A stretch of DNA of 64,000 nucleotides. Origin: a virus. The notes under the pieces are model-generated. The model did no database searches. It worked only from the letters and a program-made list of their open reading frames with translations, and was not told where the DNA came from. How positions within the stretch are numbered: the stretch's first letter is position 1; each line of letters starts with the position of its first letter. Positions 1-64,000 of the stretch are shown in pieces. The DNA is taken from IMG/VR virus record IMGVR_UViG_3300028883_000049, positions 1 to 64,000 of that record; one strand, given 5' to 3'. The position numbers and the translations under genes were made by a program.

Positions 1-210
1 ATGGAAACAATTGGCCAATGGTCAACATTATTAGTTTTTCTCGCAGCTCTTGCCCTTTTTATTGCGACAATATTGGTGCCGATTTTCGTTATACTGATCT
101 ATTTCAAACTGAACGAAATCCACGCCTTTCTTCGGCGCGCGGCTATAAGCCCGGAGAAACAAAAGCAGATCGAAGAAAAGCTTGATCAGTACCGCAGAAG
201 AAAAAAATAG
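1..210 (+). CDS. small membrane protein, 69 aa
   Basis: Unrecognised small protein. Residues about 8-36 form one long hydrophobic segment, followed by a basic, helical cytoplasmic-type tail ending in RRRKK. The ATG is the first base of the window, so an upstream start or RBS cannot be judged. It is followed at 43 nt by the serine-protease-like gene on the same strand, so the two may be co-transcribed. A 9-codon ORF at 223 lies between them. Host or mobile-element origin is not clear. Confidence 0.55.
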   Translation: METIGQWSTLLVFLAALALFIATILVPIFVILIYFKLNEIHAFLRRAAISPEKQKQIEEKLDQYRRRKK

Positions 211-264
211 GAGGGGGGACATCATGAAAAAAATAATCTTTATTAAAAAATAATGGAGGCGGGA

Positions 265-1314
265 ATGTCTGAAGAAAATCTGCTCAGTCAATATAACGGC
301 GATGTTTACTTATATTACGGCGATATAAACAGAAAAGGATACAGCTCTCTCTCTCAACTTTTCGAAAATAAAACCGAAAAAAAACAAAAAGCCTGCCTTG
401 TCCTTGTGACGCTTGGAGGGGATCCAAACGCTGGATACCGCATAGCCAGAGCAGCAAACCACCATTATAAAAACTTTGAAATTCTCATACCTGACATTTG
501 TAAATCAGCCGGGACTCTTGTCTGTATCGGGGCTAAACGTTTAATCTTTGGTGACCGAGGAGAGTTAGGACCCCTTGATATTCAACTATCAAAACCAGAT
601 GAAATGTTCGAAAACATGTCTGGTCTTGATATTTTACAAGCGATCAGCGCACTTGAGACAGAACTCCTAGATTCATTCAGACGATATTTTGTCGACATTC
701 GTGCCGGAAGCCAGATTAAGACAAAAACGGCAGCAGAGATTGCCACTAAACTTGCTGACGGGTTTATCGCCCCAATCGCATCAAGAATAGACCCAGTAAC
801 TCTTGGCGAACACCAAAGAGCAATGCAAATAGCCTTTGAGTATGGAGAACGCCTGGAAGAAATGGCCGACTCATTAAAGGAGAACGCGCTTCGCACCCTT
901 GTTGGCGACTATCCTTCTCACGGTTTTGTCATCGACAGAAAAGAAGCCGGAACATTGTTCAAGAATGTTTCATCTCCTGACGAAACAACTATCGACATTT
1001 ACAACATGTCCCGTGATATACTCGAAAGAGAACGATATCCGGATCCAGTTATTGTTATTGATTTGATCGATCTTTTAACAACCCATGGCAACTCTTTGCC
1101 ACAGGAGGAAGGAAATGAAAAAGATGGTCCTCATGACAGAGGAGAAGAGGGAGACGTCCAGGAGGATGATGGAATCGCAGCTGTCCAAAGCGAGACAAAT
1201 CAGCCGGATGGCATCATCGAACAACCTGGCAACGAGCATGTCGAAAAGCAAGCAAGCACCGACAATCAAGGTAACGAGCACAACCAAGACAAAGAATTAA
1301 AAAAAGCAGAATAA
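265..1314 (+). CDS. SppA/SDH-type (ClpP-fold) serine protease-like protein
   Basis: 349 aa. The core (about residues 35-230) resembles the serine dehydrogenase proteinase/SppA family of ClpP-crotonase-fold enzymes: a LVTLGGDPNAG segment corresponds to the oxyanion strand and CKSAGTLVCIGA holds the likely nucleophile Ser. Related proteins act as membrane-associated peptidases. No transmembrane segment is seen here, but the preceding gene could supply one. The C-terminal 90 residues are acidic and low complexity. I start at 265, not the in-frame ATG at 253, because GGAGG at 255-259 is correctly spaced for 265. A rho-independent terminator follows directly. Exact substrate unknown. Confidence 0.7.
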   Translation: MSEENLLSQYNGDVYLYYGDINRKGYSSLSQLFENKTEKKQKACLVLVTLGGDPNAGYRIARAANHHYKNFEILIPDICKSAGTLVCIGAKRLIFGDRGELGPLDIQLSKPDEMFENMSGLDILQAISALETELLDSFRRYFVDIRAGSQIKTKTAAEIATKLADGFIAPIASRIDPVTLGEHQRAMQIAFEYGERLEEMADSLKENALRTLVGDYPSHGFVIDRKEAGTLFKNVSSPDETTIDIYNMSRDILERERYPDPVIVIDLIDLLTTHGNSLPQEEGNEKDGPHDRGEEGDVQEDDGIAAVQSETNQPDGIIEQPGNEHVEKQASTDNQGNEHNQDKELKKAE

Positions 1315-1323
1315 CTATCTCAG

Positions 1324-1356
1324 GCCCCGTCTGCAATTAGCAGATGGGGCTTTTTT
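1324..1356 (+). terminator. rho-independent terminator
   Basis: An 11-bp stem (GCCCCGTCTGC / GCAGATGGGGC, one G-T wobble), loop AATTA, then six T. It ends the protease transcript just before the serine recombinase start. Confidence 0.9.
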
Positions 1357-1365
1357 GTTGAGCAC

Positions 1366-2850
1366 ATGACTGCAGCTATCTACATCCGCAAATCACGCGA
1401 GGACAAAAATAAACCCGCGCACCGGCTCACCGTGCAACGCCAACAACTGCCGGACTATGCCATGGCCCAGGGCTGGACACCGATCGTTTACGACGATGGC
1501 CACGCGTCGGCCGCCAGGGGCAAAACCGAGGACCTGGAAGAGCGCAATCGCCTCGAAGCCGACATCAAAGCCGGAAAAATAAACATCATCCTGACCATAG
1601 AACTGTCGCGCCTATCCCGCGATGACTCCATGCAAGACTATACCGCCTGGTTGCACCTGTGCAGCCAGCATAACGTCAAACTGGCGACCATGAGTCGCAC
1701 TCTGGACCCGGCCCAGCACAGCGACTGGATGTTGCTGCTTATGGAAGGGGGATTTTCCAGCGTCGAAATGAAAGTTCTGCAAGGCCGCATGGCCGAAGGG
1801 AGAAAACAGGCCATCCGCTCAGGGAGATACATCTGGGGCAATCCACCGACCCCGTATGTCAAAAATCCCGCAACCGGGGCCATAGAAATTGACCCAGATC
1901 AACGAACACAGGTCGACGCGATACTCACCATGGCCGAAACCATGAGTGTCCACCGCATCGTCCAGCAAACAGGATTGCCCCAGATCAAAATCCGGCGCAT
2001 GATCAGCGATGACCGCCTGCTGTTTTACCTGGGGAAGATCCTCGATCCGGACAGCGGAGAAGAAATCGACGGCCAATGGCCGCCCCTGATCGATGCCGAT
2101 CGAGCCACCACTATCAGGCAGGCCAGGCGCACCCGCAAACCCTACGGCAAAAACCGCGAAGCCGGAGGCCTGCTATCCAACCTGGACGGCCTGCTGCAAT
2201 GCGGATACTGTGGTCGTACCGCCAAAGCCTGGCGTAACAGCCGGATCAAAAACGACGGCACCCGCAACAACTATTACGGCTGCAGCCACAGCTGCCAGAA
2301 ATCGCGCCTGGTGCAACAGAAGATCATCGATGACAAAGTTATCACCAACCTGCTCGGCACACTCAAAAAAACCGATCACCTGGCCGAGGCCTGGACCAAA
2401 AACAACACCGCCGGCGATATCCCCGGACAGCTCGCCGCGATCGACAGCGAAGAAACCGACCTGCTCGAAAAAAAACAACGCCTGATCCAGGCCATCACCG
2501 AAGGCGTGATCAGCTTCGCCGACGCCAAAAACACCCGGCAACAGATCGAAAACAACCTGTCAGCCCTGCAGCTGCAACGCCGAAAAATACAAGCCAGCAG
2601 ACAACCAGAACCCGACTGGCATGATCTTCAGAAACGCGCCGCCAAATGGCCGCTGATGACCGAAAAAGAACAACGCGACTTCCTGCAGATTAACCTCGCC
2701 GAGATCCGCATTTATTACAACTATGCCCTGGTCAGCTACCGCTATCCCCGAACCCTGGACGGAAATCAAACCGCCCGGGTCCACCTTCCGGAGCCATACA
2801 AACCATCAACCAGAAAGCCCCGCGCTACAAACCGCAACACAGCGAAATAA
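1366..2850 (+). CDS. large serine recombinase (site-specific integrase)
   Basis: 494 aa. N-terminal resolvase domain (about 1-150) with the catalytic-serine motif YIRKSRED near residue 9 and ELSRLSRD around residue 83. A recombinase domain follows (about 155-265), then a zinc-ribbon with CGYC and CSHSC near residues 278-312, then a coiled coil (about 350-420). The length and order are those of phage-type large serine integrases that recombine attP and attB without long arm sites. It sits at the left of the prophage-like region, beside a tRNA remnant, so it probably belongs to the resident element and not to the phage carrying the tyrosine integrase at 35 kb. No strong RBS is visible. Confidence 0.88.
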   Translation: MTAAIYIRKSREDKNKPAHRLTVQRQQLPDYAMAQGWTPIVYDDGHASAARGKTEDLEERNRLEADIKAGKINIILTIELSRLSRDDSMQDYTAWLHLCSQHNVKLATMSRTLDPAQHSDWMLLLMEGGFSSVEMKVLQGRMAEGRKQAIRSGRYIWGNPPTPYVKNPATGAIEIDPDQRTQVDAILTMAETMSVHRIVQQTGLPQIKIRRMISDDRLLFYLGKILDPDSGEEIDGQWPPLIDADRATTIRQARRTRKPYGKNREAGGLLSNLDGLLQCGYCGRTAKAWRNSRIKNDGTRNNYYGCSHSCQKSRLVQQKIIDDKVITNLLGTLKKTDHLAEAWTKNNTAGDIPGQLAAIDSEETDLLEKKQRLIQAITEGVISFADAKNTRQQIENNLSALQLQRRKIQASRQPEPDWHDLQKRAAKWPLMTEKEQRDFLQINLAEIRIYYNYALVSYRYPRTLDGNQTARVHLPEPYKPSTRKPRATNRNTAK

Positions 2851-2950
2851 CATCACTTTTAATACTTCATCAAAAAAGACCAAAAACCATTTGTAGCCAC
2901 AAAAACAAAAAAAACCAACAACTTAAAGTAGTTGATGGCTTTATGATCTA

Positions 2951-2989
2951 AATCGAGCTCTCACGCTCTACCAACTGAGCTAAGAGGGA
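2951..2989 (-). other. tRNA 5'-half remnant
   Basis: On the minus strand, TTAGCTCAGTTGGTAGAGC matches the D-arm of bacterial elongator tRNAs and is preceded by an acceptor-like stretch. The sequence then stops resembling a tRNA in the anticodon arm, and no T-arm follows. I read it as a truncated tRNA or former attachment-site scar beside the serine recombinase. The remaining 2850-3135 interval is AT-rich and contains inverted TTTTGGCTACAAA-type repeats but no gene. Confidence 0.4.
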
Positions 2990-3135
2990 AGATCATGTGT
3001 CCGCTAAGTGTTAGCCTTTACTGCTTTTTTAACTGTTTTTTGGCTACAAAATCAGCCAAAAACAGGGCAAAAAAGGCTGTAGCGGAAACGCTGGAAAGTT
3101 ATATCTGAGCGTGGCTTGCGTGTCAATAAAAATTA

Positions 3136-3834
3136 TTATTCCAGCAGAGCAATATAGTCATCGATGCTGTGATCTTTGATGCTGTCGCCCCATTTGAAGC
3201 GGGTTATATTTTGCCAGATCTCGCCAAAACCGTACCACCAGGGCGGGGCGATCACCTGGCCGCCTTGTCCTGACCCGTCGAACCAGACCGGCTGGTCGAC
3301 ATGACGCCAGCGCAGCATTGTCGGCACACGACAAACAAGATCGCTGTCATTGATAAGGCGATAGCTGCGACCCTCAAAAACAGCATTATACGCCGCGGCA
3401 AATTTGCGATCACCGACGCGCGGGCTGCCGAAGGTATAGACCGCTGCGATATCAAATCCCTGGCGATCGAGATCGAACGCCGCAACTGTTGCCAGTGCCG
3501 CGCCCAGGCTGTGCCCGGTGATAACGATATCAGCCTGGCCAGCCAGGTCATTGACGTGGCCCAGGACATGCCGGCGGATCTTCTGATAAGCTCGATAAAA
3601 GCCCTCATGAACCCGATGCCCGTTGAAGGTGATTTTTTTGACGTTGGCATCGGTGATCCAGTCGCGCAGCGACGTTGTCCCGCGAAAAGCGATAAACAAC
3701 CGACCCGCAGACCGAGTGATAACCGCTTCCGTTTCATCGCAGGCCAGGAAAACATAGCCAGGATCGCGGCGGCTGTCCGCATAAGCCAGCTTTGATGCCA
3801 TGGCGCATTGAAGCGCGAGTTCTTTATCATACAT
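3136..3834 (-). CDS. class 3 lipase-like alpha/beta hydrolase
   Basis: 232 aa, Lipase_3 family by motif. RGTTSLRDW is the oxyanion-side segment and GHSLGAALA the nucleophile elbow. A likely Asp lies in NDSDLVCRVP and a catalytic His in DHSIDDY near the C-terminus. It probably hydrolyses acylglycerol or phospholipid ester bonds. No signal peptide. It lies on the minus strand downstream of a lipoprotein gene and a zinc-ribbon gene, at the end of what looks like a late operon belonging to the left flank. Lipases of this family occur in phage lysis or late regions, so an envelope-directed role is possible but inferred. Confidence 0.82.
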   Translation of the reverse strand: MYDKELALQCAMASKLAYADSRRDPGYVFLACDETEAVITRSAGRLFIAFRGTTSLRDWITDANVKKITFNGHRVHEGFYRAYQKIRRHVLGHVNDLAGQADIVITGHSLGAALATVAAFDLDRQGFDIAAVYTFGSPRVGDRKFAAAYNAVFEGRSYRLINDSDLVCRVPTMLRWRHVDQPVWFDGSGQGGQVIAPPWWYGFGEIWQNITRFKWGDSIKDHSIDDYIALLE

Positions 3835-3861
3835 TTATCAACCCCGCTTTCAGGTCAGGAT

Positions 3862-4143
3862 TTACTGCCCGGCCGACAGGCCCCGGATCAGCGCGCCGGT
3901 CAGTGCGTTGGCCAGCTCGGTATCGCCGCGGCTGTTGTCCGCCCCTCCTGTTGCCCCGCAGGCCTGCCCCGTTGCCGTGTCAAAAGCCTTAAACGCCGAT
4001 GTATAGCTGGCCTTGCACAGCGTTCCGTCAGGCTGTGCTGTTTCGACGCTGAACGATGCGCATCCTGAGAGCATGACGACAGCCAAGCAAAAAACCAAAA
4101 AGACAAAGAGCGCGCGCTGATATTTTTTTATCAATGATTTCAT
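3862..4143 (-). CDS. small lipoprotein, 93 aa
   Basis: Typical lipoprotein signal: basic N-terminus, hydrophobic core (about residues 10-26) and lipobox LSGC, with the lipidated Cys near residue 28. The mature part is short and alanine/glycine rich and resembles no family I know. The ATG overlaps the stop of the preceding zinc-ribbon ORF, so the two are translationally coupled. An outer-spanin-like role in lysis is conceivable from size and position but is not shown. Confidence 0.7.
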   Translation of the reverse strand: MKSLIKKYQRALFVFLVFCLAVVMLSGCASFSVETAQPDGTLCKASYTSAFKAFDTATGQACGATGGADNSRGDTELANALTGALIRGLSAGQ

Positions 4144-4256
4144 CGTGTTTTACCTCTCTTTATGGCCGGTTTATATCGGACACACTGGTCATTAGGGCAA
4201 CTGCCATCTTCGGGTCTTAAAGTATGTCCACATTCTGGGCAGCGAAAATCGATCAT
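4140..4256 (-). CDS. 38-aa zinc-ribbon protein
   Basis: Small ORF with CPEC near residue 6 and CPNDQC near residue 20, a compact zinc-ribbon arrangement. Its TGA overlaps the ATG of the lipoprotein gene, as usual in phage operons. The RBS is weak. No function can be assigned. Confidence 0.5.
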   Translation of the reverse strand: MIDFRCPECGHTLRPEDGSCPNDQCVRYKPAIKRGKTR

Positions 4257-4269
4257 AATCCATCCAAAC

Positions 4270-4297
4270 TTGACAACTGCCCATCCTGCGATAATGT
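4270..4297 (+). promoter_or_regulatory. sigma70-type promoter for PEP-CTERM gene, copy 1
   Basis: TTGACA (4270-4275), 16-nt spacer, TAATGT (4292-4297), 37 nt before the gene start. Just downstream, GTGTAA-N9-TTACAC (4296-4316) is a possible operator. The corresponding promoter of copy 2 (60000) is related but diverged. Confidence 0.65.
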
Positions 4298-4334
4298 GTA
4301 AATTGAACTGTTACACTCACGAATGGAGGGGCTT

Positions 4335-5021
4335 ATGCGCACGATTATTTCCCTGTTTCTACTGCTGTCCGTTGCATCCGTATCCCATGCCGCTGTGATC
4401 GATGGCGTCCCGTCATGGCAAACAAACGGCGGGGCAGGGGCCGGAGCGCTGCAAATCCTCGGCTGGTACGATCTTCACGGCTACGACAACCTGTTTGCCG
4501 CCGAAGGCGAAAATATCTACACCCAGGGCGCTCTGCTCGCTGAACTCCAGGATTTCGACAGCTTCCTCAACATCAATCAATGGGGCGGCGTCGATGGCCG
4601 GGACATTCCCCCGGCTGTCGAGGACTTTGCAGCGTTCAAGGGCTACAACTTTGCCGCCGAATACATCACCTTTTTCTTCTTTTCCTTTGAAGATTTCATG
4701 GCCGAAATTGACGCTGGACGCCCGGTCAGCATTACCACGGACAACACCGAAACAGGATTTATCCCGATTGAAGTGGCAGGTGTCGGCTATGACATGATCG
4801 ACGGAGTTCCTCATTATGGGTTTATTTCCTCTCTCACTGGGCTGACCGATATCATCTGGAAACCATGGATCGAAGGATCGACCGAGTACGCTTGGGGAGT
4901 CACGGACGTCATGACCATCGCTCCACAAGCCGCCCCGGTCCCTGAACCATCGACCGTACTTCTGTTCAGTGTTGGAATCATTGGATTGTCCCTCCGATGG
5001 AGACTGCGCCAACCTTCTTAA
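4335..5021 (+). CDS. secreted PEP-CTERM protein (moron), copy 1
   Basis: 228 aa. Sec signal peptide at residues 1-19 and a C-terminal PEP-CTERM signal: VPEPST, a hydrophobic helix, then an Arg-rich tail. Host exosortase would be expected to process it and release it to the cell surface or exopolysaccharide. The middle (VPSWQTNGG...LQILGWYDLHGYDNL, and VPHYGF) looks like a C39-type papain fold, but the position where CGPTA-like active-site sequence is expected reads GGAGAGA, so it would be inactive. Start at 4335 with GGAGG upstream. It is the only plus-strand gene inside the late block, has its own promoter, and overlaps the 3' end of the convergent fibre gene by 44 nt. Confidence 0.8.
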   Translation: MRTIISLFLLLSVASVSHAAVIDGVPSWQTNGGAGAGALQILGWYDLHGYDNLFAAEGENIYTQGALLAELQDFDSFLNINQWGGVDGRDIPPAVEDFAAFKGYNFAAEYITFFFFSFEDFMAEIDAGRPVSITTDNTETGFIPIEVAGVGYDMIDGVPHYGFISSLTGLTDIIWKPWIEGSTEYAWGVTDVMTIAPQAAPVPEPSTVLLFSVGIIGLSLRWRLRQPS

Positions 5022-7017
5022 ATGTTCTTTCCGTCAACGTAATCGAATCGCTCAAACTGGATGATATGTTGTTAGCAGCATCCATCGCCCAGGCGTAAAG
5101 GGTTTTGCTGCCATAGCTGGAAAATGTGTAGCTGGTCTGTGCGCTTGATTGCCAGTCTGGATCTGATGTGCTCGGAGTTGTGGCTGATTCGTTCAGGAGG
5201 TAGTCAGTCACTGCGACATTATCCGTTGCAGTGAAGGTGTTGACTGAAACGGTTAAAGATGATCCAGTGGCCGGAATGTCGAATGCTGTGACTGTCGGGT
5301 CTGTTGTGTCTGCGCTCTCATTGACCGCCCAAACACCAAGCTCATCTATCCACATTGACTCTGATACTGGAGCACCGTCACCAATATAAGGGGCAAGGGC
5401 TATTTTGTCCCATGTTGCCCCTTCATATTCGCCAGCGGCGTATAGGACACTCTCGCTCTCAATCGCTAAATCTTCGTCTACCCAAAGACGCATAATTCCA
5501 TCAAAATTAGCCGTCCCAGATGTAAAAGTATTCAACTTTATGTAGGATGTGATTTTTGTCCAAGTGTTTGCAGGGATGCTTACGCTGCTGGATTTCCATG
5601 TGTTTGCCGAATACCAGCCACCTGAAGAATAACAACTTCCAGAGGTTGCCCCTGTTTCTGCATACGGTGTATTACACTGATTTGCAGACCTGGCTTCTGT
5701 TACAGAGGTCAAATCTTGTGGCGGTGTGCCTTCAGTGTCATTTACTCTCATCATGTCTTGATGAGCGATCTGAGGGTAATTTGTATAAGGGCTGCTAGTA
5801 TCTGCAAGCGCTTCAAAATAAAGATTACTGTTCGACCCTGCAAAACCCTGATAGGCCGTATCATCAGAAGATAGCACATGTATTAAGTGCGGGTGATACG
5901 CTTGCCCTGATCCTTGCCAGCCAGTATCATATTTAACATAGTATTCAATCAAAAATTCGTCTGTTTCGGCAGACAGATTGTTTCTGATTGCACTAAACCC
6001 TGTTGGCTGCGTCGCAGAGCTTGCCCACGTCCATTTCAGAGCATTACCTGAATAGCCACCAGCCTCTGTGCCTGTCGATGTTGTCCCATCGTACCAACTG
6101 CGACTTGTCCAGCTATCATCCTCGAAGGATTCAGAAAATAGACTTGTTCCTTTAGTCGGTATTGTTGTTAGAGGCCCAATCCTTCCGGTTGCCGATATAG
6201 CATAGTCATCAAAATCAACAGGATTACATCCAGAACCATCTAATATCCACTCTTGGTTTGATCCGAGAAGGATTCCAGAAATACCAGTCACGGAAAAACT
6301 ATCTCCACCAAAGTCAACACTTTGCTCATCAATGATCTTGGTGTCATCTATCCACATTTCAGCAATGCCATCTGTTCCGTCCGTATCTATCTTTATATGT
6401 GCCTCGTAATAATGCCATTGACCATCGCCCTCTAAATCACTATTATTCATGACGGTCGCCCAACCCTGTGAAGATGTTGGGTTTGTCACCGATCCCATCC
6501 CCTGCTTTGCAAAGACAAAACCATCAGCACCAGCCCACTCAACAATGACTTCAACGTCAGTTGAGAGTGGATACAAATCAATATAAAGGAGTTTGTCGTA
6601 ATGTAAACCACTGTTTGGATCCCATTGTAGGGATGTTGGAAACTTCATGTACCACCTCACCCAAATCTCGTCTGGGTGGTCATCAAGAAGTACATACAGC
6701 CCCCCGCTACCATCGTTAGACCCTTGTGGACTACCACCATCACCATACCAGTGCCGTTGGCCTAACCCACCACTACCGTTAGGGTTGTTTGCCGAAGAGG
6801 TTATTTGTTCATAATTTCCGCAAGAGTCTGGCTGCCCAAGTGCTTCCTGAACTCCACCACAATCAATGGGGTTTCTATAATTTGGATCGCTCTCGTCTTT
6901 TGTCCACTCCGTACACTCAGTTTCATCGAAACTTGTTGACCACGGCAAGGTGACGCCAGCAAAAACTGTAAACGGGAAAAATAGCAGTATCAAATATATG
7001 AGAGCTTTATTCAGCAT
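4978..7017 (-). CDS. secreted/virion jellyroll protein, copy 1
   Basis: 679 aa. A predicted Sec signal peptide (residues 1-20, ending VFA) precedes two concanavalin-like (LamG/polysaccharide-lyase-type) beta-jellyroll regions, about 30-270 and 295-560. An Ig-like segment around 570-670 contains the DNVAVTDYLLN pattern. Likely carbohydrate binding or degradation. The gene lies directly after a fibre-like gene and overlaps it by a few nt, as expected of a tail-fibre or receptor-binding module. The signal peptide is odd for a virion protein. ATG 7017 is preferred over TTG 7026 because the GGGG ribosome site fits it. Confidence 0.65.
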   Translation of the reverse strand: MLNKALIYLILLFFPFTVFAGVTLPWSTSFDETECTEWTKDESDPNYRNPIDCGGVQEALGQPDSCGNYEQITSSANNPNGSGGLGQRHWYGDGGSPQGSNDGSGGLYVLLDDHPDEIWVRWYMKFPTSLQWDPNSGLHYDKLLYIDLYPLSTDVEVIVEWAGADGFVFAKQGMGSVTNPTSSQGWATVMNNSDLEGDGQWHYYEAHIKIDTDGTDGIAEMWIDDTKIIDEQSVDFGGDSFSVTGISGILLGSNQEWILDGSGCNPVDFDDYAISATGRIGPLTTIPTKGTSLFSESFEDDSWTSRSWYDGTTSTGTEAGGYSGNALKWTWASSATQPTGFSAIRNNLSAETDEFLIEYYVKYDTGWQGSGQAYHPHLIHVLSSDDTAYQGFAGSNSNLYFEALADTSSPYTNYPQIAHQDMMRVNDTEGTPPQDLTSVTEARSANQCNTPYAETGATSGSCYSSGGWYSANTWKSSSVSIPANTWTKITSYIKLNTFTSGTANFDGIMRLWVDEDLAIESESVLYAAGEYEGATWDKIALAPYIGDGAPVSESMWIDELGVWAVNESADTTDPTVTAFDIPATGSSLTVSVNTFTATDNVAVTDYLLNESATTPSTSDPDWQSSAQTSYTFSSYGSKTLYAWAMDAANNISSSLSDSITLTERTFKKVGAVSIGGTIQ

Positions 7018-9172
7018 GGATGGCAACCCCTATCGCGACGTTACCTCCAGAAGCAGAAGTAAATGTTTTTGAAATGCTTCCTGACAAACCTGTTTGGTAG
7101 TATGCGCCGAGCGATGAACTGCCAGAAGAGTCATAACTTATCTGCGTCAATCCGTCATAATCACTCAAAGATATGCCTCCATCATCTGACCCAAAAAGAC
7201 CTATAAATATATCAGCTGAAGAAGTTGTTACCGAGCCTGTGCTAACTGTCCCTGTCGCTGTGTTGGAGTTGTAGCCGCTTATTGACCAAGACCCTGATGT
7301 CTTTGAATATCGAGCAACAACAGCATTCAAATATGTCCCACCTGTTTGTCCAAATGTGTAATCAGTTGGCTCGCTACCAGTTGCAATTTTGTAGGCAGTT
7401 GTCATGTTTGATGATCCGTTAGCAATGCCACCAGATGTAATCTCTGTGTAGCCATCAAAGGTATCCCAAGCCCCTGACGCATCGCTCACAAGATAAGCAA
7501 ACAGCAAATCGCCTTCTGTTGTACCCGTTGGTTTTGTCACTGTAATTGATTCAACACCGCTGCTGGTGGCATTGGCGGCGTAGCTTTCATAGGCTAAAGT
7601 AACGCTCCCACTCTGCGTACTGTTATTCGTCACGCTCCCACTGGTGATCGAAGCAAGGTCATCCCCTGCAGAGTCTTCCCAACCGTCCCCAGGTTGTGTG
7701 TAGTCAACGTCACATGTATCGCCGCTATTAACTGTCGAACCGAGGGTATAAACAAGCGTGTCTGTCGTATCTCCGCTTGAGTAGGTCATGGTTATATCTG
7801 TTCCGGCTGTCGTACAATCGAGATTCCATCCACCATTTCCACCAGTACCGATAGTGATTGCTTCGGACGCAAGCAAGGAGATTGTCGCTCCGGTCGTTGG
7901 GATTGTGGCGCTGGTCAGCGTTGGTGGTGTTGGTGTTGGATTCGACCAGTCGGCAAATGTGACCGGGTAGCGATCCCATGAGTCTGTTGATTCGCAGAGA
8001 TAGATATAACTGGTGTCGAATGATCTTTGTCCGGTCGTGCAAGTATCATCACTGTAAGTCGGAGCTGTGACATAACCAGATCCAACAGATACAGCGTCAA
8101 CCTCGTCTTTTAGCTCTTCAATCGCGGCTTGGACATTGGCCGATGTGATTGTCAAATAGGTTGTAAATGGCACTTCACCAGCATTCTGATCATCCGTCCC
8201 CGCTGATAAGGGAGCCCAACTCGATCCGTTGTAGATCTGGAATACAAACGATGAATCGAGGTAAACATCTCCAGCGGAGGGCGTGAATGTTGGCGCGATT
8301 GAATTGTAGAAATTAGCGTAATGCTCACCGTCTGAAGCGGAACTCTCAAAACTCGGGGCCGATACCGCACCGGTGAAAGTTGCTCCGGTTAAGGCTGCAT
8401 AAGTGCTATCATGATTATGGCTCAGTAAACTGTAAAACCCAGCATGATCGCCCCAGCTAAAAGCGGTATCCCAATTAACCTCCTGTGTCGGCGTCGGGAA
8501 AACTCTCGTTGCGGTTTCAGCCAGATCATCAGCATCCAGCACAACCACGCCGGTCTGTCCGTTGACCGAATCGACAGCGCCAGATCCGGTCATGTCAGCG
8601 CAGGCCCAAACAAACCCATCCCACGCGGCCACCTGGCTGGCCGTACAATTCAGATTTTCGAGTGTATCGGTCGTATCAACAATTGTGTTCGGATCGGCAC
8701 AGGTCCAGGCACCAGCATCCTTATAGGGCACCTCACCATCGACACAGGCAGGCAGTGAGTCGCCACCACTGGTTTTCCAGTCTGTTCCAAGCACAGAATC
8801 AATCGCGGCAATGATCTCGGTCGGTGTCATATCGCCGGTCGCGTTCGCTTCGATTGCATTGAGTTTTGACAGTAGGTCATTAGTCAGAGCGTTTGTGTCG
8901 GCTTCACCCTCATAAGCCGTTTTGATACCAGACCCGTAAGCGTCAACAATGGTCTGCACAGCCGTTTGGATATCGCCGGATTCGATCAGGGCGAATATTC
9001 GCGATAGCGGGACCATGTACCTGGAGGTCGAATCTGCCGAGGCAATAACACCGGTTGCGACAACCGCGCTATAGTCCCGCTGCTCCCAATCGGTCGGGGC
9101 AATCTCATTCGTTTCGGCAAAAACCGAACCCGCAAACAAACACATCAAAAAGACAATAAACAGTTTTTTCAT
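7007..9172 (-). CDS. tail-fibre-like protein with signal peptide, copy 1
   Basis: 721 aa. Starts with a clear Sec signal (MKKLFIVFLMCLFAGSVFA). It continues with fibre-type repeats (VNGQTGVVVLDADDL, SHNHDSTYAALTGATFTGAV), a short segment of the YLDSSFVFQIYNGSSW type seen in phage fibres, then Thr/Ser/Gly-rich beta domains to the end. The motifs are those of phage tail-fibre proteins; the signal peptide would instead send it to the periplasm. The start is set at the MKK methionine; upstream in-frame codons lack an RBS. Its C-terminal 420 codons are duplicated at the right end of the window. Confidence 0.7.
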   Translation of the reverse strand: MKKLFIVFLMCLFAGSVFAETNEIAPTDWEQRDYSAVVATGVIASADSTSRYMVPLSRIFALIESGDIQTAVQTIVDAYGSGIKTAYEGEADTNALTNDLLSKLNAIEANATGDMTPTEIIAAIDSVLGTDWKTSGGDSLPACVDGEVPYKDAGAWTCADPNTIVDTTDTLENLNCTASQVAAWDGFVWACADMTGSGAVDSVNGQTGVVVLDADDLAETATRVFPTPTQEVNWDTAFSWGDHAGFYSLLSHNHDSTYAALTGATFTGAVSAPSFESSASDGEHYANFYNSIAPTFTPSAGDVYLDSSFVFQIYNGSSWAPLSAGTDDQNAGEVPFTTYLTITSANVQAAIEELKDEVDAVSVGSGYVTAPTYSDDTCTTGQRSFDTSYIYLCESTDSWDRYPVTFADWSNPTPTPPTLTSATIPTTGATISLLASEAITIGTGGNGGWNLDCTTAGTDITMTYSSGDTTDTLVYTLGSTVNSGDTCDVDYTQPGDGWEDSAGDDLASITSGSVTNNSTQSGSVTLAYESYAANATSSGVESITVTKPTGTTEGDLLFAYLVSDASGAWDTFDGYTEITSGGIANGSSNMTTAYKIATGSEPTDYTFGQTGGTYLNAVVARYSKTSGSWSISGYNSNTATGTVSTGSVTTSSADIFIGLFGSDDGGISLSDYDGLTQISYDSSGSSSLGAYYQTGLSGSISKTFTSASGGNVAIGVAIHAE

Positions 9173-9182
9173 GACTCGCCCT

Positions 9183-9338
9183 TTACTGGTTAAAAGCCCA
9201 GGGATACTGATTAAGAGGAACATCCTGCTGATTGAAAGCCATCACCATTGTCGGCACCTGCAAGCCTTCCGGCGGCAAATCAACCTCAATCTCCACATGG
9301 TATAAGTTACCGTCGGTTTCAATCTCGATATCAATCAT
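9183..9338 (-). CDS. 51-aa phage protein
   Basis: Small acidic beta-type protein starting MIDIEIETDGNLYHVEIEV. It overlaps the stop of the preceding 113-aa gene (ATGATTGA) and ends 10 nt before the fibre gene start, so it is coupled in the structural operon. Probably a minor virion or assembly protein; family unknown. Confidence 0.6.
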   Translation of the reverse strand: MIDIEIETDGNLYHVEIEVDLPPEGLQVPTMVMAFNQQDVPLNQYPWAFNQ

Positions 9339-9672
9339 GAGCACCGCTCCCCTCTCTCACCCGCGCAAAGATAGAACCCAACCGGAACCAGCTGCTGGAC
9401 GTCCCCTGGTCGGTTAGAACATCAACCTGAGTCGTTCCCGCCTCATCTCCGGCAGCAACGTCAACCACAATCGCCGGAGTCACAGCATCGACCGAAATAC
9501 CCCCGTACAACAACGATCCATCAGCCTGTTTTGCTGGTGCCGAAAATGACCAGCCGCTGATATCCGGTGCCGATTCCCCAGACGGCGGAACCAGGACAAT
9601 TCTCACGCGGATATTTTCATTGGTGTGAACCTTCGGGCGTACCTTGAACGCTCTATACTCGTCATAGTCCAT
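9331..9672 (-). CDS. phage structural-region protein, 113 aa
   Basis: Beta-rich protein (IRVRIVLVPPSG, then DISGWSF) of the kind found beside phage fibre genes. It directly follows the glycosyltransferase gene with a 1-nt overlap. The N-terminal sequence and size resemble small phage proteins with an immunoglobulin-like fold. No specific function. Confidence 0.6.
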   Translation of the reverse strand: MDYDEYRAFKVRPKVHTNENIRVRIVLVPPSGESAPDISGWSFSAPAKQADGSLLYGGISVDAVTPAIVVDVAAGDEAGTTQVDVLTDQGTSSSWFRLGSIFARVREGSGAHD

Positions 9673-11198
9673 CAGTGTCCCCTCTTCCAGTTGCGGTAAA
9701 CCTTTTTCACCGCGTCATAAATCGTGTCAGCCGAAATATTCACCGCGCATCTGGCCGCGCCCGACATCTCATCGATGTTGCAAAACGCGTCGCCGTAATG
9801 CAGCCGGTGACACGGATAGCACGGGCATTGTTCCGGTGTTAGCGCCTGCACGTTCGACCAGTGTTTGGTCAAGTTATTTTTAGATGAATGCGACAGCATG
9901 ATCACCTTGTGCGGCGTCTTTTCCATACCAACCGCGTTCAGCACGCCCGTTTCAGGCCCGATCACTAGGTCAACGTTCTGCGCCAGAACCAGAGATTCAC
10001 GGATTGTCAGCTCACCCGAAAGACACGAAACCCGACCCTCGTTTTCCCAACCCTGCTCAAGGACCCGGCACTTATCATCACCCACCAGGTAAATCTGAGC
10101 ATCCGGCATCTCCAGCAGAATACGTGCGATCACCGTGTCCTGGTGTGGTGTAAACTTATGGATCGAACTCCCGGCCAAAGCCCACACCACGTTAAATTCA
10201 TTTTTGTTTAATTGCTGCTTGGCAAAAAACTCTTCTTCCCGTGCGGCATAAAAAAGCTGCGTTACCTCAAACTCCACCCCGGCCAGTTGACAGGTCCATT
10301 CGTGATAGTTCAGGTTCATCCGCTTCTTGCGCACATCATGCGGCCAGGTATGATTCGGTCGTCCCGGTATCGCCAGCAGCGTTCCCTCAATTGATTCAGA
10401 CAGGTTGATAAATTTAGCAAAGCGCTTTTCCTGCTCTGCCCAAAATGCTACCAGCTCATTGTTTGGAACCTGATCCTGATCAACGATATACCAGTCATCA
10501 ATAAAAGGATCGTTGCGTAAAACGTTTTGCCCCTTCGGCGTGGTCATCACCGTCACATGGTATCCCTGCTCTTTTAAACGCGGGAACACCAGCGCCGTCT
10601 GCAGCATATCGCCGAACCCGCCGAACCGGCAGACGCAAACCTTCGGTTTATTCGGCTCGCCGATTCCCGGCTTCACAACCATATCCATCCCCGGCTCAAG
10701 CTTTTGATAAGCCTCGAACAGGCTGTACTCGATTCCACCGCTCCGCTCTTCGCATTCGACTTGTTGCCATGCCCCCTCCAGCAACTTTTCGATATCGCCT
10801 GGATAGATATCGTGCTTATGGTCCGGATTCGCTCCCGGCTCCCCGCACTTCGGATACAGGTTCGCGCTCGGCACGTACAGGCACAAATACCCGCCCGGCT
10901 TGATCACCCGGCCCCACTCGGCCAGCGCCGCGCCCATATCCGGCATGTGCTCCAGCAAATGCGACGTGAAAACAAAGTCCAGGCTGTCATTCGCAAACAT
11001 CGATAAGTCATCAGCCTCGGACACGATATCCGCCGCGCCCTGACCGAAATGGTGCCCATTGTCGATCCCGATAAAATGCGGATAGGCTTTTTCCATGCCA
11101 CAGCCGATCTCCAACCCCCTTCCCCTGGTATACCGGGGAAGAAGGTATTTGATCTTGCGACTTTCAAAACCCTGCGGACCGTCAATTGACCAAGACAT
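9672..11198 (-). CDS. SAM methyltransferase-GT9 glycosyltransferase fusion
   Basis: 508 aa. Residues about 1-165 form a class I SAM-dependent methyltransferase: LEIGCG motif I, GIDNG, FTSHLLEHMPD and IKPGGYLCLYVP. From about 185 the protein resembles glycosyltransferase family 9 (ADP-heptose:LPS heptosyltransferases): CRFGGFGDMLQTALVFPRLKEQG is the acceptor-side start, and WALAGSSIHKF plus DLVIGPETGVLNAVG the nucleotide-sugar side. Cys residues cluster near the end (CPCYPCHRLH). It sits inside the structural operon between capsid and fibre genes. With the gmhA-hldE-gmhB cassette at 25-28 kb it suggests transfer of a heptose, perhaps methylated, to a virion or surface acceptor. The acceptor is not known. 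Confidence 0.85.
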   Translation of the reverse strand: MSWSIDGPQGFESRKIKYLLPRYTRGRGLEIGCGMEKAYPHFIGIDNGHHFGQGAADIVSEADDLSMFANDSLDFVFTSHLLEHMPDMGAALAEWGRVIKPGGYLCLYVPSANLYPKCGEPGANPDHKHDIYPGDIEKLLEGAWQQVECEERSGGIEYSLFEAYQKLEPGMDMVVKPGIGEPNKPKVCVCRFGGFGDMLQTALVFPRLKEQGYHVTVMTTPKGQNVLRNDPFIDDWYIVDQDQVPNNELVAFWAEQEKRFAKFINLSESIEGTLLAIPGRPNHTWPHDVRKKRMNLNYHEWTCQLAGVEFEVTQLFYAAREEEFFAKQQLNKNEFNVVWALAGSSIHKFTPHQDTVIARILLEMPDAQIYLVGDDKCRVLEQGWENEGRVSCLSGELTIRESLVLAQNVDLVIGPETGVLNAVGMEKTPHKVIMLSHSSKNNLTKHWSNVQALTPEQCPCYPCHRLHYGDAFCNIDEMSGAARCAVNISADTIYDAVKKVYRNWKRGH

Positions 11199-11680
11199 TA
11201 AGCTTTTCCACCCTGTTGTAGATCCAGCTGTTCGTCAGTGCTTGAAGCCACCCCAACGTTTTTCTTTCCCCTGCTCGTGGTTTTCTTGTCGGTTTGTGCG
11301 GTCTCGTCCGCCTTAACATCAAGCTCATCGATCAGACCGTTCAAGCGCTTGATTTCAACCTCAGCCGTATCAAGCTGTCCCTGAACTTCAGCTTTTTCCG
11401 CATCGGCATTGTCCTTGTCGGCAACAGCCCGCTCAAGCTGCTCTTTCAGCTCAGCATTCTGCTTGCCAAGTTTTTCAATCTCGGCAACCAATACAGGGAC
11501 CTTGGCGTCATCGACAACCACGGGAGCCTGAACCTCAATCGATTCAATCTCCTCCTGCCCAGGCAGCTCTTTTCCTTCCACGTCGAACAGAATTCCGAAC
11601 TGCTCGTAGGCCGCACGACCACTGCCATAAACCTGGCCGTATGGTGCGTTTTTATCAAGCTTACGCTTTCCCTTTGCCAT
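11198..11680 (-). CDS. coiled-coil head-region protein, 160 aa
   Basis: N-terminal motif APYGQVYGSGRAAYEQ (about 12-28), then a coiled coil at about 60-120 rich in Glu/Lys, and a low-complexity Lys/Ser/Gln tail. Immediately downstream of the capsid genes and overlapping the fusion gene by one base. Probably a head-associated or completion protein, inferred from position. Confidence 0.6.
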   Translation of the reverse strand: MAKGKRKLDKNAPYGQVYGSGRAAYEQFGILFDVEGKELPGQEEIESIEVQAPVVVDDAKVPVLVAEIEKLGKQNAELKEQLERAVADKDNADAEKAEVQGQLDTAEVEIKRLNGLIDELDVKADETAQTDKKTTSRGKKNVGVASSTDEQLDLQQGGKA

Positions 11681-11732
11681 ACGCGTTTCTCCTTAACATG
11701 GTTTAAAATAAATAAACTCGATAAGCCACTAA

Positions 11733-11909
11733 CTACTTATCACTCTTGGTCGCATCGCCGATGCCTTGACGGTCGGTGTACCCGCGTTTCAGCCCGCCTT
11801 TACCGGCTCCGTAAGTATCTTCAACGCCCGTCGAAACACCCCGGTCCGGCAAATCCCGCCCGTGACATTTTCCATCCGGCAAACGTTGACCGTTTTTGTC
11901 GCCACTCAT
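11733..11909 (-). CDS. 58-aa hydrophilic phage protein
   Basis: Small Gly/Asp/Lys-rich protein (MSGDKNGQRLPDG...) lacking any hydrophobic core. A good RBS (GAGGAG) precedes the ATG, and the ORF fills most of the gap between capsid and coiled-coil genes. Possibly a disordered head-decoration or linker protein. Unrecognised. Confidence 0.6.
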   Translation of the reverse strand: MSGDKNGQRLPDGKCHGRDLPDRGVSTGVEDTYGAGKGGLKRGYTDRQGIGDATKSDK

Positions 11910-11981
11910 GTTTCACTCCTCTTCGTTTTAAAAGGTGGGCTGGGAGAACCCGTCTCCCAACCCTATTTCATCAGCAACCGA

Positions 11982-12920
11982 TCAGGCTGCAGAATCCCAC
12001 TTGACGATCCGCTCATCAGCAGCGGCCAGGCGGTTTTTCGCGTACCCGCCAAGGTAGTACCAGGCCACCCCGCGACTGCGGCCATAATCCCCCGGCAACT
12101 TACCGCGCACCTCTTCAGGCACCGCAATGCCCTCACTGGTCGCATCTTCACCGAAGAAGAAAATCCAGTCACTGCCCCCATTACTCCAACTCCCCTTGGC
12201 CACATGGGTTTGCTCCACATAGCGGGTGTTTTCATAACGTCCGATCTCGCCGTTCATGATCATCTGGAAACCCTGGGGCGTATACTGGTGTATCCCCTCC
12301 AGATCGTTCTTAAACGTGCGCAGCGTGGTCGGCCAGGCAATCCCCATATAATCGTCACCCATGTATGGCGGAATATTCCGCTCCTTCATCAGGTCGACAA
12401 TCGCTTTAGCATGGTCCTTGTTGAACGCCACATTGTTGGTTGCCGTTGCCGTCCCGTTCAGGGTCAGGGTTACGGCATCGGTCGCCGTTCCGCCGGTCGG
12501 CACAACCCGCAGCAAAGTGCTGTTCATCTGCGCGTGGTTAGCGATATCGAACGCCTTCTTCGCGTCGTTCTTCATCGCCGTGTTCACCAGGTTACGCACC
12601 GGGATCTCCGAAAGATCATCCAACACGCCAGTGTACGGTACGCTGTTCCCGTATTCCGTCACCGTCATGGTTCCCTGGGTGATTGTGAAGTTTGTTTCCG
12701 GCATGGTACTGGTTTCCGTCAACACGGTCCCCTGCGTTGCCACGTCAGAAACGACATCCCAATGAAAGAGCTGCCCTTTGTGCTTGCCGACTGCATCATG
12801 CAGACTGGCAAACTGGCGAAACTTCACCATCGGCTGCACCACGTTGCGCAGCTCTCTTGAAAGGTTTTTGGCGCTTAAATAACCGCCAAGGGTGTTTGTC
12901 ACCCAAAGCTGTCCAGCCAT
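11982..12920 (-). CDS. major capsid protein
   Basis: 312 aa. Gene order (terminase, portal, scaffold, this gene) and composition identify it as the coat protein, of the P22-coat/N4-gp56-like HK97-fold group. The start MAGQLWVTNTLGGYLSAKNL and segments such as SVPYTGVLDDLSE and DWIFFFGEDATSEG are typical of that group. The ATG at 12920 is preceded by AAGGAGG; an upstream in-frame start is not supported. The 110 bp upstream holds no gene, consistent with an independent strong RBS. Confidence 0.85.
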   Translation of the reverse strand: MAGQLWVTNTLGGYLSAKNLSRELRNVVQPMVKFRQFASLHDAVGKHKGQLFHWDVVSDVATQGTVLTETSTMPETNFTITQGTMTVTEYGNSVPYTGVLDDLSEIPVRNLVNTAMKNDAKKAFDIANHAQMNSTLLRVVPTGGTATDAVTLTLNGTATATNNVAFNKDHAKAIVDLMKERNIPPYMGDDYMGIAWPTTLRTFKNDLEGIHQYTPQGFQMIMNGEIGRYENTRYVEQTHVAKGSWSNGGSDWIFFFGEDATSEGIAVPEEVRGKLPGDYGRSRGVAWYYLGGYAKNRLAAADERIVKWDSAA

Positions 12921-13030
12921 ATTTCGTTCCTCCCTTCCGTCTCCCGACGGTAGCTTTGAAGGGCGCGGCCCGCCTTCGAGCCGCAACCCAATAGGTTTAC
13001 GTTAATCCGTCCGCCTCCCGGCGGTCGCTG

Positions 13031-14041
13031 TTACGCTGGCAGTCCGCGTGCTTTGCGCATTTCCGCAATAATCTCCGCCGGTTTTTCTTCACCGGTTTCT
13101 TCTGCACCGCGTGCCACGACACTGGCGGCAACCGGCAACTGGTCAAGCTCCTGCTTGCGCTCCTGGCGTTTTTCGAGTTCGGTCTTTTTCTCTTCCGGTT
13201 CCGGTTTGTCAAACACCTTGCTCACAGCTTTGGCGGTTTCGTCCAGCGCCTCGCGGTAGCTGATTTCACCTTTGACGACCTTATCCTGGTAGTCCCGTGC
13301 GAAAACAAAGTCACCATACTGCCTCTTTTCAGAAACAACCGTTTCCCCTGTTTCCGGGTCTTTTTGCTCCTGAAAATCAGTGTTATCTTCGACAAACTCG
13401 TTCCATATCTTGGCGTTTTCCTCAGTAAGCCGCTCCTTGTCAAGTTCGGACTTCAGTTCCGTCTTGACCTTGGACTTGATCTTGTCTTCGTCTAACGTCT
13501 GGGTAGGCTGTTGCTGCCGCCCTTTGTAGACATCCTTGAAAAACTCCGCCACCTTCTCTTCATCGCCATCTTCAAGCGCTCTGGTCACTTCGGCAACGCG
13601 GGCCTCAACATCCTCATCGGACAGGTCCGTGGTTCCCTCGTCGACCGCCGCCTGCACCTGCGCAGTCAGTTGTTGCTCCAGCTGCTGGCTTCTTTCCTGC
13701 AACTTCTGCAGTTCCGCCTGTAGGGACGTTTCCCGGCCTGACATCGAGCGCACACGCCCTTGCAGCGTCTGTAGCTCATTCACCACCGAATCAAGTCCCC
13801 TTTCTTCCTCCCTGTCGCCGAGTTTGACGCGGACCTTGTATCGCGCAGGTTCGTCAACCAATACCGCTTTTTCATCATCCGTGGTCTCTTCAGCTTCAGG
13901 GTTTTGGCTCTGGATCTGACCGTCGACATATTCGTCATGACGTTCCTCAATTCCATCCATTGCCAACTCGCGAGCGGTCTTGGTCCGCTCTTCCGTTTCG
14001 GTTTTCACATCAGCGCCCTGTCGGGTAGCCTCGTTTTCCAT
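13031..14041 (-). CDS. capsid scaffolding protein
   Basis: 336 aa, highly charged and helical, with a coiled coil around residues 85-130 and a Glu/Lys-rich C-terminus. It lies directly between portal and major capsid genes, where podovirus-like phages place the scaffold that guides procapsid assembly. No protease motif is seen. The call rests on position and composition. Confidence 0.8.
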   Translation of the reverse strand: MENEATRQGADVKTETEERTKTARELAMDGIEERHDEYVDGQIQSQNPEAEETTDDEKAVLVDEPARYKVRVKLGDREEERGLDSVVNELQTLQGRVRSMSGRETSLQAELQKLQERSQQLEQQLTAQVQAAVDEGTTDLSDEDVEARVAEVTRALEDGDEEKVAEFFKDVYKGRQQQPTQTLDEDKIKSKVKTELKSELDKERLTEENAKIWNEFVEDNTDFQEQKDPETGETVVSEKRQYGDFVFARDYQDKVVKGEISYREALDETAKAVSKVFDKPEPEEKKTELEKRQERKQELDQLPVAASVVARGAEETGEEKPAEIIAEMRKARGLPA

Positions 14042-14320
14042 TTAACTCTCCTCTCCCTTGAGTAAACGTTCTGCCTGCCAGCCTTCCTCGATCAGCCCGC
14101 CCAGCAGACTGGTAATTTCTCCACTGTTTTCGCAGGTTAACTGCAACCTCACTATTTCCGCGATATTGTTCGGATCGGCTGTCTTCAGCTTTTCAACCGC
14201 CTCTTCCTCTCTTTTCTCCAACCCGGCAACCAGGTACTGACCAATCCGGCTGTTTAAAAACGCCTCGGTCTCGATCCCCAAATCAACCCGGTTTAAAAGT
14301 TCTTTATCGTCCTGGCTCAT
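14042..14320 (-). CDS. small helical protein upstream of scaffold, 92 aa
   Basis: Helical protein (MSQDDKELLNRVDLGIETEAFL) with Leu/Glu-rich heptads. It abuts the scaffold ATG. Similar small genes are common between portal and scaffold in this phage type, with no known role. A perfect palindrome lies 16 nt upstream, so a transcript or processed mRNA may begin here. Confidence 0.65.
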   Translation of the reverse strand: MSQDDKELLNRVDLGIETEAFLNSRIGQYLVAGLEKREEEAVEKLKTADPNNIAEIVRLQLTCENSGEITSLLGGLIEEGWQAERLLKGEES

Positions 14321-14336
14321 AATCTCCGCTTTCCTT

Positions 14337-14355
14337 GTTCATTATGTTAATGAAC
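14337..14355 (-). promoter_or_regulatory. 19-bp palindrome, site D
   Basis: GTTCATTA-N3-TAATGAAC, a perfect 8-bp inverted repeat in the portal/14042-14320 gap. One of four members of the GTTCANTA-N3-TANTGAAC family (see also 19714, 37201, 52589). Confidence 0.65.
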
Positions 14356-14358
14356 ACC

Positions 14359-16503
14359 TTAATCAGAAACAAGCTCAGCCTGACGTCCCGACTCAATCCC
14401 CGTCATCATGCCACGCTGCGGGTTTGCCGGACTCATCGGCGACGTGTTCTTGTCAATCGTCGCCTCTTCCGGCAGCAGCAACCGCTCTGTTCTCGGCAGC
14501 GAATCTCCACCGTCCTGATCTTCAAACCCGGCGCTCCTGGCAATCGCGTCAGCCACCGGAGCAACACCCGGCACCGTCACTGCGGTCTGTGCCGTATTCA
14601 TTGCTCCAAACAGTGATTCAACCCGCTTATTCGTCGTCTCAACCCGCTTTAATTCGGTTTCTTCACGAATCTTCCCGGCTTCTGCCAACAACTTCTCAAC
14701 CTGGGCCTGCACCACTTCTGGCGGATGTTTCGCATCTAACGCCTGCTGTAGCTGCTCGATCATCTGAACAGCCTGAACCAAACGCGGATCTTCCTGCTCC
14801 TCTTCATCCTGTTGCGGAATCAGGAATCGGCTGCCATCGCGGTATCCACTCTTGCCGAAAACCTCTTTGACAATCTCCCGCTCTCCCGGAGACAACTGCC
14901 GCTTCAAAAAGTCCGGTCCCAGAATTTCCGACAACAATTTCATAGCCGCCACAAACCGCCGCAGTTGCATTTGCGGATTAATCGCCCCGATCCCCACGTT
15001 AACCCCAAGCAGCACCTCGTTGGTCAACAACGCCAGAGTCACCTTTTCCAGCGGTATCCCAGCCGTCATGGCCGCCGCTTTCAAGATTTTCTCATCGTTC
15101 TCGTGCGTCTGCTCAAGTATCAGAATTTGTCGCAAAGTCGGCTCCACCCAGGTTTCGACAAACGTCCTCAGCTTATATTCAGACACCTGGTCCGCGCTCG
15201 AATTCAACAGCTCCATACCGCCGACCGTTTCGTTCAGTTGACGGTTTGTCGCCACGCTCGAACCGGAAAAAGACCCCATCAAATCATCAAAGTCCAGGTT
15301 CAAACGGTCCTGTTCCTGGTAACTGCTGGCCGTCGCGTCATCCGTCGTCACCACCTTGACGTCGCTGTTCGGCTCATCCATCAACGTCACCGACGCCGGA
15401 GAATTCCGCGTCAGCGAACGCAGATCGATATTCTTGCCGCGCTTGGCAAAGTAGCGCTTGTTCAGCCTCAGCTTGACGTTATCGATCCGCAGGTTTGCAA
15501 CGTCGTTGATTTCCGTCTGGATATCGCGTGACAACTCACACTCGCTTGACTTATAAGCCTTGTGCGCTTCGACAATCGAAAAACCAACAGTTACAGGACG
15601 TCCCTGAGGGTATTCATCCTCAACCATGGCTGGATCAGACAACAACTTTGTATCTCCCAGGGTGTAATAGAAAATATCGAAACCCTCGACCTCGATAATA
15701 TTCTGATGCACCCAGACGATAGTAAAATCATTGTTTGCGCTATTGACCTGCTTCGAATCCGTTCCGTTATTCTCCCTCGCCTGGCGCATGGTATCACTTG
15801 TCTTGCTCGCGCTTAAAATCGTTCCATCCGGGTAATAACGCCACTTCGGCTCATCCCCATCTCGCCCTGGAAGCATTCGCGCTCGTACATCCTTCAGATA
15901 CATCGGCCAGTAAATAATCAGATATGGCGACGTGTTCACCACGTCACGCCAATCCGCCGCCGGGTCAAAACGCACATTTTCAGGCGGTAACAAAGTAATA
16001 TCCGCACGGTCGATCTTTTTCTTTTTATTGTATTTCCACTGCTGAAACGACGCGACAATCCCCACCGCCTCGGATTCCTGGTAAGCCCCCTGACAAGTCA
16101 GGAACCACGGCAATCCATAAGGGTGCGGACGCGTCAAGCGTATCTGAAGCAACGCCTGTTGAAACTTGGCGCTGTCGATCTGTTCAGGATCATCCTTATC
16201 CACCGGCTGGCAACTGACCACATCCTCGGTTGAGAAAAAGGCTCCGGCTGCCATTGCCTCGTCTTTACGGATTGCAGATCGTGTTTTCGGGCGGAACAAT
16301 TTGCTTTTCAGGCGGTAAGAATCAGTGAAATATTTTGAGCCTTCAGGATGTTGACTCTGAAACTGGCGGATATCCTTTATCATCCGACTGCGAATATTCG
16401 CGTCGAAAAAATTGGATGACGCCGTGTTGGCATCGCTTGCCAGCTTGATCCAGAACGCATCATTCGGTTTTTCCGTTGTCTGCAATGCCTGCTCTTCGCT
16501 CAT
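14359..16503 (-). CDS. portal protein
   Basis: 714 aa. Resembles podovirus-type portal (head-tail connector) proteins: N-terminal DIRQFQSQHPEGSKYFTD and FRPKTRSAIRKDEAMAAGAFF, a central beta region with TLLPPENVRFDPAADWRDV, and a helical C-terminus with a long coiled coil (about 560-640). It forms the ring through which DNA is packaged by the terminase two genes upstream. The ATG overlaps the previous stop by 4 nt. Confidence 0.85.
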   Translation of the reverse strand: MSEEQALQTTEKPNDAFWIKLASDANTASSNFFDANIRSRMIKDIRQFQSQHPEGSKYFTDSYRLKSKLFRPKTRSAIRKDEAMAAGAFFSTEDVVSCQPVDKDDPEQIDSAKFQQALLQIRLTRPHPYGLPWFLTCQGAYQESEAVGIVASFQQWKYNKKKKIDRADITLLPPENVRFDPAADWRDVVNTSPYLIIYWPMYLKDVRARMLPGRDGDEPKWRYYPDGTILSASKTSDTMRQARENNGTDSKQVNSANNDFTIVWVHQNIIEVEGFDIFYYTLGDTKLLSDPAMVEDEYPQGRPVTVGFSIVEAHKAYKSSECELSRDIQTEINDVANLRIDNVKLRLNKRYFAKRGKNIDLRSLTRNSPASVTLMDEPNSDVKVVTTDDATASSYQEQDRLNLDFDDLMGSFSGSSVATNRQLNETVGGMELLNSSADQVSEYKLRTFVETWVEPTLRQILILEQTHENDEKILKAAAMTAGIPLEKVTLALLTNEVLLGVNVGIGAINPQMQLRRFVAAMKLLSEILGPDFLKRQLSPGEREIVKEVFGKSGYRDGSRFLIPQQDEEEQEDPRLVQAVQMIEQLQQALDAKHPPEVVQAQVEKLLAEAGKIREETELKRVETTNKRVESLFGAMNTAQTAVTVPGVAPVADAIARSAGFEDQDGGDSLPRTERLLLPEEATIDKNTSPMSPANPQRGMMTGIESGRQAELVSD

Positions 16504-16889
16504 TGATCAGCCCTCAGCCGTCCTGAAAAATCGGTCGGCAGCTCGTCAACTCTCTCCTGGTTCAAACGTCCGCGCTCAACATGATACCGCTCAAGAATCT
16601 CGCCGCCGTAGCGCATCGCCAGTCTTTCCAATTCCGAAGCCGTCGCATAGCCGTCCATCGGTATCCGGCAGCCCATTTGCCCATCCAGCGACAGGTTACG
16701 GATATCGATCAACCCCTTACGTCGATCCGCCTGCACTAACCACTGGTGGTTCGGGTAATGGCGCAGCAGCACCTGACCAACCATCTCGCAGATCTGTTGG
16801 TCAATCGGATCGATAATATCCGTTATTTCCATGTCCCGCGAAACAACCGGCTCGTCGTTGCGGCAAACAATTCCATGCTGTTCAGGCAT
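16500..16889 (-). CDS. conserved phage protein upstream of portal, 129 aa
   Basis: Central segment DQQICEMVGQVLLRHYPNHQWLVQADRRKGLIDIRNLSL resembles conserved proteins found next to portal genes in tailed phages. Function unknown; possibly head-related. It overlaps both neighbours (ATG within the end of the 55-aa gene, stop inside the portal start). Confidence 0.65.
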   Translation of the reverse strand: MPEQHGIVCRNDEPVVSRDMEITDIIDPIDQQICEMVGQVLLRHYPNHQWLVQADRRKGLIDIRNLSLDGQMGCRIPMDGYATASELERLAMRYGGEILERYHVERGRLNQERVDELPTDFSGRLRADQ

Positions 16890-17049
16890 TCATCAACTCC
16901 TCTTCCAGCAAACGTCCTATCCTGTTTGCTAGCGTATCTGAAACGGTAATATATCTTTCCCCCTCTGGGTGATCCACCTCCAAACCTTTTCTTTCTGCTG
17001 TTCTCAAGCATCGTGAAAATTCTTTTAATTCTTTCCTCCGATCACTCAA
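16882..17049 (-). CDS. 55-aa phage protein, TTG start
   Basis: Helical basic/acidic protein starting MSDRRKELKEFSRCLRTAER and ending LANRIGRLLEEELMNA. It starts at TTG within TTGAGTGATC, overlapping the stop of the preceding 54-aa gene, and its own stop overlaps the next ATG. This frame, and not the longer overlapping ATG ORF (16823-17011), fits the operon's stop/start coupling. Confidence 0.6.
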   Translation of the reverse strand: MSDRRKELKEFSRCLRTAERKGLEVDHPEGERYITVSDTLANRIGRLLEEELMNA

Positions 17050-17206
17050 CTTCCGGCTCCGTTTCCAGCGTGATCAGGTTGTCTTTTTCCGTCCGCGACA
17101 ACCACAACCACTCCTTGTAACTGTAAACATCTTTAATGCTCATCGGCAACCGCTCATATTCAGGGCACGGCTTGCCATATTTATCCCGGTCAAGCCTCCG
17201 GCTCAT
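17042..17206 (-). CDS. conserved small phage protein, 54 aa
   Basis: RRLDRDKYGKPCPEYERLPM followed by a helical SYKEWLWLSRTEKDNL segment, a pattern familiar from small proteins next to phage terminases. Role unknown. The ATG lies inside the 3' end of the preceding 52-aa gene. Confidence 0.65.
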   Translation of the reverse strand: MSRRLDRDKYGKPCPEYERLPMSIKDVYSYKEWLWLSRTEKDNLITLETEPEVE

Positions 17207-17348
17207 AAGCCCCGTTGCCCGACTCAAAGCGCCGCCCGTTGCTGAAGCGATAACCCGAAGCGGTCTTATCTTCCTTGCGCACATCCACCGCTTTCACGAT
17301 CTGAGAAAACTGTGCCTGAGACGACTTGATTTCTTCTGTGCTTTCCAT
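17190..17348 (-). CDS. 52-aa phage protein
   Basis: Short hydrophilic protein beginning MESTEEIKSSQAQFSQIVKA. A strong RBS (GGAGGTGA) and a TGATG overlap with the terminase stop support it. Unrecognised. Confidence 0.6.
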   Translation of the reverse strand: MESTEEIKSSQAQFSQIVKAVDVRKEDKTASGYRFSNGRRFESGNGAYEPEA

Positions 17349-18985
17349 CACATCACCTCCGGTTCCAGTAACTGCTCATCGATAATGATCGGCGGCCTGT
17401 AGTCCATATCGTAAATCCGGCTGCATGAATCGAGAAAATCATCATGTTTGCTGAACGGGTAAACCAGGTACTCATCCAGAAACATCTTATTCAAACTGTA
17501 ACGGTTCCCCTCATGGTCCCGCCGGAAGACCGGTTTTAAAATTCTGTAAGCCTCCCCCTGCTCTCTCATCTTGATTTGTCTGGACGATTCAGCCTTAACC
17601 ACGTTTCCCTGCTCGTTCTTTCTCATCACCACCTCGATCAAAAAGAACTTACCGTTCGAAAAATCAGGAACAAGGCGTTGAATCCGGTCTTCCTTTGCCG
17701 CTGGCGTATCCTGCGGCCAGTTCAGCTCCTTAATTTCAAAATGGTCCCCGGTCAGTTCCATCTTCTCTTCAAAGTGCTCAAGGTCGCTGCGCATCCCGAA
17801 CCGTTCATATCCGACTTCCACGCTCTGTACCCCCGGTTGTTGCATCCAGTATTTACGTAAGGCCGTCATGTTTTTCCAGCGCTCCGTTAAGCTCATCTTG
17901 TGGCAGAAACCATCAACCAGGTACTTGTTTCGTGCCGCGTCGACCGCGATCACCGACATCGCTGTGTTGTCACTATTTTTCTTTTTACTGCTGGCCGGGT
18001 CTACCATAATGTAGATATTCACCGTTCCCGGACGAATATCAATGAACTTCAGTTCCTCTTTCAGGAACATGGCCGCCTGGCCCTCGGTCGGGTTTTGCAG
18101 CATCTGCGCCGCCAGGGTCGAACGCTGATTGATCTTGACTTTCGCCCACTCCTCCGGCGTTAAAAAGACCGGGTTCCCTGTTTTCTTGCCATCGTCAGTC
18201 GCCGGATAAACACGTGCCTTCAAAATATTGTTATCAATGATCTCACCGTAGGTATCAGCGAAGCTATAGCGGGTACCAATATGCCATCTCCGGTCTGATT
18301 CCTTTGACTTCAGGTTGTCCGACAGCTCCCAGCATTCCGTGGTTTTCCTCACCATGTCCGGGCCGGTCACACTCTCACGCGTTACAACATCATCGTAAAT
18401 ACGCAGCTTGTAGTGAGCACCCGTCGGTTGACCATCCGTCAGTCCGTTGGCTTCAATCGTACCCTCTTTCGGGTTCGATTCACGCCTCACATCAATCCGG
18501 TACTGGTCCCAGCTCGCCCCAGCTCGCCTCGCATCCCGAACTGGATCGGCCCACAACACGTCCGGGTAAGTCGCTTTCAACTCCTCATTGCTTTCCAGCT
18601 CATACTTGATCTGCCCCAGGAACTTTGCTGAAAGCTTTTTCACATGAGCGAAAATACCAATGGTAATTTCAGGGTCGATCAACAACTCCTGAATACTTCC
18701 CGCGAACGTGATAATTGTCGACTTGTAATGATACCTTGCCCACAAATCCAGACACTCATCCGGCTCAGCCTCAACTTCACGGCAACGCTCATATAGCCAC
18801 GGATGAATCGCATCCTTCCGATGCAGCAACCAGGTCAGCAGAAAATACCGATCAACCCGTCCCAGAGCAGCCTTGCCTCGTGGTCCAAACTTATCAAGAA
18901 TCGATTGCCAAAGATCAAACACCCGGTTAAAAGAAGCGGACTGGATCTCCGCAACGATATCTTCGGGTAATTCAAGCCGATCCAT
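17348..18985 (-). CDS. terminase large subunit
   Basis: 545 aa. ATPase part: WARYHYKSTIITF is an atypical Walker A-like segment near residues 82-95, and LRIYDDVVTRE the Walker B. The nuclease part has the acidic residues in IMVDPASSKKKNSDNTA (about 325) and PFSKHDDFLDSCSRI (about 515). It cleaves concatemeric DNA and drives packaging through the portal. It overlaps the small subunit gene by 14 nt. Confidence 0.9.
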   Translation of the reverse strand: MDRLELPEDIVAEIQSASFNRVFDLWQSILDKFGPRGKAALGRVDRYFLLTWLLHRKDAIHPWLYERCREVEAEPDECLDLWARYHYKSTIITFAGSIQELLIDPEITIGIFAHVKKLSAKFLGQIKYELESNEELKATYPDVLWADPVRDARRAGASWDQYRIDVRRESNPKEGTIEANGLTDGQPTGAHYKLRIYDDVVTRESVTGPDMVRKTTECWELSDNLKSKESDRRWHIGTRYSFADTYGEIIDNNILKARVYPATDDGKKTGNPVFLTPEEWAKVKINQRSTLAAQMLQNPTEGQAAMFLKEELKFIDIRPGTVNIYIMVDPASSKKKNSDNTAMSVIAVDAARNKYLVDGFCHKMSLTERWKNMTALRKYWMQQPGVQSVEVGYERFGMRSDLEHFEEKMELTGDHFEIKELNWPQDTPAAKEDRIQRLVPDFSNGKFFLIEVVMRKNEQGNVVKAESSRQIKMREQGEAYRILKPVFRRDHEGNRYSLNKMFLDEYLVYPFSKHDDFLDSCSRIYDMDYRPPIIIDEQLLEPEVM

Positions 18986-19634
18986 TGCTGTGCTTCTGAA
19001 ACTCGGCTCTCAGTTCGTTCATTTTCGCCGCGTCTTCCGCAGCGACAACACTGTTTGTTTCTATCGGTCCACCATCAGGTCCGCTGATTTCCTTGCGTTC
19101 CTTGTGTAGCCCCAATATCTTCGCCAGCTCTATCGCTGCTCCACCCCTCGACGGGATTGAAAACAGCGGAACAACATTGCCGTCCTTATCCACATCAAAC
19201 CCGATATCAATAATGCTTTTAATTTGTGTCTCCAACTCCGAGAACTTTTTCGGCTGAACTTTTCCGTCATCACCAACATCGATTAACTCATCCAGATCCA
19301 TTTTAAGTATTTTCCCGTGGTACTGAAGAATCTCATCCGCCGTAACGTTATATCTTCGTTTCAGCTCACCACGGATCTGATCTATTCTCGATTTCACCTC
19401 AGGATTTGTTAGGAGTTTACTTGCCTCAACCCGAGCTGTTGAATCCTTAACCTTCGGTTTTACCTTTTTGTACGCACCATACCCGTTGTCACCGCGCAGA
19501 ACGAATTCCCAACAAAAACGCTCTTTCCACGGTGGACTCAATACGATCACTTCATAGCCCATCTCCTCTTCCATGCTCGGAAGAACAACCTGGCCAGCGA
19601 CCTTCTGGTTGTTTTCCACCCCAGCTTCAGACAT
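18972..19634 (-). CDS. terminase small subunit
   Basis: 220 aa, terminase-2-like. FCWEFVLRGDNGYGAYKKV (about 40-60) and EASKLLTNPEVKSRIDQIRGELKRRYNVTADEIL match the pattern of small terminases that recognise packaging sites. Start preceded by a GC-rich hairpin-like stretch and by the late control element at 19681-19732. First gene of the head operon. Confidence 0.85.
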   Translation of the reverse strand: MSEAGVENNQKVAGQVVLPSMEEEMGYEVIVLSPPWKERFCWEFVLRGDNGYGAYKKVKPKVKDSTARVEASKLLTNPEVKSRIDQIRGELKRRYNVTADEILQYHGKILKMDLDELIDVGDDGKVQPKKFSELETQIKSIIDIGFDVDKDGNVVPLFSIPSRGGAAIELAKILGLHKERKEISGPDGGPIETNSVVAAEDAAKMNELRAEFQKHSNGSA

Positions 19635-19680
19635 AAATTTCTCGCGCCTTTCGCGCCTGTTTTATAGTCACCTTTCACGC

Positions 19681-19707
19681 TTGCGCAACATAGACTCAAA
19701 AATCAAG
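19681..19707 (-). promoter_or_regulatory. late control element (shared with 37224)
   Basis: Plus-strand TTGCGCAACATAGACTCAAA-AATCAAG is nearly identical to 37224-37249 and weakly similar to 52611-52637. All three lie beside the 19-bp palindrome. It may be a phage late promoter or an activator site; no standard sigma70 spacing is present. Confidence 0.5.
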
Positions 19708-19713
19708 AAAAAA

Positions 19714-19732
19714 ATTCAATAAGATATTGAAC
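19714..19732 (-). promoter_or_regulatory. 19-bp palindrome, site A
   Basis: ATTCAATA-N3-TATTGAAC, one mismatch from a perfect palindrome, 80 nt upstream of the small terminase start. Member of the four-site family. Confidence 0.6.
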
Positions 19733-19736
19733 ACAA

Positions 19737-19950
19737 AAAAGCCGAAAGAAAAAATCCAAGCCGTTTACTTTTTGTGTTGTTTTTAAGTACAAAATCACTC
19801 CAAATCCTTGAGCCCATGTGGCTATGGGGCTTTTGTTGTGTCTGTTTGCCGAAACAGACATGAAAAATCCCCCAGCCCTTACGGGGTGGGGGATGGAAGA
19901 ATTTATCCAACACATTTGGTAAACGGCTTGGAAAAAATCTTTCGGCTTTT
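19737..19950 (-). ncRNA. structured element: long stem enclosing three hairpins
   Basis: Arms 19737-19768 and 19919-19950 are a 32-nt inverted repeat, 27 of 32 paired, with the mismatches forming one 5x5 internal loop. Between them are hairpins at 19811-19831, 19839-19860 (perfect 9 bp) and 19867-19894 (11 of 12 pairs). On the minus strand the last is followed by T5, so it can act as a terminator of the early genes. The ORFs found across it have no RBS and unnatural composition. It may be a cloverleaf-like phage RNA, a packaging site or a small MITE-like insertion. Confidence 0.55.
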
Positions 19951-19975
19951 GAAACATAACAAGTTGTTTTCAGCA

Positions 19976-20158
19976 TCATTTAATTCTTTTTCTCTTTCTC
20001 AACCTGTTGCTGTGAATTGCTGCGCAGCTTCTGCAACAATAGCGCCTCGTTCTGAAATTTTGCGGCGTCTCCCCTTTCTTTTTCGTGATCGGATTTCCAC
20101 ATTCAGGAAGCTCACACAAACGCAATGGTTGATCATCATCATACCTGCAACGCTCCAT
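19976..20158 (-). CDS. 60-aa zinc-binding protein
   Basis: Cys pairs in LCELPECGN and YCCRSCAA with a basic tail, as in the small zinc-finger proteins common in phages. Start 20158 is preceded by GAGGAGG; the longer upstream reading frame is not supported. Last early gene before the structured element. Confidence 0.6.
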   Translation of the reverse strand: MERCRYDDDQPLRLCELPECGNPITKKKGETPQNFRTRRYCCRSCAAIHSNRLRKRKRIK

Positions 20159-20336
20159 TGTTCGACCTCCTCGGCAACAACTCCAGTTGAATCCCCTCAC
20201 TTTCCTCTTGTCCGTAAAGATCAGGATACTCATCACAATAGCGCCTGGCCTCGCCCTCAAAACAATCCGCGCAAAACATCATGATCGCGATCCGCTCCTC
20301 ACGGTTGATTCTCTGATCGTTGGTCATTTCAATCAT
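20139..20336 (-). CDS. hypothetical protein, 65 aa
   Basis: Acidic helical protein (REERIAIMMFCADCFEGEARRYCDEYPDLYG). Cys-containing but without a classical zinc pair. Overlaps both neighbours by short stop/start overlaps. Function unknown. Confidence 0.5.
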   Translation of the reverse strand: MIEMTNDQRINREERIAIMMFCADCFEGEARRYCDEYPDLYGQEESEGIQLELLPRRSNNGALQV

Positions 20337-20413
20337 TCAATCTTCTTGCCAGCGAAAATTTTACAGGCAGAACACTGGTATCTCGGCCAACCATGATTGT
20401 TTCTCTTGTTCAT
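20333..20413 (-). CDS. possible 26-aa Cys-pair peptide
   Basis: ATG ORF MNKRNNHGWPRYQCSACKIF... containing CSAC and ending in a stop that overlaps the next ATG. It overlaps the 3' end of the 101-aa gene and has only a weak RBS. It may be a truncated zinc ribbon or simply chance. Confidence 0.3.
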   Translation of the reverse strand: MNKRNNHGWPRYQCSACKIFAGKKIE

Positions 20414-20666
20414 TTTCTTTTAATATTTTATCTCTTTCCCATATGCGTAATTCAATTTCTACCCGATCAAAAGCACTGGATGGCTCGCGTATATGCTCTG
20501 ACCGAACATTTTTATCGATGATCTGCACACCTACTTCTATCGGTGGATGTGGACTAGAAAACTTAATTTTGCACGACGGGCAGCAAAGCCAACGATCAAC
20601 GATTTTGTTAGAGATAAACGCGCTGCAATCAGCTCTATGCCCACAAATGCACGATATTTCAACCAT
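20361..20666 (-). CDS. zinc-finger-like protein, 101 aa
   Basis: CICGH near residue 6 and CCPSC near residue 28 could form a zinc site. The remainder is helical and Glu/Lys rich. Abuts the 131-aa gene. Early gene of unknown role. Confidence 0.55.
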   Translation of the reverse strand: MVEISCICGHRADCSAFISNKIVDRWLCCPSCKIKFSSPHPPIEVGVQIIDKNVRSEHIREPSSAFDRVEIELRIWERDKILKENEQEKQSWLAEIPVFCL

Positions 20667-21064
20667 TACCGACCACCTCCCGCCAGCTTAACCCGACCAT
20701 TTTCATCAGCCACCTTGAAAGACGTACCGAACGACCCGTTCAAGGTCTCCGCCAGCTCGCGCAGCTTATTCCTCTGGACCTCCGGCGGATCGATCTGCAC
20801 CAACAGCTTAACATCCTCCCCTTCACTTTCCGGCAGCCGTGGTAACGGAGCCATCGCCGCCAGGTCGCTCAACTCCTTCGGCTTCGGAAACCACACCAGC
20901 TTTTTCTCCGCTTCAAGCGCCGCCCACTCAACCGCCTCGATCCGTGTTGTCCGTAACGCATCCCAGAAAATATTGATCCGTGCTTTCGATTGCGGCTGGT
21001 CAAGAGCAAGTTCCAACCGGCTCATTGCCTGTACGAATCGTCCCCATTCGTCATCTGTCATCAC
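20666..21064 (-). CDS. putative helicase-loader-type replication protein
   Basis: About 132 aa. INIFWDALRTTRIEAVEWAALEAEKKLVWFPKPKEL resembles the helical domain of small phage replication proteins that follow an initiator gene and load the host DnaB helicase. The ATG overlaps the initiator's stop. Its C-terminus is uncharacterised. The assignment depends mostly on the neighbour. Confidence 0.5.
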   Translation of the reverse strand: MMTDDEWGRFVQAMSRLELALDQPQSKARINIFWDALRTTRIEAVEWAALEAEKKLVWFPKPKELSDLAAMAPLPRLPESEGEDVKLLVQIDPPEVQRNKLRELAETLNGSFGTSFKVADENGRVKLAGGGR

Positions 21065-21954
21065 CTGCTCCTCGGCGGGCCATCCGCCATCAACTCCCTT
21101 GCCGTGTTAATCACCTTCTCCTGCTTTTTATCCCTCGTTTTCTTCCCCGTCGAACGCGGCGAAGCACGCGCCTTACCGTCCCGCAGCGCAATCAAGCGCT
21201 CCACCACGTTCCGCTGCCTGAACCGCATCGGGTCGCCGCCGATCTCCGCGTAAACATCCCTGATCCGCAGCAACGCAACCCCCTTGTCCAACACCGCCCT
21301 GATCACATCAAGCGGCGGCATCGCCCCCACCCCACAAACCTGCAAATGCAACTCGCTGATTTTCTTCACCTCATCGGAAAAATCATCAATCTGAGGATCT
21401 TCAGGGGGGGGAGACCCCTCATCGCACGCACGCGCGGTGTCTACCACTACCCCTTCCCCCTTCTTTCTTCCTTCTTCTAACTTCAAACTTCTCAAAGAAG
21501 GCAAGTCCGCGCCTTGTTCTTCACTGGTCTCGGAGTAGTCCCGTACTAGTCCCGTACTAGTCCCGTACTCGCTTATTTCATTTTCAGGCTCAACACCATT
21601 TTCAACGTAACCTGGAAGATCATCATCCCCCAGTTTGTCTTGGCGCAGATCCTGGTGCTCACTTAAAAAATTGAGAGAATGCAGCCACCGACGGCCATCA
21701 TGCTCAAACCATTTCACATTTGTTTTATCGGAGATTTCCTGAAGATAATCAGGCAGATTTTGGTAGGTGAAATACTCAATAAACGGCGCGATCTCGTCCT
21801 TAATGTAACCAGGACCGCCTGGCATTTTTCCATGTGAATTAAAGTGCGGAATCAACAAACAAAAAAGAACACCCGCTTCAGAAGATAAGCTGGCAAACTT
21901 TTTCGATTCGCTGATTGTCTTCCGCAACATCCTCCCATTTGCTTTCGGCGACGC
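21061..21954 (-). CDS. putative phage replication initiator
   Basis: 297 aa. N-terminal winged-helix-like domain (about 1-105): ANGRMLRKTISESKKFASLS, then LFCLLIPHFNSHGKMPG and RWLHSLNFLSEHQDLR, the pattern of phage replication proteins with DnaD/lambda O-like organisation. A low-complexity linker (about 115-190) follows, then a helical C-terminus with a basic tail. The linker region carries three perfect 11-bp direct repeats (21536-21568), as expected for an origin inside its initiator gene. ATG 21954 has the better ribosome site. Confidence 0.65.
   Translation of the reverse strand, partial: ASPKANGRMLRKTISESKKFASLSSEAGVLFCLLIPHFNSHGKMPGGPGYIKDEIAPFIEYFTYQNLPDYLQEISDKTNVKWFEHDGRRWLHSLNFLSEHQDLRQDKLGDDDLPGYVENGVEPENEISEYGTSTGLVRDYSETSEEQGADLPSLRSLKLEEGRKKGEGVVVDTARACDEGSPPPEDPQIDDFSDEVKKISELHLQVCGVGAMPPLDVIRAVLDKGVALLRIRDVYAEIGGDPMRFRQRNVVERLIALRDGKARASPRSTGKKTRDKKQEKVINTARELMADGPPRSR
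21536..21568. repeat. three 11-bp iterons inside the replication gene
   Basis: TAGTCCCGTAC repeated three times head to tail without a break. The 11-bp period equals about one helical turn and is not a multiple of three, so it does not encode a repeated peptide. This points to DNA function, possibly the replication origin. Confidence 0.55.
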
Positions 21955-21980
21955 CATAACAACCCCACAAGGCAAAAAAA

Positions 21981-22262
21981 CTATTTAAGATCCCTCGGCA
22001 AAACAAGCACAGTGATCAACTCACATCGATATCCGAACAGATAAACAAACTGCCCATACACACGGATATTGTGTGCCGTGCGATATTTCATAAACAATGT
22101 GTCCAGATACCATTTCAATTTTCCCCGTGCCTGAGCATGCGTCATTCCTTTATTAAAAGCCCGCTCCGCATGCCGCTGACAACTCATCTTCGGCAACCCG
22201 ACCCTCTGCTTTAAGCGCATTCTCGCGTGATTTGTCACTCTGATCTGGACCTGATCACTCAA
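21981..22262 (-). CDS. phage protein, 93 aa, TTG start
   Basis: Starts at TTG within TTGAGTGATC, overlapping the previous stop, with GAGGGG upstream. Sequence MSDQVQIRVTNHARMRLKQR then a compact alpha/beta region ending LITVLVLPRDLK. It resembles small phage proteins of the relE-like/toxin-fold size class, but I cannot assign it. Longer in-frame extension upstream lies inside the zinc-ribbon gene and is not credible. Confidence 0.55.
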   Translation of the reverse strand: MSDQVQIRVTNHARMRLKQRVGLPKMSCQRHAERAFNKGMTHAQARGKLKWYLDTLFMKYRTAHNIRVYGQFVYLFGYRCELITVLVLPRDLK

Positions 22263-22533
22263 AACCCCTCTGCTCCCTGCCGCACTGCCAGCACATAATA
22301 TTCCCCGTCTTCCCGCTGATCGTGAACAGCCAACATCCGCAGCCGCATACCCAGGTCGGCTCCGGCACAACGCCATATTTCAAAACCCCCTTCATCAACC
22401 CGCAGTTGCCGCACTCAAGCTCGTCAAACCGACCGGAAGGAGCCACGGCGGTCCACTCATGACCGCAGGCCACGCACACCGCCGGTCCAGAAACATGCGG
22501 CATCTTGTTTTGCAGATCGATTATTTTCGGCAT
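22255..22533 (-). CDS. multi-zinc-ribbon protein, 92 aa
   Basis: Four Cys clusters: CVAC (20-23), CGNC (41-44), CGCGC near 63-67 and CWQC (81-84), enough for two zinc ribbons. Small proteins of this type are common in phage early regions; function unknown. Confidence 0.65.
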   Translation of the reverse strand: MPKIIDLQNKMPHVSGPAVCVACGHEWTAVAPSGRFDELECGNCGLMKGVLKYGVVPEPTWVCGCGCWLFTISGKTGNIMCWQCGREQRGFE

Positions 22534-22725
22534 TCACATCATCCCTGAAATTTGCTCTAAAAACAGAGCATCATCCGTCGACTGCACACCATGCCGCTTG
22601 TGGTACCACCGCCCCCCACCGATCACCTTCCATCCATTACGTTTCAGAAGACAGTGTCTGCTATGTTTTGTTTGCCAACTCCTGAAAATTCTTAACAATA
22701 CGATCACCCTCACCCGTAATTTCAA
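22534..22725 (-). CDS. possible small phage protein
   Basis: 63 codons maximum. The C-terminal half (NGWKVIGGGRWYHKRHGVQSTDDALF) looks like a real small domain. The N-terminal part overlaps the preceding gene, and no convincing start is seen. Ends one base before the zinc-ribbon ATG, consistent with operon packing. Confidence 0.4.
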   Translation of the reverse strand: MKLRVRVIVLLRIFRSWQTKHSRHCLLKRNGWKVIGGGRWYHKRHGVQSTDDALFLEQISGMM

Positions 22726-23062
22726 CGTATTGAATATTAAAAATCTTTTCTCTCATGTCCTCCAATTTCATCTTCAAGTCAGCAACCTGATTTTTCAGCT
22801 CTATCCGCTCTTCCAGTGCCGCCGAACTCTTTTCAGCCAGAGACTTAATCACCTCCAGCAACTCTTCACGCGAACACTCCTCAAGCGGCTTAAACGGCTC
22901 AAGATTTAAACAACCAACCCCACCACCGGTGACACTTCCACTCACCACGCTTTCCATCGTCACCGACGGCATAGTGAAATAAGACTGTATCCGGCACAAC
23001 TCACCTGAATTATTCAGATATAAATCTCCAGGTTTTGTTTTTTCTGTTATTTTGACTGCCAT
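22661..23062 (-). CDS. hypothetical protein with coiled coil, 133 aa
   Basis: MAVKITEKTKPGDLYLNNSGELCRI is followed by a Ser/Gly-rich region and a coiled coil (about 65-115). Start 23062 chosen for GAGGAAAAGG just upstream. Unrecognised early gene. Confidence 0.6.
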   Translation of the reverse strand: MAVKITEKTKPGDLYLNNSGELCRIQSYFTMPSVTMESVVSGSVTGGGVGCLNLEPFKPLEECSREELLEVIKSLAEKSSAALEERIELKNQVADLKMKLEDMREKIFNIQYVEITGEGDRIVKNFQELANKT

Positions 23063-23078
23063 AGATAAATCCTTTTCC

Positions 23079-23576
23079 TCAACCCCTAACCCTCGTTCCA
23101 TGCCCGCACCATTCACAAGCCACATAAACAGGTTTCCGCGCCTGATCCAAAACATCCCCCCTGATCATTACCCAACCGTTACGCTCCCAACCGCACGTAA
23201 CTCCAAAAATCCCGTAGACTCTCAAAGCATTGAAGCGCAGCGCCGTCACCACCATATCGTCAGGAATGATATTCTTACTCATAAAGCAATGAGACGCAGT
23301 GTGACTTTTTTCACCCTGAAGAAGGTCATAAATAAACGGTAATCCCGGCACGTCCAGAGGTAGTTCCCGCAATATACGGTCGAACTCTTTGTATTGGTCC
23401 CGATCCGACTCGTGCAACTCCAGCAGCAACATCTCACATCGCTTATGAGCGAACCTCAGACTGCTCGACAACTGCTTCTCACGCTCGATAGATGTTTCCA
23501 GTTCCCGCGAAAAACCCAACACGCAGGCCGCAGCCACCACAAAACACCAGGACAAAACAATCACCGCCGCGATCAT
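23079..23576 (-). CDS. membrane-anchored protein with C-terminal zinc site
   Basis: 165 aa. N-terminal transmembrane helix (about 2-22, MIAAVIVLSWCFVVAAACVL), a charged helical stretch, and a C-terminal domain with CGWERNGW and CEWCGHG. The topology suggests inner-membrane anchoring. Start at 23576 overlaps the previous stop. Confidence 0.55.
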   Translation of the reverse strand: MIAAVIVLSWCFVVAAACVLGFSRELETSIEREKQLSSSLRFAHKRCEMLLLELHESDRDQYKEFDRILRELPLDVPGLPFIYDLLQGEKSHTASHCFMSKNIIPDDMVVTALRFNALRVYGIFGVTCGWERNGWVMIRGDVLDQARKPVYVACEWCGHGTRVRG

Positions 23577-23938
23577 CCCTTCCCCTTCCCATTCAAACAA
23601 TTCGCCAAATACCACAACTTACTGCGCATCAAAGCAGACTTCTCCTTCTTCATAGCCACCTTGATATACAAATCCTCCAGCCAACCCAGCAGTTGTTCGA
23701 TCTTCTTGCAATCCTCGTGGTACACACGCGGACGCCCAATCCCCTTCTGTTCCACCTCGAAACCGCAGATCGGGCAAATCACCGCCCTCTTTCGCACGTC
23801 GAAAGTATTGCTGTTTAAAAGAACAGCACTTCCCGACTGTTCAGCGTCGCACTGTTCTTTCAGGTTGTTTGAAAAAGAAGAATTCAACTCGCCTTCCGCT
23901 CCTCGATCTTGCGCACATTCGCCCGATAAACCGTACAC
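23573..23938 (-). CDS. zinc-motif protein, 121 aa
   Basis: CPICGFEVEQKGIGRPRVYHEDC (about 56-78) is a Cys-x2-Cys ... His-x2-Cys zinc site. The C-terminal helix is basic. The N-terminal 45 residues are low complexity and overlap the previous gene, so the true start may be further in. Role unknown. Confidence 0.5.
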   Translation of the reverse strand: MYGLSGECAQDRGAEGELNSSFSNNLKEQCDAEQSGSAVLLNSNTFDVRKRAVICPICGFEVEQKGIGRPRVYHEDCKKIEQLLGWLEDLYIKVAMKKEKSALMRSKLWYLANCLNGKGKG

Positions 23939-24270
23939 ACATCGCCAGGGTCGCGATAATTTTCAAGCTCTTCACTGCCGTCTAATCGCTTCACCAGTAA
24001 ATCGGCAATCCGCACCTCGCCACCGGCAGACTTGATTGCCAGCCATAATGTTTTCTGCATCTCTTCATTTTCCTTCACCAGCGGCCCCACATGCCGGTCG
24101 ATCAACAACGACACCCGCGAAAACAACGAACGCACCCGCGCCCTGAAACGCAAGTCATGCTGAAAGCGCTCAAACGCCCTGTCAGGGTTCGGCAATCCGC
24201 CCTGCTCGTCATCCTCGATAAAACAATTCAGCAGACACGTCGCGAACAGATCGTCATGCAGCTTTTTCAT
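23884..24270 (-). CDS. hypothetical protein, 128 aa
   Basis: Helical protein (DRAFERFQHDLRFRARVRSLFSRVSLLIDRHVGPL). No family recognised. The ATG overlaps the previous stop by 4 nt. Confidence 0.55.
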   Translation of the reverse strand: MKKLHDDLFATCLLNCFIEDDEQGGLPNPDRAFERFQHDLRFRARVRSLFSRVSLLIDRHVGPLVKENEEMQKTLWLAIKSAGGEVRIADLLVKRLDGSEELENYRDPGDVCTVYRANVRKIEERKAS

Positions 24271-24659
24271 GAAATTCTCGCCTCGTCGATCAGCTTTTCA
24301 ACCTCTTCACCAACCGGATCATGCGTATACCAGCGCAGCGTCTTGTTAAGGCTTATGGCATGTTTGATCTCGTTCGATGTACTTATGCCGATATAGTCAT
24401 TCCTGTTCACAATAAAAACTTCATCCGCCATCTCAATCTTTTGCAGATGAAGCCTGTCCATAGCTTCAGAAACACCCTCATATTCAGCCAGATGATCTGT
24501 TATTTTTTCTCCGCTGTACCAAGCCGGCAAAAGATGAAGCCCCATCGTGATTGCATGTTCATCACGTTCAATCAGCCAGCTGACAACAGACATCTCTTGC
24601 ACGTACCGCGAAGATCCACACAGCACAACAATCTTAGGCTTCTTATCTTTCTTCGACAT
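24267..24659 (-). CDS. nucleoside 2-deoxyribosyltransferase-like protein
   Basis: 130 aa. The pattern IVVLCGSSRYVQEM, then LHLQKIEMADEVFIVNRNDYIGISTSNEI, matches the Rossmann-like nucleoside 2-deoxyribosyltransferase-related proteins common in phages. These may exchange or sense nucleoside bases. Start at 24659 lies inside the zinc-ribbon gene end. Catalytic activity is not assured from motifs alone. Confidence 0.65.
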   Translation of the reverse strand: MSKKDKKPKIVVLCGSSRYVQEMSVVSWLIERDEHAITMGLHLLPAWYSGEKITDHLAEYEGVSEAMDRLHLQKIEMADEVFIVNRNDYIGISTSNEIKHAISLNKTLRWYTHDPVGEEVEKLIDEARIS

Positions 24660-24816
24660 TGCCCACCTCCACCGCCTCAATCGTCAACGTTTCAGGGTTA
24701 TATTCCCCCCGATATCGTCGCCCGCAATAAGGGCACGCTGCCGGATGTTCCTTACCATCCTCAACCCAGCACGCAGCCTTGCCGCATTTGCACTTCACTA
24801 ACGCACTTGTGCTCAT
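24643..24816 (-). CDS. 57-aa zinc-ribbon protein
   Basis: CKCGK near residue 9 and CPYCGRRY near residue 28 form one zinc ribbon. GAGGTG precedes the ATG. Sits between the heptose cassette and the deoxyribosyltransferase-like gene. Confidence 0.6.
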   Translation of the reverse strand: MSTSALVKCKCGKAACWVEDGKEHPAACPYCGRRYRGEYNPETLTIEAVEVGNVEER

Positions 24817-24823
24817 AATCACC

Positions 24824-25111
24824 TCACGAAAGATTCGGACTGTTCAGGCCGACAACTCCTCCAATTTCTTGCCGTAACGCCGGATGCATGAACAAACCAT
24901 ATGAAGTTTTGATCACGTTTCGGCTTGGAATTTCCTTTAAAACTCGCTTGGTTTTCACCCACGGCTGAAATGGCTCAACCACAGGATGCAATACCGGTTC
25001 GATCCACCTCTCACGAAAGGTTTTTTCAACTTCAACCTCAACCGTATCGGTTAAATAACGACTTTCAAAAACCGGAAGGTTTCTAAAATAACCACTTAAT
25101 CCTGGGTGCAT
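24824..25111 (-). CDS. conserved phage protein, 95 aa
   Basis: Starts MHPGLSGYFRNLPVFESRYL and ends with LFMHPALRQEIGGV. This outline is familiar from small proteins of many phages. It has no known function. Overlaps the GmhB stop by 16 nt, so it is translated with the heptose genes. Confidence 0.6.
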   Translation of the reverse strand: MHPGLSGYFRNLPVFESRYLTDTVEVEVEKTFRERWIEPVLHPVVEPFQPWVKTKRVLKEIPSRNVIKTSYGLFMHPALRQEIGGVVGLNSPNLS

Positions 25112-25620
25112 TTTTTCTCCTTATCCAAAGCAAAAAGAAAATCGACCGCCTCACCAAGACCATAAAACGGCCCATGATTATGAATCAGCAAAGGACAGCA
25201 CCCGGCCCTGATCCCAGCCTGAACATCCGACAATTGATCCCCCACCATGTACGACTGCTCCAGGTCGATCCCCAGACCCTTCGCCGCCTGCAGCAGCATT
25301 CCCGGTTTCGGCTTGCGACACTCGCAACCCTCGTTCGGACCGTGCGGACACAGATAAATCCCGTTTAACTCCACCCCATATTCCCGCAGCAGCTCACGCA
25401 TATGTTCATGCAGCGCGTCAACAGTCTCCAGGCTGAAAAAACCCCGCCCTATACCCGACTGATTCGTCACCACAACCAACAGAAATCCCGCATCCTGCAA
25501 CCGCTTTAAAGCCTCCGGTACTCCCGGCAACAGTTCAAACTTGTCCCGCTCGATCACGTAGCCGTTATCCACGTTGATCGTCCCGTCCCGATCCAGAAAC
25601 ACCGCCCGTCTACCCGACAT
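25096..25620 (-). CDS. gmhB: D,D-heptose 1,7-bisphosphate phosphatase
   Basis: 174 aa, HAD-superfamily phosphatase. FLDRDGTIN holds the nucleophile and acid Asp; VTNQSGIGRG is motif II. The zinc-site Cys lie in CPHGPNEGCECRKPKPG, which also gives the motif III Lys, and MVGDQLSDVQAG is motif IV. It removes the C7 phosphate of D-glycero-D-manno-heptose 1,7-bisphosphate in the cytoplasm. Length is normal for the family. Overlaps hldE by 11 nt. Confidence 0.93.
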   Translation of the reverse strand: MSGRRAVFLDRDGTINVDNGYVIERDKFELLPGVPEALKRLQDAGFLLVVVTNQSGIGRGFFSLETVDALHEHMRELLREYGVELNGIYLCPHGPNEGCECRKPKPGMLLQAAKGLGIDLEQSYMVGDQLSDVQAGIRAGCCPLLIHNHGPFYGLGEAVDFLFALDKEKKCTQD

Positions 25621-27019
25621 AACGCCTCACCACCTCGTCGATAATCCCGCTCGTCGATACCCCGTCCGTCAATGCAATCAAATCAACCCTGCCGCCATTC
25701 ATTTCGACAAACTTCCTTCCGACAACTTCATGATTTGCATAGTCCGAACCCTTCACCAACACATCGGGTTTCACCGTCTTGATCAGAACCAACGGTGTAA
25801 TTGCATCAAAAATCGTCACGTAATCCACGCAATCCAGCGCTGCCAACAGCTGCGCCCGTTCGCCCTGATTCAACACCGGTCGCTTACTGCCCTTCAACGC
25901 CCGTACCGAATCGTCAGAGTTCAAGCCCACAACCAGCACATCCCCACGTTTCCTGGCTTCTTTCAACAAGCGCACATGTCCAGCATGCAACAGATCGAAA
26001 CACCCGTTCGTAAAAACAATACGATCATTCCTCTTTCGATGGTTCGCCATTAAATCTCTGATCTTGCCAAAAGCAACAATCTTGCTCGCATGCTCATCGC
26101 TGAATCTCCTCAGCAAATCATCCGCCGTTATCGTGGCCGTCCCCACCTTGCCAACAACAATTCCCGCCGCCGCGTTCGCCAGTTCAGCGGCCTGGTGTAA
26201 CGACAAACCCGCCGCCAGACCAACACCAACGCACGCCAGCACCGTATCCCCAGCGCCAGAAACGTCAAACACCTCCCGCGCCTCCGCCAGAAAATGAGTC
26301 TCTGCATTGTCCGCCAACAATGTCATTCCATGCTGACCTTGCGTCACCAAAGCCGCAGAAATACCGACGGACAGATACTTTTCTCCAGCCAGTTTAAATT
26401 CCTTGGCGTTCGGCGTAATCAGCGTCGCCCCTTCATAGCGGGAAAAATCCCTCCCCTTCGGATCGACCACCACTGGGACATGAATCTCCTGACTCAGGCG
26501 AATAACCTCACTTAACACCCGATCCGTCAAAACCCCCTTGGCATAATCCGAAACCAGCACCACATCCACTTGTGGAAGAACTTTTTTAATGTAATCGAGC
26601 AGCAAACCTTCCATCCCGTCAGAAATCGGCTCTTTCTCATCCAAATCAACCCGAACAACCTGCTGATCCCCGGCAAGCACTCTGGTTTTAACCGTGGTCT
26701 CACGACGGACATCAACCAACAGTCCGTCGTGACCAACTCCACTCCGACTAAACAACAGCGGTAACATTAGCGCCCCATCGCCACGCCCCGTCACCGAAAC
26801 AATCTTCACCTTGCACCCCAGCGCCGCCAGGTTCGCAGCTACATTCCCCGCCCCACCAAGCCGGGTTTCCTCGCGCCGAACAGCCACCACCGGAACCGGA
26901 GCCTCAGGCGACACCCGATCCACCGTTCCAAAAATGTACCGGTCAAGCATCACATCCCCCACCACCAGCACGGATGCTTTGCGAACCCCGGTTAAAACTT
27001 TTTCAATATCTATTTCCAT
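25610..27019 (-). CDS. hldE: bifunctional heptose-7-P kinase / heptose-1-P adenylyltransferase
   Basis: 469 aa, full length for HldE. The N-terminal PfkB/ribokinase domain (about 1-320) has GGAGNVAANLAALG and the catalytic GAGDTVLA. The C-terminal cytidylyltransferase-fold domain (about 335-469) has FTNGCFDLLHAGH (the HxGH nucleotide-binding motif), NSDDSVRALKG and VKGSDY. It phosphorylates heptose 7-phosphate at C1 and, after GmhB acts, adenylylates heptose 1-phosphate to ADP-D-glycero-beta-D-manno-heptose. Normally an LPS-core gene; its location inside a phage early operon is unusual. Confidence 0.94.
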   Translation of the reverse strand: MEIDIEKVLTGVRKASVLVVGDVMLDRYIFGTVDRVSPEAPVPVVAVRREETRLGGAGNVAANLAALGCKVKIVSVTGRGDGALMLPLLFSRSGVGHDGLLVDVRRETTVKTRVLAGDQQVVRVDLDEKEPISDGMEGLLLDYIKKVLPQVDVVLVSDYAKGVLTDRVLSEVIRLSQEIHVPVVVDPKGRDFSRYEGATLITPNAKEFKLAGEKYLSVGISAALVTQGQHGMTLLADNAETHFLAEAREVFDVSGAGDTVLACVGVGLAAGLSLHQAAELANAAAGIVVGKVGTATITADDLLRRFSDEHASKIVAFGKIRDLMANHRKRNDRIVFTNGCFDLLHAGHVRLLKEARKRGDVLVVGLNSDDSVRALKGSKRPVLNQGERAQLLAALDCVDYVTIFDAITPLVLIKTVKPDVLVKGSDYANHEVVGRKFVEMNGGRVDLIALTDGVSTSGIIDEVVRRYVG

Positions 27020-27044
27020 AGATCAAAGCCTATAAACAGACACA

Positions 27045-27314
27045 TCAGGCAATGTGCCTACGATGAACAACGGCACTTTTAGGTATCACCATGTCGCCAC
27101 AACTTTGCTCCTCAGCGTGGATAAGATCGTTTGCCGGGGAAAGATGAGGGGCAAGAATTATGGCTTCATCAGTTTCCTTTAATATCCATCCGACTGAGAA
27201 GCAGCGGTGTGCATGAGGTTCTGCAGCTTCGGTTTCGCGCCACTCAGCACTCACGCCATAACTGTCCCGCCATTCCAGATACACAAGTTCATAATGACTA
27301 ACAAGCACATTCAA
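27045..27314 (-). CDS. conserved phage protein between gmhA and hldE
   Basis: 89 aa if started at TTG 27314, which overlaps the gmhA stop and has AAAGGAGGAA upstream. The core YGVSAEWRE...HRCFSVGWILKETDEAIILAPHLS is a pattern I associate with small phage proteins. Biochemical role unknown; it is not a known heptose-pathway enzyme. Confidence 0.6.
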   Translation of the reverse strand: MNVLVSHYELVYLEWRDSYGVSAEWRETEAAEPHAHRCFSVGWILKETDEAIILAPHLSPANDLIHAEEQSCGDMVIPKSAVVHRRHIA

Positions 27315-27907
27315 ATCCGTTCCTCCTTTAGTTTGAACATCCGCTCCTCGATCAGCTCGCACAAAATATGGATAATCAGAATATGAACTTCCTGAATCCG
27401 TGCCGGGTCCATCGACGGAACCACCAGCGGGTGTTCAACCATCTGTGCCGCCATCCCGCCAGCTTTCCCCAGCAAACCAAAAGGGACGCAGTCCATCCTG
27501 TTTGCCGCATTCAACGCCAGCAGAATATTCTCCGATTCCCCGCTCGTCGAAATCACAAAAACAATGTCACCCGGATTCGCCAGCGCCTCCACCTGGCGTT
27601 GAAAGATCCGGCTGAAATCGTAATCGTTGCCCACCGCCGTCAGTGTCGCCACATCAGCATTCAGACACACCGCAGGCAAAGCCCCGCGCTCGCGCTTAAA
27701 GCGTCCCACCAGCTCCGCCGCAAAATGCAGAGCATCCGCCGCCGAACCGCCATTCCCCATAATCAGAATCTTCTTCCCCGCCAGGATCGCATTACCCATC
27801 TCTTCGGCCACAACCTTGATCGCAGGCGACAACTCCGCCGCTGTCCGTCTCACCGCTCGGCCATGCTCACCCATCACATTCCTGATCCATTGCGTTGTGT
27901 TATTCAT
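27311..27907 (-). CDS. gmhA: sedoheptulose-7-phosphate isomerase
   Basis: 198 aa, SIS-domain isomerase. GNGGSAADALHFAAEL and STSGESENI are the sugar-phosphate binding loops. Glu and His residues in HFAAEL and in EVHILIIH match the metal and catalytic positions of GmhA. It converts sedoheptulose 7-phosphate to D-glycero-D-manno-heptose 7-phosphate, the first pathway step. ATG 27907 overlaps the stop of a 21-codon ORF (ATGAATAA), so I prefer it to the GTG at 27949. Confidence 0.92.
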   Translation of the reverse strand: MNNTTQWIRNVMGEHGRAVRRTAAELSPAIKVVAEEMGNAILAGKKILIMGNGGSAADALHFAAELVGRFKRERGALPAVCLNADVATLTAVGNDYDFSRIFQRQVEALANPGDIVFVISTSGESENILLALNAANRMDCVPFGLLGKAGGMAAQMVEHPLVVPSMDPARIQEVHILIIHILCELIEERMFKLKEERI

Positions 27908-27965
27908 CCACATTTTCGACATCCATCGCATAAGTCTCTTTGCATCCACAAAGCGGACAGGCCAT
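27900..27965 (-). CDS. possible 21-aa leader peptide or truncated zinc ribbon
   Basis: MACPLCGCKETYAMDVENVDE with a CPLCGC motif. The stop overlaps the gmhA start. It may be the head of a degraded zinc ribbon or serve only to couple translation into gmhA. Confidence 0.3.
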   Translation of the reverse strand: MACPLCGCKETYAMDVENVDE

Positions 27966-27977
27966 CACCCATAACCC

Positions 27978-28421
27978 CTAACCCAACTCTTCAACCATCA
28001 AAGGCTCATACTGGTTAAACATTTTTTCGATCACCGGCAGAATAACCTTATCTCCAGCCTTCCTTGCTCTCTCAACGCAAACCAAAGGGTCTGTATCTAT
28101 CTCCATAAACTCAACTGACCACTCTTTACTGATCCACTCGGACCGTCTCTTAACCGTCGTATTTGTCGCATCAAGAATCACGGTCTTGTGTCCAGCCAGA
28201 AACAGAGACCTCACCATAGTCTTTGCAATCGCCCACACATGAGGCTCAGCCTCAGCAGAAAAACGCTGCCCATGAAGCGCCACACGAATCGAATCAGGGT
28301 TCACCATAGGAAAACCAAGCTCCTTCGCAGCCGTCGATTTGCCCGAATAAGGCAGACCGACCATAACGATCAAATAGCAGTTCTCAGGACAAATCTTCTG
28401 TGTCTTCAAGTTGCCACTCAT
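27978..28421 (-). CDS. P-loop kinase (polynucleotide-kinase-like)
   Basis: 147 aa. Walker A GLPYSGKST near residue 21, then NPDSIRVALHG and VILDATNTTVKRR, the signature of AAA_33/T4-Pnkp-like small kinases. Substrate cannot be told from sequence. It is the first gene of the heptose block and stands just after a structured, terminator-like region. It could phosphorylate a sugar or nucleotide in the same pathway, but may be an unrelated phage kinase. Start 28421 chosen for GAGGAG upstream. Confidence 0.7.
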   Translation of the reverse strand: MSGNLKTQKICPENCYLIVMVGLPYSGKSTAAKELGFPMVNPDSIRVALHGQRFSAEAEPHVWAIAKTMVRSLFLAGHKTVILDATNTTVKRRSEWISKEWSVEFMEIDTDPLVCVERARKAGDKVILPVIEKMFNQYEPLMVEELG

Positions 28422-28456
28422 CAACAATCTCTCCTCTGCGTTAAAAATAAAAAAGA

Positions 28457-28559
28457 TTTCCCCTGTTGCCGGGTTGTCGGTTTCGTCTCGTCCCTCAACA
28501 ATGCGACAACCACAATCTCTCAACGACGTCCCGGCAGCGCCCTTTGCGCCCAGGGGAAA
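28457..28559 (-). promoter_or_regulatory. structured leader or terminator ahead of kinase/heptose genes
   Basis: Perfect 9-bp arms 28457-28465 / 28551-28559 (TTTCCCCTG / CAGGGGAAA) enclose further pairings: 28468-28473 with 28530-28535, 28472-28479 with 28504-28511 (these two compete for two bases), and 28537-28549. On the minus strand the structure ends in a T-rich tract (TTTTTTATTTTT). It lies between the 54-aa gene and the kinase. It could be an intrinsic terminator or an attenuator controlling the heptose cassette; no known riboswitch consensus was recognised. Confidence 0.5.
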
Positions 28560-28571
28560 CTGACAACCTGG

Positions 28572-28736
28572 TTACTGGCCGGACATGTCCGGCGCATCGC
28601 CGAATGCTCGAACGCTCACGTCGTGTCCTTCAAAAACACCCTCAAGCGCCGCCTTGGCGTCCGCCATGTCACCACTGCCCTGCAGCGTGAACCCATACGT
28701 AGGACCCTGAATCTCCGCCAAAAACTTCTCTTCCAT
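28572..28736 (-). CDS. 54-aa phage protein
   Basis: MEEKFLAEIQGPTYGFTLQG then a helix DAKAALEGVF. Good ORF with a GGAGAACAGGT leader. Unrecognised; precedes the structured region. Confidence 0.5.
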   Translation of the reverse strand: MEEKFLAEIQGPTYGFTLQGSGDMADAKAALEGVFEGHDVSVRAFGDAPDMSGQ

Positions 28737-28765
28737 ACCTGTTCTCCTTTGCCTTTCGGCTGTTG

Positions 28766-28882
28766 TTAAAATTCACCCCTATGGTGAAAAAAAAATATTC
28801 CACACGCCGACCAGAAACAATCGGGACACACCCAGCACCCGCCCTGGCTGATACACTGTCCACCGCAAATAGGGCAGATCAC
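28766..28882 (-). CDS. 38-aa zinc-ribbon protein, GTG start
   Basis: CPICGG near residue 3 and GCWVCPDCFW near residue 15. GTG start overlaps the previous stop and has GGAGG upstream. A common phage mini-protein type. Confidence 0.55.
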   Translation of the reverse strand: MICPICGGQCISQGGCWVCPDCFWSACGIFFFHHRGEF

Positions 28883-29085
28883 TCCACTCCTCCCACCAAC
28901 TTCAACCAATGCGTTCCAGGATGATAAATCTCTCCATCAGCGCCCCGATCAACCGCCACGTCAACAGCACAACCACCACTCACCCCAAAGGCCAGAACCA
29001 CGCACACCGCAACCAGCAGTAACAAACGCATCAGATCCAGCGTATCCTCGTCGTCCTTATGGCTTTTCGGGTCGCGGAAGTCACT
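28879..29085 (-). CDS. small membrane protein, 68 aa
   Basis: Charged N-terminus and one transmembrane helix (LMRLLLLVAVCVVLAFGV, about 20-38), then a short soluble C-terminus. Start at the second methionine (29085), next to the stop of the neighbour. Function unknown. Confidence 0.5.
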   Translation of the reverse strand, partial: SDFRDPKSHKDDEDTLDLMRLLLLVAVCVVLAFGVSGGCAVDVAVDRGADGEIYHPGTHWLKLVGGVE

Positions 29086-29087
29086 CA

Positions 29088-29339
29088 TCAGCAATACTCC
29101 TCACTGCCGATCCACTGCCCGATGTAATAGCTGCGATTATTGCAACTGATTTTCACCCGCCCGTCGCCACAGCGCAGCACGTTCCACGACAGCCCAGACT
29201 GCCTGCAAACGCCACCGTTCCACAGCCAGCGATCCCGCCAGTACGACACCAGCGCAACCAGCATCAACACCGCCGACACAACCAGCAGCAACAAAAACAA
29301 ACCAACCGTCGCCCGAAAAGCCAGATCCCATGCACTCAT
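29088..29339 (-). CDS. small membrane protein, 83 aa
   Basis: One long hydrophobic segment (about residues 12-34, LFLLLLVVSAVLMLVALVSYW) followed by a Cys-containing C-terminus. GGGAG precedes ATG 29339. Unrecognised early phage membrane protein. Confidence 0.55.
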   Translation of the reverse strand: MSAWDLAFRATVGLFLLLLVVSAVLMLVALVSYWRDRWLWNGGVCRQSGLSWNVLRCGDGRVKISCNNRSYYIGQWIGSEEYC

Positions 29340-29419
29340 AACAAACTCCCTGCAATCACATGCCCGGCCAGCAGTAGAATCCCGCCGACAACCACCCAAT
29401 ACGCGATAAAATCAAGCAT
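29336..29419 (-). CDS. 27-aa single-helix membrane peptide
   Basis: Almost entirely one transmembrane helix (WVVVGGILLLAGHVIAGSLL). AAGGGG upstream, and the stop overlaps the next start. The longer in-frame ORF upstream is rejected for its atypical composition. Confidence 0.45.
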   Translation of the reverse strand: MLDFIAYWVVVGGILLLAGHVIAGSLL

Positions 29420-29483
29420 CAGCTCACCCCTTAAAAAAGGCCGGGAGGCAGGAGGGATAAAAACCTCCCGGCCAAGCTGCCGA

Positions 29484-29681
29484 CTACCGGACCGCTCCGG
29501 CATCCGACCTTTCACCAACCAAGCGCCGGTCGAACCCCTGGAGGGGGGATAGAGGCTCGACCGGCTCACCCGCGCCCAAGCCAATGACCGCAGGTTTAAG
29601 CTTTTCCAATTCACACATCACACAACCCTGTCCGCGCCCAATCTTTCGTGGCTTCCCGCACCCTTCGCAGTAAGCAACCAT
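29484..29681 (-). CDS. zinc-ribbon protein, 65 aa
   Basis: YCEGCGKPR near residue 4 and GCVMCE near residue 19, then a Gly/Pro-rich tail. Starts at the stop of the DHH gene. Function unknown. Confidence 0.55.
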   Translation of the reverse strand: MVAYCEGCGKPRKIGRGQGCVMCELEKLKPAVIGLGAGEPVEPLSPLQGFDRRLVGERSDAGAVR

Positions 29682-30520
29682 CAGGAACGAACCGCCGTCT
29701 CAAGCGAAAACGGCAACTCCGCGCACGAAAACCCGGAGGCCCCGGCATGACCTCCGCCACCGTACTTCTTCGCAATCCAAGACACGTCAACCCCGTCCTT
29801 GTCCGCGTACAAAGAGACCTTCCACCCGCGTGGACCACAGCAAAACAGCATCTTGGCGTCGTGCTCTTCATCGTCGTAAAACGCATCCAGAGCCAGCGAG
29901 TTGGCATTACCCCGATTCAGCGCCGCAAACCGCAGACCCTCGAACTCCAGCGTCATGCCATAATCCCTGGCATAGCCATCGCTCAACTGCCGTTCGTACT
30001 CAAGCACGTTCCTCCCTCTCGACAATATTCCCAAGCAGTCGCCCTGTTGAAAAAGAAGCCCCCACATATCAACATTCTCAGGGTCCGCAAACATCAACCG
30101 CATCCCGTACTGAAACTCCAAAGCATCATCAACGTGATCCCACACGTCGTAACGCCCCAGCAAATAAACCGCCCTCGGCATCTGCTCCGATTCATGCAGA
30201 TATTCCCATGTCAGTTCGCAACCAGCTTTTCCGATCTCGCGATGACCGGCAATATTGGACAATCCCCATTCATCAGCATCCGCCATCGCCGTCTTATGAT
30301 GGTCGATCCAGATCAGATCAAACTCATTATTCAGCCGCCTCATGTCCGGCATGTCGAAACTGAAATCCACAATAAAAACAACCTCTCCAGGCTCAAGCTC
30401 ACTCCACGGCACAGGTTCGGCGTAGTCGATACCAAACAGTCGGCACTCGGGATATTTCAGTTTGACAATCGCCCCGCTACACTTCCCATCCAGGTCGCCC
30501 CGGTGATAAAAACACAACAT
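29681..30520 (-). CDS. DHH/DHHA1-family phosphoesterase
   Basis: 279 aa. HRGDLDGKCSGAIV, VDFSF and IDHHKTA are the metal-binding DHH motifs; GGGGHAGASGF near the end is the DHHA1 RNA/nucleotide-binding loop. Cellular relatives (NrnA-like) degrade short oligonucleotides, pApA or cyclic dinucleotides. In a phage it could recycle nanoRNA or destroy a cyclic-nucleotide alarm signal; the sequence cannot decide. Length agrees with a stand-alone enzyme. Confidence 0.82.
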   Translation of the reverse strand: MLCFYHRGDLDGKCSGAIVKLKYPECRLFGIDYAEPVPWSELEPGEVVFIVDFSFDMPDMRRLNNEFDLIWIDHHKTAMADADEWGLSNIAGHREIGKAGCELTWEYLHESEQMPRAVYLLGRYDVWDHVDDALEFQYGMRLMFADPENVDMWGLLFQQGDCLGILSRGRNVLEYERQLSDGYARDYGMTLEFEGLRFAALNRGNANSLALDAFYDDEEHDAKMLFCCGPRGWKVSLYADKDGVDVSWIAKKYGGGGHAGASGFSCAELPFSLETAVRS

Positions 30521-30765
30521 TATTTACCTCCCTTATCGACATGCAGCACAGCAGCCGCCGCCACATCGATCAGCGCATCATCCACATCCCCGCCCTGCAC
30601 GTAGGTTTCACGATAATTGTCGAACGCCTCGGCCACATCGTAGAAAGCACCGTCAGGCTCATCGTTTTGCACGTGACCCCCCGCCTTCACCCGCTCCTTC
30701 AAACGCTCAAGAACCTTGTCCAGAACATCCCTGCTTTCACAAAAATCAATCGCACAGCAACTCAT
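30520..30765 (-). CDS. hypothetical protein, 81 aa
   Basis: Helical acidic protein (DKVLERLKERVKAGGHVQNDEPDG, ALIDVAAAAVLHVDKGGK). Its stop overlaps the DHH start. Unrecognised. Confidence 0.55.
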   Translation of the reverse strand: MSCCAIDFCESRDVLDKVLERLKERVKAGGHVQNDEPDGAFYDVAEAFDNYRETYVQGGDVDDALIDVAAAAVLHVDKGGK

Positions 30766-30841
30766 AAACCCAACTCCTTAAATTTGACCGCCCAACAAAA
30801 CCCGCCACCCGCAAGTAGCGGATTCGATCAACCGTCAAACA

Positions 30842-31558
30842 TCAACCCAGAATCTTTACTCCGCCGATCTCGTTGGCCAGCCATGCCTTAATCCGCGTAA
30901 TTGCCGTGTTTTTCCACTGATCCCCGGCCTCGAAAATGGCAACAGCGGGGACATTATCTAAACCCTTCACCCGCAACACGTACGGCGCTTCCACCTGCTC
31001 GACCTCAAGAAACGTCCTCACCGGCTTCAGCTTGATCGGATTCTTGATCTCAATAGTCTCAACCCGGCTCGCTCCCTTGCGCACGGTTAACTCCTGGCTC
31101 ACCCCGTCATCGCTCAGCGTCGCGTCGGCAGACACCTTCAGCCCCGAAATCGCCTTGATAATCTTATTCTGAGTTTCCGTCTCTTCAAACTGGGTCATCA
31201 GCTTGATGGTCATCTCATCTTGTTTAAACCAGCGACCAAACTCGAACTCACTGAACACCCGTTTTGCCGTCAAATAATGTTCGCGTTTCCGATACGTTTC
31301 GTCCGCAATTCCGCTGAGCACCGTCACCGTGTATGGGTCAACCACATGGATCACCACATCGTCTGGCGACACATCCAGGTTCACGGTTTTCGATCCCCCA
31401 AAAAAGTCCACCACCGCCTGCAAGGAATGCACGGTCAACGGCTCGATCCTCTTCGGCTCAATTTCGTGAACTGCCCGGCTAGCAAACTTGCGCAAACCCA
31501 CCTCGTGAACCTCAACCTTCGCCAGGTCGATCAACTTCTGAATCCCTTCAGCAATCAT
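30842..31558 (-). CDS. conserved early phage protein, 238 aa
   Basis: Contains HSLQAVVDFFGG (about 45-56), EFEFGRWFKQDE, and the C-terminal pattern RTFLEVEQVEAPYVLRVKG...VAIFEAGDQWKN, which I recognise from conserved phage early proteins usually paired with the neighbour below. Possible role in DNA metabolism or recombination is inference. Start overlaps the previous stop. Confidence 0.6.
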   Translation of the reverse strand: MIAEGIQKLIDLAKVEVHEVGLRKFASRAVHEIEPKRIEPLTVHSLQAVVDFFGGSKTVNLDVSPDDVVIHVVDPYTVTVLSGIADETYRKREHYLTAKRVFSEFEFGRWFKQDEMTIKLMTQFEETETQNKIIKAISGLKVSADATLSDDGVSQELTVRKGASRVETIEIKNPIKLKPVRTFLEVEQVEAPYVLRVKGLDNVPAVAIFEAGDQWKNTAITRIKAWLANEIGGVKILG

Positions 31559-31929
31559 TCGTCCAATCCTCCTATCGTCGTTTTAGGGACCTCGCCAATG
31601 TGATCTCCTTCCGCCGGAAATCTAAGCTGCTCCGGGTTATGCTCCCAAATCTTTAACTGCGCCCCCTGTCTCCCCAGGTAGGCCCCGGACGCATACGGCG
31701 CATCAGCCTGAAGCTTGCATGACGAAGCCAACTCCATATCCGCCTCCCCACGCGACCCCTTCGGAATAATCGTGATCTTCAAGGCGATCTCCCTCTTGCC
31801 GTCGTTGGCGTTCGGGTCGTTGATGTTCGCCAATACCCGTGCCAGCTCCGCCTGAAACTTCTCCTCCAACGCCCCGTTTCCAAGCGTCGAAAGCGTCAAT
31901 TCGTCGTAATCTTCCAAACCTCTCCCCAT
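31555..31929 (-). CDS. phage 'replication terminator'-like conserved protein
   Basis: 124 aa. FQAELARVLANINDPNANDGKREIALKITIIPKGSRGEADMEL resembles a widespread phage protein often labelled replication terminator protein, though that name has little experimental basis. Always small and early; paired here with the 238-aa gene. Start 31929 has GGAGAGGTGGAG upstream. Confidence 0.55.
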   Translation of the reverse strand: MGRGLEDYDELTLSTLGNGALEEKFQAELARVLANINDPNANDGKREIALKITIIPKGSRGEADMELASSCKLQADAPYASGAYLGRQGAQLKIWEHNPEQLRFPAEGDHIGEVPKTTIGGLDE

Positions 31930-31945
31930 ACTCTCCACCTCTCCG

Positions 31946-32284
31946 TTAAGACGCCTTACGCGCCGACTTCTGTTTCTCCAGACTGTCCGCTTTGCGCCGA
32001 TGAGCCTTGGCATGCCTGATAGACCCCTGAGCCTCCAACCGGAAGGCTGTCACCCTGTGGCGTAAAATCTCGCCGTCAACATCATCAAACATCGACTCAG
32101 CAAACTTCAGCTCCTGGTCGCTCATATCATAAGGATGCCTACCCTCAACATTGACACCCCTGGCCGATATCGGGACTGCGTAACCCGCAACACCATCGTC
32201 AGTATCTAATGTGCCACCAATAACCGCCTCAAACTCCTCACGGATGATCTGCCTCAACAATGACTCTTCAACGACAACGTTCAT
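31946..32284 (-). CDS. hypothetical protein, 112 aa
   Basis: Helical and charged (LLRQIIREEFEAVIG), basic C-terminal tail. Start 32284 overlaps the stop of the 60-aa gene, with GAGGAG upstream. Unrecognised. Confidence 0.5.
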   Translation of the reverse strand: MNVVVEESLLRQIIREEFEAVIGGTLDTDDGVAGYAVPISARGVNVEGRHPYDMSDQELKFAESMFDDVDGEILRHRVTAFRLEAQGSIRHAKAHRRKADSLEKQKSARKAS

Positions 32285-32463
32285 CCCATGCTCCTCTGTT
32301 TGTTCCGCTGCCACTCGTACCCGCGCGGCAAAAACTGGATTTCTTCAAACTCATGGCACGAAGGTTCCGGCCATCCATGAACCATCGACAACCACACAGC
32401 CCGCGCATGCCGTCCCCGCTTGTGACACCGCAATTCCTTTCTGCACTGGGGACATTCCAGCAT
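32281..32463 (-). CDS. 60-aa zinc-motif protein
   Basis: CPQCRKELRCH at residues 4-14 and a later SCHEFEE segment could bind zinc. The ORF fits exactly between its neighbours, with GAGGGG before the ATG. The alternative overlapping frame has no RBS. Confidence 0.5.
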   Translation of the reverse strand: MLECPQCRKELRCHKRGRHARAVWLSMVHGWPEPSCHEFEEIQFLPRGYEWQRNKQRSMG

Positions 32464-32829
32464 TCACGACCCCTCAACCCTTTCAACCCGCCCCGTCTCA
32501 GTGATCATGAACCGCGACCCGCCGCGCACGTCAACAATCTCCTTCAGCGCCAGCAGAAGGTCTGTCATTTCAACGCTGTGCAACGCATATCCCATGCGGT
32601 ACGCAAGCCACTCCAACGGAAAAACGTTCTTACATAGCTTCATTAAAGGGACAATCAGATCAGGCGGGAAATGACGCGGATCGTTTCGGTTAAACATCCG
32701 CACAAAAAGTTTGTAATCAATGCCCAACTCCGCAGCGACCTGCTTCGGAACCAGACCGGCCAGCTTATAACAACGCTCGCACGCTTCGGTCAGCGTCGTA
32801 ATGTCATCCAGAAGCGACATATCAATCAT
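32464..32829 (-). CDS. CII-like phage regulatory protein
   Basis: 121 aa. KQVAAELGIDYKLFVRMFNRNDPRHFPPDLIVPLMKLCKNVFPLEWLAYRMGYAL resembles the phage CII/CP76 regulatory family: helix-turn-helix followed by a helical half. Probably a DNA-binding regulator of the lysis-lysogeny decision. It is the second minus-strand gene from the switch. GGAAAGGAGAG precedes the ATG. Confidence 0.65.
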   Translation of the reverse strand: MIDMSLLDDITTLTEACERCYKLAGLVPKQVAAELGIDYKLFVRMFNRNDPRHFPPDLIVPLMKLCKNVFPLEWLAYRMGYALHSVEMTDLLLALKEIVDVRGGSRFMITETGRVERVEGS

Positions 32830-32935
32830 GGCTCTCTCCTTTCCACACCGGCGACAAAACAGGCGACTTTATCCCCTTTGTCAAACCGAAAAATCCAACT
32901 ACACTTTCAATATGATGATGAACAGACCGCTAAAA

Positions 32936-33103
32936 TCAAAGCGCCTGGCCCTTGCGCACTGGAAAATACTCGTCTTCATACTTATCAAGATGAGCAGCAA
33001 TAGCCTCCTCAGCCTCTTCGACAAGCGTCCTTTTTCGCACAACAGCAAGCACAGAAAGCCGATAATGATAGTCCTCGTCAACCTTCAGGGTTTTTTGAGC
33101 CAT
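32936..33103 (-). CDS. ribbon-helix-helix-like regulator, 55 aa
   Basis: MAQKTLKVDEDYHYRLSVLA then a helix (TLVEEAEEAIAAHLDKY) gives a strand-helix-helix outline typical of Arc/MetJ/CopG DNA-binding proteins. It diverges from the XRE repressor gene across a 113-bp intergenic region, the position of a Cro-like early regulator. First gene of the leftward early transcript. Confidence 0.6.
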   Translation of the reverse strand: MAQKTLKVDEDYHYRLSVLAVVRKRTLVEEAEEAIAAHLDKYEDEYFPVRKGQAL

Positions 33104-33216
33104 AATATTTTTCCTTTGTCGAGCAACGTTTGTTGTGTCAAAATAGATAAATTTAATAGACTGTCTGTATGGCGCAGTCCCTTTGTGAATTAAACAATAA
33201 TCGACTAGGTAGATAA
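33104..33216. promoter_or_regulatory. divergent switch operator/promoter region
   Basis: AT-rich 113-bp region between the divergent RHH-like and XRE repressor genes. On the minus strand TTTTGACA (-35-like) occurs. TAGATAAATT and TAGATAATT near 33143 and 33210 are similar short sequences that could be operator half-sites. No confident -10 assigned. Confidence 0.4.
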
Positions 33217-33639
33217 TTGCAAGATAAAATCGACACAGTAGATAAAAAAATCGGAAAACTTGTTCTTTTAAAGAGAAAGGAACTAGGACTTAATCAGCAA
33301 CAAGTTGCTGATATTATTGGTATATCAAAAGATTATGTTTCAAAAATTGAAAAGGGCGACAGAGAACCGAGCAAATTAGTAAAAAGGGGCATTGATGCTT
33401 TTTTATTAACTCCTGACAAAAAACGCCACACAGAAAAATATAGGAAATTTTCCGCTGAAGTCTTAAGCACCGCAGAAAAAGAATTTATGGTGAGGGACGC
33501 GACAACGACCCCAACCAAGGAAGATCGTGAAAAGGCTATCACCATGCTTGAATGGATCGCCAAAAACGCATCCCACGAATATAAAACTATATTCAACTCA
33601 ATCAGTGGAGCGTTTGTACGCAATGGCGGTAAATTCTAA
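33217..33639 (+). CDS. XRE-family repressor (CI-like), TTG start
   Basis: 140 aa. N-terminal HTH: LGLNQQQVADIIGISKDYVSKIEKGDREP (about 20-48). The C-terminal half is helical, with no LexA/CI autoprotease motif, so RecA-induced self-cleavage is not expected. TTG start with weak RBS, typical of a tightly limited repressor. AT-rich relative to the rest of the phage. Likely maintains lysogeny. Confidence 0.75.
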   Translation: MQDKIDTVDKKIGKLVLLKRKELGLNQQQVADIIGISKDYVSKIEKGDREPSKLVKRGIDAFLLTPDKKRHTEKYRKFSAEVLSTAEKEFMVRDATTTPTKEDREKAITMLEWIAKNASHEYKTIFNSISGAFVRNGGKF

Positions 33640-33777
33640 AGGGCTTTCTCTCTGAAATCGCCGCAGGAAAATTAAATTACGACAAGTCCTTAAAACATTG
33701 ATTCGATCCTGAACAGGCAACGAACGAAAAGCAAATAACAGCTTAGCCTCAAGGCTTGACAAAACCGGCTTCATCAT
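33598..33777 (-). CDS. possible 59-aa protein antisense to repressor end
   Basis: MMKPVLSSLEAKLLFAFRSL followed by a basic helical stretch. A purine-rich GGAAGGGG precedes it. Overlaps the 3' end of the repressor gene by 42 nt on the other strand. It fills an otherwise empty 246-bp gap, but no family is recognised. Confidence 0.35.
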   Translation of the reverse strand: MMKPVLSSLEAKLLFAFRSLPVQDRINVLRTCRNLIFLRRFQRESPLEFTAIAYKRSTD

Positions 33778-33885
33778 GGCAGTCCCCTTCCAAGAATTGT
33801 AGAGGGGCAGAATATCACAGCGTTTTACTCGCTGAAAATATCTTATTTTGGATAAATAGAGGGGATTTATTCACACGAGGAATAA

Positions 33886-34293
33886 ATGCCAACAAAAGAT
33901 TTTGGGCGGGCAATTAAAAAAGCTCGCGTAAGGGAGGGTCTGACACAGGGGGAACTGGCACGAAAAAGCGGCATCAGTCAACCGCGCATGTCGCGCATCG
34001 AAAACAGTCACGAGCTGCCGCCGCCGGACGTTGCCAGTGTCATTATGAAAAATCTTAACTCATCAAAAATCGGAATCAAATATTGCGCCAATTGCCCTAT
34101 CGCAAGATATGGTTGTGCTTTTCATCAGGAACCGACCAGAGCCGCAATGTCGTGGCTTGTTGAAAAAATACAGGACGATCTGGAAAGGTTGGATAAAACG
34201 TCAAAAGCCGGAGACAAAAAAGCCTTTATGGATTGCTGCTGCAGACTTCACAGCACCCTGGACGTGCTGTTGAACAACTTATTCGAAGAATAA
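33886..34293 (+). CDS. XRE-family regulator with Cys cluster
   Basis: 135 aa. HTH at about 16-42 (EGLTQGELARKSGISQPRMSRIENS). A CANCPIARYGC motif (about 67-77) may bind metal. A helical C-terminus follows with DCCCRLHS. GAGGAATAA precedes the ATG. It begins the plus-strand cluster that ends with the integrase and may control it. Confidence 0.7.
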   Translation: MPTKDFGRAIKKARVREGLTQGELARKSGISQPRMSRIENSHELPPPDVASVIMKNLNSSKIGIKYCANCPIARYGCAFHQEPTRAAMSWLVEKIQDDLERLDKTSKAGDKKAFMDCCCRLHSTLDVLLNNLFEE

Positions 34294-34306
34294 TGGGCGC
34301 GGAGAC

Positions 34307-34615
34307 ATGCTTAATAGCCGATATAAACTTTTTTTTACAATCTTACTTATTCAATTAACGGCACTTCCAACACAAGCCGGATGGTTCGAACCAGGCAACT
34401 ATGATGAGTGTATTGACGCATACGTTCAAAAGGCAGAGCTTGATTACGCCGCACGGGTGTTAACAGGAATTTGCGGAAAACACTTTTCACGAACATCACC
34501 ACCGACAAAAAAAGAAATTCGCCTATATAAATGCATAGAGTCGTCTCTCCCTGAAGCAAAAACAAAAACAATGACTCGAATTTTATTTAAACGCTGTAAA
34601 GAAAAAACGGAGTAG
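34307..34615 (+). CDS. secreted small protein, 102 aa
   Basis: Signal peptide (about 1-24, ending TQA), then WFEPGNYDECIDAYV...AARVLTGICGKHF, a pattern I recognise from small secreted proteins of unknown function with conserved NYDEC and four Cys. Lysogenic-conversion gene by position (expressed with the switch), inferred. Confidence 0.6.
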   Translation: MLNSRYKLFFTILLIQLTALPTQAGWFEPGNYDECIDAYVQKAELDYAARVLTGICGKHFSRTSPPTKKEIRLYKCIESSLPEAKTKTMTRILFKRCKEKTE

Positions 34616-34618
34616 CCC

Positions 34619-34918
34619 ATGCTTAGATATAAAAAACTCCTGCTCCAATCCATCGATCCCGACGGCGACAATCCCATGACGCTGCGCGAACTGGCCAAGG
34701 CTCTCAAAATGCCAGTTCCCAGCGTTCATAATTATATTGAATACGACACCCTTCCGCGCATTGAAAATATTTCAAAAATGGCCAATTACTACGGCGAAAG
34801 CATCAGCAGCCTGTTCAGTAACGACGACGATCTCACCGCTGACCTGATCAAACGCGTCCGCGCCCTGAACTCAGGCCAGAAAAAAAAGCTTCTTCAGGAT
34901 CTCGACCATGGCCGTTAA
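34619..34918 (+). CDS. HTH protein, putative integrase partner
   Basis: 99 aa. MTLRELAKALKMPVPSVHNYIEYDTLPRIENI (about 20-50) is a helix-turn-helix of XRE type. The gene overlaps the integrase by 11 nt, so they are coupled. It could serve as an excisionase or integrase regulator. Confidence 0.6.
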   Translation: MLRYKKLLLQSIDPDGDNPMTLRELAKALKMPVPSVHNYIEYDTLPRIENISKMANYYGESISSLFSNDDDLTADLIKRVRALNSGQKKKLLQDLDHGR

Positions 34919-36011
34919 CCCCCACCCGACAGAACCCAACTACTGGGTTATCGACTGGTGGGTTCCCAACACCCAGAAGCCCGTCAACCCAAAAACCGGA
35001 AAGCACCCGCTCAAGCGCAAACGCCAGCACTTCTTTGGAAAATACGAAGAGGCAATGTCACGCTGGTCAGATCTGGTCCAGCAGCACAGACAGACGCAAA
35101 TCATTGGCAACCCGCGCATCAACGACATTATCCCCGGCTACCTCAACCACATCGAACTCAACAAGTCGCCCGGATATTACAAATCCCTCTGCGCCGCCAT
35201 GAAAAAGATCAAACCATTCTTCGGCAAACACCCGGTTAGCCATATCACCTACAGCCTGGTCGAAGACTTCAAGCGCCTGCACCGCAACACCCCGTCCCAC
35301 ACCAACCAGTGCCTGCGTTACCTGAAAATCATGATCAACTGGGCCGTCGAACAAAAAAAAGCTCAACCATTGCCGTTTAAAATCGTACCGCTGCCGCACA
35401 CCGAAGCCCTGCCCCAGCCACCCAGTCCGGCAGAATTCGAACTGATCGTCAAAACCGTCCGCGACCACTTTCGTCAATCCGGCAAACCAGCACAATATCG
35501 CGCCACTGTCGAAGCTATGATCCACCTGCTCTACGTCACCGGACTGCGCTTCAACGAAGCCCGGCTCCTGCAGTGGGAATATCTACGCTGGGACGATGGC
35601 CGCTGCCTCGTCGCCACGACTAAAACAAAAGTTCAGCGCTACTGCATCTTTCCCCAGGAAAGCCTTGACCTTCTCAAGCCCTATAAAAAACAACGCGGCT
35701 ATATCTTCACCAACCCCCTGACCGGGAAGCCTGTTACCACCATCCGCAAAACCCTGAAAAACGCCGCAGAAGAGCACGACATCCCCATGCGTGGACCCCA
35801 TGACCTGCGCCACGCCGCCGGAACCGATACCCTCGACGCCACCGGCGATATCCGCGCCACCCAGGAACTCCTCGGCCATGCAACCCTCAAAAGCACCCAG
35901 CGCTACACCCAGATCGCCCTCAAGCGCCGCCAACGCATCGCCGAACTCACCGCCGCCTTCAGAAAAGAAGAGCGCAACATCGAAAAGGCATCAGCTGATG
36001 AAAAACGATAG
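34908..36011 (+). CDS. int: tyrosine-family phage integrase
   Basis: 367 aa. N-terminal SAM-like core-binding domain (about 60-150) and C-terminal catalytic domain: Arg in TGLRFNEARLLQW, HDLRH, and LGHATLKSTQRYTQ with the nucleophile Tyr. The substrate is the attachment region immediately downstream, where a tRNA 3' half and arm-like repeats lie. Complete, with no frameshift. Confidence 0.9.
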   Translation: MAVNPHPTEPNYWVIDWWVPNTQKPVNPKTGKHPLKRKRQHFFGKYEEAMSRWSDLVQQHRQTQIIGNPRINDIIPGYLNHIELNKSPGYYKSLCAAMKKIKPFFGKHPVSHITYSLVEDFKRLHRNTPSHTNQCLRYLKIMINWAVEQKKAQPLPFKIVPLPHTEALPQPPSPAEFELIVKTVRDHFRQSGKPAQYRATVEAMIHLLYVTGLRFNEARLLQWEYLRWDDGRCLVATTKTKVQRYCIFPQESLDLLKPYKKQRGYIFTNPLTGKPVTTIRKTLKNAAEEHDIPMRGPHDLRHAAGTDTLDATGDIRATQELLGHATLKSTQRYTQIALKRRQRIAELTAAFRKEERNIEKASADEKR

Positions 36012-36070
36012 ACACCTAGACCACACCTTAAACACTTGTAATCAGTCATTAATTTCCGCAGACCATAAAA

Positions 36071-36115
36071 CTGGCAGTCAAAAGGTCCGCGGTTCGATCC
36101 CGCGTAGCTCCACCA
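36071..36115 (+). tRNA. tRNA 3' half with encoded CCA (attachment core)
   Basis: A T-arm (CGCGG TTCGATC CCGCG, 36088-36104) and 3' acceptor strand TAGCTCC-A-CCA (36105-36115) are present. The upstream anticodon/D-arm half is absent, so it is not a functional tRNA by itself. Such copied 3' ends restore the host tRNA after integration. The acceptor end resembles tRNA-Ala, but the isotype is not certain. Confidence 0.7.
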
Positions 36116-36122
36116 GTAAAAT

Positions 36123-36157
36123 CAACGGGTTAGCTATTTTCAGCTAACCCGTTTTTT
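36123..36157 (+). terminator. rho-independent terminator
   Basis: AACGGGTTAGCT / AGCTAACCCGTT, 12-bp stem, followed by T6. Ends the integrase/tRNA-side transcript and separates it from the convergent lysis genes. Confidence 0.88.
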
Positions 36158-36201
36158 ATGCTTTAGTGTCTATAAAGTGTCTATTGTTTTTTTGTAGACA
36201 G

Positions 36202-36681
36202 TTATATTGCTTTTGAAAAATTCGGTGGCGCGACTTTTGACATAACATATTCGCGAATCAAGGCAATGTCTGGAAAGTGCGTTCCAGGGCATGTTTTTTT
36301 AGCATAGTGGCGATGATAGTGAATATCGACAAGGGTTAAGTGGGGATAAATATGAAGCAACCCGGTCAGCAGGTTGATTAGTTTTTCTATTTTCCCGTCC
36401 GCATAAACAGACCCAGGCTCAACTTTGTCGTAGTTTCCAACCACGCAGATCCCGATCATGTCGTTACAGCCGACACAGTGAGCACCTTCGTACTGCAGCC
36501 CCCTGCCGGTAAACAATACCGGCCTACCATCAACAATCTCGATTAAATATTGATATCCTATTTCGTCCCAACCAAGCTCACCACGGTGAAAACGCTTGAT
36601 CGCATCATATGAAATTGTGTCTGTGTCCCTGGTCGCGGAATGGTGAACGACGATCCCTTTTGGCTGAAAAAGCGGCTTCAT
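36202..36681 (-). CDS. endolysin: N-acetylmuramoyl-L-alanine amidase
   Basis: 159 aa, Amidase_2/PGRP type similar in length to T7 lysozyme. Zinc and catalytic residues: HH in GIVVHHSA (about 12), the Tyr/Glu region in GWDEIGYQYLIE, the His of DIHYHRHY, and Cys in KKTCPGTHFP. It cleaves the amide bond between MurNAc and the stem peptide. No signal peptide, so it needs a holin. Last gene of the late operon. Confidence 0.9.
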   Translation of the reverse strand: MKPLFQPKGIVVHHSATRDTDTISYDAIKRFHRGELGWDEIGYQYLIEIVDGRPVLFTGRGLQYEGAHCVGCNDMIGICVVGNYDKVEPGSVYADGKIEKLINLLTGLLHIYPHLTLVDIHYHRHYAKKTCPGTHFPDIALIREYVMSKVAPPNFSKAI

Positions 36682-36684
36682 GTC

Positions 36685-37191
36685 TTACTCCTTCGGCCCG
36701 CTCTGCTTGGCGCGTCCCTGATCAATAATCGGTGCCGTGGCCGGATATTGCGGTAAATGGTAGATAACAACCCACAAAAAAAAGGCGATAACGCCCAGCA
36801 CAACAAAAACAGCAACCTGCTCGGCAACTTTCTGCTTTAATCTTTCCCACCAGCCCAGGTTTTCTTTTTCTTCTTTTTTTGCTTCTTTGCGGGCTGATAG
36901 CCTGGCTTGACAATCAATATGTTCCTGCCACAGACCGTTCATCCTCTCGTTCAACGCGGTCAACTGGCTGTGCATGTCCTTTGTACGCTTGTCTGTTTCG
37001 CTGATCCGATAATGCAGCCTTTTGTGTTCGTCCTCGTGAGAATTAAGCCGCTCCGTCGCCCTTGCCAACGTCTCCATCGCCTTGGCAATACGCGGCATAT
37101 TTGCATGAATATCGGAAACAATAGGTTTAAGCCCTGAAATTTCAGTTTCCAGCGTATGGACAGACTCTTTAATTTCAGAAAGCTCGTTCAT
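36685..37191 (-). CDS. coiled-coil membrane protein, possible holin
   Basis: 168 aa. A long coiled coil (about 5-110) precedes one C-terminal transmembrane helix (VAVFVVLGVIAFFLWVVIYHL, about 130-152). Placed between the late genes and the endolysin; a holin or spanin-like role is inferred. Start 37191 fits GAGGCGG; the palindrome at 37201 lies directly before it. Confidence 0.6.
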   Translation of the reverse strand: MNELSEIKESVHTLETEISGLKPIVSDIHANMPRIAKAMETLARATERLNSHEDEHKRLHYRISETDKRTKDMHSQLTALNERMNGLWQEHIDCQARLSARKEAKKEEKENLGWWERLKQKVAEQVAVFVVLGVIAFFLWVVIYHLPQYPATAPIIDQGRAKQSGPKE

Positions 37192-37200
37192 TTCCGCCTC

Positions 37201-37219
37201 GTTCAATATCTTATTGAAC
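37201..37219 (-). promoter_or_regulatory. 19-bp palindrome, site B
   Basis: GTTCAATA-N3-TATTGAAC, a perfect palindrome 9 nt upstream of the lysis gene's ATG. Followed at 37224 by the element shared with 19681. Confidence 0.65.
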
Positions 37220-37223
37220 ACAT

Positions 37224-37249
37224 TTGCGCAACATGACTGTAAAATCAAG
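37224..37249 (-). promoter_or_regulatory. late control element (shared with 19681)
   Basis: Plus-strand TTGCGCAACATGACTG, then TAAAATCAAG; nearly the same as 19681-19707. Upstream of the lysis pair on the minus strand. Confidence 0.5.
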
Positions 37250-37256
37250 GGGATAT

Positions 37257-37451
37257 TTAAGGAAACGCGGCAATTCTTTCGGCAAGTACATGGCTATATT
37301 CCCTCATGTAATGCGCCTGCAAAAGAAGGCGTCCCCTTTCTGCCGTATCTAATAAGTTGAAAGGTTCCGTAGCAATAAACGCCCCAAGTTTTTTCCGCTT
37401 ATCATCCAGGGCTTTCTTTTCTTCTACCACCCTCTGTTGGTATGGTTGCAT
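37257..37451 (-). CDS. conserved small phage protein, 64 aa
   Basis: MQPYQQRVVEEKKALDDKRKKLGAFI...MREYSHVLAERI: a helical protein of a type found widely in phage genomes. Function unknown. It lies just after the giant gene. Confidence 0.65.
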   Translation of the reverse strand: MQPYQQRVVEEKKALDDKRKKLGAFIATEPFNLLDTAERGRLLLQAHYMREYSHVLAERIAAFP

Positions 37452-37462
37452 CTTTTCAACTC

Positions 37463-40400
37463 CTATCGATTATAAACCAGTTCCCGCCGGTTCGGTTTCG
37501 CCCGCAGCGCCCGGCGCAGTGTCTGCGACGTGATCGGCGACACTAGGATTCCACTTGGTGACTTAAGGATCTTACGATTAAATTTCACGATATCGCGCAG
37601 CACATCCATGCGCTTGTCGCTGGCGCGATAGCGTGCCAAAAGATCGGCCTTGCGGTCCTGCCAATACTGCTTGGCTCGTCTCGCATCCCAACGCTTCTCT
37701 GTTTCTTTTGACGGTTTCAGCGGCATAAACCCGAACGAACGGATTATTGCCTCTTTTGGCGTATAGTGCTGTTGTCTTCCGTCGCTGCCGAATATCGGTC
37801 TGCCGCTCATGGTCTCGGTGCCGTCAGCATACAGGCGGTAAGCTCGCATAATGTTGGCCATCGCTTCCGGCGACAACTGTTCAACCGCACGGTAGGCGTC
37901 ACCCTTGGCCGCAGCGTTTGAAGCATAGCGCACCTTCTGCGCCATACCTCCCCAGACGCCCGTCACCCGCTCAGCCAGGCTCTCATCATCCGGCGACAGC
38001 CAGGGGATATTCACCCCAATCGCCCGGCTGAAGTTCACCCCGCCCAACGCCGGAGCTCCGTGCAAAACAAAGTCCGCCACCTGGTCGCCGAAATCGACAT
38101 ACTGGTTCCCCGTCTCCCGCAACCACCTTTCCAGCATCCTCAATGGCCGCTCACCAAACATCCGTCGATACCACTTATCAAGATCATCCCCAAACGGCAT
38201 TGCCGCCAGTCCGCCGAACAACATCAGCGCCGTCAAGCTGCGCATGACCACGCCGAACTCCCCACGCGTCAAGCTGGTCAGCATCCCCAACAGATAGTTG
38301 TGCGTATAACTTTGAAAGGTATACAGCGTCCTCCCTAGCGGCCCCATCTTGCGCAGCATAGCCGGGACATTTTCTTTGCCGATCACAAAATGCACATCGT
38401 CGACAAAGCGTTCCGCCTTCTTCAACGCCTGCTCTTTTGTCATTCCTTTGGCTTTGAACACCCTGTAAGCCGCCAGCAAGGCAGGTTCACGGTTCCAGTA
38501 GGTCTCCACCGCCTGGAATGGGATCATCGCTTTCTCCGTCAACCATCGCAACCCGGACTGTCCCTTGCCCAGCACGCCGCCGTTATCATCCAGACCGCTC
38601 ATAGCCCGCACGTAATTGGCATGGCTGCGACCGCGCCGCAAACCTTCGTCCAAAACCCAACGCTCCTCCTCGGTCAGCACACCTTCCTTGCCTGCCTTCA
38701 TCAACAGATGATCTTTGATCACGTCTCGTTGTGCCGCCAGGAGTCGACGCGTCGCCCGCTTGGTGTAACTGGACAGCTTAGCCTGACCCCAAACATAATT
38801 CTGCGTTGCGTTCAACATTGCCGAAGACGCCTTGAATCCAAGATACATCAATGCCGCAAAGCTCCGAGCCGTGCCGAACCATTGATCAATATAGGTCGAA
38901 TTCTTCAATGCATCGTCCACATACTCGCGCACCCAAACTTTATCGTTCGGCCTGTCTGCCGGAATCTGGCCCATAAGCCGGTTGCTGCGCATAGCGAATT
39001 CACTCTTACTCAACCACCCGGCCATGCCGCCGACAAACTGTGCCATAATCCCCGGCACGTTCTCGGTTTCGTAACCCTCGATCAAGTGATTTGCCCGATT
39101 CAGCCGGTGCCGCCCGAAACCACGCGCCGATATCTCGTCCGCCAGAATCCTCAACACCTGGCGCTGGACCGATAAGCCGTCCTCAATGACTCCCGCATCC
39201 GTGGCCTTGTCGAACGCCTTGGACAACAGCCCCTCAATCGCCCGGTGAGAACCAATCCCCAGAAAAATTTCTTCAGGCGTCGCCCGGTTCGGCTCGACAA
39301 CCACTTCGTAAACCGCATCAGAGTCGAAGCTGTGCGGAATGTAGTCTTTCAGGTTTTTCTCTACTCTCCCGCGCAGGATGTTCGCTCCACCCTTGGTCTT
39401 GGCCGGTTGCATCCAGACTTCGGTAAACGTCCCGTCATCATCAACCTGATACACCTTGACGTGCTGTTCCCCATCCTTTCGAATACGTGGCATATAACCC
39501 TTGACCTTGCCCCATTGGCTCCTCAGCTTGGCCAGCTCACTGTCGTACTCCTGCACCCCAAGGTAAGCGTTATACAGCTCTTCCTTTTCCAGCATCGGGT
39601 GATCTTCACCCCTGGCCAGGATGTCTTTCAGCGTTTTGAAATATTTTTGGCTCCTGAAGTTTGCCGCCGTAACAATATCGATATTCGCCGCGTCAACCGC
39701 CACCCGAGCCTCGTCATACAGGTTCATGTACCAGTTGTCTTTCATGCTGTGATTCTTCTGGATCTCCACCTTGGTGCGGCCAGCCATGATATCCTCAACC
39801 AGGGTGTCGAAAGACGGCTCACGGCGAAACTTACCTAAAACTCCCTCAACGTCGGATCGGCTCTTCATAATCCGGCGATAAGCCCGCACAGCATGAATGT
39901 TCAGGTTGAACTTTTTCGCCAGAGCGGCCTTGGTCGGCTTTTCGTCCAGCAGCCTGACCAACTCGTCGTAATACTCCGTGCCCTCATACGGCACCAGGCG
40001 CAAACGCCCCAAGCGGTCGAACATCTCCTCAGAAGCATGTTCAAGGGTCTGGCGGGCGGCAAAGTACGCATCCTGAACCTTTTTCGGCACCGGCTTGCCC
40101 AGCGGATTTTTACTGCCCGATAGTTGCTCAGGCGAATAAACCGTTTCGTTGATATCACCCTCAACCATCAGCTTGTCGAACTGTTCGCGCTCCTCCTTTT
40201 TCGCTGTGTGCCAGAAGTCACGCACCCCTTCCAACCCGGCATAGCCCTCCTCCGGTTTCGCCGCCATGACCTCGTACTTGATCTCGTTGCCACGTGCCCC
40301 GCGCTCAAGCGCCAGCTCGTAAGCCTGCGTACGCCACTTTGACTTTCGACTTCCATAGTGCGGATTCGACAATACCCCGCCGATAGCCTGCTTCATCCGC

Positions 40401-43400
40401 TCCGGCATAAAGTCGCTCAACTTCTTGAACGGCAACCCTTTATTATCCGGCGTCATCTCGGCCATGAGTTTTTTGGCAGCGTCCATTTTGTCACGCAGCA
40501 TGAACTTGGCGGTTATTTCAACATCATCGTCGCTGAAAATAACATAGTTGTAATCCCCTTCGCCTTTGCCCCGGCTGGTTCCGTCAAGGTATTTTATTCC
40601 ACGGATACCGAGGGTGTGGAGGTATTTTGATGCAATTTGGTTATTACTGAACCCACCAATATCACCATAAGGGTCAAAGCCAGCAGTCTCTATCATTTTT
40701 TTCGCCCGCCCTGACGGGTTTCCTATTTCACGCGACACAAACCCATAAAAATCACTACCCCTGTGAGCATCGCTTATCGTCCCACCTGCAAATTCAGGGT
40801 GCCGCAAAAGCACGTCAGACACCTTCTTGCTTTGCTTACTCAGTAGTTCATCCCACAACAGATACTCCTCCTCTGAAGGCGCGAGTTCGACTTGGTAGAG
40901 GTTGCCCTTGCGTGGCTTTATGTCAAGATTTTTTGCAGCGCTAACCGCCGATTGATACATTTCTGCGTACTGTCCTGTCGGCATATCGTAATCACGAAGA
41001 TACTTATCAACGGATTTCGCTTCAGCAATTCCAGCCGTTACATTTTCAGCAATAGCCCTCATTGACGAATGCCGCGTAATATGTCCAGCCCTTTCCATCT
41101 CACGAACCATGTGCTCGACAACCATAAAGTGAGACATAAGGCCATCTGCTGTGTCCCACGCCGAATCAGAGAGAGCCTTTTTATAGTGCTCAGCCACCGC
41201 CCGGCTTGACGCAAAATATAAACCATACCCGTAAGCCTGTGCGCCTTCGCCTGTCCCGATATTGTCTGTGCTGAACCTGTCGAAGCTGTGCGGACTGCCA
41301 TGGTACGCCGCCGAAAACTTCGCTCCGCTAAGGGTCTTAACCAGCATTTCTTCGGTAATTCCTTTTTCCTTCAATTTTTCCAGCAGCAGATTCCCGTCCA
41401 CAGCAACCGCAGGACCGTCCTTCGACCAGGCTCCAACCTCGGCATAGGCCCGCGCTTTTTTCAGTAACAACGCCAGATCCGACTCGCCCAATTCGGCCAG
41501 AGCCATAAAGTTATTGCGCCGTAACCAATCCCGAATCATGCCAATAATTTCTTTGATCTTTGTGGCAATTTTGCCCTGGCTGTGCTCCATGGCCATATGC
41601 GCCAACAGCTCCTCCATCAGGGTCGCATGACGCACATCATCCGAATACCCGGCCTTGCGCAGAGCCTTAGCATAACGGTTCAACCTGAACCCGTACTTAT
41701 TGCTGATCCGCAACATTTCACCCGGCTTCAACATGCCGTAAAGCTCGATCATTTTGGCCTGCAGCGCCTCTCCGTCCTGCCCCATCATGGCAAACAAGCC
41801 GCCGTGTCCGTGCCATTCGTGAAACAGCACCTCCTCCAGCATTTTTTCGCTGGTGATACGATCTTTAACGATGTAGACTTTCCCCCTATGGAATACGCCA
41901 TGTATATCATTGGGGTTGCCGCCCTGCTTATTTATATCATCCTGAATCGCCGCCGGAAGATCGCTCGCCGTCGCCGCTATCACGAATCGTTTCCGGTTTA
42001 CACGCCCGGCAGTAATCCGAGCGAAAGCCGCATCGAATTCCACGTCAGAAAGAGTGACTGAAACACCTTTACTGACCTCGCCCCGTGAAAACATGGCGAT
42101 CCCGGTGTCCGTCTCTTTTGTTTCGAATGTCGAAAACAGCTTTTCAAACGCCTTGTTCACCGCCTTGCGCTCTTCACCTTCAGGGTACGGCCTGAACAAG
42201 CCTTCAGGGTAAATCGGAACAGGAACAGCACCGTGCGCATGGTACGCCAGGAAGTCGTTCCCGGCTTTTTGGTCCGCCAGCTTGTCTTCCACATAGGCCG
42301 CAAACGCCCGTGCCGCCAACTCATGCGGAGTCGACCAGTAGCTGTCACCACGCCCCTGGTCGGCAGCAACCGCCTGGTTTCTGAATTCCGTCGGCACGTT
42401 TTTAACTTTCGGAGTTTCCTCGCGAGCCTCTTTCAGTTGATTAATCCGCTCGCGATAAATCCGCATAGGTCCGGCCAATCGGCCAATCGTGTTGTCCCCG
42501 TTCTCGGAAAAGCCGCTGCGTCCGCGCACCGCCTTATAGATCGCGCTCATTTCATCCAAAACCGCGTTGGTCCGGCGACCGGATACAGACCAGCGTGAGC
42601 GCTGTTTTTCATTCAACACAAATTCTGTTTCAAGCGCCGTATTCGATTCGCCGTTGATCAACATCTCAGCCAACTGGTCGAACCTCGCCAACTGTTCTTC
42701 GCTCGCCGGTTTATTTTTACGTTTGTAATATTTCGGGTCGAGCGGCTTGGCCAGGTAATCACGGATTGCCTTTAACCGGTCCGCCAGATCCTGTCTCGAT
42801 CTGTCCACAAAGTCGTCGGCCCGCCGCGTATCCTCGACATAGGTTTCAGCCTTGTGTGTCATGGTTTTAATCAGATCCTTGTAGGCGTCCGCCAGCTCCT
42901 TCCTGGCCTTCGAACGATGTTCCGACAAAAACCCGTGCGACGCGAAAAGATAAGATCGATCCTGAGACGGATAAACCAGGTTGCCGCTTTTATTTTGCGT
43001 TTTTTCCGACTTCGCCTTGCTGTCCAGCCGCCCGACATAGTGATCCAGCGCATGGAACCACTCGTGCGCCAGGTGCCCGGCCCCGGCCATCTTGGTCAGG
43101 TTGATCACTGCGTATTGCGGTTCATAATGCGCTGCCGCACCAACAAGACCATGCCCCCGCGCCCCAAATGCCAGTGCCAACTCGCCATTCAGCGACACCG
43201 CCGCAGGCGGGATCTCCAGAATATCGGCCATGTCCAGCAACGCGTCATAGGCGTGGTTCATCACCTGTTGTCGCTCCTCCTGATTATTCCAGTTGCCAAA
43301 CTCTGTCGCCCTAAAACCGAACCGCTGCATAAAGTCTTCACCCGCAACGTCCCCTTTACGCCGCTCAACACCCGACCGATAAACAACCTCCGGCCTTGGC

Positions 43401-46400
43401 AATATTTCCTCGCCGAAATTCAACTTCGTGGTCAGGATATTCTCGGCATTCACGGCCATAAAGCGCATGGCGTCGTCCCGACTGTCGAACTCTTCAGGGA
43501 TCACGCGGACCCGCTTGCGGTCATTCACGTTACGATAAATCGTAAATTTTCCGTCGCCAACTGAATAAACTCGGTGTTTCTGAGCAGCAACCATCAACGG
43601 CAGAACTTCGTTCGCCTCCGCTTCGCTGTCGAAATACCTCCGCCCCATCGGGCTGGGACCACCCCACTTTGATTTTTTCCGCGTGTCGAAAAAGGCCCAC
43701 TTGCCGTTGTTTTCGCTTTCCACCATCTGCCCGTTGCGACGCACCACTTCATTTTCGATCTGCACCAGGTGATAGCGCGAGCGCCAGCCCTTCGACTGCT
43801 TTTTAGCGGCGGACTTTTTGCCGGTTTTAACCGCCAGGTCCTTCCGCGCCCCGCCGATCTTTTCGCCTAGATCGTCGATTTTCTGAATAGAGGGTTTTTT
43901 CTCAGTCCTCGAAGTAATAACCCTATCAATAAGAGTCTTTATTCTCGCCGTATCGGCCTTTTCAACCCCTCTTGCCTTTGCAACCATGCGAAGCTTCCAA
44001 TTCGCCAATTCCTCAAGATCTTCACGACTCCATTCTTTTTCTTCTATTTCATAGGTAAACTGAGCGTTTTTTTTCAGCTTATCTTGAAGATCAGCAACGG
44101 CCCCCTCCAACGTCGTTCCAATACCATTGCTGCCAGAGACGTTAATCTTTTCAGTTGGCGAAACAATGAAATAGTCCGGCGCATTTTCAAGATAGGTGAA
44201 GGCCACGCCAGCGAATAAACCACTTTCAAGCTCATGCCACCCTTTTATTTTTGTCTTTGAGTTTTTTGACGGCCAATAGATAACTCTTCCTTGCGCGTAA
44301 TCTTCCTCTTGAATTAGATAATAATCATCCCCGCGAAAATCCGTGTTGATGTCTTTTTCAAATTCAGCAAAGGCATCGTCAAGACGCTTCCTGTCCCACT
44401 TACTACGACCCTTCTTGCCATCATGGTCAAAAAATACGGATATCCCGATTCCAGGCCTTTCGTGTCCATATTCCAACGCATGTGCCATCTTCTTCAGGTT
44501 CATTAGTGCCCTCGGCGTATTCGATGGATTGGCCCCATCCTTAAACCCTCCAACGACAGGGATTCCGGCTGAGTCACTATGGCGCTTAACCTCTTCATGT
44601 AGTTCGACAAGCTTTTCTTTAGCCTTTGTCTTCATGTTTTCAAGGCGGGAAACGTACTTCAGCTTGTTACTGACTACCCCTTCGCCCCTGCCCTCGCCAC
44701 GCCCTTCAATTGCATTGCGCAGCGCTTCCTCCGCAGCTTCATCATTCAAATCCTGCCAATAATCGTCCTCAACCAAGGAATCAATATCCTTTTCAGTCAG
44801 CCCGGCATTCACGGCCCGTTCGACCAGACCACGATCCAAGCGGTCGTATTTCCAGGCAATAGCATCAACAGGATGATCAACGGCATTGTTGGCCATAAAG
44901 AACGAATAAGCAAAACCCTCTGGCGTCACGCTCCTGGCGTTTTTCGTTGCCAAAGACTTGCCGCCATATTTTTTATGCATTTTCGAGCCCTCGGTCGGCT
45001 CAGTCGGGGAAACAGGCATATCCGCATTAAACCGCCCCCATAGCAGCGTCTTCTTTGTGTAGTCCTCACCTACGTGATTCGGGTCGAACGACAAACGCCA
45101 AGGCGGCAGCCCACCAAGCTTTTCAATCCTTCCAACCGGGTTTTCAATCGCCCAGATCGAAGGCTTGAAATGCTCAATCGTCGCCAGTGTCTGGTGAACC
45201 AGGGCAACAGATTTAGCTGTCCTCCCGTCAGAGTCCTTGGCCGCAAAGTGCCGCGCACCACTCACAGCAAAGTCGGTACAGGGGCACGCAGCCAGAACAG
45301 CATGAACATGCTTGCCGTCGAAAGACGCGAACAGATCATTAAAGAACTGGGTAGAAAACTCATGAACATCACCAACATTCACATCTCGATGATTTCCGTC
45401 CTCGTCCAGCAGGGTGTTTTTCATCAAATCCTGAATGTCAAAACGATAAACATCATACCCCGCCTGCTCCCAAGGCAATGACCACTCGCCGGACAAATCA
45501 AACAATGAAATAACAACCTTATCGCTGTTATCGTTTTTTCCCTTCTGTGACTCTTTACCCTGCTGAACGGCGTGATCTTCCCATGAACGGATTTTCTTCT
45601 CAGCATCCGCCCTGGTCATCCATCCGTGATCTTTAACATAAACCTTTACCTTGTCGTTCAGGCGAACAACCTCACTCTTTTTCGGCGGATCGAAGAGATG
45701 ATGAACTTTAAAATCACCTTCGACCTGCTGCCGCTGATATTGATTAAACTCATCAACAATTTCAGAAAGCTCGCGATCATCAACCCCCTCAGCTTGATGC
45801 TCAGGCGCGACAGACTTGTTCTTGTCCTCATCAAACAACGGACCTTCATCAACCTTCGCCTCATACCCCTCCAGAAACCGCTCCACATCCAGGCGATCTT
45901 TGGCGACGTAAACCTGATTCTCTTCTTTGTCGATAATCGGGTACGTTCCGTCCTTCTGCTTGCTGCGAACTTTCAACCCTTTACCTTTTGCGGTTTTTCG
46001 CAGTACCTGAATATGCTTCGGCTTTATTTGTTCCGCCTGAGAACTTCGACCTTCTTTTCCAGTCGCCTGATCATCTTCTGCCGAAACACCATCCTGTCCC
46101 GCTGTTTCCCCCTCGGCCACAGTTGCAGAATCAGCCACCACCTCAGCCTGTTCAGTAGAATTTTCATCCTTTGTCTTTTTTCTGCCCTCAATGACGGAGT
46201 CAATCAGCTGTTGATCGATAGGTTTTTTCCAGCCATATTCGTTCTGACGTCCATCTGAAAGAGTTGCGATCAAATCAAAAACCCGATCCCTGGTCTCATC
46301 AACAGGGATTCCGTGTTCAGTTTCTAATTTTTTCGTTATACGCTCGGTAAGATTTTCTTGAGCGTTATTAAGCGCCTCTTCTGAAAAATACAGGGCCGCC

Positions 46401-48676
46401 TGCGCCTCGCTCTCCAGGTCGCGAATCCCGTCATCAATCGCTTTTTTTCTTTCGCGAGCCTTAGCCGACCTGTCCCCCTTCAGACCATCCCTTTCTTTCC
46501 GCAACTGATCAATAGATGGCCTGTTCTTCTCAACAACAGCCTCATGTCCTGACAGAAGATCACCCCACACATCATTGATTTTTTGTGGAGTGATCCCGTC
46601 TGGAAAAACATATCCCTGAAAATCACCATCAAGGACGATTTTTTTGACATAATCAGGAAGCTTCGCTATTTCTTCGGACAACTCCCGCTCTTCGCTCGCG
46701 GTCCCGTCCCGTTCCTCGGTCCCTGCCTCTGTCCTTTGCCCTTCTGGTTGCTTTGACTCTTCGCCATCGTTGACCTCCTGTTGATAGGTTAATGCCCCTT
46801 TTTTCGGAGCGTCCGACTTTGCCCACTGCTTGAACTCGTCAACCGGCATGGCCGTTACCGCACCGGCCCCGTCCCAGCCCTCCTCATAGTTAGACAGGTA
46901 AATCTGTAAAGCGTCGGCTTCACCCTGCGCCCCGATCACGGCCTTATGTTCATCGAATGAACCGTCCTTGTTCTTCTGATCAATCACATAAACCGTGTCG
47001 GCAGTTTCCGCCTGCGGTCCCAGGAAGATATCGAGATGATCTTTATCGAAACCAACGGTCCCTTTAATGTAGCCGTAATGATGAGCAATCGGCGTTTCCC
47101 ACGCCTTGCCGTCTTCGTCCACACCCTTGCGGAAAGAACCGGCTGGATTCTCGATACTGATATCAAGCCCCTGCAGTACCACATGCCCTTTCTTGTAGTT
47201 TCCCGCTTCTTTCTGTGCCGCGCTCGGCTCAGGCACGTCATTCGCAGGCGATGTCGCTGCGTCGTGCGCCTTAAAATCAACTTCTCCTAACCCTGCCCCC
47301 TCATCTTCGCCCCACACTGGTGGCACTTCTTGCGCGACGACTGTTTCTTGCCGCATTTCGGGCAAATCGCCATAAATATCCTCCATTGGCTGCTGATCCG
47401 GCTCAACGTCCGACAATCCCTCATCGTTTCGTATGCCAAAACTATCATTTAAGACTGATTCCTGGGTCCCTTCGATACCAACATCCTGCTGAATCGGCCC
47501 TTCTTCGGTCGCTGGCGCTTGCGGAGCCATACCCACCGCTTTTTCCAGTGGCCCCTTTGGTTTTTCCGGCTTCACCTGTTGCGGAGCCATGCCGCCGACA
47601 GGCTCCCCTTCTGTCGGTTCTACAGTCTCCGGCGTGCGTGGCTTAGAAACCACAGCCGTCGGCACAGCGCCCATACTGCCACCCACTGCACCAGCCCCGG
47701 CAGACTCTCCCATTCGCGCCAGGTTCTCAGCCGTGAACATTTTATAATTCGGATCGTTCAGCTTCAGGTTCACCAGCGACAGGAACTCCTGCCCCATTTC
47801 CTGCCCCGCCTCCTGCGGAGATTGCAGCGCCGCTTCCTTGGCGATTCGCGCCACCAGGTTTCCATCACCCTTCTTCAGTGCCCGCCTGAACACTTTGCCG
47901 GTTTCGGCCCCCAGCGCCTTGTCGATAAAACGCACGTTACCACCGGCCAGTTCCAGCAGCGCCGCAGCAAAACCGGTTCCCAGAGCTGCCGTCACACTGG
48001 CATCTTCAACCCCGTACTCATCAACCCCCTCACCAAAATTTCCACCCGCCTCCATCTGCCAGGTCGCACCGACTGCGCCCGCCTTAGCCCCGAACGATTT
48101 CAACAGCTTTCCGGTCGCTACCTTCTGCGCTGTTTTCTTTTCGATCCCGCGCTTGACCAGATCGTTGGTTAATTTCTTGATCCCCTTTTTCAGGATCGTC
48201 CTGCCCAATAAACCGCCCGTAGCTGTCCCAGCTCCAGGCATCGCTATCGAACCGACAATCGCCCCGCCTATGGCTTCGGCCATTGACGGCAACAGGTTTC
48301 CTGCGGTATACGCTACCCACCCCAACGGATCTGACTTGAACCCCGGCTTTTCATACAGCGACGCCTCGCGCTGATTCTTTTCATAAAGGTCAAGCCCCCA
48401 GTCACGCAACGAATCAAATCCCGTAGCCTCGCCTGCCAAGGCCATGGCTCCGCCACCCATCGCCTGCATGGTGTCAATACCACCCAACAACCCACGCGTC
48501 GCGTCGCTGTATTTTTCGCTGTTTTCAATCCGAGCCTGTTCATCTTTTTCGGCCAGGCGACGGTCGGCAACCTGCGAAGCCGCCGCTATCGGGTCTTCAG
48601 ATAACGGCGGTTCGATTTCGGCTTGGGATTGTTCTGGTGAAAGGTATTTAAGAAAATCGGCGGCATAATTCGGCAT
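37463..48676 (-). CDS. giant polyvalent virion protein, 3737 aa
   Basis: One uninterrupted 11.2-kb ORF. From motifs, in order: Gly/Ala-rich membrane-active segments (about 60-350); an inorganic-pyrophosphatase-like polyvalent domain (about 485-625, YKKGHVVLQGLDISIENPAG); and a cytosine-methyltransferase-like domain (about 1050-1265: SLFDLSGEWS, PCTDFAVSG, AIENPVG). Then an LPD1-like region (about 1785-2130, NGELALAFGARGHG and HEWFHALDHY), a metallopeptidase-like HEWHGHGG near 2284, and an ADP-ribosyltransferase-like domain (about 2455-2710, YHGSPHSFDRF, YGYGLYFASS). A large helical hydrophobic C-terminus (about 3100-3600, PLGRTLYTFQSY) completes it. Such proteins are packaged and injected with DNA to protect or reprogramme it. 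Downstream of internal virion genes. Confidence 0.85.
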   Translation of the reverse strand: MPNYAADFLKYLSPEQSQAEIEPPLSEDPIAAASQVADRRLAEKDEQARIENSEKYSDATRGLLGGIDTMQAMGGGAMALAGEATGFDSLRDWGLDLYEKNQREASLYEKPGFKSDPLGWVAYTAGNLLPSMAEAIGGAIVGSIAMPGAGTATGGLLGRTILKKGIKKLTNDLVKRGIEKKTAQKVATGKLLKSFGAKAGAVGATWQMEAGGNFGEGVDEYGVEDASVTAALGTGFAAALLELAGGNVRFIDKALGAETGKVFRRALKKGDGNLVARIAKEAALQSPQEAGQEMGQEFLSLVNLKLNDPNYKMFTAENLARMGESAGAGAVGGSMGAVPTAVVSKPRTPETVEPTEGEPVGGMAPQQVKPEKPKGPLEKAVGMAPQAPATEEGPIQQDVGIEGTQESVLNDSFGIRNDEGLSDVEPDQQPMEDIYGDLPEMRQETVVAQEVPPVWGEDEGAGLGEVDFKAHDAATSPANDVPEPSAAQKEAGNYKKGHVVLQGLDISIENPAGSFRKGVDEDGKAWETPIAHHYGYIKGTVGFDKDHLDIFLGPQAETADTVYVIDQKNKDGSFDEHKAVIGAQGEADALQIYLSNYEEGWDGAGAVTAMPVDEFKQWAKSDAPKKGALTYQQEVNDGEESKQPEGQRTEAGTEERDGTASEERELSEEIAKLPDYVKKIVLDGDFQGYVFPDGITPQKINDVWGDLLSGHEAVVEKNRPSIDQLRKERDGLKGDRSAKARERKKAIDDGIRDLESEAQAALYFSEEALNNAQENLTERITKKLETEHGIPVDETRDRVFDLIATLSDGRQNEYGWKKPIDQQLIDSVIEGRKKTKDENSTEQAEVVADSATVAEGETAGQDGVSAEDDQATGKEGRSSQAEQIKPKHIQVLRKTAKGKGLKVRSKQKDGTYPIIDKEENQVYVAKDRLDVERFLEGYEAKVDEGPLFDEDKNKSVAPEHQAEGVDDRELSEIVDEFNQYQRQQVEGDFKVHHLFDPPKKSEVVRLNDKVKVYVKDHGWMTRADAEKKIRSWEDHAVQQGKESQKGKNDNSDKVVISLFDLSGEWSLPWEQAGYDVYRFDIQDLMKNTLLDEDGNHRDVNVGDVHEFSTQFFNDLFASFDGKHVHAVLAACPCTDFAVSGARHFAAKDSDGRTAKSVALVHQTLATIEHFKPSIWAIENPVGRIEKLGGLPPWRLSFDPNHVGEDYTKKTLLWGRFNADMPVSPTEPTEGSKMHKKYGGKSLATKNARSVTPEGFAYSFFMANNAVDHPVDAIAWKYDRLDRGLVERAVNAGLTEKDIDSLVEDDYWQDLNDEAAEEALRNAIEGRGEGRGEGVVSNKLKYVSRLENMKTKAKEKLVELHEEVKRHSDSAGIPVVGGFKDGANPSNTPRALMNLKKMAHALEYGHERPGIGISVFFDHDGKKGRSKWDRKRLDDAFAEFEKDINTDFRGDDYYLIQEEDYAQGRVIYWPSKNSKTKIKGWHELESGLFAGVAFTYLENAPDYFIVSPTEKINVSGSNGIGTTLEGAVADLQDKLKKNAQFTYEIEEKEWSREDLEELANWKLRMVAKARGVEKADTARIKTLIDRVITSRTEKKPSIQKIDDLGEKIGGARKDLAVKTGKKSAAKKQSKGWRSRYHLVQIENEVVRRNGQMVESENNGKWAFFDTRKKSKWGGPSPMGRRYFDSEAEANEVLPLMVAAQKHRVYSVGDGKFTIYRNVNDRKRVRVIPEEFDSRDDAMRFMAVNAENILTTKLNFGEEILPRPEVVYRSGVERRKGDVAGEDFMQRFGFRATEFGNWNNQEERQQVMNHAYDALLDMADILEIPPAAVSLNGELALAFGARGHGLVGAAAHYEPQYAVINLTKMAGAGHLAHEWFHALDHYVGRLDSKAKSEKTQNKSGNLVYPSQDRSYLFASHGFLSEHRSKARKELADAYKDLIKTMTHKAETYVEDTRRADDFVDRSRQDLADRLKAIRDYLAKPLDPKYYKRKNKPASEEQLARFDQLAEMLINGESNTALETEFVLNEKQRSRWSVSGRRTNAVLDEMSAIYKAVRGRSGFSENGDNTIGRLAGPMRIYRERINQLKEAREETPKVKNVPTEFRNQAVAADQGRGDSYWSTPHELAARAFAAYVEDKLADQKAGNDFLAYHAHGAVPVPIYPEGLFRPYPEGEERKAVNKAFEKLFSTFETKETDTGIAMFSRGEVSKGVSVTLSDVEFDAAFARITAGRVNRKRFVIAATASDLPAAIQDDINKQGGNPNDIHGVFHRGKVYIVKDRITSEKMLEEVLFHEWHGHGGLFAMMGQDGEALQAKMIELYGMLKPGEMLRISNKYGFRLNRYAKALRKAGYSDDVRHATLMEELLAHMAMEHSQGKIATKIKEIIGMIRDWLRRNNFMALAELGESDLALLLKKARAYAEVGAWSKDGPAVAVDGNLLLEKLKEKGITEEMLVKTLSGAKFSAAYHGSPHSFDRFSTDNIGTGEGAQAYGYGLYFASSRAVAEHYKKALSDSAWDTADGLMSHFMVVEHMVREMERAGHITRHSSMRAIAENVTAGIAEAKSVDKYLRDYDMPTGQYAEMYQSAVSAAKNLDIKPRKGNLYQVELAPSEEEYLLWDELLSKQSKKVSDVLLRHPEFAGGTISDAHRGSDFYGFVSREIGNPSGRAKKMIETAGFDPYGDIGGFSNNQIASKYLHTLGIRGIKYLDGTSRGKGEGDYNYVIFSDDDVEITAKFMLRDKMDAAKKLMAEMTPDNKGLPFKKLSDFMPERMKQAIGGVLSNPHYGSRKSKWRTQAYELALERGARGNEIKYEVMAAKPEEGYAGLEGVRDFWHTAKKEEREQFDKLMVEGDINETVYSPEQLSGSKNPLGKPVPKKVQDAYFAARQTLEHASEEMFDRLGRLRLVPYEGTEYYDELVRLLDEKPTKAALAKKFNLNIHAVRAYRRIMKSRSDVEGVLGKFRREPSFDTLVEDIMAGRTKVEIQKNHSMKDNWYMNLYDEARVAVDAANIDIVTAANFRSQKYFKTLKDILARGEDHPMLEKEELYNAYLGVQEYDSELAKLRSQWGKVKGYMPRIRKDGEQHVKVYQVDDDGTFTEVWMQPAKTKGGANILRGRVEKNLKDYIPHSFDSDAVYEVVVEPNRATPEEIFLGIGSHRAIEGLLSKAFDKATDAGVIEDGLSVQRQVLRILADEISARGFGRHRLNRANHLIEGYETENVPGIMAQFVGGMAGWLSKSEFAMRSNRLMGQIPADRPNDKVWVREYVDDALKNSTYIDQWFGTARSFAALMYLGFKASSAMLNATQNYVWGQAKLSSYTKRATRRLLAAQRDVIKDHLLMKAGKEGVLTEEERWVLDEGLRRGRSHANYVRAMSGLDDNGGVLGKGQSGLRWLTEKAMIPFQAVETYWNREPALLAAYRVFKAKGMTKEQALKKAERFVDDVHFVIGKENVPAMLRKMGPLGRTLYTFQSYTHNYLLGMLTSLTRGEFGVVMRSLTALMLFGGLAAMPFGDDLDKWYRRMFGERPLRMLERWLRETGNQYVDFGDQVADFVLHGAPALGGVNFSRAIGVNIPWLSPDDESLAERVTGVWGGMAQKVRYASNAAAKGDAYRAVEQLSPEAMANIMRAYRLYADGTETMSGRPIFGSDGRQQHYTPKEAIIRSFGFMPLKPSKETEKRWDARRAKQYWQDRKADLLARYRASDKRMDVLRDIVKFNRKILKSPSGILVSPITSQTLRRALRAKPNRRELVYNR

Positions 48677-48687
48677 AACGGCTCCAC

Positions 48688-50790
48688 CTACTGTTGAGAT
48701 TTAACGATTTCGTTTTTAATCGCGTCCGCTCCCTGCGGGTTTACCTGGGCATACTCCTGCAGCGCTTCCGGCTTTTTCTCCGCACCAGCGGTTCCATAAC
48801 GGCTCTTGGCCCAATCCTGAAACGCCTTGAACACCTGACCAATATCAGATTTCAGCGCCTGCGCCGGGTTCACCACAAAATAATCGGCAATCTGGTTCAG
48901 CCCGCTCATAACGAACTGATAAGGTACGCCCAGAATCTTGGCCCCGGTTTCATTCACCGCCGCGTTATAGTCCGCATCCGATACCGGCTTACCACCGATC
49001 ATGCGTGGCTGCTTCGGCACACTGAACGCAGGTGCGGCCATCCCCCCTCCAGCACGTTCAGAACTCCCCGCTTGTGATTGCATCCCACCGGACTGCTCCC
49101 GTTTTCCTTGCGCCCGCTGTTCCAGCAATCTGAACAGCTCCGGATTCTCACCGGCAACCTGCTTCACCGCCTCGGCCCGCGCCGCCTCGTCCTTGATCGA
49201 CGCCAGGTAGTTTTCCAACTGAGCCGCCCCTTCCTCGGTCGCCGGAACCACCGCAAAGGTCTCGTCGCCACCTCCGACTGAAGGTTCAGCTTGCCCACCA
49301 CGGGCATGACCACTCTCAACCTGAACGTGCTTGCCGCTGTACGTGTACCACTGCTCAGGGTCTTTCCGGCTGATATAACGCTCGGTATTGGCAATCTGGC
49401 CGTCCAGGGTTTTCAAAGCCTTTTCAATGTTGCTCTGATCAAGAACCTCGCCTGTCAGAGGATCGAAGCCCTTCTCAACCGAAGCACGGCTTTTGTATAG
49501 CCCGTCAAGCTTTGTCGTCCACTGGCGGAATTCATCTTCGCCCATTGTTCCGCTGCCACCGCCACCACCGGACGCCCCACCGGCCTTGCCTGCCTTCACC
49601 CACTGCGGAACCTGGGCAACTTTCTTCCCGCTCTTTTTATCAAACGCCACATGGTACGGTTTGCCACCAATATCCACATTGTCACGCCAAACAAGCTCAC
49701 GATCAGCACCCTTACGCTTTTTGATAAGCAGTTCAGCCGCATTTTTAATATTCCCTCCGGCTTCGGCAACAGCTTCCAGCTTTTTCTTTTCGTCCGCGTT
49801 AAAACCAACCAGATCACTCAACGCACCGGCCTGTTTCGTCCCTTCAAGACGTTTGCGCTGTTCTTCGCGCAAGCGCTCAGCGTTCTCCCAATAACGGTCC
49901 AGCACCTTCTGCGCTGTAGCATCATCCATCCCGGCCAAGGACGCCAGAACAGCCTTTGAGGCCCGTTCGGCGAAATCAGTCTGGGCATACAGATCACCAA
50001 TCCGCGCTGTCGACACCACGTCGTTCGGGTCGTTGCTGCGCCTATTGCTCATCGGCGCACGATAGCGCTCACCCGTTTCCGGGTTCACCCCTTCCAGCAA
50101 CACCACCACCCGTGCATCCTGGATCTTGTCAACTCCGGTCCCGTCAATTAAAAATTCAACCGGGCGTCCCTGCCCATCCTTGAAAACCTGACTGCTCCCG
50201 CTCACCGCAGGAAACACCCGGCTGAAGCGGGCGAACAGCTCAGGGTCCAGATCTTCACTGATCCGCGTGCGCTGACCCAGCAGCTTCCCACCCATCTGCT
50301 CCGACAACCCGACAATACTGTTTTTCAACGCTGGCGCGATCTGCGCCTGCTCCTTCAGCTCGCCAACAGTCTGCGGAAGAATCCCAACCGCCCGCAAAGC
50401 GCCGCCCGCTTCCCACATCTTCGGCTTGACTTCCTCAGGAACGATATCGCCTTTGGCCACCCGGTCGAACCAGGGCCACAGCTGGCGCATCACCTCGTCC
50501 TGTTTCTGCTCGTCGAACGCCTCGTCAAAACTCACATGAGCTGCCGGATCAAGCTTCGCAACATCCTCAGTCGTATAAGTTCCGCCGTCCAGTCGCGCCA
50601 GGGTCGAAGCAGCGCTACGCTTTTCAGCTGCCACCTGGTCCGCTTCGCGATCTTTCCGCTCAGCCCGCTTATAAGCGTTCATACGCATATCGAACAATTG
50701 GTCCTGCTGTTTGTCCGCGTTCACTCCGCGCCGAAAATCGCGCATCGTGTTCAAGCTGCGAAAAAATGTCCCTGCCGGGTTAAATTGCAT
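48688..50790 (-). CDS. internal virion protein, 700 aa
   Basis: Helical, Ala/Lys/Glu-rich protein starting MQFNPAGTFFRSLNTMRDFR with coiled coils and a Gly/Ser-rich linker (about residues 405-420). It lies immediately upstream of the giant polyvalent gene and downstream of small tail genes, where podoviruses encode internal core/ejection proteins. No catalytic motif seen. Function from position. Confidence 0.65.
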   Translation of the reverse strand: MQFNPAGTFFRSLNTMRDFRRGVNADKQQDQLFDMRMNAYKRAERKDREADQVAAEKRSAASTLARLDGGTYTTEDVAKLDPAAHVSFDEAFDEQKQDEVMRQLWPWFDRVAKGDIVPEEVKPKMWEAGGALRAVGILPQTVGELKEQAQIAPALKNSIVGLSEQMGGKLLGQRTRISEDLDPELFARFSRVFPAVSGSSQVFKDGQGRPVEFLIDGTGVDKIQDARVVVLLEGVNPETGERYRAPMSNRRSNDPNDVVSTARIGDLYAQTDFAERASKAVLASLAGMDDATAQKVLDRYWENAERLREEQRKRLEGTKQAGALSDLVGFNADEKKKLEAVAEAGGNIKNAAELLIKKRKGADRELVWRDNVDIGGKPYHVAFDKKSGKKVAQVPQWVKAGKAGGASGGGGGSGTMGEDEFRQWTTKLDGLYKSRASVEKGFDPLTGEVLDQSNIEKALKTLDGQIANTERYISRKDPEQWYTYSGKHVQVESGHARGGQAEPSVGGGDETFAVVPATEEGAAQLENYLASIKDEAARAEAVKQVAGENPELFRLLEQRAQGKREQSGGMQSQAGSSERAGGGMAAPAFSVPKQPRMIGGKPVSDADYNAAVNETGAKILGVPYQFVMSGLNQIADYFVVNPAQALKSDIGQVFKAFQDWAKSRYGTAGAEKKPEALQEYAQVNPQGADAIKNEIVKSQQ

Positions 50791-50800
50791 TGTCGCCTCC

Positions 50801-51055
50801 CTAGCTTGCCAGCCCGAAACCAGCCAGTCCGCCGAGAATCCCGGCGGTCACAATCCCCACAGGTCCAGCCCCGGCCATAAATGCTATCCCGGCACCTACG
50901 CCCGCACCACCCACGCCGGAGGTGACTTGCGCCTGTTTCTGCTGCATATCCAAAGTGTCTTCCGCGTTTTCACGGGCCTCATCAAGATCAGACGCCCTTT
51001 TCAACCCGCGCATCGCCGAACTGCGCTGCCCCATTGCCATGCCCGCAACACTCAT
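50801..51055 (-). CDS. small Gly/Ala-rich virion-region protein
   Basis: 84 aa. The C-terminal half is a hydrophobic glycine-rich segment (VGAGIAFMAGAGPVGIVTAG), possibly membrane-inserting, like ejection-related proteins. Adjacent to the 700-aa gene. Confidence 0.6.
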   Translation of the reverse strand: MSVAGMAMGQRSSAMRGLKRASDLDEARENAEDTLDMQQKQAQVTSGVGGAGVGAGIAFMAGAGPVGIVTAGILGGLAGFGLAS

Positions 51056-51056
51056 A

Positions 51057-51560
51057 TCACTCTCCGCTCATTCCGTAGGATCTCCCGGCCACATTGGGAA
51101 CCCCCGTGGTCATGATTTCCATATCGCGTTCTTTCAGTTTCTGCCGTGTTGTGTTTGCCGCACCGGCCATGGTCGCGGTTTTTTCCAGGTCGGCCAACCG
51201 GTCCATACTCGCCTGGGTTTGCGCATCAGGTGCCATCCCCAACCGCGACATGGTTGTTCTCTGGTTTTTCTTCGCCGTATCAAAACTCTGACCAACCAGG
51301 TTTTTCGCCTCGCTCACCGACGTCTCCACGATCTCAGGATTTTCCGTGGTCAGGTTGCTCAGAAGGTCCATGGTGAAAGGCTTGAAGTTTTGCTCCCAAT
51401 CGTTATAAAGAGCCAGCGTCACCTGGGCATAATTGTCACTGGCCTTGTTCAGCACCGAAAGCAACGGCAACCCCGTTGCCGGATCGCTGACAGCTTGCGG
51501 CGCTTGCTCTTCCGGCTGCGAAGAAAGCCATGAAAAACCATTCGTTCGTTCTTCAGCCAT
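51057..51560 (-). CDS. virion-region protein, 167 aa
   Basis: Helical protein with Pro/Ala-rich start (SWLSSQPEEQAP) and heptad-like helices. Packed between small tail genes; probable internal or tail assembly protein. Unrecognised family. Confidence 0.55.
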   Translation of the reverse strand: MAEERTNGFSWLSSQPEEQAPQAVSDPATGLPLLSVLNKASDNYAQVTLALYNDWEQNFKPFTMDLLSNLTTENPEIVETSVSEAKNLVGQSFDTAKKNQRTTMSRLGMAPDAQTQASMDRLADLEKTATMAGAANTTRQKLKERDMEIMTTGVPNVAGRSYGMSGE

Positions 51561-51572
51561 AACTAACCCCCT

Positions 51573-52187
51573 TTAAGGGTGATATGGGCTGGCCATACCA
51601 CCGACACGCCCGACGCCAACACCCGTGTTTTTATTGTTGTATCCCCCCTTCGACCAGTCCATCCCCGCCAGAATCCCAGCCCCGGCCATCGCCGTGTCGA
51701 TATTGGCAAAACGGCTCTGCTGTTTATTGAACATCCTGTTGATTTCATCGGACACCGATTCCCGCGCCACATCGCCGATCCCCTCAACCGCTTCGGTCTT
51801 TTGGCCCATACCGATGTTCGCCACCTGGTTCATTCCGGCCAGCTGCGTGTCATCAACCCCCCGCGTTGCCGATACGGACGCTCCGGCTCCAGCTGAACCA
51901 ATATCGTCCTCCGCTTCTTCCAGTGCCATGATCGCCTTGCCGCTGTTCGGGTTTATGCCGCTGCGGGTCAACGTCTTTTCCATTCCACTGGTGGCCTGAG
52001 ACAGGTCGGCATTGGTGATCCCTCGTGCAATCTCCTTGTCCGCCGTCTTATCTGCCGCTACGCCCTGCGACCAGCGCTGTATCACCGGAGCAAAGTCAGT
52101 GACATAGGTATTCCATTCCTTGACACCAACTTCAGCATCCGCTTTTTGCGCTGCGGTTTCCTTGACTTCGTTATCCGGGTTACTCAT
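51573..52187 (-). CDS. virion-region protein, 204 aa
   Basis: Helical, with a Gly/Asn-rich C-terminus (GGYNNKNTGVGVGRVGGMAS). Start 52187 has GGGAGG upstream and overlaps the previous stop. Probably tail or ejection component, by position. Confidence 0.55.
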   Translation of the reverse strand: MSNPDNEVKETAAQKADAEVGVKEWNTYVTDFAPVIQRWSQGVAADKTADKEIARGITNADLSQATSGMEKTLTRSGINPNSGKAIMALEEAEDDIGSAGAGASVSATRGVDDTQLAGMNQVANIGMGQKTEAVEGIGDVARESVSDEINRMFNKQQSRFANIDTAMAGAGILAGMDWSKGGYNNKNTGVGVGRVGGMASPYHP

Positions 52188-52578
52188 AAACAACCTCCCA
52201 GCGGTATTTGCGATCCACAACCGTCCAGCCTTTACGCTCATACCCTGTGCGCGGGGACCGAAACTCAATATCAATCGCGCCGATTTCTTTTGCGATACGA
52301 ATAATCTCCGGCATGAACACCTCGAACGGGTCGCTCTGGCCGCGATAAAAAGCCGCCTCTACATAAAGACGGATCTTCAGCGAGAACAGGTCAACATGCT
52401 TGGTACAGATTAAAAATCCGTCAACCCCAGCCGCCATAAACAGCGTCCAGTCACCGGAAACGCAGCGGGAATAAACATCTTCCGGTCGCCACTCCGGCTG
52501 AAATCGCTTTTTAATATCTTCAAGGCCCGGCCTGACCTGATCCCAGACCTCGCGAATGTCAGTAATTTCCAGCTTCAA
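52180..52578 (-). CDS. GNAT-acetyltransferase-like virion-operon protein
   Basis: 132 aa, TTG start preceded by GGAG. Outline resembles small acetyltransferase-fold proteins found in podovirus tail regions (LFMAAGVDGFLICTKH, then IRIAKEIGAIDIEFRSPRTGYERKGW). The fold's acetyl-CoA loop is not clear, so activity is doubtful. Site C palindrome lies 10 nt upstream. Confidence 0.55.
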   Translation of the reverse strand: MKLEITDIREVWDQVRPGLEDIKKRFQPEWRPEDVYSRCVSGDWTLFMAAGVDGFLICTKHVDLFSLKIRLYVEAAFYRGQSDPFEVFMPEIIRIAKEIGAIDIEFRSPRTGYERKGWTVVDRKYRWEVVYE

Positions 52579-52588
52579 TCTCGACTCC

Positions 52589-52607
52589 GTTCACTATGTT
52601 ATTGAAC
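52589..52607 (-). promoter_or_regulatory. 19-bp palindrome, site C
   Basis: GTTCACTA-N3-TATTGAAC, one mismatch. Followed at 52611-52637 by a weaker relative of the 19681/37224 element. Stands in the 62-bp gap before the 132-aa gene. Confidence 0.6.
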
Positions 52608-52640
52608 AGCGTTAGCACAACATAAGTACGAAGAACAGCA

Positions 52641-52958
52641 TTAATCGTCCCGCACTTTTCTCGCCAGCATCGGAACGGCCTTGGCCAGCAATTTCAGTAC
52701 CCGGCTGTTAAACGCCGTATCCTTGGCCAATATTTTCAACGCGTCCCTGGCCGCTACCGGAAGGGCTGCATAGTTCGTATCGATATACGCCTCGATCTGC
52801 ACGTCAGTAAGTCCGGACAGAGCGGAAAGATTGCTTGCAAAAAAAGCATCAATCTCCTCCGGGGTTTTTTCGATAAGAGAAAGAAAGAGGCTGTCGGTCT
52901 TCACACCAACTTCCGTCTGCTCCTCTACTGTGCCCCTGTAATCAACATCAAACGGCAT
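52641..52958 (-). CDS. virion-region protein, 105 aa
   Basis: Starts MPFDVDYRGTVEEQTEVGVK with GGAG upstream; C-terminal half helical (YAALPVAARDALKILAKDTA). Small structural gene of unknown role. Confidence 0.55.
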   Translation of the reverse strand: MPFDVDYRGTVEEQTEVGVKTDSLFLSLIEKTPEEIDAFFASNLSALSGLTDVQIEAYIDTNYAALPVAARDALKILAKDTAFNSRVLKLLAKAVPMLARKVRDD

Positions 52959-53334
52959 TGACTGTCTCCGTAAAATCACGATAGGGTCGGTTTCTGAACA
53001 TCAGATTGAATGCTTTCGGAATGGTCGATTTTATCGTCCCGACACCATCATTGACCGTATCGTAAAACTCCCCGTTGATATAAACATCCGTTCCGACAGG
53101 TATTCCTGAAATATTCGCCGTGTCGCTTCCATCTGCTGCGATTTGCGTTTTATCAATTACGATAGGCATTGACTGGCGAATGGTAATCCCGTCCCCATCC
53201 CACCTGTAGTTTTGAACTAGGTCAGAGTCGATTGGTGATCCATCAGGCACAACAATACCGCCGGGATCATGATTCCCAAAGATTGTTTCCGCCCGAACAA
53301 TAATATTGGCTTCACCTAAAAATATCTGCCTCAT
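52948..53334 (-). CDS. virion-region protein, 128 aa
   Basis: Beta-type protein (MRQIFLGEANIIVRAETIFG, IRQSMPIVIDKTQIAADGSDTANISGIPVGTDVYING). Possibly a tail-tip or fibre-associated protein. The second half resembles Ig-like repeats of phage structural proteins. Confidence 0.55.
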   Translation of the reverse strand: MRQIFLGEANIIVRAETIFGNHDPGGIVVPDGSPIDSDLVQNYRWDGDGITIRQSMPIVIDKTQIAADGSDTANISGIPVGTDVYINGEFYDTVNDGVGTIKSTIPKAFNLMFRNRPYRDFTETVNAV

Positions 53335-53343
53335 TGTATCCTC

Positions 53344-54966
53344 TTATATATACGCATAGCGAATAGTTTGACTTGGCGGCGTTGGATCTCCAGGTGTAGG
53401 CGTGAAAGTAACCCTGAACGAAGTTGTTGTATGTAAACTTATCCTGGTAGTGCCATAAGCCTCACCACCCCAGGCATTGGCAATAGCATATCGTCCAAGG
53501 TTGTGAGTTACGTCTATATATCCGCCAGTTGTAGAAAATGATCCGCTTGCCGCAGCGCTGAGTTGCTTCCCATTCAGATAAGCTTCACTTTCAATATTTA
53601 AATTATGGACAACACCAGTGCCGATGTTGGCGTTCGCCGCCACAAAATTATTGACAACGGCATTTTGAATCCACGCCCATGTCGCCACCAAGCTTGAGAT
53701 AAATGTCCCCTGGTTCGCGCTGGTAATCGGATTTCCAGACCAGACCGGAGAACTCGTTAACCAAGAAGGCGACTGCGAATTGTCAGATGTTTTATCCGCA
53801 TCAGACGGAGGTTTTGTGCCAGTCAGTGCGGAGTAGGCCAGTGAATCAAGTGCTGCCAGATCTCCCGCACCGGACACCCGCGACAGGTCAATATTCCCGC
53901 CGCTTTGCAGCAACACTGTCCCGTCCGAATCGCGGATCACCGCATTGGTCCCGTCAAATTCGAAGATCGGGGCTGCAACTCCGGTGCGGTAACACTTGAC
54001 CACACCCGGCCCGATATGCGTCCGGTTGCCGAACGTATCTTCAAAGTCTGCGGTTTTGCTGGTCATATCGATATCGACCAGTCCGTCCGACGAACGCAGC
54101 GCCCAGCCGATAATAGCAACAGCCGACTGCAGATATGCCGTAGCCAAAGAATCAGCGACAATTGTTTTCGCGGCAAAGTTCTCAGACGTCAGTTTCTGGA
54201 TCAGCGCTTCCTTGATCGCCGCCACCCAATTGCCATCCACCAATGCAATCTTAAAAATCTTTTCCAGGGTGACATCCGTAGCCACCAACTCCCAAGTCAC
54301 GCCACCGTCAACGACCGTATTGCCGATCACTGTTGGCCAGGTCGGTTCTGTCGAACCGGATGTTCCCGCCACCGTGCATTTTAACGCCTTGCCGTCCACA
54401 ATGGTCGGCGTGACCACGTTATCAACCACGTAAGCCGTCGTCGCCTGCCACTTGTCCGCAACCAGGTTATCGAGCACATAACCCGGCTCATCAGCCGTCC
54501 TGGCCAACGTCCCGTCAAGGTCGTTCAACGGCCCGGTCCCCAGAGCATTAACGAACCGTGCCCAGTAATAATAATCCACCGATAACCGCGCATCAGGCGG
54601 ACTGTCCGGGTAAGACACCCCGCCCGTTCGCCCGATCACCGTGGCCGTATCGTAATCATCAACCGTATTGCGCAGAAACTCCGTATAAACCACACCCCAG
54701 CTGCTCGGCGGAGCATCAACCGACAATAGGATCTGATTAAACGCCCCCAAAGCCGTCAGGTTTTCCGGTTGTCCAGGCAAGCTGGTCGGATCACCGCCTG
54801 CAGCCGCCGCAGCGGCGGCCAGAGTCTGGGTTATGTCGTCCGCCGTCGCTGCCCCGCCCGCGCCTCTCACGTCGCGCAAAAACGTCTCCACCACGGAAAA
54901 TGCCCGGCGCACCTCAACCGGTACCTTGCTTGACAGCGCCGAAAGGCTTTTGGGTCTAACGCTCAC
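53344..54966 (-). CDS. tail tip/fibre-like protein, 540 aa
   Basis: Resembles central-tail-fibre C-terminal modules: SSWGVVYTEFLRNTVDDY, a carbohydrate-binding-like WQATTAYVVDNVVTP segment (about 165-235), TVIADSLATAYLQSAVAIIG-type linker and collagen-like SALTGTKPPSDADKTSDNSQ before a C-terminal beta domain ending in TIRYAYI. Probably host contact. Second fibre system of the phage. Confidence 0.7.
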   Translation of the reverse strand: MSVRPKSLSALSSKVPVEVRRAFSVVETFLRDVRGAGGAATADDITQTLAAAAAAAGGDPTSLPGQPENLTALGAFNQILLSVDAPPSSWGVVYTEFLRNTVDDYDTATVIGRTGGVSYPDSPPDARLSVDYYYWARFVNALGTGPLNDLDGTLARTADEPGYVLDNLVADKWQATTAYVVDNVVTPTIVDGKALKCTVAGTSGSTEPTWPTVIGNTVVDGGVTWELVATDVTLEKIFKIALVDGNWVAAIKEALIQKLTSENFAAKTIVADSLATAYLQSAVAIIGWALRSSDGLVDIDMTSKTADFEDTFGNRTHIGPGVVKCYRTGVAAPIFEFDGTNAVIRDSDGTVLLQSGGNIDLSRVSGAGDLAALDSLAYSALTGTKPPSDADKTSDNSQSPSWLTSSPVWSGNPITSANQGTFISSLVATWAWIQNAVVNNFVAANANIGTGVVHNLNIESEAYLNGKQLSAAASGSFSTTGGYIDVTHNLGRYAIANAWGGEAYGTTRISLHTTTSFRVTFTPTPGDPTPPSQTIRYAYI

Positions 54967-56587
54967 TCACCAACTCCTTTTCGCTGGTCGCAATGGCGAT
55001 CAGCGACCAGGGAACAGACCCGGCCACCTGGTATTCGCAATCCTTCGACTTGAATCCGCCCGGCAGCTTGAACGGGTCGGATGAACTGACCGTCCGTTCC
55101 TTTTTCAAATTGCCCCCGCTCCAGAAGCTGAATGTCAGCGGGTAGCTTTCGGCCAGCACCCGACCGCAGGTGAACCCGGTCACATCCGGCAGGAAAAATT
55201 TTTTGCCCTTCCATTGCTGCGCCAACGCAGATCCCGCATCCCACAACTCGATCCCGGTTGTTGTAATGACATACAGATCGCCCGTCGCCTGGTTGGTAAA
55301 CCCGCCCGTCGCTGCAACCTGGTGATAGGTTAAATCGCCCGTCGCCGGATCGAAAATAAAACCTTCAGTGCCGGTCACGGTATTATCCCAGAACGCCACA
55401 TAACGACCGTTCCAGTTGTAGGCATGAATCGTCTCCGGTTCCATAGTCTTCCAGTCCTCCGGGTCGATCAGGTCCTTGGTCAGCAGCTTCATTTCTGTCA
55501 TACCGGCCATCCGCAGGCCGTCCACCGCCGGGTAAATCAACGAGTAACCCATGTCCACCATGCCCCGCGCCGCCACGCAGGCATAGCCCTCTTCCGCTTT
55601 TTCCGGGTTGCTCATCGCCTCCGGCGTCGGAACCGACACCAGGTAGGCCGGTCCATCAGTCGCAATCAACACATAGTTCCCATAGGCCCCATGGGCCAAC
55701 GGTGTATGAGTGATCGCCACCCGGTAGCCCACCGGCCACGCATGGGGCTGGTACGGCTCAGACAGGCACAGCGTGTTCCCGCTCAGTCCGGCGAAGCTGC
55801 CATTCGGCAGCTCAATCATACTGTGAAGATCGTCCGGCGGCATGTCATATGTCGCTGTCGCCAGCACACTCCCCAAGCTGGCCGTGGCACAATCATCATC
55901 GATTGACGATGCTGTGAGCGGGATTAACCCGCTGGAATAAGCCGACGGGTAAACCAGTTGATAATCCGTATCCTCGCTTCCTGTGCTGGTCCGGTACAGA
56001 CGCAAATGGGTGATATTGTAATTTCCCGAAGGCACCGCCGGGATATTACTGACCGTAACACTCTGCCCTGGTGCCACATCCACGGAAAGCGAAACCGGCC
56101 CGTTCGGCCCTTCTTCTCCATAAGCGGAGACATAGGTAAACAGGTAATAACGCGTCTCCACCTTGGTCGGATCATCGTCCGTAATCGTCCCCGTTACAAC
56201 CAGCGTCGGTTCCACGGTCGGAGTCGGGACGCCAAGATCCCAACTCGAACCCGGCCAGTCGATTCCCGCATTGGCCATCGCTGCTGTAGCATATTGCGGT
56301 GCGAACTCGTCCCCACCGGCAAAATAAATCCGCCCGTGCTGATCGTTCACCACCGGGCTGCGGCACACACTTACCGGTGTGATCCAGTTCAGCCAGGTAC
56401 CCTGATTCAGAAAAATTGACACCGCACCCGCTTTACTCGGAGCCTCAACAAACGTCGGCGCTTTCAGCGGACGCATCCGGCCTGGCACAGGGACGCAATT
56501 GATCGCAATCTGTGCCATGTTGTCGGCCAGCACCGTCGCATCGATGGACGGTGCCAGCCCCTTCGGGTTCAGTGTCTGCAGTCTCAT
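54956..56587 (-). CDS. tail tubular/stopper-like protein, 543 aa
   Basis: Beta-rich protein with YYLFTYVSAYGEEGPNGPVS and RVAITHTPLAHGAYGN; in organisation it recalls podovirus tail tubular (nozzle) proteins that follow adaptor genes. It overlaps the next gene by 11 nt and the preceding by 4 nt. Call based on order and composition. Confidence 0.65.
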   Translation of the reverse strand: MRLQTLNPKGLAPSIDATVLADNMAQIAINCVPVPGRMRPLKAPTFVEAPSKAGAVSIFLNQGTWLNWITPVSVCRSPVVNDQHGRIYFAGGDEFAPQYATAAMANAGIDWPGSSWDLGVPTPTVEPTLVVTGTITDDDPTKVETRYYLFTYVSAYGEEGPNGPVSLSVDVAPGQSVTVSNIPAVPSGNYNITHLRLYRTSTGSEDTDYQLVYPSAYSSGLIPLTASSIDDDCATASLGSVLATATYDMPPDDLHSMIELPNGSFAGLSGNTLCLSEPYQPHAWPVGYRVAITHTPLAHGAYGNYVLIATDGPAYLVSVPTPEAMSNPEKAEEGYACVAARGMVDMGYSLIYPAVDGLRMAGMTEMKLLTKDLIDPEDWKTMEPETIHAYNWNGRYVAFWDNTVTGTEGFIFDPATGDLTYHQVAATGGFTNQATGDLYVITTTGIELWDAGSALAQQWKGKKFFLPDVTGFTCGRVLAESYPLTFSFWSGGNLKKERTVSSSDPFKLPGGFKSKDCEYQVAGSVPWSLIAIATSEKELVSER

Positions 56588-57354
56588 TGCGGCGGCCTTT
56601 CACGTTCGGCGTTACGCCTCAACAGCGACATATAATTCTTATCGTTCGCCATCTCCACCCCGATAGCATTACCAAACGCCTGCAGCCGTCCCGCCGCCCG
56701 CGTCTCGTTCACCGCGCTGGTGCCGTCCTTCAATAGCGCCCGGAACGTCACCCACTCGACAATCGCCTCTTCCAGCTCATCCGCCAGATCTGCGTCAAGG
56801 TCGGCGGTTGAATCGTCAGCACTTAAACTGGTCGCCGCCTTCGTCAGCGTATGAACCGGCTGGCGCGAACACAGCAGTTCGACATAATGCGCCGTCGCCG
56901 GAGCCTTATGACACACCTGGAACGCCTTCGGTTCGCGCTCGTCGATCACCGCCCAGCGGATGAATTTTTCCGCGCTCAGCGTGTGCCAGTCCGGCAGCAG
57001 GATATCCAGCTTCGCCGGATCGATCTTAATAATCGCCCTACCTGGAGTCGCCCCGTCGGCACCCATGTTGCGCGAAACATCCAACAGCTGCAGCGGGGTA
57101 AAGTTGCTCAGGTCTTCACCGGCAAGATCCTTGAATGCCGCACCGCTCATGTTCTGTCGCGTGCTTCCTGCGGTCAGCAGCATCGACACCCGCCTGGTCA
57201 ACTCCGTCGGCTTCAGCTGCACGATCTTAAGACATGCCTCAATAATATAACGGGCGATCTCGTTGATCGTGGTCCGCTCGAACTCGTTACCCGCCTCAAT
57301 ATCGTTCATCAGCATGCCGACTTTGCGGCCAATCGAATAACTGGACAGCGCCAT
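56584..57354 (-). CDS. phage adaptor/connector-type protein, 256 aa
   Basis: N-terminal helical region (TTINEIARYIIEACLKIVQLKPTELTR) and a later WHTLSAEKFIRWAVIDEREPKAFQV region resemble adaptor/head-completion proteins of the DUF6682 kind. Probably joins portal and tail. No enzyme motif. Confidence 0.55.
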   Translation of the reverse strand: MALSSYSIGRKVGMLMNDIEAGNEFERTTINEIARYIIEACLKIVQLKPTELTRRVSMLLTAGSTRQNMSGAAFKDLAGEDLSNFTPLQLLDVSRNMGADGATPGRAIIKIDPAKLDILLPDWHTLSAEKFIRWAVIDEREPKAFQVCHKAPATAHYVELLCSRQPVHTLTKAATSLSADDSTADLDADLADELEEAIVEWVTFRALLKDGTSAVNETRAAGRLQAFGNAIGVEMANDKNYMSLLRRNAERERPPQ

Positions 57355-57355
57355 G

Positions 57356-57967
57356 TCAATAATCCTCCATCGCTTCCTGGTTGATCGAATCCGCCATCAG
57401 CTGCTCCTCGTTCAGTTGCTGCGAAGTCAACACCCCGTCCACCTGCGACTGAATCACCGTGGCAAACCCGGCTTCGCGTACCGCCGCGACACCAAGCTGC
57501 AACACCGAAGAGCAGGCGTCGACAAACACTGAATCGAACATCCCGTAAAACGGCAGGTCTTCGTCAAGGTCCGTGGGCGCATCGGGCCGCTCGTAAACCG
57601 GGACCGTGATCACCGTGTCTTCTGCCGGAGCAGGAAAAACCTTCAGTTGCTTCCCCATTGTCCGGTAATACTGTGGAGTATCGTCATCCAGCACCGGATC
57701 TTCCTTGCCCTTCAGCAGCTTCAGCTTCGTCCCGTCCGCCAACGCTGGACGTCCGGCGATATCGATACACTCGTCCGGCAGAAACTTGCGCCCCTGGCTG
57801 GCCTTGAACGTCAGCTCCAGTGGATCTTCAGCAACCAGGTGTTCCGAGCGCTTGAAATACAAATGACTGACAATCACATCCTGGACCGCCGTGACCGCCT
57901 CGAATATGGTACAGGTCGGCTCCTTGACTTTCAGGACCACCCGGTTGAACACATCGTTAATCGTCAT
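57356..57967 (-). CDS. head-tail connector-type protein, 203 aa
   Basis: MTINDVFNRVVLKVKEPTCTIFEAVTAVQDVI and FLPDECIDIAGRP...LKVFPAPAEDTVITVPVY are characteristic of phage connector-complex proteins. Likely partner of the 256-aa gene. Confidence 0.55.
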   Translation of the reverse strand: MTINDVFNRVVLKVKEPTCTIFEAVTAVQDVIVSHLYFKRSEHLVAEDPLELTFKASQGRKFLPDECIDIAGRPALADGTKLKLLKGKEDPVLDDDTPQYYRTMGKQLKVFPAPAEDTVITVPVYERPDAPTDLDEDLPFYGMFDSVFVDACSSVLQLGVAAVREAGFATVIQSQVDGVLTSQQLNEEQLMADSINQEAMEDY

Positions 57968-58247
57968 CAGCTACTCCGATAATCTTAAGATCGTCATCGA
58001 TCTTTAGCAGCGATTCGCATTCAGGACAGATTGATATACAATCACCCTCAGGCGTTTCGACCATGGTCAAATGCTCATGGCAAAAATATCCCTCGCACGA
58101 ATAGTCCTGCTCCCCGTGCATCCCTCCGCAAGCGTGAGCAAGCCCCCGGTCGATTTCCCGATTGCAGCCCGGATGGTCGCACGTCCCGTCAAAGCTGTAG
58201 CCTATCGGCCTGCCTTGACTATCTGTTCCGCAGTTTCCCCATCCCAC
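57957..58247 (-). CDS. zinc-binding phage protein, 96 aa
   Basis: MGWGNCGTDSQGRPIGYSFD, then CDHPGCN, HACGGMHG, CEGYFCHEH and CPEC: at least two zinc sites. I have the impression this type is widespread in phages. It has no known function. Confidence 0.7.
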   Translation of the reverse strand: MGWGNCGTDSQGRPIGYSFDGTCDHPGCNREIDRGLAHACGGMHGEQDYSCEGYFCHEHLTMVETPEGDCISICPECESLLKIDDDLKIIGVADDD

Positions 58248-58946
58248 TTATCGGGCCGCAAGGTTTGCATTTGAAATCAGAGCCATGTCGTACCAGGCAC
58301 CAAACTTCTTATATTCCGGCGTTTGCTCAAACTCACGGCGGCCTTCTTCCAGAAGCTTTCGCAATTTTGCCTTATACTCGTTGACCAGAAGTTTTTCATC
58401 GGTCTCAGCTTCCGCCCTGGCAATTGCGCGGTCGATATCTCTATCCAAGGCTTTCATATAGCTATAGAGCAGCGTTGAGGCTGGCCTTTCTACGATACCA
58501 ACAACCCCAAGCCGCGCAGCCGACGCCTTTTTCACAGCTCGAATCACCGCCTTGATGATCACCAGCTTACGGCCAGGATCAACCACACCCTTGACCTCCA
58601 ACTCATTCACAGTTTTAGCCTTGATCACGTTGTAAAGCTCAACAGCAGACAGTTTTTCGTTCGCCGTCAACTCAAGTTTATCGATTTTCTCTTGAACCGT
58701 CCCGTCAAGGTCAGCCAACAAAACAGATTCGTTATCCATCTGGCCCAACAGCGCCGTCGATACAGCATAAGCCGGAGCAATCGCCTGCGGCATAGCTGTC
58801 AACGCCCCACCGACCGCTAGGTTGATAATGCTCTGCTCTACGGCATCCACCTGCCCGTCAATGGTGATCAACCCACCTTTTCCGGCGCAGCCTGAAAACA
58901 TCAAAACAAATCCAATCAGCACAACAAACATCAACAGTTTTTTCAT
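58248..58946 (-). CDS. lipoprotein, 232 aa
   Basis: Lipobox FSGC with lipidated Cys at about residue 20, after a hydrophobic stretch. The mature part is helical, with a long charged coiled coil (about 170-215). Exported and membrane-anchored. Unusual within the tail operon. Analogous by position to the 93-aa lipoprotein in the left flank, but not obviously homologous. Confidence 0.7.
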   Translation of the reverse strand: MKKLLMFVVLIGFVLMFSGCAGKGGLITIDGQVDAVEQSIINLAVGGALTAMPQAIAPAYAVSTALLGQMDNESVLLADLDGTVQEKIDKLELTANEKLSAVELYNVIKAKTVNELEVKGVVDPGRKLVIIKAVIRAVKKASAARLGVVGIVERPASTLLYSYMKALDRDIDRAIARAEAETDEKLLVNEYKAKLRKLLEEGRREFEQTPEYKKFGAWYDMALISNANLAAR

Positions 58947-58966
58947 GGTCTTCTCCTTTATCGGCG

Positions 58967-59290
58967 TTAAATATCCACCTCAAGTAACTCAATAGTTTGA
59001 CCTGCGAACTCGTGATTGCAATCAGGCAAAAACTGAACTTTTCCATCGTTCACAAAAGAATGACACCTGAAATTATGGCCTTTAGTTAATATGCTCGGTT
59101 TCAATGTCGGCTTTTCCGTGTCCCCATTCCAAGACCAGCATGGTGTTCCTCTGCGCGTCGCACTTCCATGAACAACCGGCAGCCTGATACATCCAGACGG
59201 TCCAGGAACACGCAACCACACGTGCGTTGCGCAACCCGGCTCACAAAACACTTCCCCGGTTTCCGTCGCTTTTGTCGGTTGCGCTTTCAC
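58967..59290 (-). CDS. conserved phage protein (DUF6527-like)
   Basis: 107 aa. PCWSWNGDTEKPTLKPSILTKGHNFRCHSFVNDG and LPDCNHEFAGQTIELLEV match the pattern of DUF6527 proteins common in phages; Cys/His residues could bind zinc. Function unknown. Confidence 0.65.
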   Translation of the reverse strand: MKAQPTKATETGEVFCEPGCATHVWLRVPGPSGCIRLPVVHGSATRRGTPCWSWNGDTEKPTLKPSILTKGHNFRCHSFVNDGKVQFLPDCNHEFAGQTIELLEVDI

Positions 59291-59793
59291 GCTGCGACCC
59301 CCTGCTTAACCAGCACTTTCTCCATCCGCTTATGATCATCCCTCATCCATGGCCACCAGCCGCCAACACGCACACCGGACCACACCAGGGTCGCCCGCCA
59401 GCGTTCAATATCAAAGTGAACACACATAGCAAACAAAAGAGCGTCCCCGAAAGCCCTGGTGATACTCTCATCGTAGTTTTCCCACTCCAGCGTACTGTCA
59501 TTCAACACCTGGAACTCGCCGACCGGCATCACCCCTTTATACTTGTAAATCAGGTCATGAGGCAGGGCTGGAGTGTCCATCACCCCGTGCGGAGCCAACC
59601 CCAGCAGAGTCCAGGTTAAGCGTGGGATACTGGCTCCGTCGATGATCGTACCCTCTACCAACAACAGGCGATAGGTTTTATCTTTATGAATAAAAACCAG
59701 CCAGTCGGTCTCGTCCAGGCAAACCAACCTCCGCCCGACAGAATGAAATGATAGCGCCACTTCCGGCTCAAGTATCGTGATTTCAGCTCTCAT
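59287..59793 (-). CDS. DUF1353-family phage protein
   Basis: 168 aa. GTIIDGASIPRLTWTLLG and LPHDLIYKYKG match the DUF1353 pattern of tail-region or prophage proteins. Start 59793 has GGAG upstream and overlaps the stop of the 55-aa gene. Role unknown. Confidence 0.7.
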   Translation of the reverse strand: MRAEITILEPEVALSFHSVGRRLVCLDETDWLVFIHKDKTYRLLLVEGTIIDGASIPRLTWTLLGLAPHGVMDTPALPHDLIYKYKGVMPVGEFQVLNDSTLEWENYDESITRAFGDALLFAMCVHFDIERWRATLVWSGVRVGGWWPWMRDDHKRMEKVLVKQGVAA

Positions 59794-59957
59794 TGTTTCG
59801 GCTCCGGCAAACCGAAAACCCGGCGATAAATCGCCCTGACCCGGTTCCATGCCGCCTTCGTTTTGTCCGACCCGAACTTGTTGACACCCAGCGTAATCGC
59901 CGGAGCCGCAGCCGGTATAAGCACCAGAAACAGCCATTGCCAATCAAAATTATTCAT
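59790..59957 (-). CDS. 55-aa membrane protein
   Basis: One hydrophobic segment (WLFLVLIPAAAPAITLGV, about 8-25) and a basic C-terminus. GGAGATAGGT precedes the ATG. Might be a small holin/antiholin-type protein, by size only. Confidence 0.5.
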   Translation of the reverse strand: MNNFDWQWLFLVLIPAAAPAITLGVNKFGSDKTKAAWNRVRAIYRRVFGLPEPKQ

Positions 59958-59999
59958 TACCTATCTCCTTCCACTTCCTCACCGGCTCCAAAGTCGCCC

Positions 60000-60027
60000 T
60001 TGACATTCACCCACCTTGCGTTATTCA
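60000..60027 (+). promoter_or_regulatory. promoter for PEP-CTERM gene, copy 2
   Basis: TTGACA (60000-60005) with 16 nt to TATTCA (60022). The spacer shares CCCA.C.TGCG with the copy 1 promoter but is otherwise diverged, and 5 nt shorter to the gene. Confidence 0.55.
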
Positions 60028-60059
60028 TTAAACAAACACACTCACGAATGGAGGGGCTT

Positions 60060-60746
60060 ATGCGCACGATTATTTCCCTGTTTCTGTTGCTGTCCGTTGC
60101 ATCCGTATCCCATGCCGCTGTGATCGATGGCGTCCCGTCATGGCAAACAAACGGCGGGGCCGGAGCCGGAGCGCTGCAAATCCTCGGCTGGTACGATCTT
60201 CACGGCTACGACAACCTGTTTGCCGCCGAAGGTGAAAATATCTACACCCAGGGCGCTCTGCTCGCTGAACTCCAGGATTTCGACAGCTTCCTCAACATCA
60301 ATCAATGGGGCGGCGTCGATGGCCGGGACATTCCCCCGGCTGTCGAGGACTTTGCAGCGTTCAAGGGCTACAACTTTGCCGCCGAATACATCACCTTTTT
60401 CTTCTTTTCCTTTGAAGATTTCATGGCCGAAATTGACGCTGGACGCCCGGTCAGCATTACCACGGACAACACCGAAACAGGATTTATCCCGATTGAAGTG
60501 GCAGGTGTCGGCTATGACATGATCGACGGAGTTCCTCATTATGGGTTTATTTCCTCTCTCACTGGGCTGACCGATATCATCTGGAAACCATGGATCGAAG
60601 GATCGACCGAGTACGCTTGGGGAGTCACGGACGTCATGACCATCGCTCCACAAGCCGCCCCGGTCCCTGAACCATCGACCGTACTTCTGTTCAGTGTTGG
60701 AATCATTGGATTGTCCCTCCGATGGAGACTGCGCCAACCTTCTTAA
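60060..60746 (+). CDS. secreted PEP-CTERM protein (moron), copy 2
   Basis: 228 aa; differs from copy 1 only by near-silent changes close to the start. Signal peptide, C39-like fold without active-site Cys, and PEP-CTERM tail as in copy 1. The upstream region is phage sequence here, whereas copy 1 is preceded by the serine-recombinase element. Confidence 0.8.
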   Translation: MRTIISLFLLLSVASVSHAAVIDGVPSWQTNGGAGAGALQILGWYDLHGYDNLFAAEGENIYTQGALLAELQDFDSFLNINQWGGVDGRDIPPAVEDFAAFKGYNFAAEYITFFFFSFEDFMAEIDAGRPVSITTDNTETGFIPIEVAGVGYDMIDGVPHYGFISSLTGLTDIIWKPWIEGSTEYAWGVTDVMTIAPQAAPVPEPSTVLLFSVGIIGLSLRWRLRQPS

Positions 60747-62742
60747 ATGTTCTTTCCGTCAACGTAATCGAATCGCTCAAACTGGATGATATGTTGTTAG
60801 CAGCATCCATCGCCCAGGCGTAAAGGGTTTTGCTGCCATAGCTGGAAAATGTGTAGCTGGTCTGTGCGCTTGATTGCCAGTCTGGATCTGATGTGCTCGG
60901 AGTTGTGGCTGATTCGTTCAGGAGGTAGTCAGTCACTGCGACATTATCCGTTGCAGTGAAGGTGTTGACTGAAACGGTTAAAGATGATCCAGTGGCCGGA
61001 ATGTCGAATGCTGTGACTGTCGGGTCTGTTGTGTCTGCGCTCTCATTGACCGCCCAAACACCAAGCTCATCTATCCACATTGACTCTGATACTGGAGCAC
61101 CGTCACCAATATAAGGGGCAAGGGCTATTTTGTCCCATGTTGCCCCTTCATATTCGCCAGCGGCGTATAGGACACTCTCGCTCTCAATCGCTAAATCTTC
61201 GTCTACCCAAAGACGCATAATTCCATCAAAATTAGCCGTCCCAGATGTAAAAGTATTCAACTTTATGTAGGATGTGATTTTTGTCCAAGTGTTTGCAGGG
61301 ATGCTTACGCTGCTGGATTTCCATGTGTTTGCCGAATACCAGCCACCTGAAGAATAACAACTTCCAGAGGTTGCCCCTGTTTCTGCATACGGTGTATTAC
61401 ACTGATTTGCAGACCTGGCTTCTGTTACAGAGGTCAAATCTTGTGGCGGTGTGCCTTCAGTGTCATTTACTCTCATCATGTCTTGATGAGCGATCTGAGG
61501 GTAATTTGTATAAGGGCTGCTAGTATCTGCAAGCGCTTCAAAATAAAGATTACTGTTCGACCCTGCAAAACCCTGATAGGCCGTATCATCAGAAGATAGC
61601 ACATGTATTAAGTGCGGGTGATACGCTTGCCCTGATCCTTGCCAGCCAGTATCATATTTAACATAGTATTCAATCAAAAATTCGTCTGTTTCGGCAGACA
61701 GATTGTTTCTGATTGCACTAAACCCTGTTGGCTGCGTCGCAGAGCTTGCCCACGTCCATTTCAGAGCATTACCTGAATAGCCACCAGCCTCTGTGCCTGT
61801 CGATGTTGTCCCATCGTACCAACTGCGACTTGTCCAGCTATCATCCTCGAAGGATTCAGAAAATAGACTTGTTCCTTTAGTCGGTATTGTTGTTAGAGGC
61901 CCAATCCTTCCGGTTGCCGATATAGCATAGTCATCAAAATCAACAGGATTACATCCAGAACCATCTAATATCCACTCTTGGTTTGATCCGAGAAGGATTC
62001 CAGAAATACCAGTCACGGAAAAACTATCTCCACCAAAGTCAACACTTTGCTCATCAATGATCTTGGTGTCATCTATCCACATTTCAGCAATGCCATCTGT
62101 TCCGTCCGTATCTATCTTTATATGTGCCTCGTAATAATGCCATTGACCATCGCCCTCTAAATCACTATTATTCATGACGGTCGCCCAACCCTGTGAAGAT
62201 GTTGGGTTTGTCACCGATCCCATCCCCTGCTTTGCAAAGACAAAACCATCAGCACCAGCCCACTCAACAATGACTTCAACGTCAGTTGAGAGTGGATACA
62301 AATCAATATAAAGGAGTTTGTCGTAATGTAAACCACTGTTTGGATCCCATTGTAGGGATGTTGGAAACTTCATGTACCACCTCACCCAAATCTCGTCTGG
62401 GTGGTCATCAAGAAGTACATACAGCCCCCCGCTACCATCGTTAGACCCTTGTGGACTACCACCATCACCATACCAGTGCCGTTGGCCTAACCCACCACTA
62501 CCGTTAGGGTTGTTTGCCGAAGAGGTTATTTGTTCATAATTTCCGCAAGAGTCTGGCTGCCCAAGTGCTTCCTGAACTCCACCACAATCAATGGGGTTTC
62601 TATAATTTGGATCGCTCTCGTCTTTTGTCCACTCCGTACACTCAGTTTCATCGAAACTTGTTGACCACGGCAAGGTGACGCCAGCAAAAACTGTAAACGG
62701 GAAAAATAGCAGTATCAAATATATGAGAGCTTTATTCAGCAT
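60703..62742 (-). CDS. secreted/virion jellyroll protein, copy 2
   Basis: 679 aa, identical in translation to the gene at 4978-7017: signal peptide, two concanavalin-like jellyrolls, Ig-like end. Overlaps the PEP-CTERM gene in convergent orientation. Confidence 0.65.
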   Translation of the reverse strand: MLNKALIYLILLFFPFTVFAGVTLPWSTSFDETECTEWTKDESDPNYRNPIDCGGVQEALGQPDSCGNYEQITSSANNPNGSGGLGQRHWYGDGGSPQGSNDGSGGLYVLLDDHPDEIWVRWYMKFPTSLQWDPNSGLHYDKLLYIDLYPLSTDVEVIVEWAGADGFVFAKQGMGSVTNPTSSQGWATVMNNSDLEGDGQWHYYEAHIKIDTDGTDGIAEMWIDDTKIIDEQSVDFGGDSFSVTGISGILLGSNQEWILDGSGCNPVDFDDYAISATGRIGPLTTIPTKGTSLFSESFEDDSWTSRSWYDGTTSTGTEAGGYSGNALKWTWASSATQPTGFSAIRNNLSAETDEFLIEYYVKYDTGWQGSGQAYHPHLIHVLSSDDTAYQGFAGSNSNLYFEALADTSSPYTNYPQIAHQDMMRVNDTEGTPPQDLTSVTEARSANQCNTPYAETGATSGSCYSSGGWYSANTWKSSSVSIPANTWTKITSYIKLNTFTSGTANFDGIMRLWVDEDLAIESESVLYAAGEYEGATWDKIALAPYIGDGAPVSESMWIDELGVWAVNESADTTDPTVTAFDIPATGSSLTVSVNTFTATDNVAVTDYLLNESATTPSTSDPDWQSSAQTSYTFSSYGSKTLYAWAMDAANNISSSLSDSITLTERTFKKVGAVSIGGTIQ

Positions 62743-64000
62743 GGATGGCAACCCCTATCGCGACGTTACCTCCAGAAGCAGAAGTAAATGTTTTTGAAAT
62801 GCTTCCTGACAAACCTGTTTGGTAGTATGCGCCGAGCGATGAACTGCCAGAAGAGTCATAACTTATCTGCGTCAATCCGTCATAATCACTCAAAGATATG
62901 CCTCCATCATCTGACCCAAAAAGACCTATAAATATATCAGCTGAAGAAGTTGTTACCGAGCCTGTGCTAACTGTCCCTGTCGCTGTGTTGGAGTTGTAGC
63001 CGCTTATTGACCAAGACCCTGATGTCTTTGAATATCGAGCAACAACAGCATTCAAATATGTCCCACCTGTTTGTCCAAATGTGTAATCAGTTGGCTCGCT
63101 ACCAGTTGCAATTTTGTAGGCAGTTGTCATGTTTGATGATCCGTTAGCAATGCCACCAGATGTAATCTCTGTGTAGCCATCAAAGGTATCCCAAGCCCCT
63201 GACGCATCGCTCACAAGATAAGCAAACAGCAAATCGCCTTCTGTTGTACCCGTTGGTTTTGTCACTGTAATTGATTCAACACCGCTGCTGGTGGCATTGG
63301 CGGCGTAGCTTTCATAGGCTAAAGTAACGCTCCCACTCTGCGTACTGTTATTCGTCACGCTCCCACTGGTGATCGAAGCAAGGTCATCCCCTGCAGAGTC
63401 TTCCCAACCGTCCCCAGGTTGTGTGTAGTCAACGTCACATGTATCGCCGCTATTAACTGTCGAACCGAGGGTATAAACAAGCGTGTCTGTCGTATCTCCG
63501 CTTGAGTAGGTCATGGTTATATCTGTTCCGGCTGTCGTACAATCGAGATTCCATCCACCATTTCCACCAGTACCGATAGTGATTGCTTCGGACGCAAGCA
63601 AGGAGATTGTCGCTCCGGTCGTTGGGATTGTGGCGCTGGTCAGCGTTGGTGGTGTTGGTGTTGGATTCGACCAGTCGGCAAATGTGACCGGGTAGCGATC
63701 CCATGAGTCTGTTGATTCGCAGAGATAGATATAACTGGTGTCGAATGATCTTTGTCCGGTCGTGCAAGTATCATCACTGTAAGTCGGAGCTGTGACATAA
63801 CCAGATCCAACAGATACAGCGTCAACCTCGTCTTTTAGCTCTTCAATCGCGGCTTGGACATTGGCCGATGTGATTGTCAAATAGGTTGTAAATGGCACTT
63901 CACCAGCATTCTGATCATCCGTCCCCGCTGATAAGGGAGCCCAACTCGATCCGTTGTAGATCTGGAATACAAACGATGAATCGAGGTAAACATCTCCAGC
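62732..64000 (-). CDS. tail-fibre-like protein, copy 2 (partial)
   Basis: The C-terminal 422 codons of a protein identical over this stretch to the gene at 7007-9172. It is cut off by the window edge, so its N-terminus and what lies upstream are not visible. The ATG at 63898 is an internal methionine and not the start. Confidence 0.65.
   Translation of the reverse strand, partial: AGDVYLDSSFVFQIYNGSSWAPLSAGTDDQNAGEVPFTTYLTITSANVQAAIEELKDEVDAVSVGSGYVTAPTYSDDTCTTGQRSFDTSYIYLCESTDSWDRYPVTFADWSNPTPTPPTLTSATIPTTGATISLLASEAITIGTGGNGGWNLDCTTAGTDITMTYSSGDTTDTLVYTLGSTVNSGDTCDVDYTQPGDGWEDSAGDDLASITSGSVTNNSTQSGSVTLAYESYAANATSSGVESITVTKPTGTTEGDLLFAYLVSDASGAWDTFDGYTEITSGGIANGSSNMTTAYKIATGSEPTDYTFGQTGGTYLNAVVARYSKTSGSWSISGYNSNTATGTVSTGSVTTSSADIFIGLFGSDDGGISLSDYDGLTQISYDSSGSSSLGAYYQTGLSGSISKTFTSASGGNVAIGVAIHAE

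Follow-up and report, generated by a model that had tools for sequence, protein, structure and literature searches.

A methyltransferase fused to a GT9-like glycosyltransferase in the head operon of uncultured tailed phages, with a possible link to heptose

What role can a sugar-transferring enzyme have among the genes that build a phage head? The question is raised by a gene in the IMG/VR virus record IMGVR_UViG_3300028883_000049 (64,479 bases), of which the window analysed here comprises the first 64,000 nucleotides. A preliminary description had read the gene as a SAM methyltransferase fused to a heptosyltransferase-type domain of family GT9, had placed it between capsid and fibre genes, and had suggested a two-part system in which ADP-heptose is made early in infection and transferred late, to a virion protein or to host lipopolysaccharide (LPS). 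Is the second half of the protein a GT9 enzyme? Do heptose genes accompany the fusion in related phages? And what might the sugar be attached to?

The fusion gene and its neighbourhood

The fusion gene (MT-GT9; 9672..11198, minus strand) begins with ATG and has 508 codons for 508 amino acids. It shares one base with the ORF upstream (11198-11680) and one with the ORF downstream (9331-9672), and because of these overlaps with both neighbours it is read as part of a single operon. The gene order, all on the minus strand, is terminase small subunit (18972..19634; PF03592, E 1.5e-15), terminase large subunit (17348..18985; PHROG 38, E 7.7e-37), SU10-type portal protein (14359..16503; PF23899, E 1.2e-21), major capsid protein (11982..12986; PHROG 1357, E 4.8e-15), a 160-amino acid gene, MT-GT9, a 113-amino acid gene and fibre-like ORFs. 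The placement between capsid and fibre genes therefore holds, with one gene between the capsid and the fusion. This intervening gene (11198..11680, minus strand) encodes a candidate acceptor or head protein; the gene directly 3' of the fusion (9331..9672, minus strand), taken from the ORF list, has no match in Pfam or PHROGs. Capsid identity to relatives is 58-80%, and as the alignments begin at residues 18-26, translation of the capsid probably starts some 22 codons into the ORF as listed. The notion that the fusion is the most conserved virion protein is ruled out, its identity being 65-70%. Of the fibre-like ORFs, one (7007..9223, minus strand; 738 amino acids) has 25.7% Ser+Thr and a signal-peptide-like amino terminus, which is unusual for a cytoplasmic virion protein, and the other (4978..7026, minus strand; 682 amino acids) has a weak polysaccharide-lyase match.

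Most fully compared relatives carry, directly 3' of MT-GT9, a homologue of a 203-amino acid gene found in the window at 57356..57967 (minus strand). Next in the relatives' operon are counterparts of a 256-amino acid head protein (56584..57354, minus strand; PHROG 399, E 8.2e-23) and of a 543-amino acid internal virion protein (54956..56587, minus strand; PHROG 511, E 1.1e-119).

Several other features of the window may be recorded here. Near-identical direct repeats with fibre genes lie at 4.3-8.45 kb and 60.03-64.17 kb (offset 55,725; 3597/3600 matches in the tested stretch), with flanks that are unlike on both sides; either the fibre cassette is duplicated or a genome of ~55.7 kb has been joined up in assembly. 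Within the repeat, an ORF at 4323-5021 (plus strand), antisense to a fibre-module ORF, matches the PEP-CTERM motif (E 4.7e-6), and its start is signal-like. A 3737-amino acid ORF (37463-48676, minus strand) matches CLCA_X and PLxRFG domains, and a tRNA-Arg (48542-48630) is called on the opposite strand across its 5' end. Both a serine recombinase (1366-2850, plus strand) and a tyrosine integrase (34908-36011, plus strand) are present in the record, together with a CII-like regulator at 32464-32829.

How close is the C-terminal half to GT9?

The amino-terminal half (residues 1-183; 10650..11198, minus strand) is a class I SAM methyltransferase, both by its Pfam match to Methyltransf_11 (E 1.1e-9; 39.2 bits, with a cut-off of 21.2) and by its modelled fold, a class I (Rossmann) fold with 3dli as best structural match (Z 14.8). 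Sequence searches of PHROGs, Pfam, NCBIfam and the PDB matched this half of the protein only. As sequence families see only the methyltransferase, the family searches leave the identity of the other half (residues 184-508; 9675..10649, minus strand) unsettled, and its assignment as GT9-type is based on deep profile-profile comparison and on structure. PF01075, the GT9 family in Pfam, has no match in the protein or in the whole record, and a divergent phage relative (L247) scores 17.7 bits with a cut-off of 22. A fumarate-hydratase match in the C-terminal half of the window protein is weak (E 1.7) and was taken as chance.

When 80 phage sequences of the glycosyltransferase (GT) half were compared with 33 cellular GT9s by hhalign, the result was 99.5% (E 2.9e-22, 281 columns). 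Controls with 20 column-shuffled alignments gave at most 0.7% and a reversed alignment 0.3%; comparisons with a single WaaF (0.4%) or WaaC (0.1%) sequence were not significant. Modelled as a whole, the protein reached only a mediocre pLDDT of 71.6, yet GT9 was already the top structural match. The AlphaFold2 model of the GT half, built with 64 sequences, has a pLDDT of 93.8 and a pTM of 0.91. Its top match is 3tov (Z 24.1, rmsd 3.5, 284 aligned), and it also matches WaaF 1psw (Z 23.1, rmsd 3.7, 271 aligned), TibC (Z 20.7, rmsd 3.0, 269 aligned) and WaaC 2h1h (Z 20.4, rmsd 4.1, 263 aligned). Chloroplast NDH subunits of the same fold (7wff, 9grx, 7f9o) give Z 19-20, and the next structural class after GT9, the UDP-GlcNAc 2-epimerases, starts from Z 14.4. 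Other GT9-like proteins, at 10-16% identity, are found among predicted viral structures. According to the model, then, the GT half has a GT-B fold with GT9 enzymes as its nearest structures. The reading of the gene as a methyltransferase-GT9 fusion is borne out by the Methyltransf_11 match, the hhalign result and the structural matches at Z 20-24.

Does the active site persist within this fold? Residues D197 and K348 align with D13 and K192 of WaaC and are invariant in 80/80 phage sequences. In TibC, an excerpt of PMC4358343 gives D110 as the catalytic base and K230 as contacting the beta-phosphate. By these alignments, the GT half keeps the catalytic machinery of ADP-heptose transferases. Residues E416, T417, G418 and N421 are also invariant in the 80 aligned phage sequences. 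They form an ETG-x2-N motif in 80/80 phage members (counted as aligned columns; a regular-expression count catches other ESG strings in some rows), whereas 28/33 cellular GT9s have D[ST]G-x2-H. The WaaC residues D261 and H266 presumably contact heptose. The replacement of D[ST]G-x2-H by ETG-x2-N suggests that the transferred sugar may differ from that of the LPS heptosyltransferases; the pocket would be not quite like theirs. The preliminary description had proposed structure prediction of this half as a way to look for an ADP-heptose pocket: the prediction supplies the GT9 fold, and the alignments supply the catalytic residues, but the motif differs from that of the LPS heptosyltransferases.

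To which known enzymes is the protein comparable? WaaC and WaaF share its GT9-type GT-B fold (Z 20-23) and have the catalytic Asp and the phosphate-binding Lys at matching positions; unlike them, the phage protein is fused to a methyltransferase, lies in a head operon, is missed by PF01075 and carries ETG..N in place of D[ST]G..H. TibC, of the BAHT type, heptosylates protein using ADP-D,D-heptose (excerpt of PMC4358343). It resembles the phage protein in its GT9-like catalytic domain (Z 20.7), the Asp/Lys pair and four C-terminal cysteines, but the N-terminal part of TibC is a beta-barrel where the phage has a methyltransferase, the cysteine spacing is x2-x15-x11 as against x2-x9-x10 in the phage, and the phage enzyme apparently has no autotransporter partner. 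The phage cysteines (460, 463, 473 and 484), candidate counterparts of the four-cysteine iron finger of BAHT enzymes, are present in 79-80/80 phage sequences, and similar quartets occur in 11/33 cellular GT9s. As it falls short of the PF01075 cut-off and has neither the D[ST]G..H motif nor the BAHT beta-barrel, MT-GT9 is no formal member of GT9 or BAHT. The most fitting description of its GT half is as a sister clade of GT9, similar to GT9/BAHT enzymes in fold and catalytic residues.

Distribution of the fusion and of heptose genes

With the whole protein as query, three viral contigs are found, along with a single phage-like region of a Geobacteraceae MAG; an alignment query finds 17 viral contigs, and the GT half alone at least 180. 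From the last group 80 contigs were taken (69 clusters at 95% identity). The capsid gene lies upstream on the same strand in 75/80 of these loci, while in the other five no more than 3.3 kb precedes the GT. The GT has a methyltransferase upstream in 77/80 loci, and in 72/80 the two share an ORF. Three GT contigs (L158, L162 and L175) have IMG numbers that seem to be styled like those of isolate genomes. Might such constancy reflect the choice of the GT as bait? The portal, used as a single-sequence bait, found only a near-identical contig (L003), and a capsid alignment was therefore chosen for an unbiased test. Among the best 80 of 588 contigs found with it, some of them common to the GT-selected set, 57 carry the GT downstream of the capsid, and 22 that are without it have less than 4 kb there. 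Where at least 4 kb is available, the GT is present in 44/45 contigs, a figure that speaks for near capsid relatives, as the bait alignment had been built from contigs with the GT and the best 80 of 588 were taken. The sole exception among these 45 informative contigs, L297, has 5.2 kb downstream of the capsid and no GT there. GT identity also correlates with portal and TerL identity (Spearman 0.59 and 0.79, respectively).

Recurrence of both fusion and position in dozens of phage contigs shows that the arrangement is not chance. Among 395 genomes of the MAG's phylum, five have a match. Prophage relatives at 32-35% identity have the GT near a capsid gene in two of three loci, the third being without a capsid match. 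Against 50,697 annotated phage records the GT half has no match, the matches found being to the methyltransferase only. In two of the five matches from the MAG's phylum (L245 and L246) the GT stands without a methyltransferase; L245 has tandem GT9-like genes (3228-4298 and 4772-5758) after a divergent capsid. Extra ORFs between methyltransferase and GT are seen in L139 (9289-9969), L173 (3915-4568) and L174. The L139 ORF has a GIY-YIG match and that of L173 a weak NUMOD3 match only; by these matches it is as if homing endonucleases target the conserved MT-GT gene.

The window carries three genes of ADP-heptose synthesis on the strand shared with MT-GT9, 13.9-16.8 kb upstream of it. These are gmhA, for sedoheptulose-7-phosphate isomerase (27311..27949, minus strand; NF010546, E 6.4e-58, and TIGR00441, E 2.6e-53, both below cut-off); hldE, for the bifunctional heptose-7-P kinase/heptose-1-P adenylyltransferase (25610..27019, minus strand; above cut-off with TIGR02199, just below it with TIGR02198 at 343 of 345 bits, and below it with NF008454, E 4.1e-144); and gmhB, for heptose-1,7-bisphosphate phosphatase (25096..25620, minus strand; NF006506 and TIGR00213, above cut-off). 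NCBIfam thus confirms that donor genes lie some 15 kb from the fusion. For the epimerase HldD there is no fitting ORF in the ORF list or in the families searched. Should HldD indeed be missing, synthesis would end at ADP-D-glycero-D-manno-heptose, the compound with which TibC was crystallised according to the excerpt of PMC4358343. Just upstream of gmhA is a polynucleotide-kinase-like P-loop gene (27978-28523, minus strand).

Do heptose genes travel with the fusion? For the most part they do not. HldE is present in 0/17 viral records with the MT-GT9 fusion and in 1/50 GT contigs, a set that overlaps the 17, and GmhA is present in 2/50. No heptose genes were found in 80 capsid-selected loci within the fetched stretch. 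Conversely, HldE relatives exist in at least 575 viral contigs, and in 80 HldE-selected viral loci neither the GT of MT-GT9 nor head genes were found within the fetched stretch. The Geobacteraceae MAG has the fusion in its phage-like region and gmhA and hldE only on another contig (C8), where they are presumably the MAG's own. As a fixed pair that makes heptose early and transfers it late, the two-part system is not supported, with HldE missing in 17/17 and 49/50 and GmhA in 48/50. It is a special case of a broader arrangement, in which a GT9-type enzyme encoded in the head operon has a methyltransferase fused to it and would usually draw its donor from the host.

Two divergent relatives, however, place heptose genes inside the virion operon. 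In one (G033; L161) gmhA (10978-11544) has MT-GT on one side and the following structural gene on the other, and overlaps each by 4 bases. In the other (G043; L239) overlapping genes run from TerS through hldA and gmhA to TerL (11984 to 8194), and hldC and gmhB are elsewhere in the record; the heptose genes are confirmed by NCBIfam. They show 39-47% identity to those of the window, and with hldA and hldC being split this suggests a separate acquisition in G043. At least the first 100 bases of G043 recur near its opposite end; the idea of a circular record with a 1.18-kb repeat is unsupported, 472/1180 positions matching ungapped. GmhA is more frequent in GT contigs (2/50) than in phage records (11/50,697; Fisher p 7e-5, indicative only, since two collections that differ in kind are mixed), and for HldE the comparison is 1/50 with 75/50,697 (Fisher p 0.07). 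Partial matches to phosphoheptose isomerase, kinase and nucleotidyltransferase genes (71% of the query) are borne by cyanophages, e.g. P-SSM2, but the GT half has no match in that phage collection. Most relatives, being without heptose genes, must use a host donor or another donor. The link to heptose is partly supported. As for the fusion being a consumer of ADP-heptose, the catalytic machinery of GT9 and the heptose genes in the virion operons of G033 and G043 speak for it and the differing pocket motif against it.

Acceptor, competing explanations and significance

What is the acceptor? The evidence comes mainly from gene position, and from it we infer the acceptor, as we infer the donor and the methyl target. 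Virion glycosylation would lead one to look for a transferase gene that keeps a constant position among the virion genes, and this is what was found (75/80 GT-selected loci; 44/45 near capsid relatives). Because the gene is so nearly constant a part of the head operon, a virion protein is, of the two acceptors named at the outset, favoured over host LPS, which fits such a position less well. By inspection of relatives, the capsid/MT-GT region looks like a collecting place for glycan-tailoring genes. Beside the capsid or MT-GT are TylF-type methyltransferases (L180, L160, L248 and L259), an FkbM methyltransferase (L159), another methyltransferase (L203), a sulfotransferase (L200), GT2 glycosyltransferases (L105 and L188) and Gfo/Idh and hexapeptide transferase genes (L187). 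An ORF of L202 considered as a sulfotransferase has no Pfam match and was set aside. Many relatives have, by eye, small Thr/Ala/Gly-rich proteins encoded 3' of the capsid, and these are candidate acceptors.

Could the enzyme act elsewhere than on the particle, or not act at all? Late modification of the host LPS core, which would block superinfection or keep progeny off debris, finds an argument in WaaF and WaaC being among the closest structures, and the tyrosine integrase and CII-like gene make a lysogen plausible. Yet exclusion genes are usually accessory and expressed in lysogens, whereas MT-GT9 has a fixed, near-universal head-operon place (44/45) and one-base overlaps with both neighbours, and the explanation is improbable. 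Decoration of phage DNA bases is very improbable: T4 DNA is glucosylated by GT-B enzymes, and the polynucleotide-kinase-like gene adjoins gmhA, but the thymidylate synthase/hydroxymethylase family that would be looked for in a T4-type hypermodification is found in 0/50 records, the window's own included, and the GT is placed with the capsid and not with replication genes. GT9-like subunits of chloroplast NDH complexes (7wff, 9grx, 7f9o), which are not known to be active enzymes, are a precedent for a non-catalytic protein with a structural or assembly role; with the catalytic Asp and Lys and the TG pair invariant in 80/80 phage sequences, and a methyltransferase fused or linked in 77/80, such a role can hardly be credited here.

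A different NDP-sugar may be placed on the virion, the heptose genes of the three phages serving something else. The ETG..N motif where cellular GT9s have D[ST]G..H would agree with this, as would the many contigs without HldE (49/50) or GmhA (48/50) and the Gfo/Idh and hexapeptide genes of L187, which are typical of other NDP-sugar pathways. It is nonetheless unlikely, given that gmhA overlaps MT-GT9 itself in G033, that the full pathway is present in G043, and that the characterised GT9 structural matches (WaaC, WaaF and TibC) are ADP-heptose enzymes.

The preferred reading is of a head-module enzyme that transfers a heptose-type, probably methylated, sugar to a virion protein, a proposal for which belief and doubt are evenly balanced. 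The GT9-type half would move a sugar, most likely heptose from an ADP-activated donor, to the capsid, a small adjoining head protein or a fibre during virion production, and the fused methyltransferase would probably methylate the transferred sugar. The donor would usually come from the host pathway; the window phage and at least two others have their own donor-synthesis genes, probably to raise supply. Particle shielding, stability or adsorption may be the biological role. The more complete proposition, that an uncultured tailed-phage lineage adds heptose, and probably a methyl group, to its own heads via a near-universal head-operon enzyme of the GT9 sister clade, and that some members independently acquired a complete ADP-heptose pathway, is tentative and invites rather more doubt than belief.

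A few phages of actinobacteria are known to have glycosylated capsids. Mycobacteriophages Che8 and Rita, as cited in an excerpt of PMC11256854, encode glycosyltransferases of their own that are believed to modify the capsid; the same excerpt places the glycosylation genes of Maravista near the genome 3' end, whereas MT-GT9 stands just after the capsid and is a GT9-type enzyme fused to a methyltransferase. In the literature searched, which covers few subscription journals, no phage MT-GT9 fusion or virion heptosylation is described. If the proposal is true, protein heptosylation would exist outside the autotransporter enzymes, and in one member the ADP-heptose pathway would lie partly within the packaging genes. 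A near-constant head-operon GT with a fused methyltransferase would make particle glycosylation basic to a large phage group, one that is missing from isolate collections, as the unmatched GT half in 50,697 phage records indicates. It would supply an enzyme that installs heptose on proteins, and would open the question of what phages gain from sugar-coated heads.

Follow-up and report, generated by a model that had tools for sequence, protein, structure and literature searches.

Phage genes for lipopolysaccharide (LPS) synthesis, such as those of cyanophages and pelagimyophages, are usually read as serving to modify the LPS of the host (PMC7029224, PMC9529941). Pelagimyophages carry rfaE together with glycosyltransferase genes (PMC7029224), and our literature searches on phage ADP-heptose pathways turned up just short mentions of rfaE and LPS genes. 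In bacteria, the protein heptosyltransferase TibC uses ADP-D,D-heptose as its donor and has an iron-binding finger formed by Cys 339, 342, 358 and 370 (PMC4358343). Virion glycosylation has been described in mycobacteriophages, where phage glycosyltransferases are thought to modify capsid proteins (Freeman et al. 2023, as cited in PMC11256854); in phages of Gram-negative bacteria it is little explored.

We analysed a window of 64,000 bases from an IMG/VR phage record, in which genes for three ADP-heptose enzymes form a cassette. We give an even chance to the interpretation that this cassette feeds a capsid-linked GT9 enzyme which adds heptose, and perhaps methyl groups, to a virion protein. 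Heptose genes have been seen in phages before; the new part is the capsid-linked methyltransferase-GT9 gene, which lies outside the coordinates of the cassette.

The phage genome and its heptose cassette

The full record is 64,479 bases long and contains a direct repeat of 3,963 bp (99.87% identity, offset 55,725), with copies at 4313-8275 and 60038-64000. The left 4.3 kb of the record, which codes for a serine recombinase, a lipase and an SDH-type protease, is outside the repeat, and past position 64,000 the gap-free identity of the two copies falls to 294 of 479 bases. This structure suggests a circular or circularly permuted genome of about 56 kb, together with variation between strains or else a second junction. 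The phage encodes an integrase and so looks temperate. One gene within the repeated segment (4323-5021 and 60048-60746) encodes a PEP-CTERM sorting signal, an exported-protein signal that is uncommon in phages. A single giant protein of 3,737 residues (37463-48676) takes up 11.2 kb of the genome, and part of it has weak similarity to a 1,903-residue protein in the relative G001 (L097:14283-19994). ARAGORN placed a tRNA-Arg on the plus strand at 48542-48630, within the start of the giant gene; the call is possibly spurious, or else marks what remains of an attachment site.

The cassette lies between the terminase and integrase genes, downstream of a gene for a DHH-family phosphoesterase (phrog_4771, 29681-30520). 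Its ORFs are all on the minus strand, and adjacent ones either overlap or are 25-30 bases apart:

27978..28523, minus strand: P-loop protein, AAA_33, polynucleotide-kinase-like (profile searches)
27311..27949, minus strand: GmhA, sedoheptulose-7-phosphate isomerase, 212 residues from a GTG, true start possibly later (profiles, PDB, motifs)
27045..27362, minus strand: ORF of 105 residues between gmhA and hldE, overlapping the 3' end of gmhA
25610..27019, minus strand: HldE, bifunctional heptose-7-phosphate kinase and heptose-1-phosphate adenylyltransferase, 469 residues (profiles, PDB, motifs, tree)
25096..25620, minus strand: GmhB, heptose-1,7-bisphosphate 7-phosphatase, 174 residues (profiles, PDB, motifs)
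24824..25111, minus strand: ORF of 95 residues, overlapping the 3' end of gmhB

A first-pass annotation, made from the sequence alone, had reported GmhA, both domains of HldE, and GmhB together in this phage, and our profile, PDB and motif searches agree with it. GmhB exceeds the NCBIfam equivalog cut-offs of PRK08942 (197.5 bits; cut-off 178) and TIGR00213 (181.9; 149.6), as does the nucleotidyltransferase domain of HldE for TIGR02199 (191; 181.5). For its kinase domain, HldE scores at the cut-off of TIGR02198 (343.1; 345), and over its whole length slightly below that of PRK11316 (480.7; 521). The top NCBIfam models for GmhA are phosphoheptose isomerases, both scoring below the equivalog cut-off (195.8; 276, and 180.2; 209.45). 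The top PDB matches are 1tk9 for GmhA (1.9e-51), 3l8e and 2gmw for GmhB, and HldA (4e84) for HldE. All the expected motifs are present at the key residues of the three proteins: the catalytic E in HFAAELVGR and the catalytic H in IQEVH in the SIS domain of GmhA; GAGDT and HAGH in the PfkB kinase and nucleotidyltransferase domains of HldE; and LDRDGT and the zinc ligands C-x-H...C-x-C in GmhB, a HAD IIIA phosphatase. Judged by sequence, the three enzymes are intact and the cassette looks functional.

A TIGR02197 profile search found no HldD epimerase in the record, so the complete pathway to ADP-L,D-heptose is not encoded there, and the expected product is ADP-D,D-heptose, as the annotation had anticipated. 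Other parts of that annotation fared less well. It had a P-loop kinase leading the cassette; we rejected a sugar kinase role for this protein because it is polynucleotide-kinase-like (AAA_33), and it is probably outside the heptose pathway. The 'early operon' is a putative one, proposed from its place between terminase and integrase. The role of ADP-heptose as an innate-immune agonist, which had also been raised, gained no support from our analysis.

The cassette belongs to the phage, as had been claimed: it is on one strand, in overlapping frames, flanked by phage genes, and its GC content (0.535-0.549) is like that of the terL, portal and MCP genes (0.505-0.564). Its HldE is divergent: no bacterial HldE in a sample of 198 genomes from the phylum of a Geobacteraceae MAG is more than about 50% identical to it. 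In a tree, it falls within the bacterial HldE group on a long branch (0.89), and most viral HldEs sampled form a separate clade apart from it. The long branch and the low identity indicate that the cassette is no recent host fragment, and together with the phage-like composition they led us to reject that origin. Misassembly, or capture of host DNA in which a host operon was joined onto the phage contig, is in our view very improbable: the imperfect 4-kb repeat near the record ends does mean that the end structure is not clean, but the cassette is distant from both ends, its frames overlap small phage-type ORFs, and its composition and HldE divergence are as just described. We found no independent contig of this phage that has the cassette in that position. 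A related phage is present in the Geobacteraceae MAG (locus L099; 81% identity in the capsid protein and 65% in the best segment of the methyltransferase-GT9 protein). The MAG also has chromosomal gmhA, hldE and gmhB genes clustered in the same order as in the phage, which makes it plausible that a host-type operon was captured long ago.

The methyltransferase-GT9 gene and its linkage to the capsid gene

A likely consumer of ADP-heptose, missed by the first-pass annotation, is encoded near the capsid gene:

11982..12986, minus strand: major capsid protein, a possible acceptor or a marker of the acceptor's module
11198..11680, minus strand: 160-residue protein encoded between capsid gene and methyltransferase-GT9 gene, conserved in relatives over the initial ~36 residues
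9672..11198, minus strand: methyltransferase (residues ~1-170) with a GT9-like heptosyltransferase domain (residues 183-508) (profiles, structure model, relatives)

The N-terminal part of the 9672-11198 protein matches Methyltransf_11. The C-terminal domain has no Pfam match, PF01075 (the Pfam GT9 family) included, and a single-sequence PDB search with it gave nothing useful. Its relatives are more informative: 15 of the 61 family members match PF01075, five orthologous ORFs score above the curated cut-off of that model, and the top NCBIfam matches of the family are LPS heptosyltransferases I, II and III. An AlphaFold model of the domain built from five sequences was poor (pLDDT 62.9), which an alignment of 61 sequences remedied (pLDDT 95.8), and this model has the GT-B fold of GT9 enzymes. 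Foldseek matched it to PDB structures with probability 1.00: WaaF (1psw, 5.6e-14), a Veillonella GT9 protein (3tov), WaaC (6dfe, 2h1h) and TibC (4rb4, 4rap). By hhalign the family is collinear with E. coli WaaF over 294 columns (P 5e-4), with a conserved GD motif aligned, and has no useful match to WaaC. Three residues are invariant in all 61 members (D15, after a glycine-rich start, K166 and E234), and the four cysteines of a C-x2-C-x9-C-x10-C motif are kept in 59-61 of them. In two divergent relatives, L239 (4834-7035) and L278 (4211-6409), the methyltransferase and GT9 parts are separate adjacent ORFs downstream of the capsid gene, which confirms that they are two modules. Relatives and predicted structure together thus point to a GT9-like C-terminal domain. 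The co-occurrence of heptose genes with GT9 genes that the annotation had suggested looking for is found within this phage lineage.

The linkage to the capsid gene was seen from both directions. A GT9 domain is encoded downstream, within about 4 kb, in 53 of the 58 testable IMG/VR loci that were selected by their capsid gene. Conversely, in nearly all GT9-selected viral loci whose upstream sequence is long enough, a capsid gene lies 0.2-2.2 kb upstream (4.4 kb in one), and the linkage holds in every methyltransferase-GT9-selected viral locus where a capsid match was found. In the loci we inspected, small Ser/Thr/Gly-rich proteins are encoded between the capsid and GT9 genes, and these are possible candidate acceptors. 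Among 50,697 catalogued phages, none matched the searched family members over their full length. Cultured Vibrio phages have a capsid protein 52% identical to this one; none of them matched the methyltransferase-GT9 query, and in one annotated Vibrio phage the 2 kb that follow the capsid gene hold nothing but short genes.

The top fold and profile matches, being LPS heptosyltransferases, fit the main rival explanation, in which cassette and GT9 enzyme serve to change the core of the host LPS in infection or lysogeny, for a superinfection block or for envelope upkeep. Serotype-conversion modules typically lie near attP, and the capsid-side position of this gene is unlike theirs. LPS modification is the customary reading of phage LPS genes (PMC7029224, PMC9529941) and would suit a temperate-looking phage with an integrase, but a GT9 gene that is fused to a methyltransferase and fixed next to the capsid gene over a broad phage clade argues against it, and we consider it unlikely, though a serious contender.

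Heptose genes in related and other phages

Four other GT9 carriers have heptose genes, all confirmed by NCBIfam: GmhA and a stand-alone adenylyltransferase (HldC) near SSB in G001, a stand-alone adenylyltransferase (HldC) in G029, GmhA between terL and portal in L140, and a stand-alone heptose kinase (HldA) between portal and scaffold in L157. The subsets and positions differ among carriers, so these genes were probably acquired separately. In a survey of the longer carrier records for these two genes, TIGR02199 matched in 3 of 44 and GmhA in 2 of 44; the family can thus do without a phage-made donor, and another sugar is possibly the one used. RmlA/GalU-type nucleotidyltransferases (PF00483) and NDP-sugar epimerases (TIGR02197) are each found in 0 of the 46 virus records of carriers. 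The recurrence of heptose genes and the lack of these other genes point to heptose as the donor, and the lack of them also speaks against LPS modification.

That most carriers of the GT9 gene are without heptose genes might instead mean that the cassette is independent metabolic or fitness cargo that supplies ADP-heptose to host LPS enzymes or drains sedoheptulose 7-phosphate and is unrelated to the methyltransferase-GT9 protein. HldE-like genes are indeed frequent in unrelated phages, and gmhA, hldE and gmhB are clustered in the same order in the Geobacteraceae MAG. We find this explanation rather unlikely, given that four other GT9 carriers also have heptose genes, at positions that are not homologous and that in two cases fall within the structural module.

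Relatives of HldE are encoded by at least 575 contigs of IMG/VR, and catalogued cyanophages have kinase, nucleotidyltransferase and phosphoheptose isomerase genes. The 50,697 records of INPHARED contain 11 GmhA-like and 86 nucleotidyltransferase-like matches, which serves as a rough yardstick only. The earlier remark that phage use of ADP-heptose is not standard therefore needs qualifying: such genes are already known from other phages, and it is the likely consumer beside the capsid gene that is new.

Proposed role and comparison with known systems

We propose that the ADP-D,D-heptose made through the cassette is the donor used by the GT9-type enzyme that the phage itself encodes immediately downstream of its capsid gene. 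The enzyme would move heptose onto the product of a late gene, the likeliest candidate being a virion protein such as the capsid or a head decoration protein, and the fused methyltransferase would then perhaps methylate the sugar or the acceptor. Related phages that do not have the cassette would take ADP-heptose from their Gram-negative hosts. ADP-heptose as the donor is moderately supported; the virion acceptor we infer from gene position and order only. Several points count against the proposal: the window's own GT domain is below PF01075 detection, membership of GT9 fixes neither donor nor acceptor, the best fold matches are LPS-modifying enzymes, and the cassette is in the non-structural half of the genome, with some 14 kb separating it from the GT gene.

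If true, the proposal would tie a classic LPS precursor pathway to modification of the phage particle. A conserved capsid-adjacent gene that hundreds of environmental phages carry would gain a testable function, and the acquisition of heptose genes by phages would have an explanation. Particles bearing heptose might adsorb differently, or differ in their stability or in how they are recognised. More tentatively, and with a little less than even confidence, we suggest that a large uncultured phage clade has a hard-wired, capsid-linked methyltransferase-heptosyltransferase putting (methyl)heptose on virions, with some members having their own ADP-heptose supply; this would be the first phage protein heptosylation.

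The bacterial GmhA-HldE-GmhB pathway, as in the Geobacteraceae MAG operon, has the same three enzymes in the same order with conserved motifs, whereas here they are phage-encoded, without HldD, with an extra small ORF between gmhA and hldE, and with an HldE at most about 50% identical. The LPS or heptose genes of cyanophages and pelagimyophages (for example P-SSM2 and P-SSM5; rfaE) are likewise phage-encoded heptose-nucleotide enzymes, but they occur in large T4-like phages; the phage studied here has an integrase and a genome of ~56 kb, and it combines GmhA, HldE and GmhB with a capsid-linked GT9 gene. The mycobacteriophage system belongs to actinobacterial phages, and the descriptions of it that we consulted report neither a heptose pathway nor a capsid-adjacent methyltransferase-GT9 fusion. 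TibC and its BAHT relatives share with the methyltransferase-GT9 protein a GT9-type fold, a C-terminal set of four cysteines, in the phage protein with a spacing reminiscent of the TibC iron finger, and the expected donor ADP-D,D-heptose, although none of the NCBIfam BAHT models matched the phage family. They have an N-terminal beta-barrel and an autotransporter substrate, in contrast to the N-terminal methyltransferase and structural-gene neighbours of the phage protein. The use of ADP-D,D-heptose by TibC fits the phage's missing epimerase.
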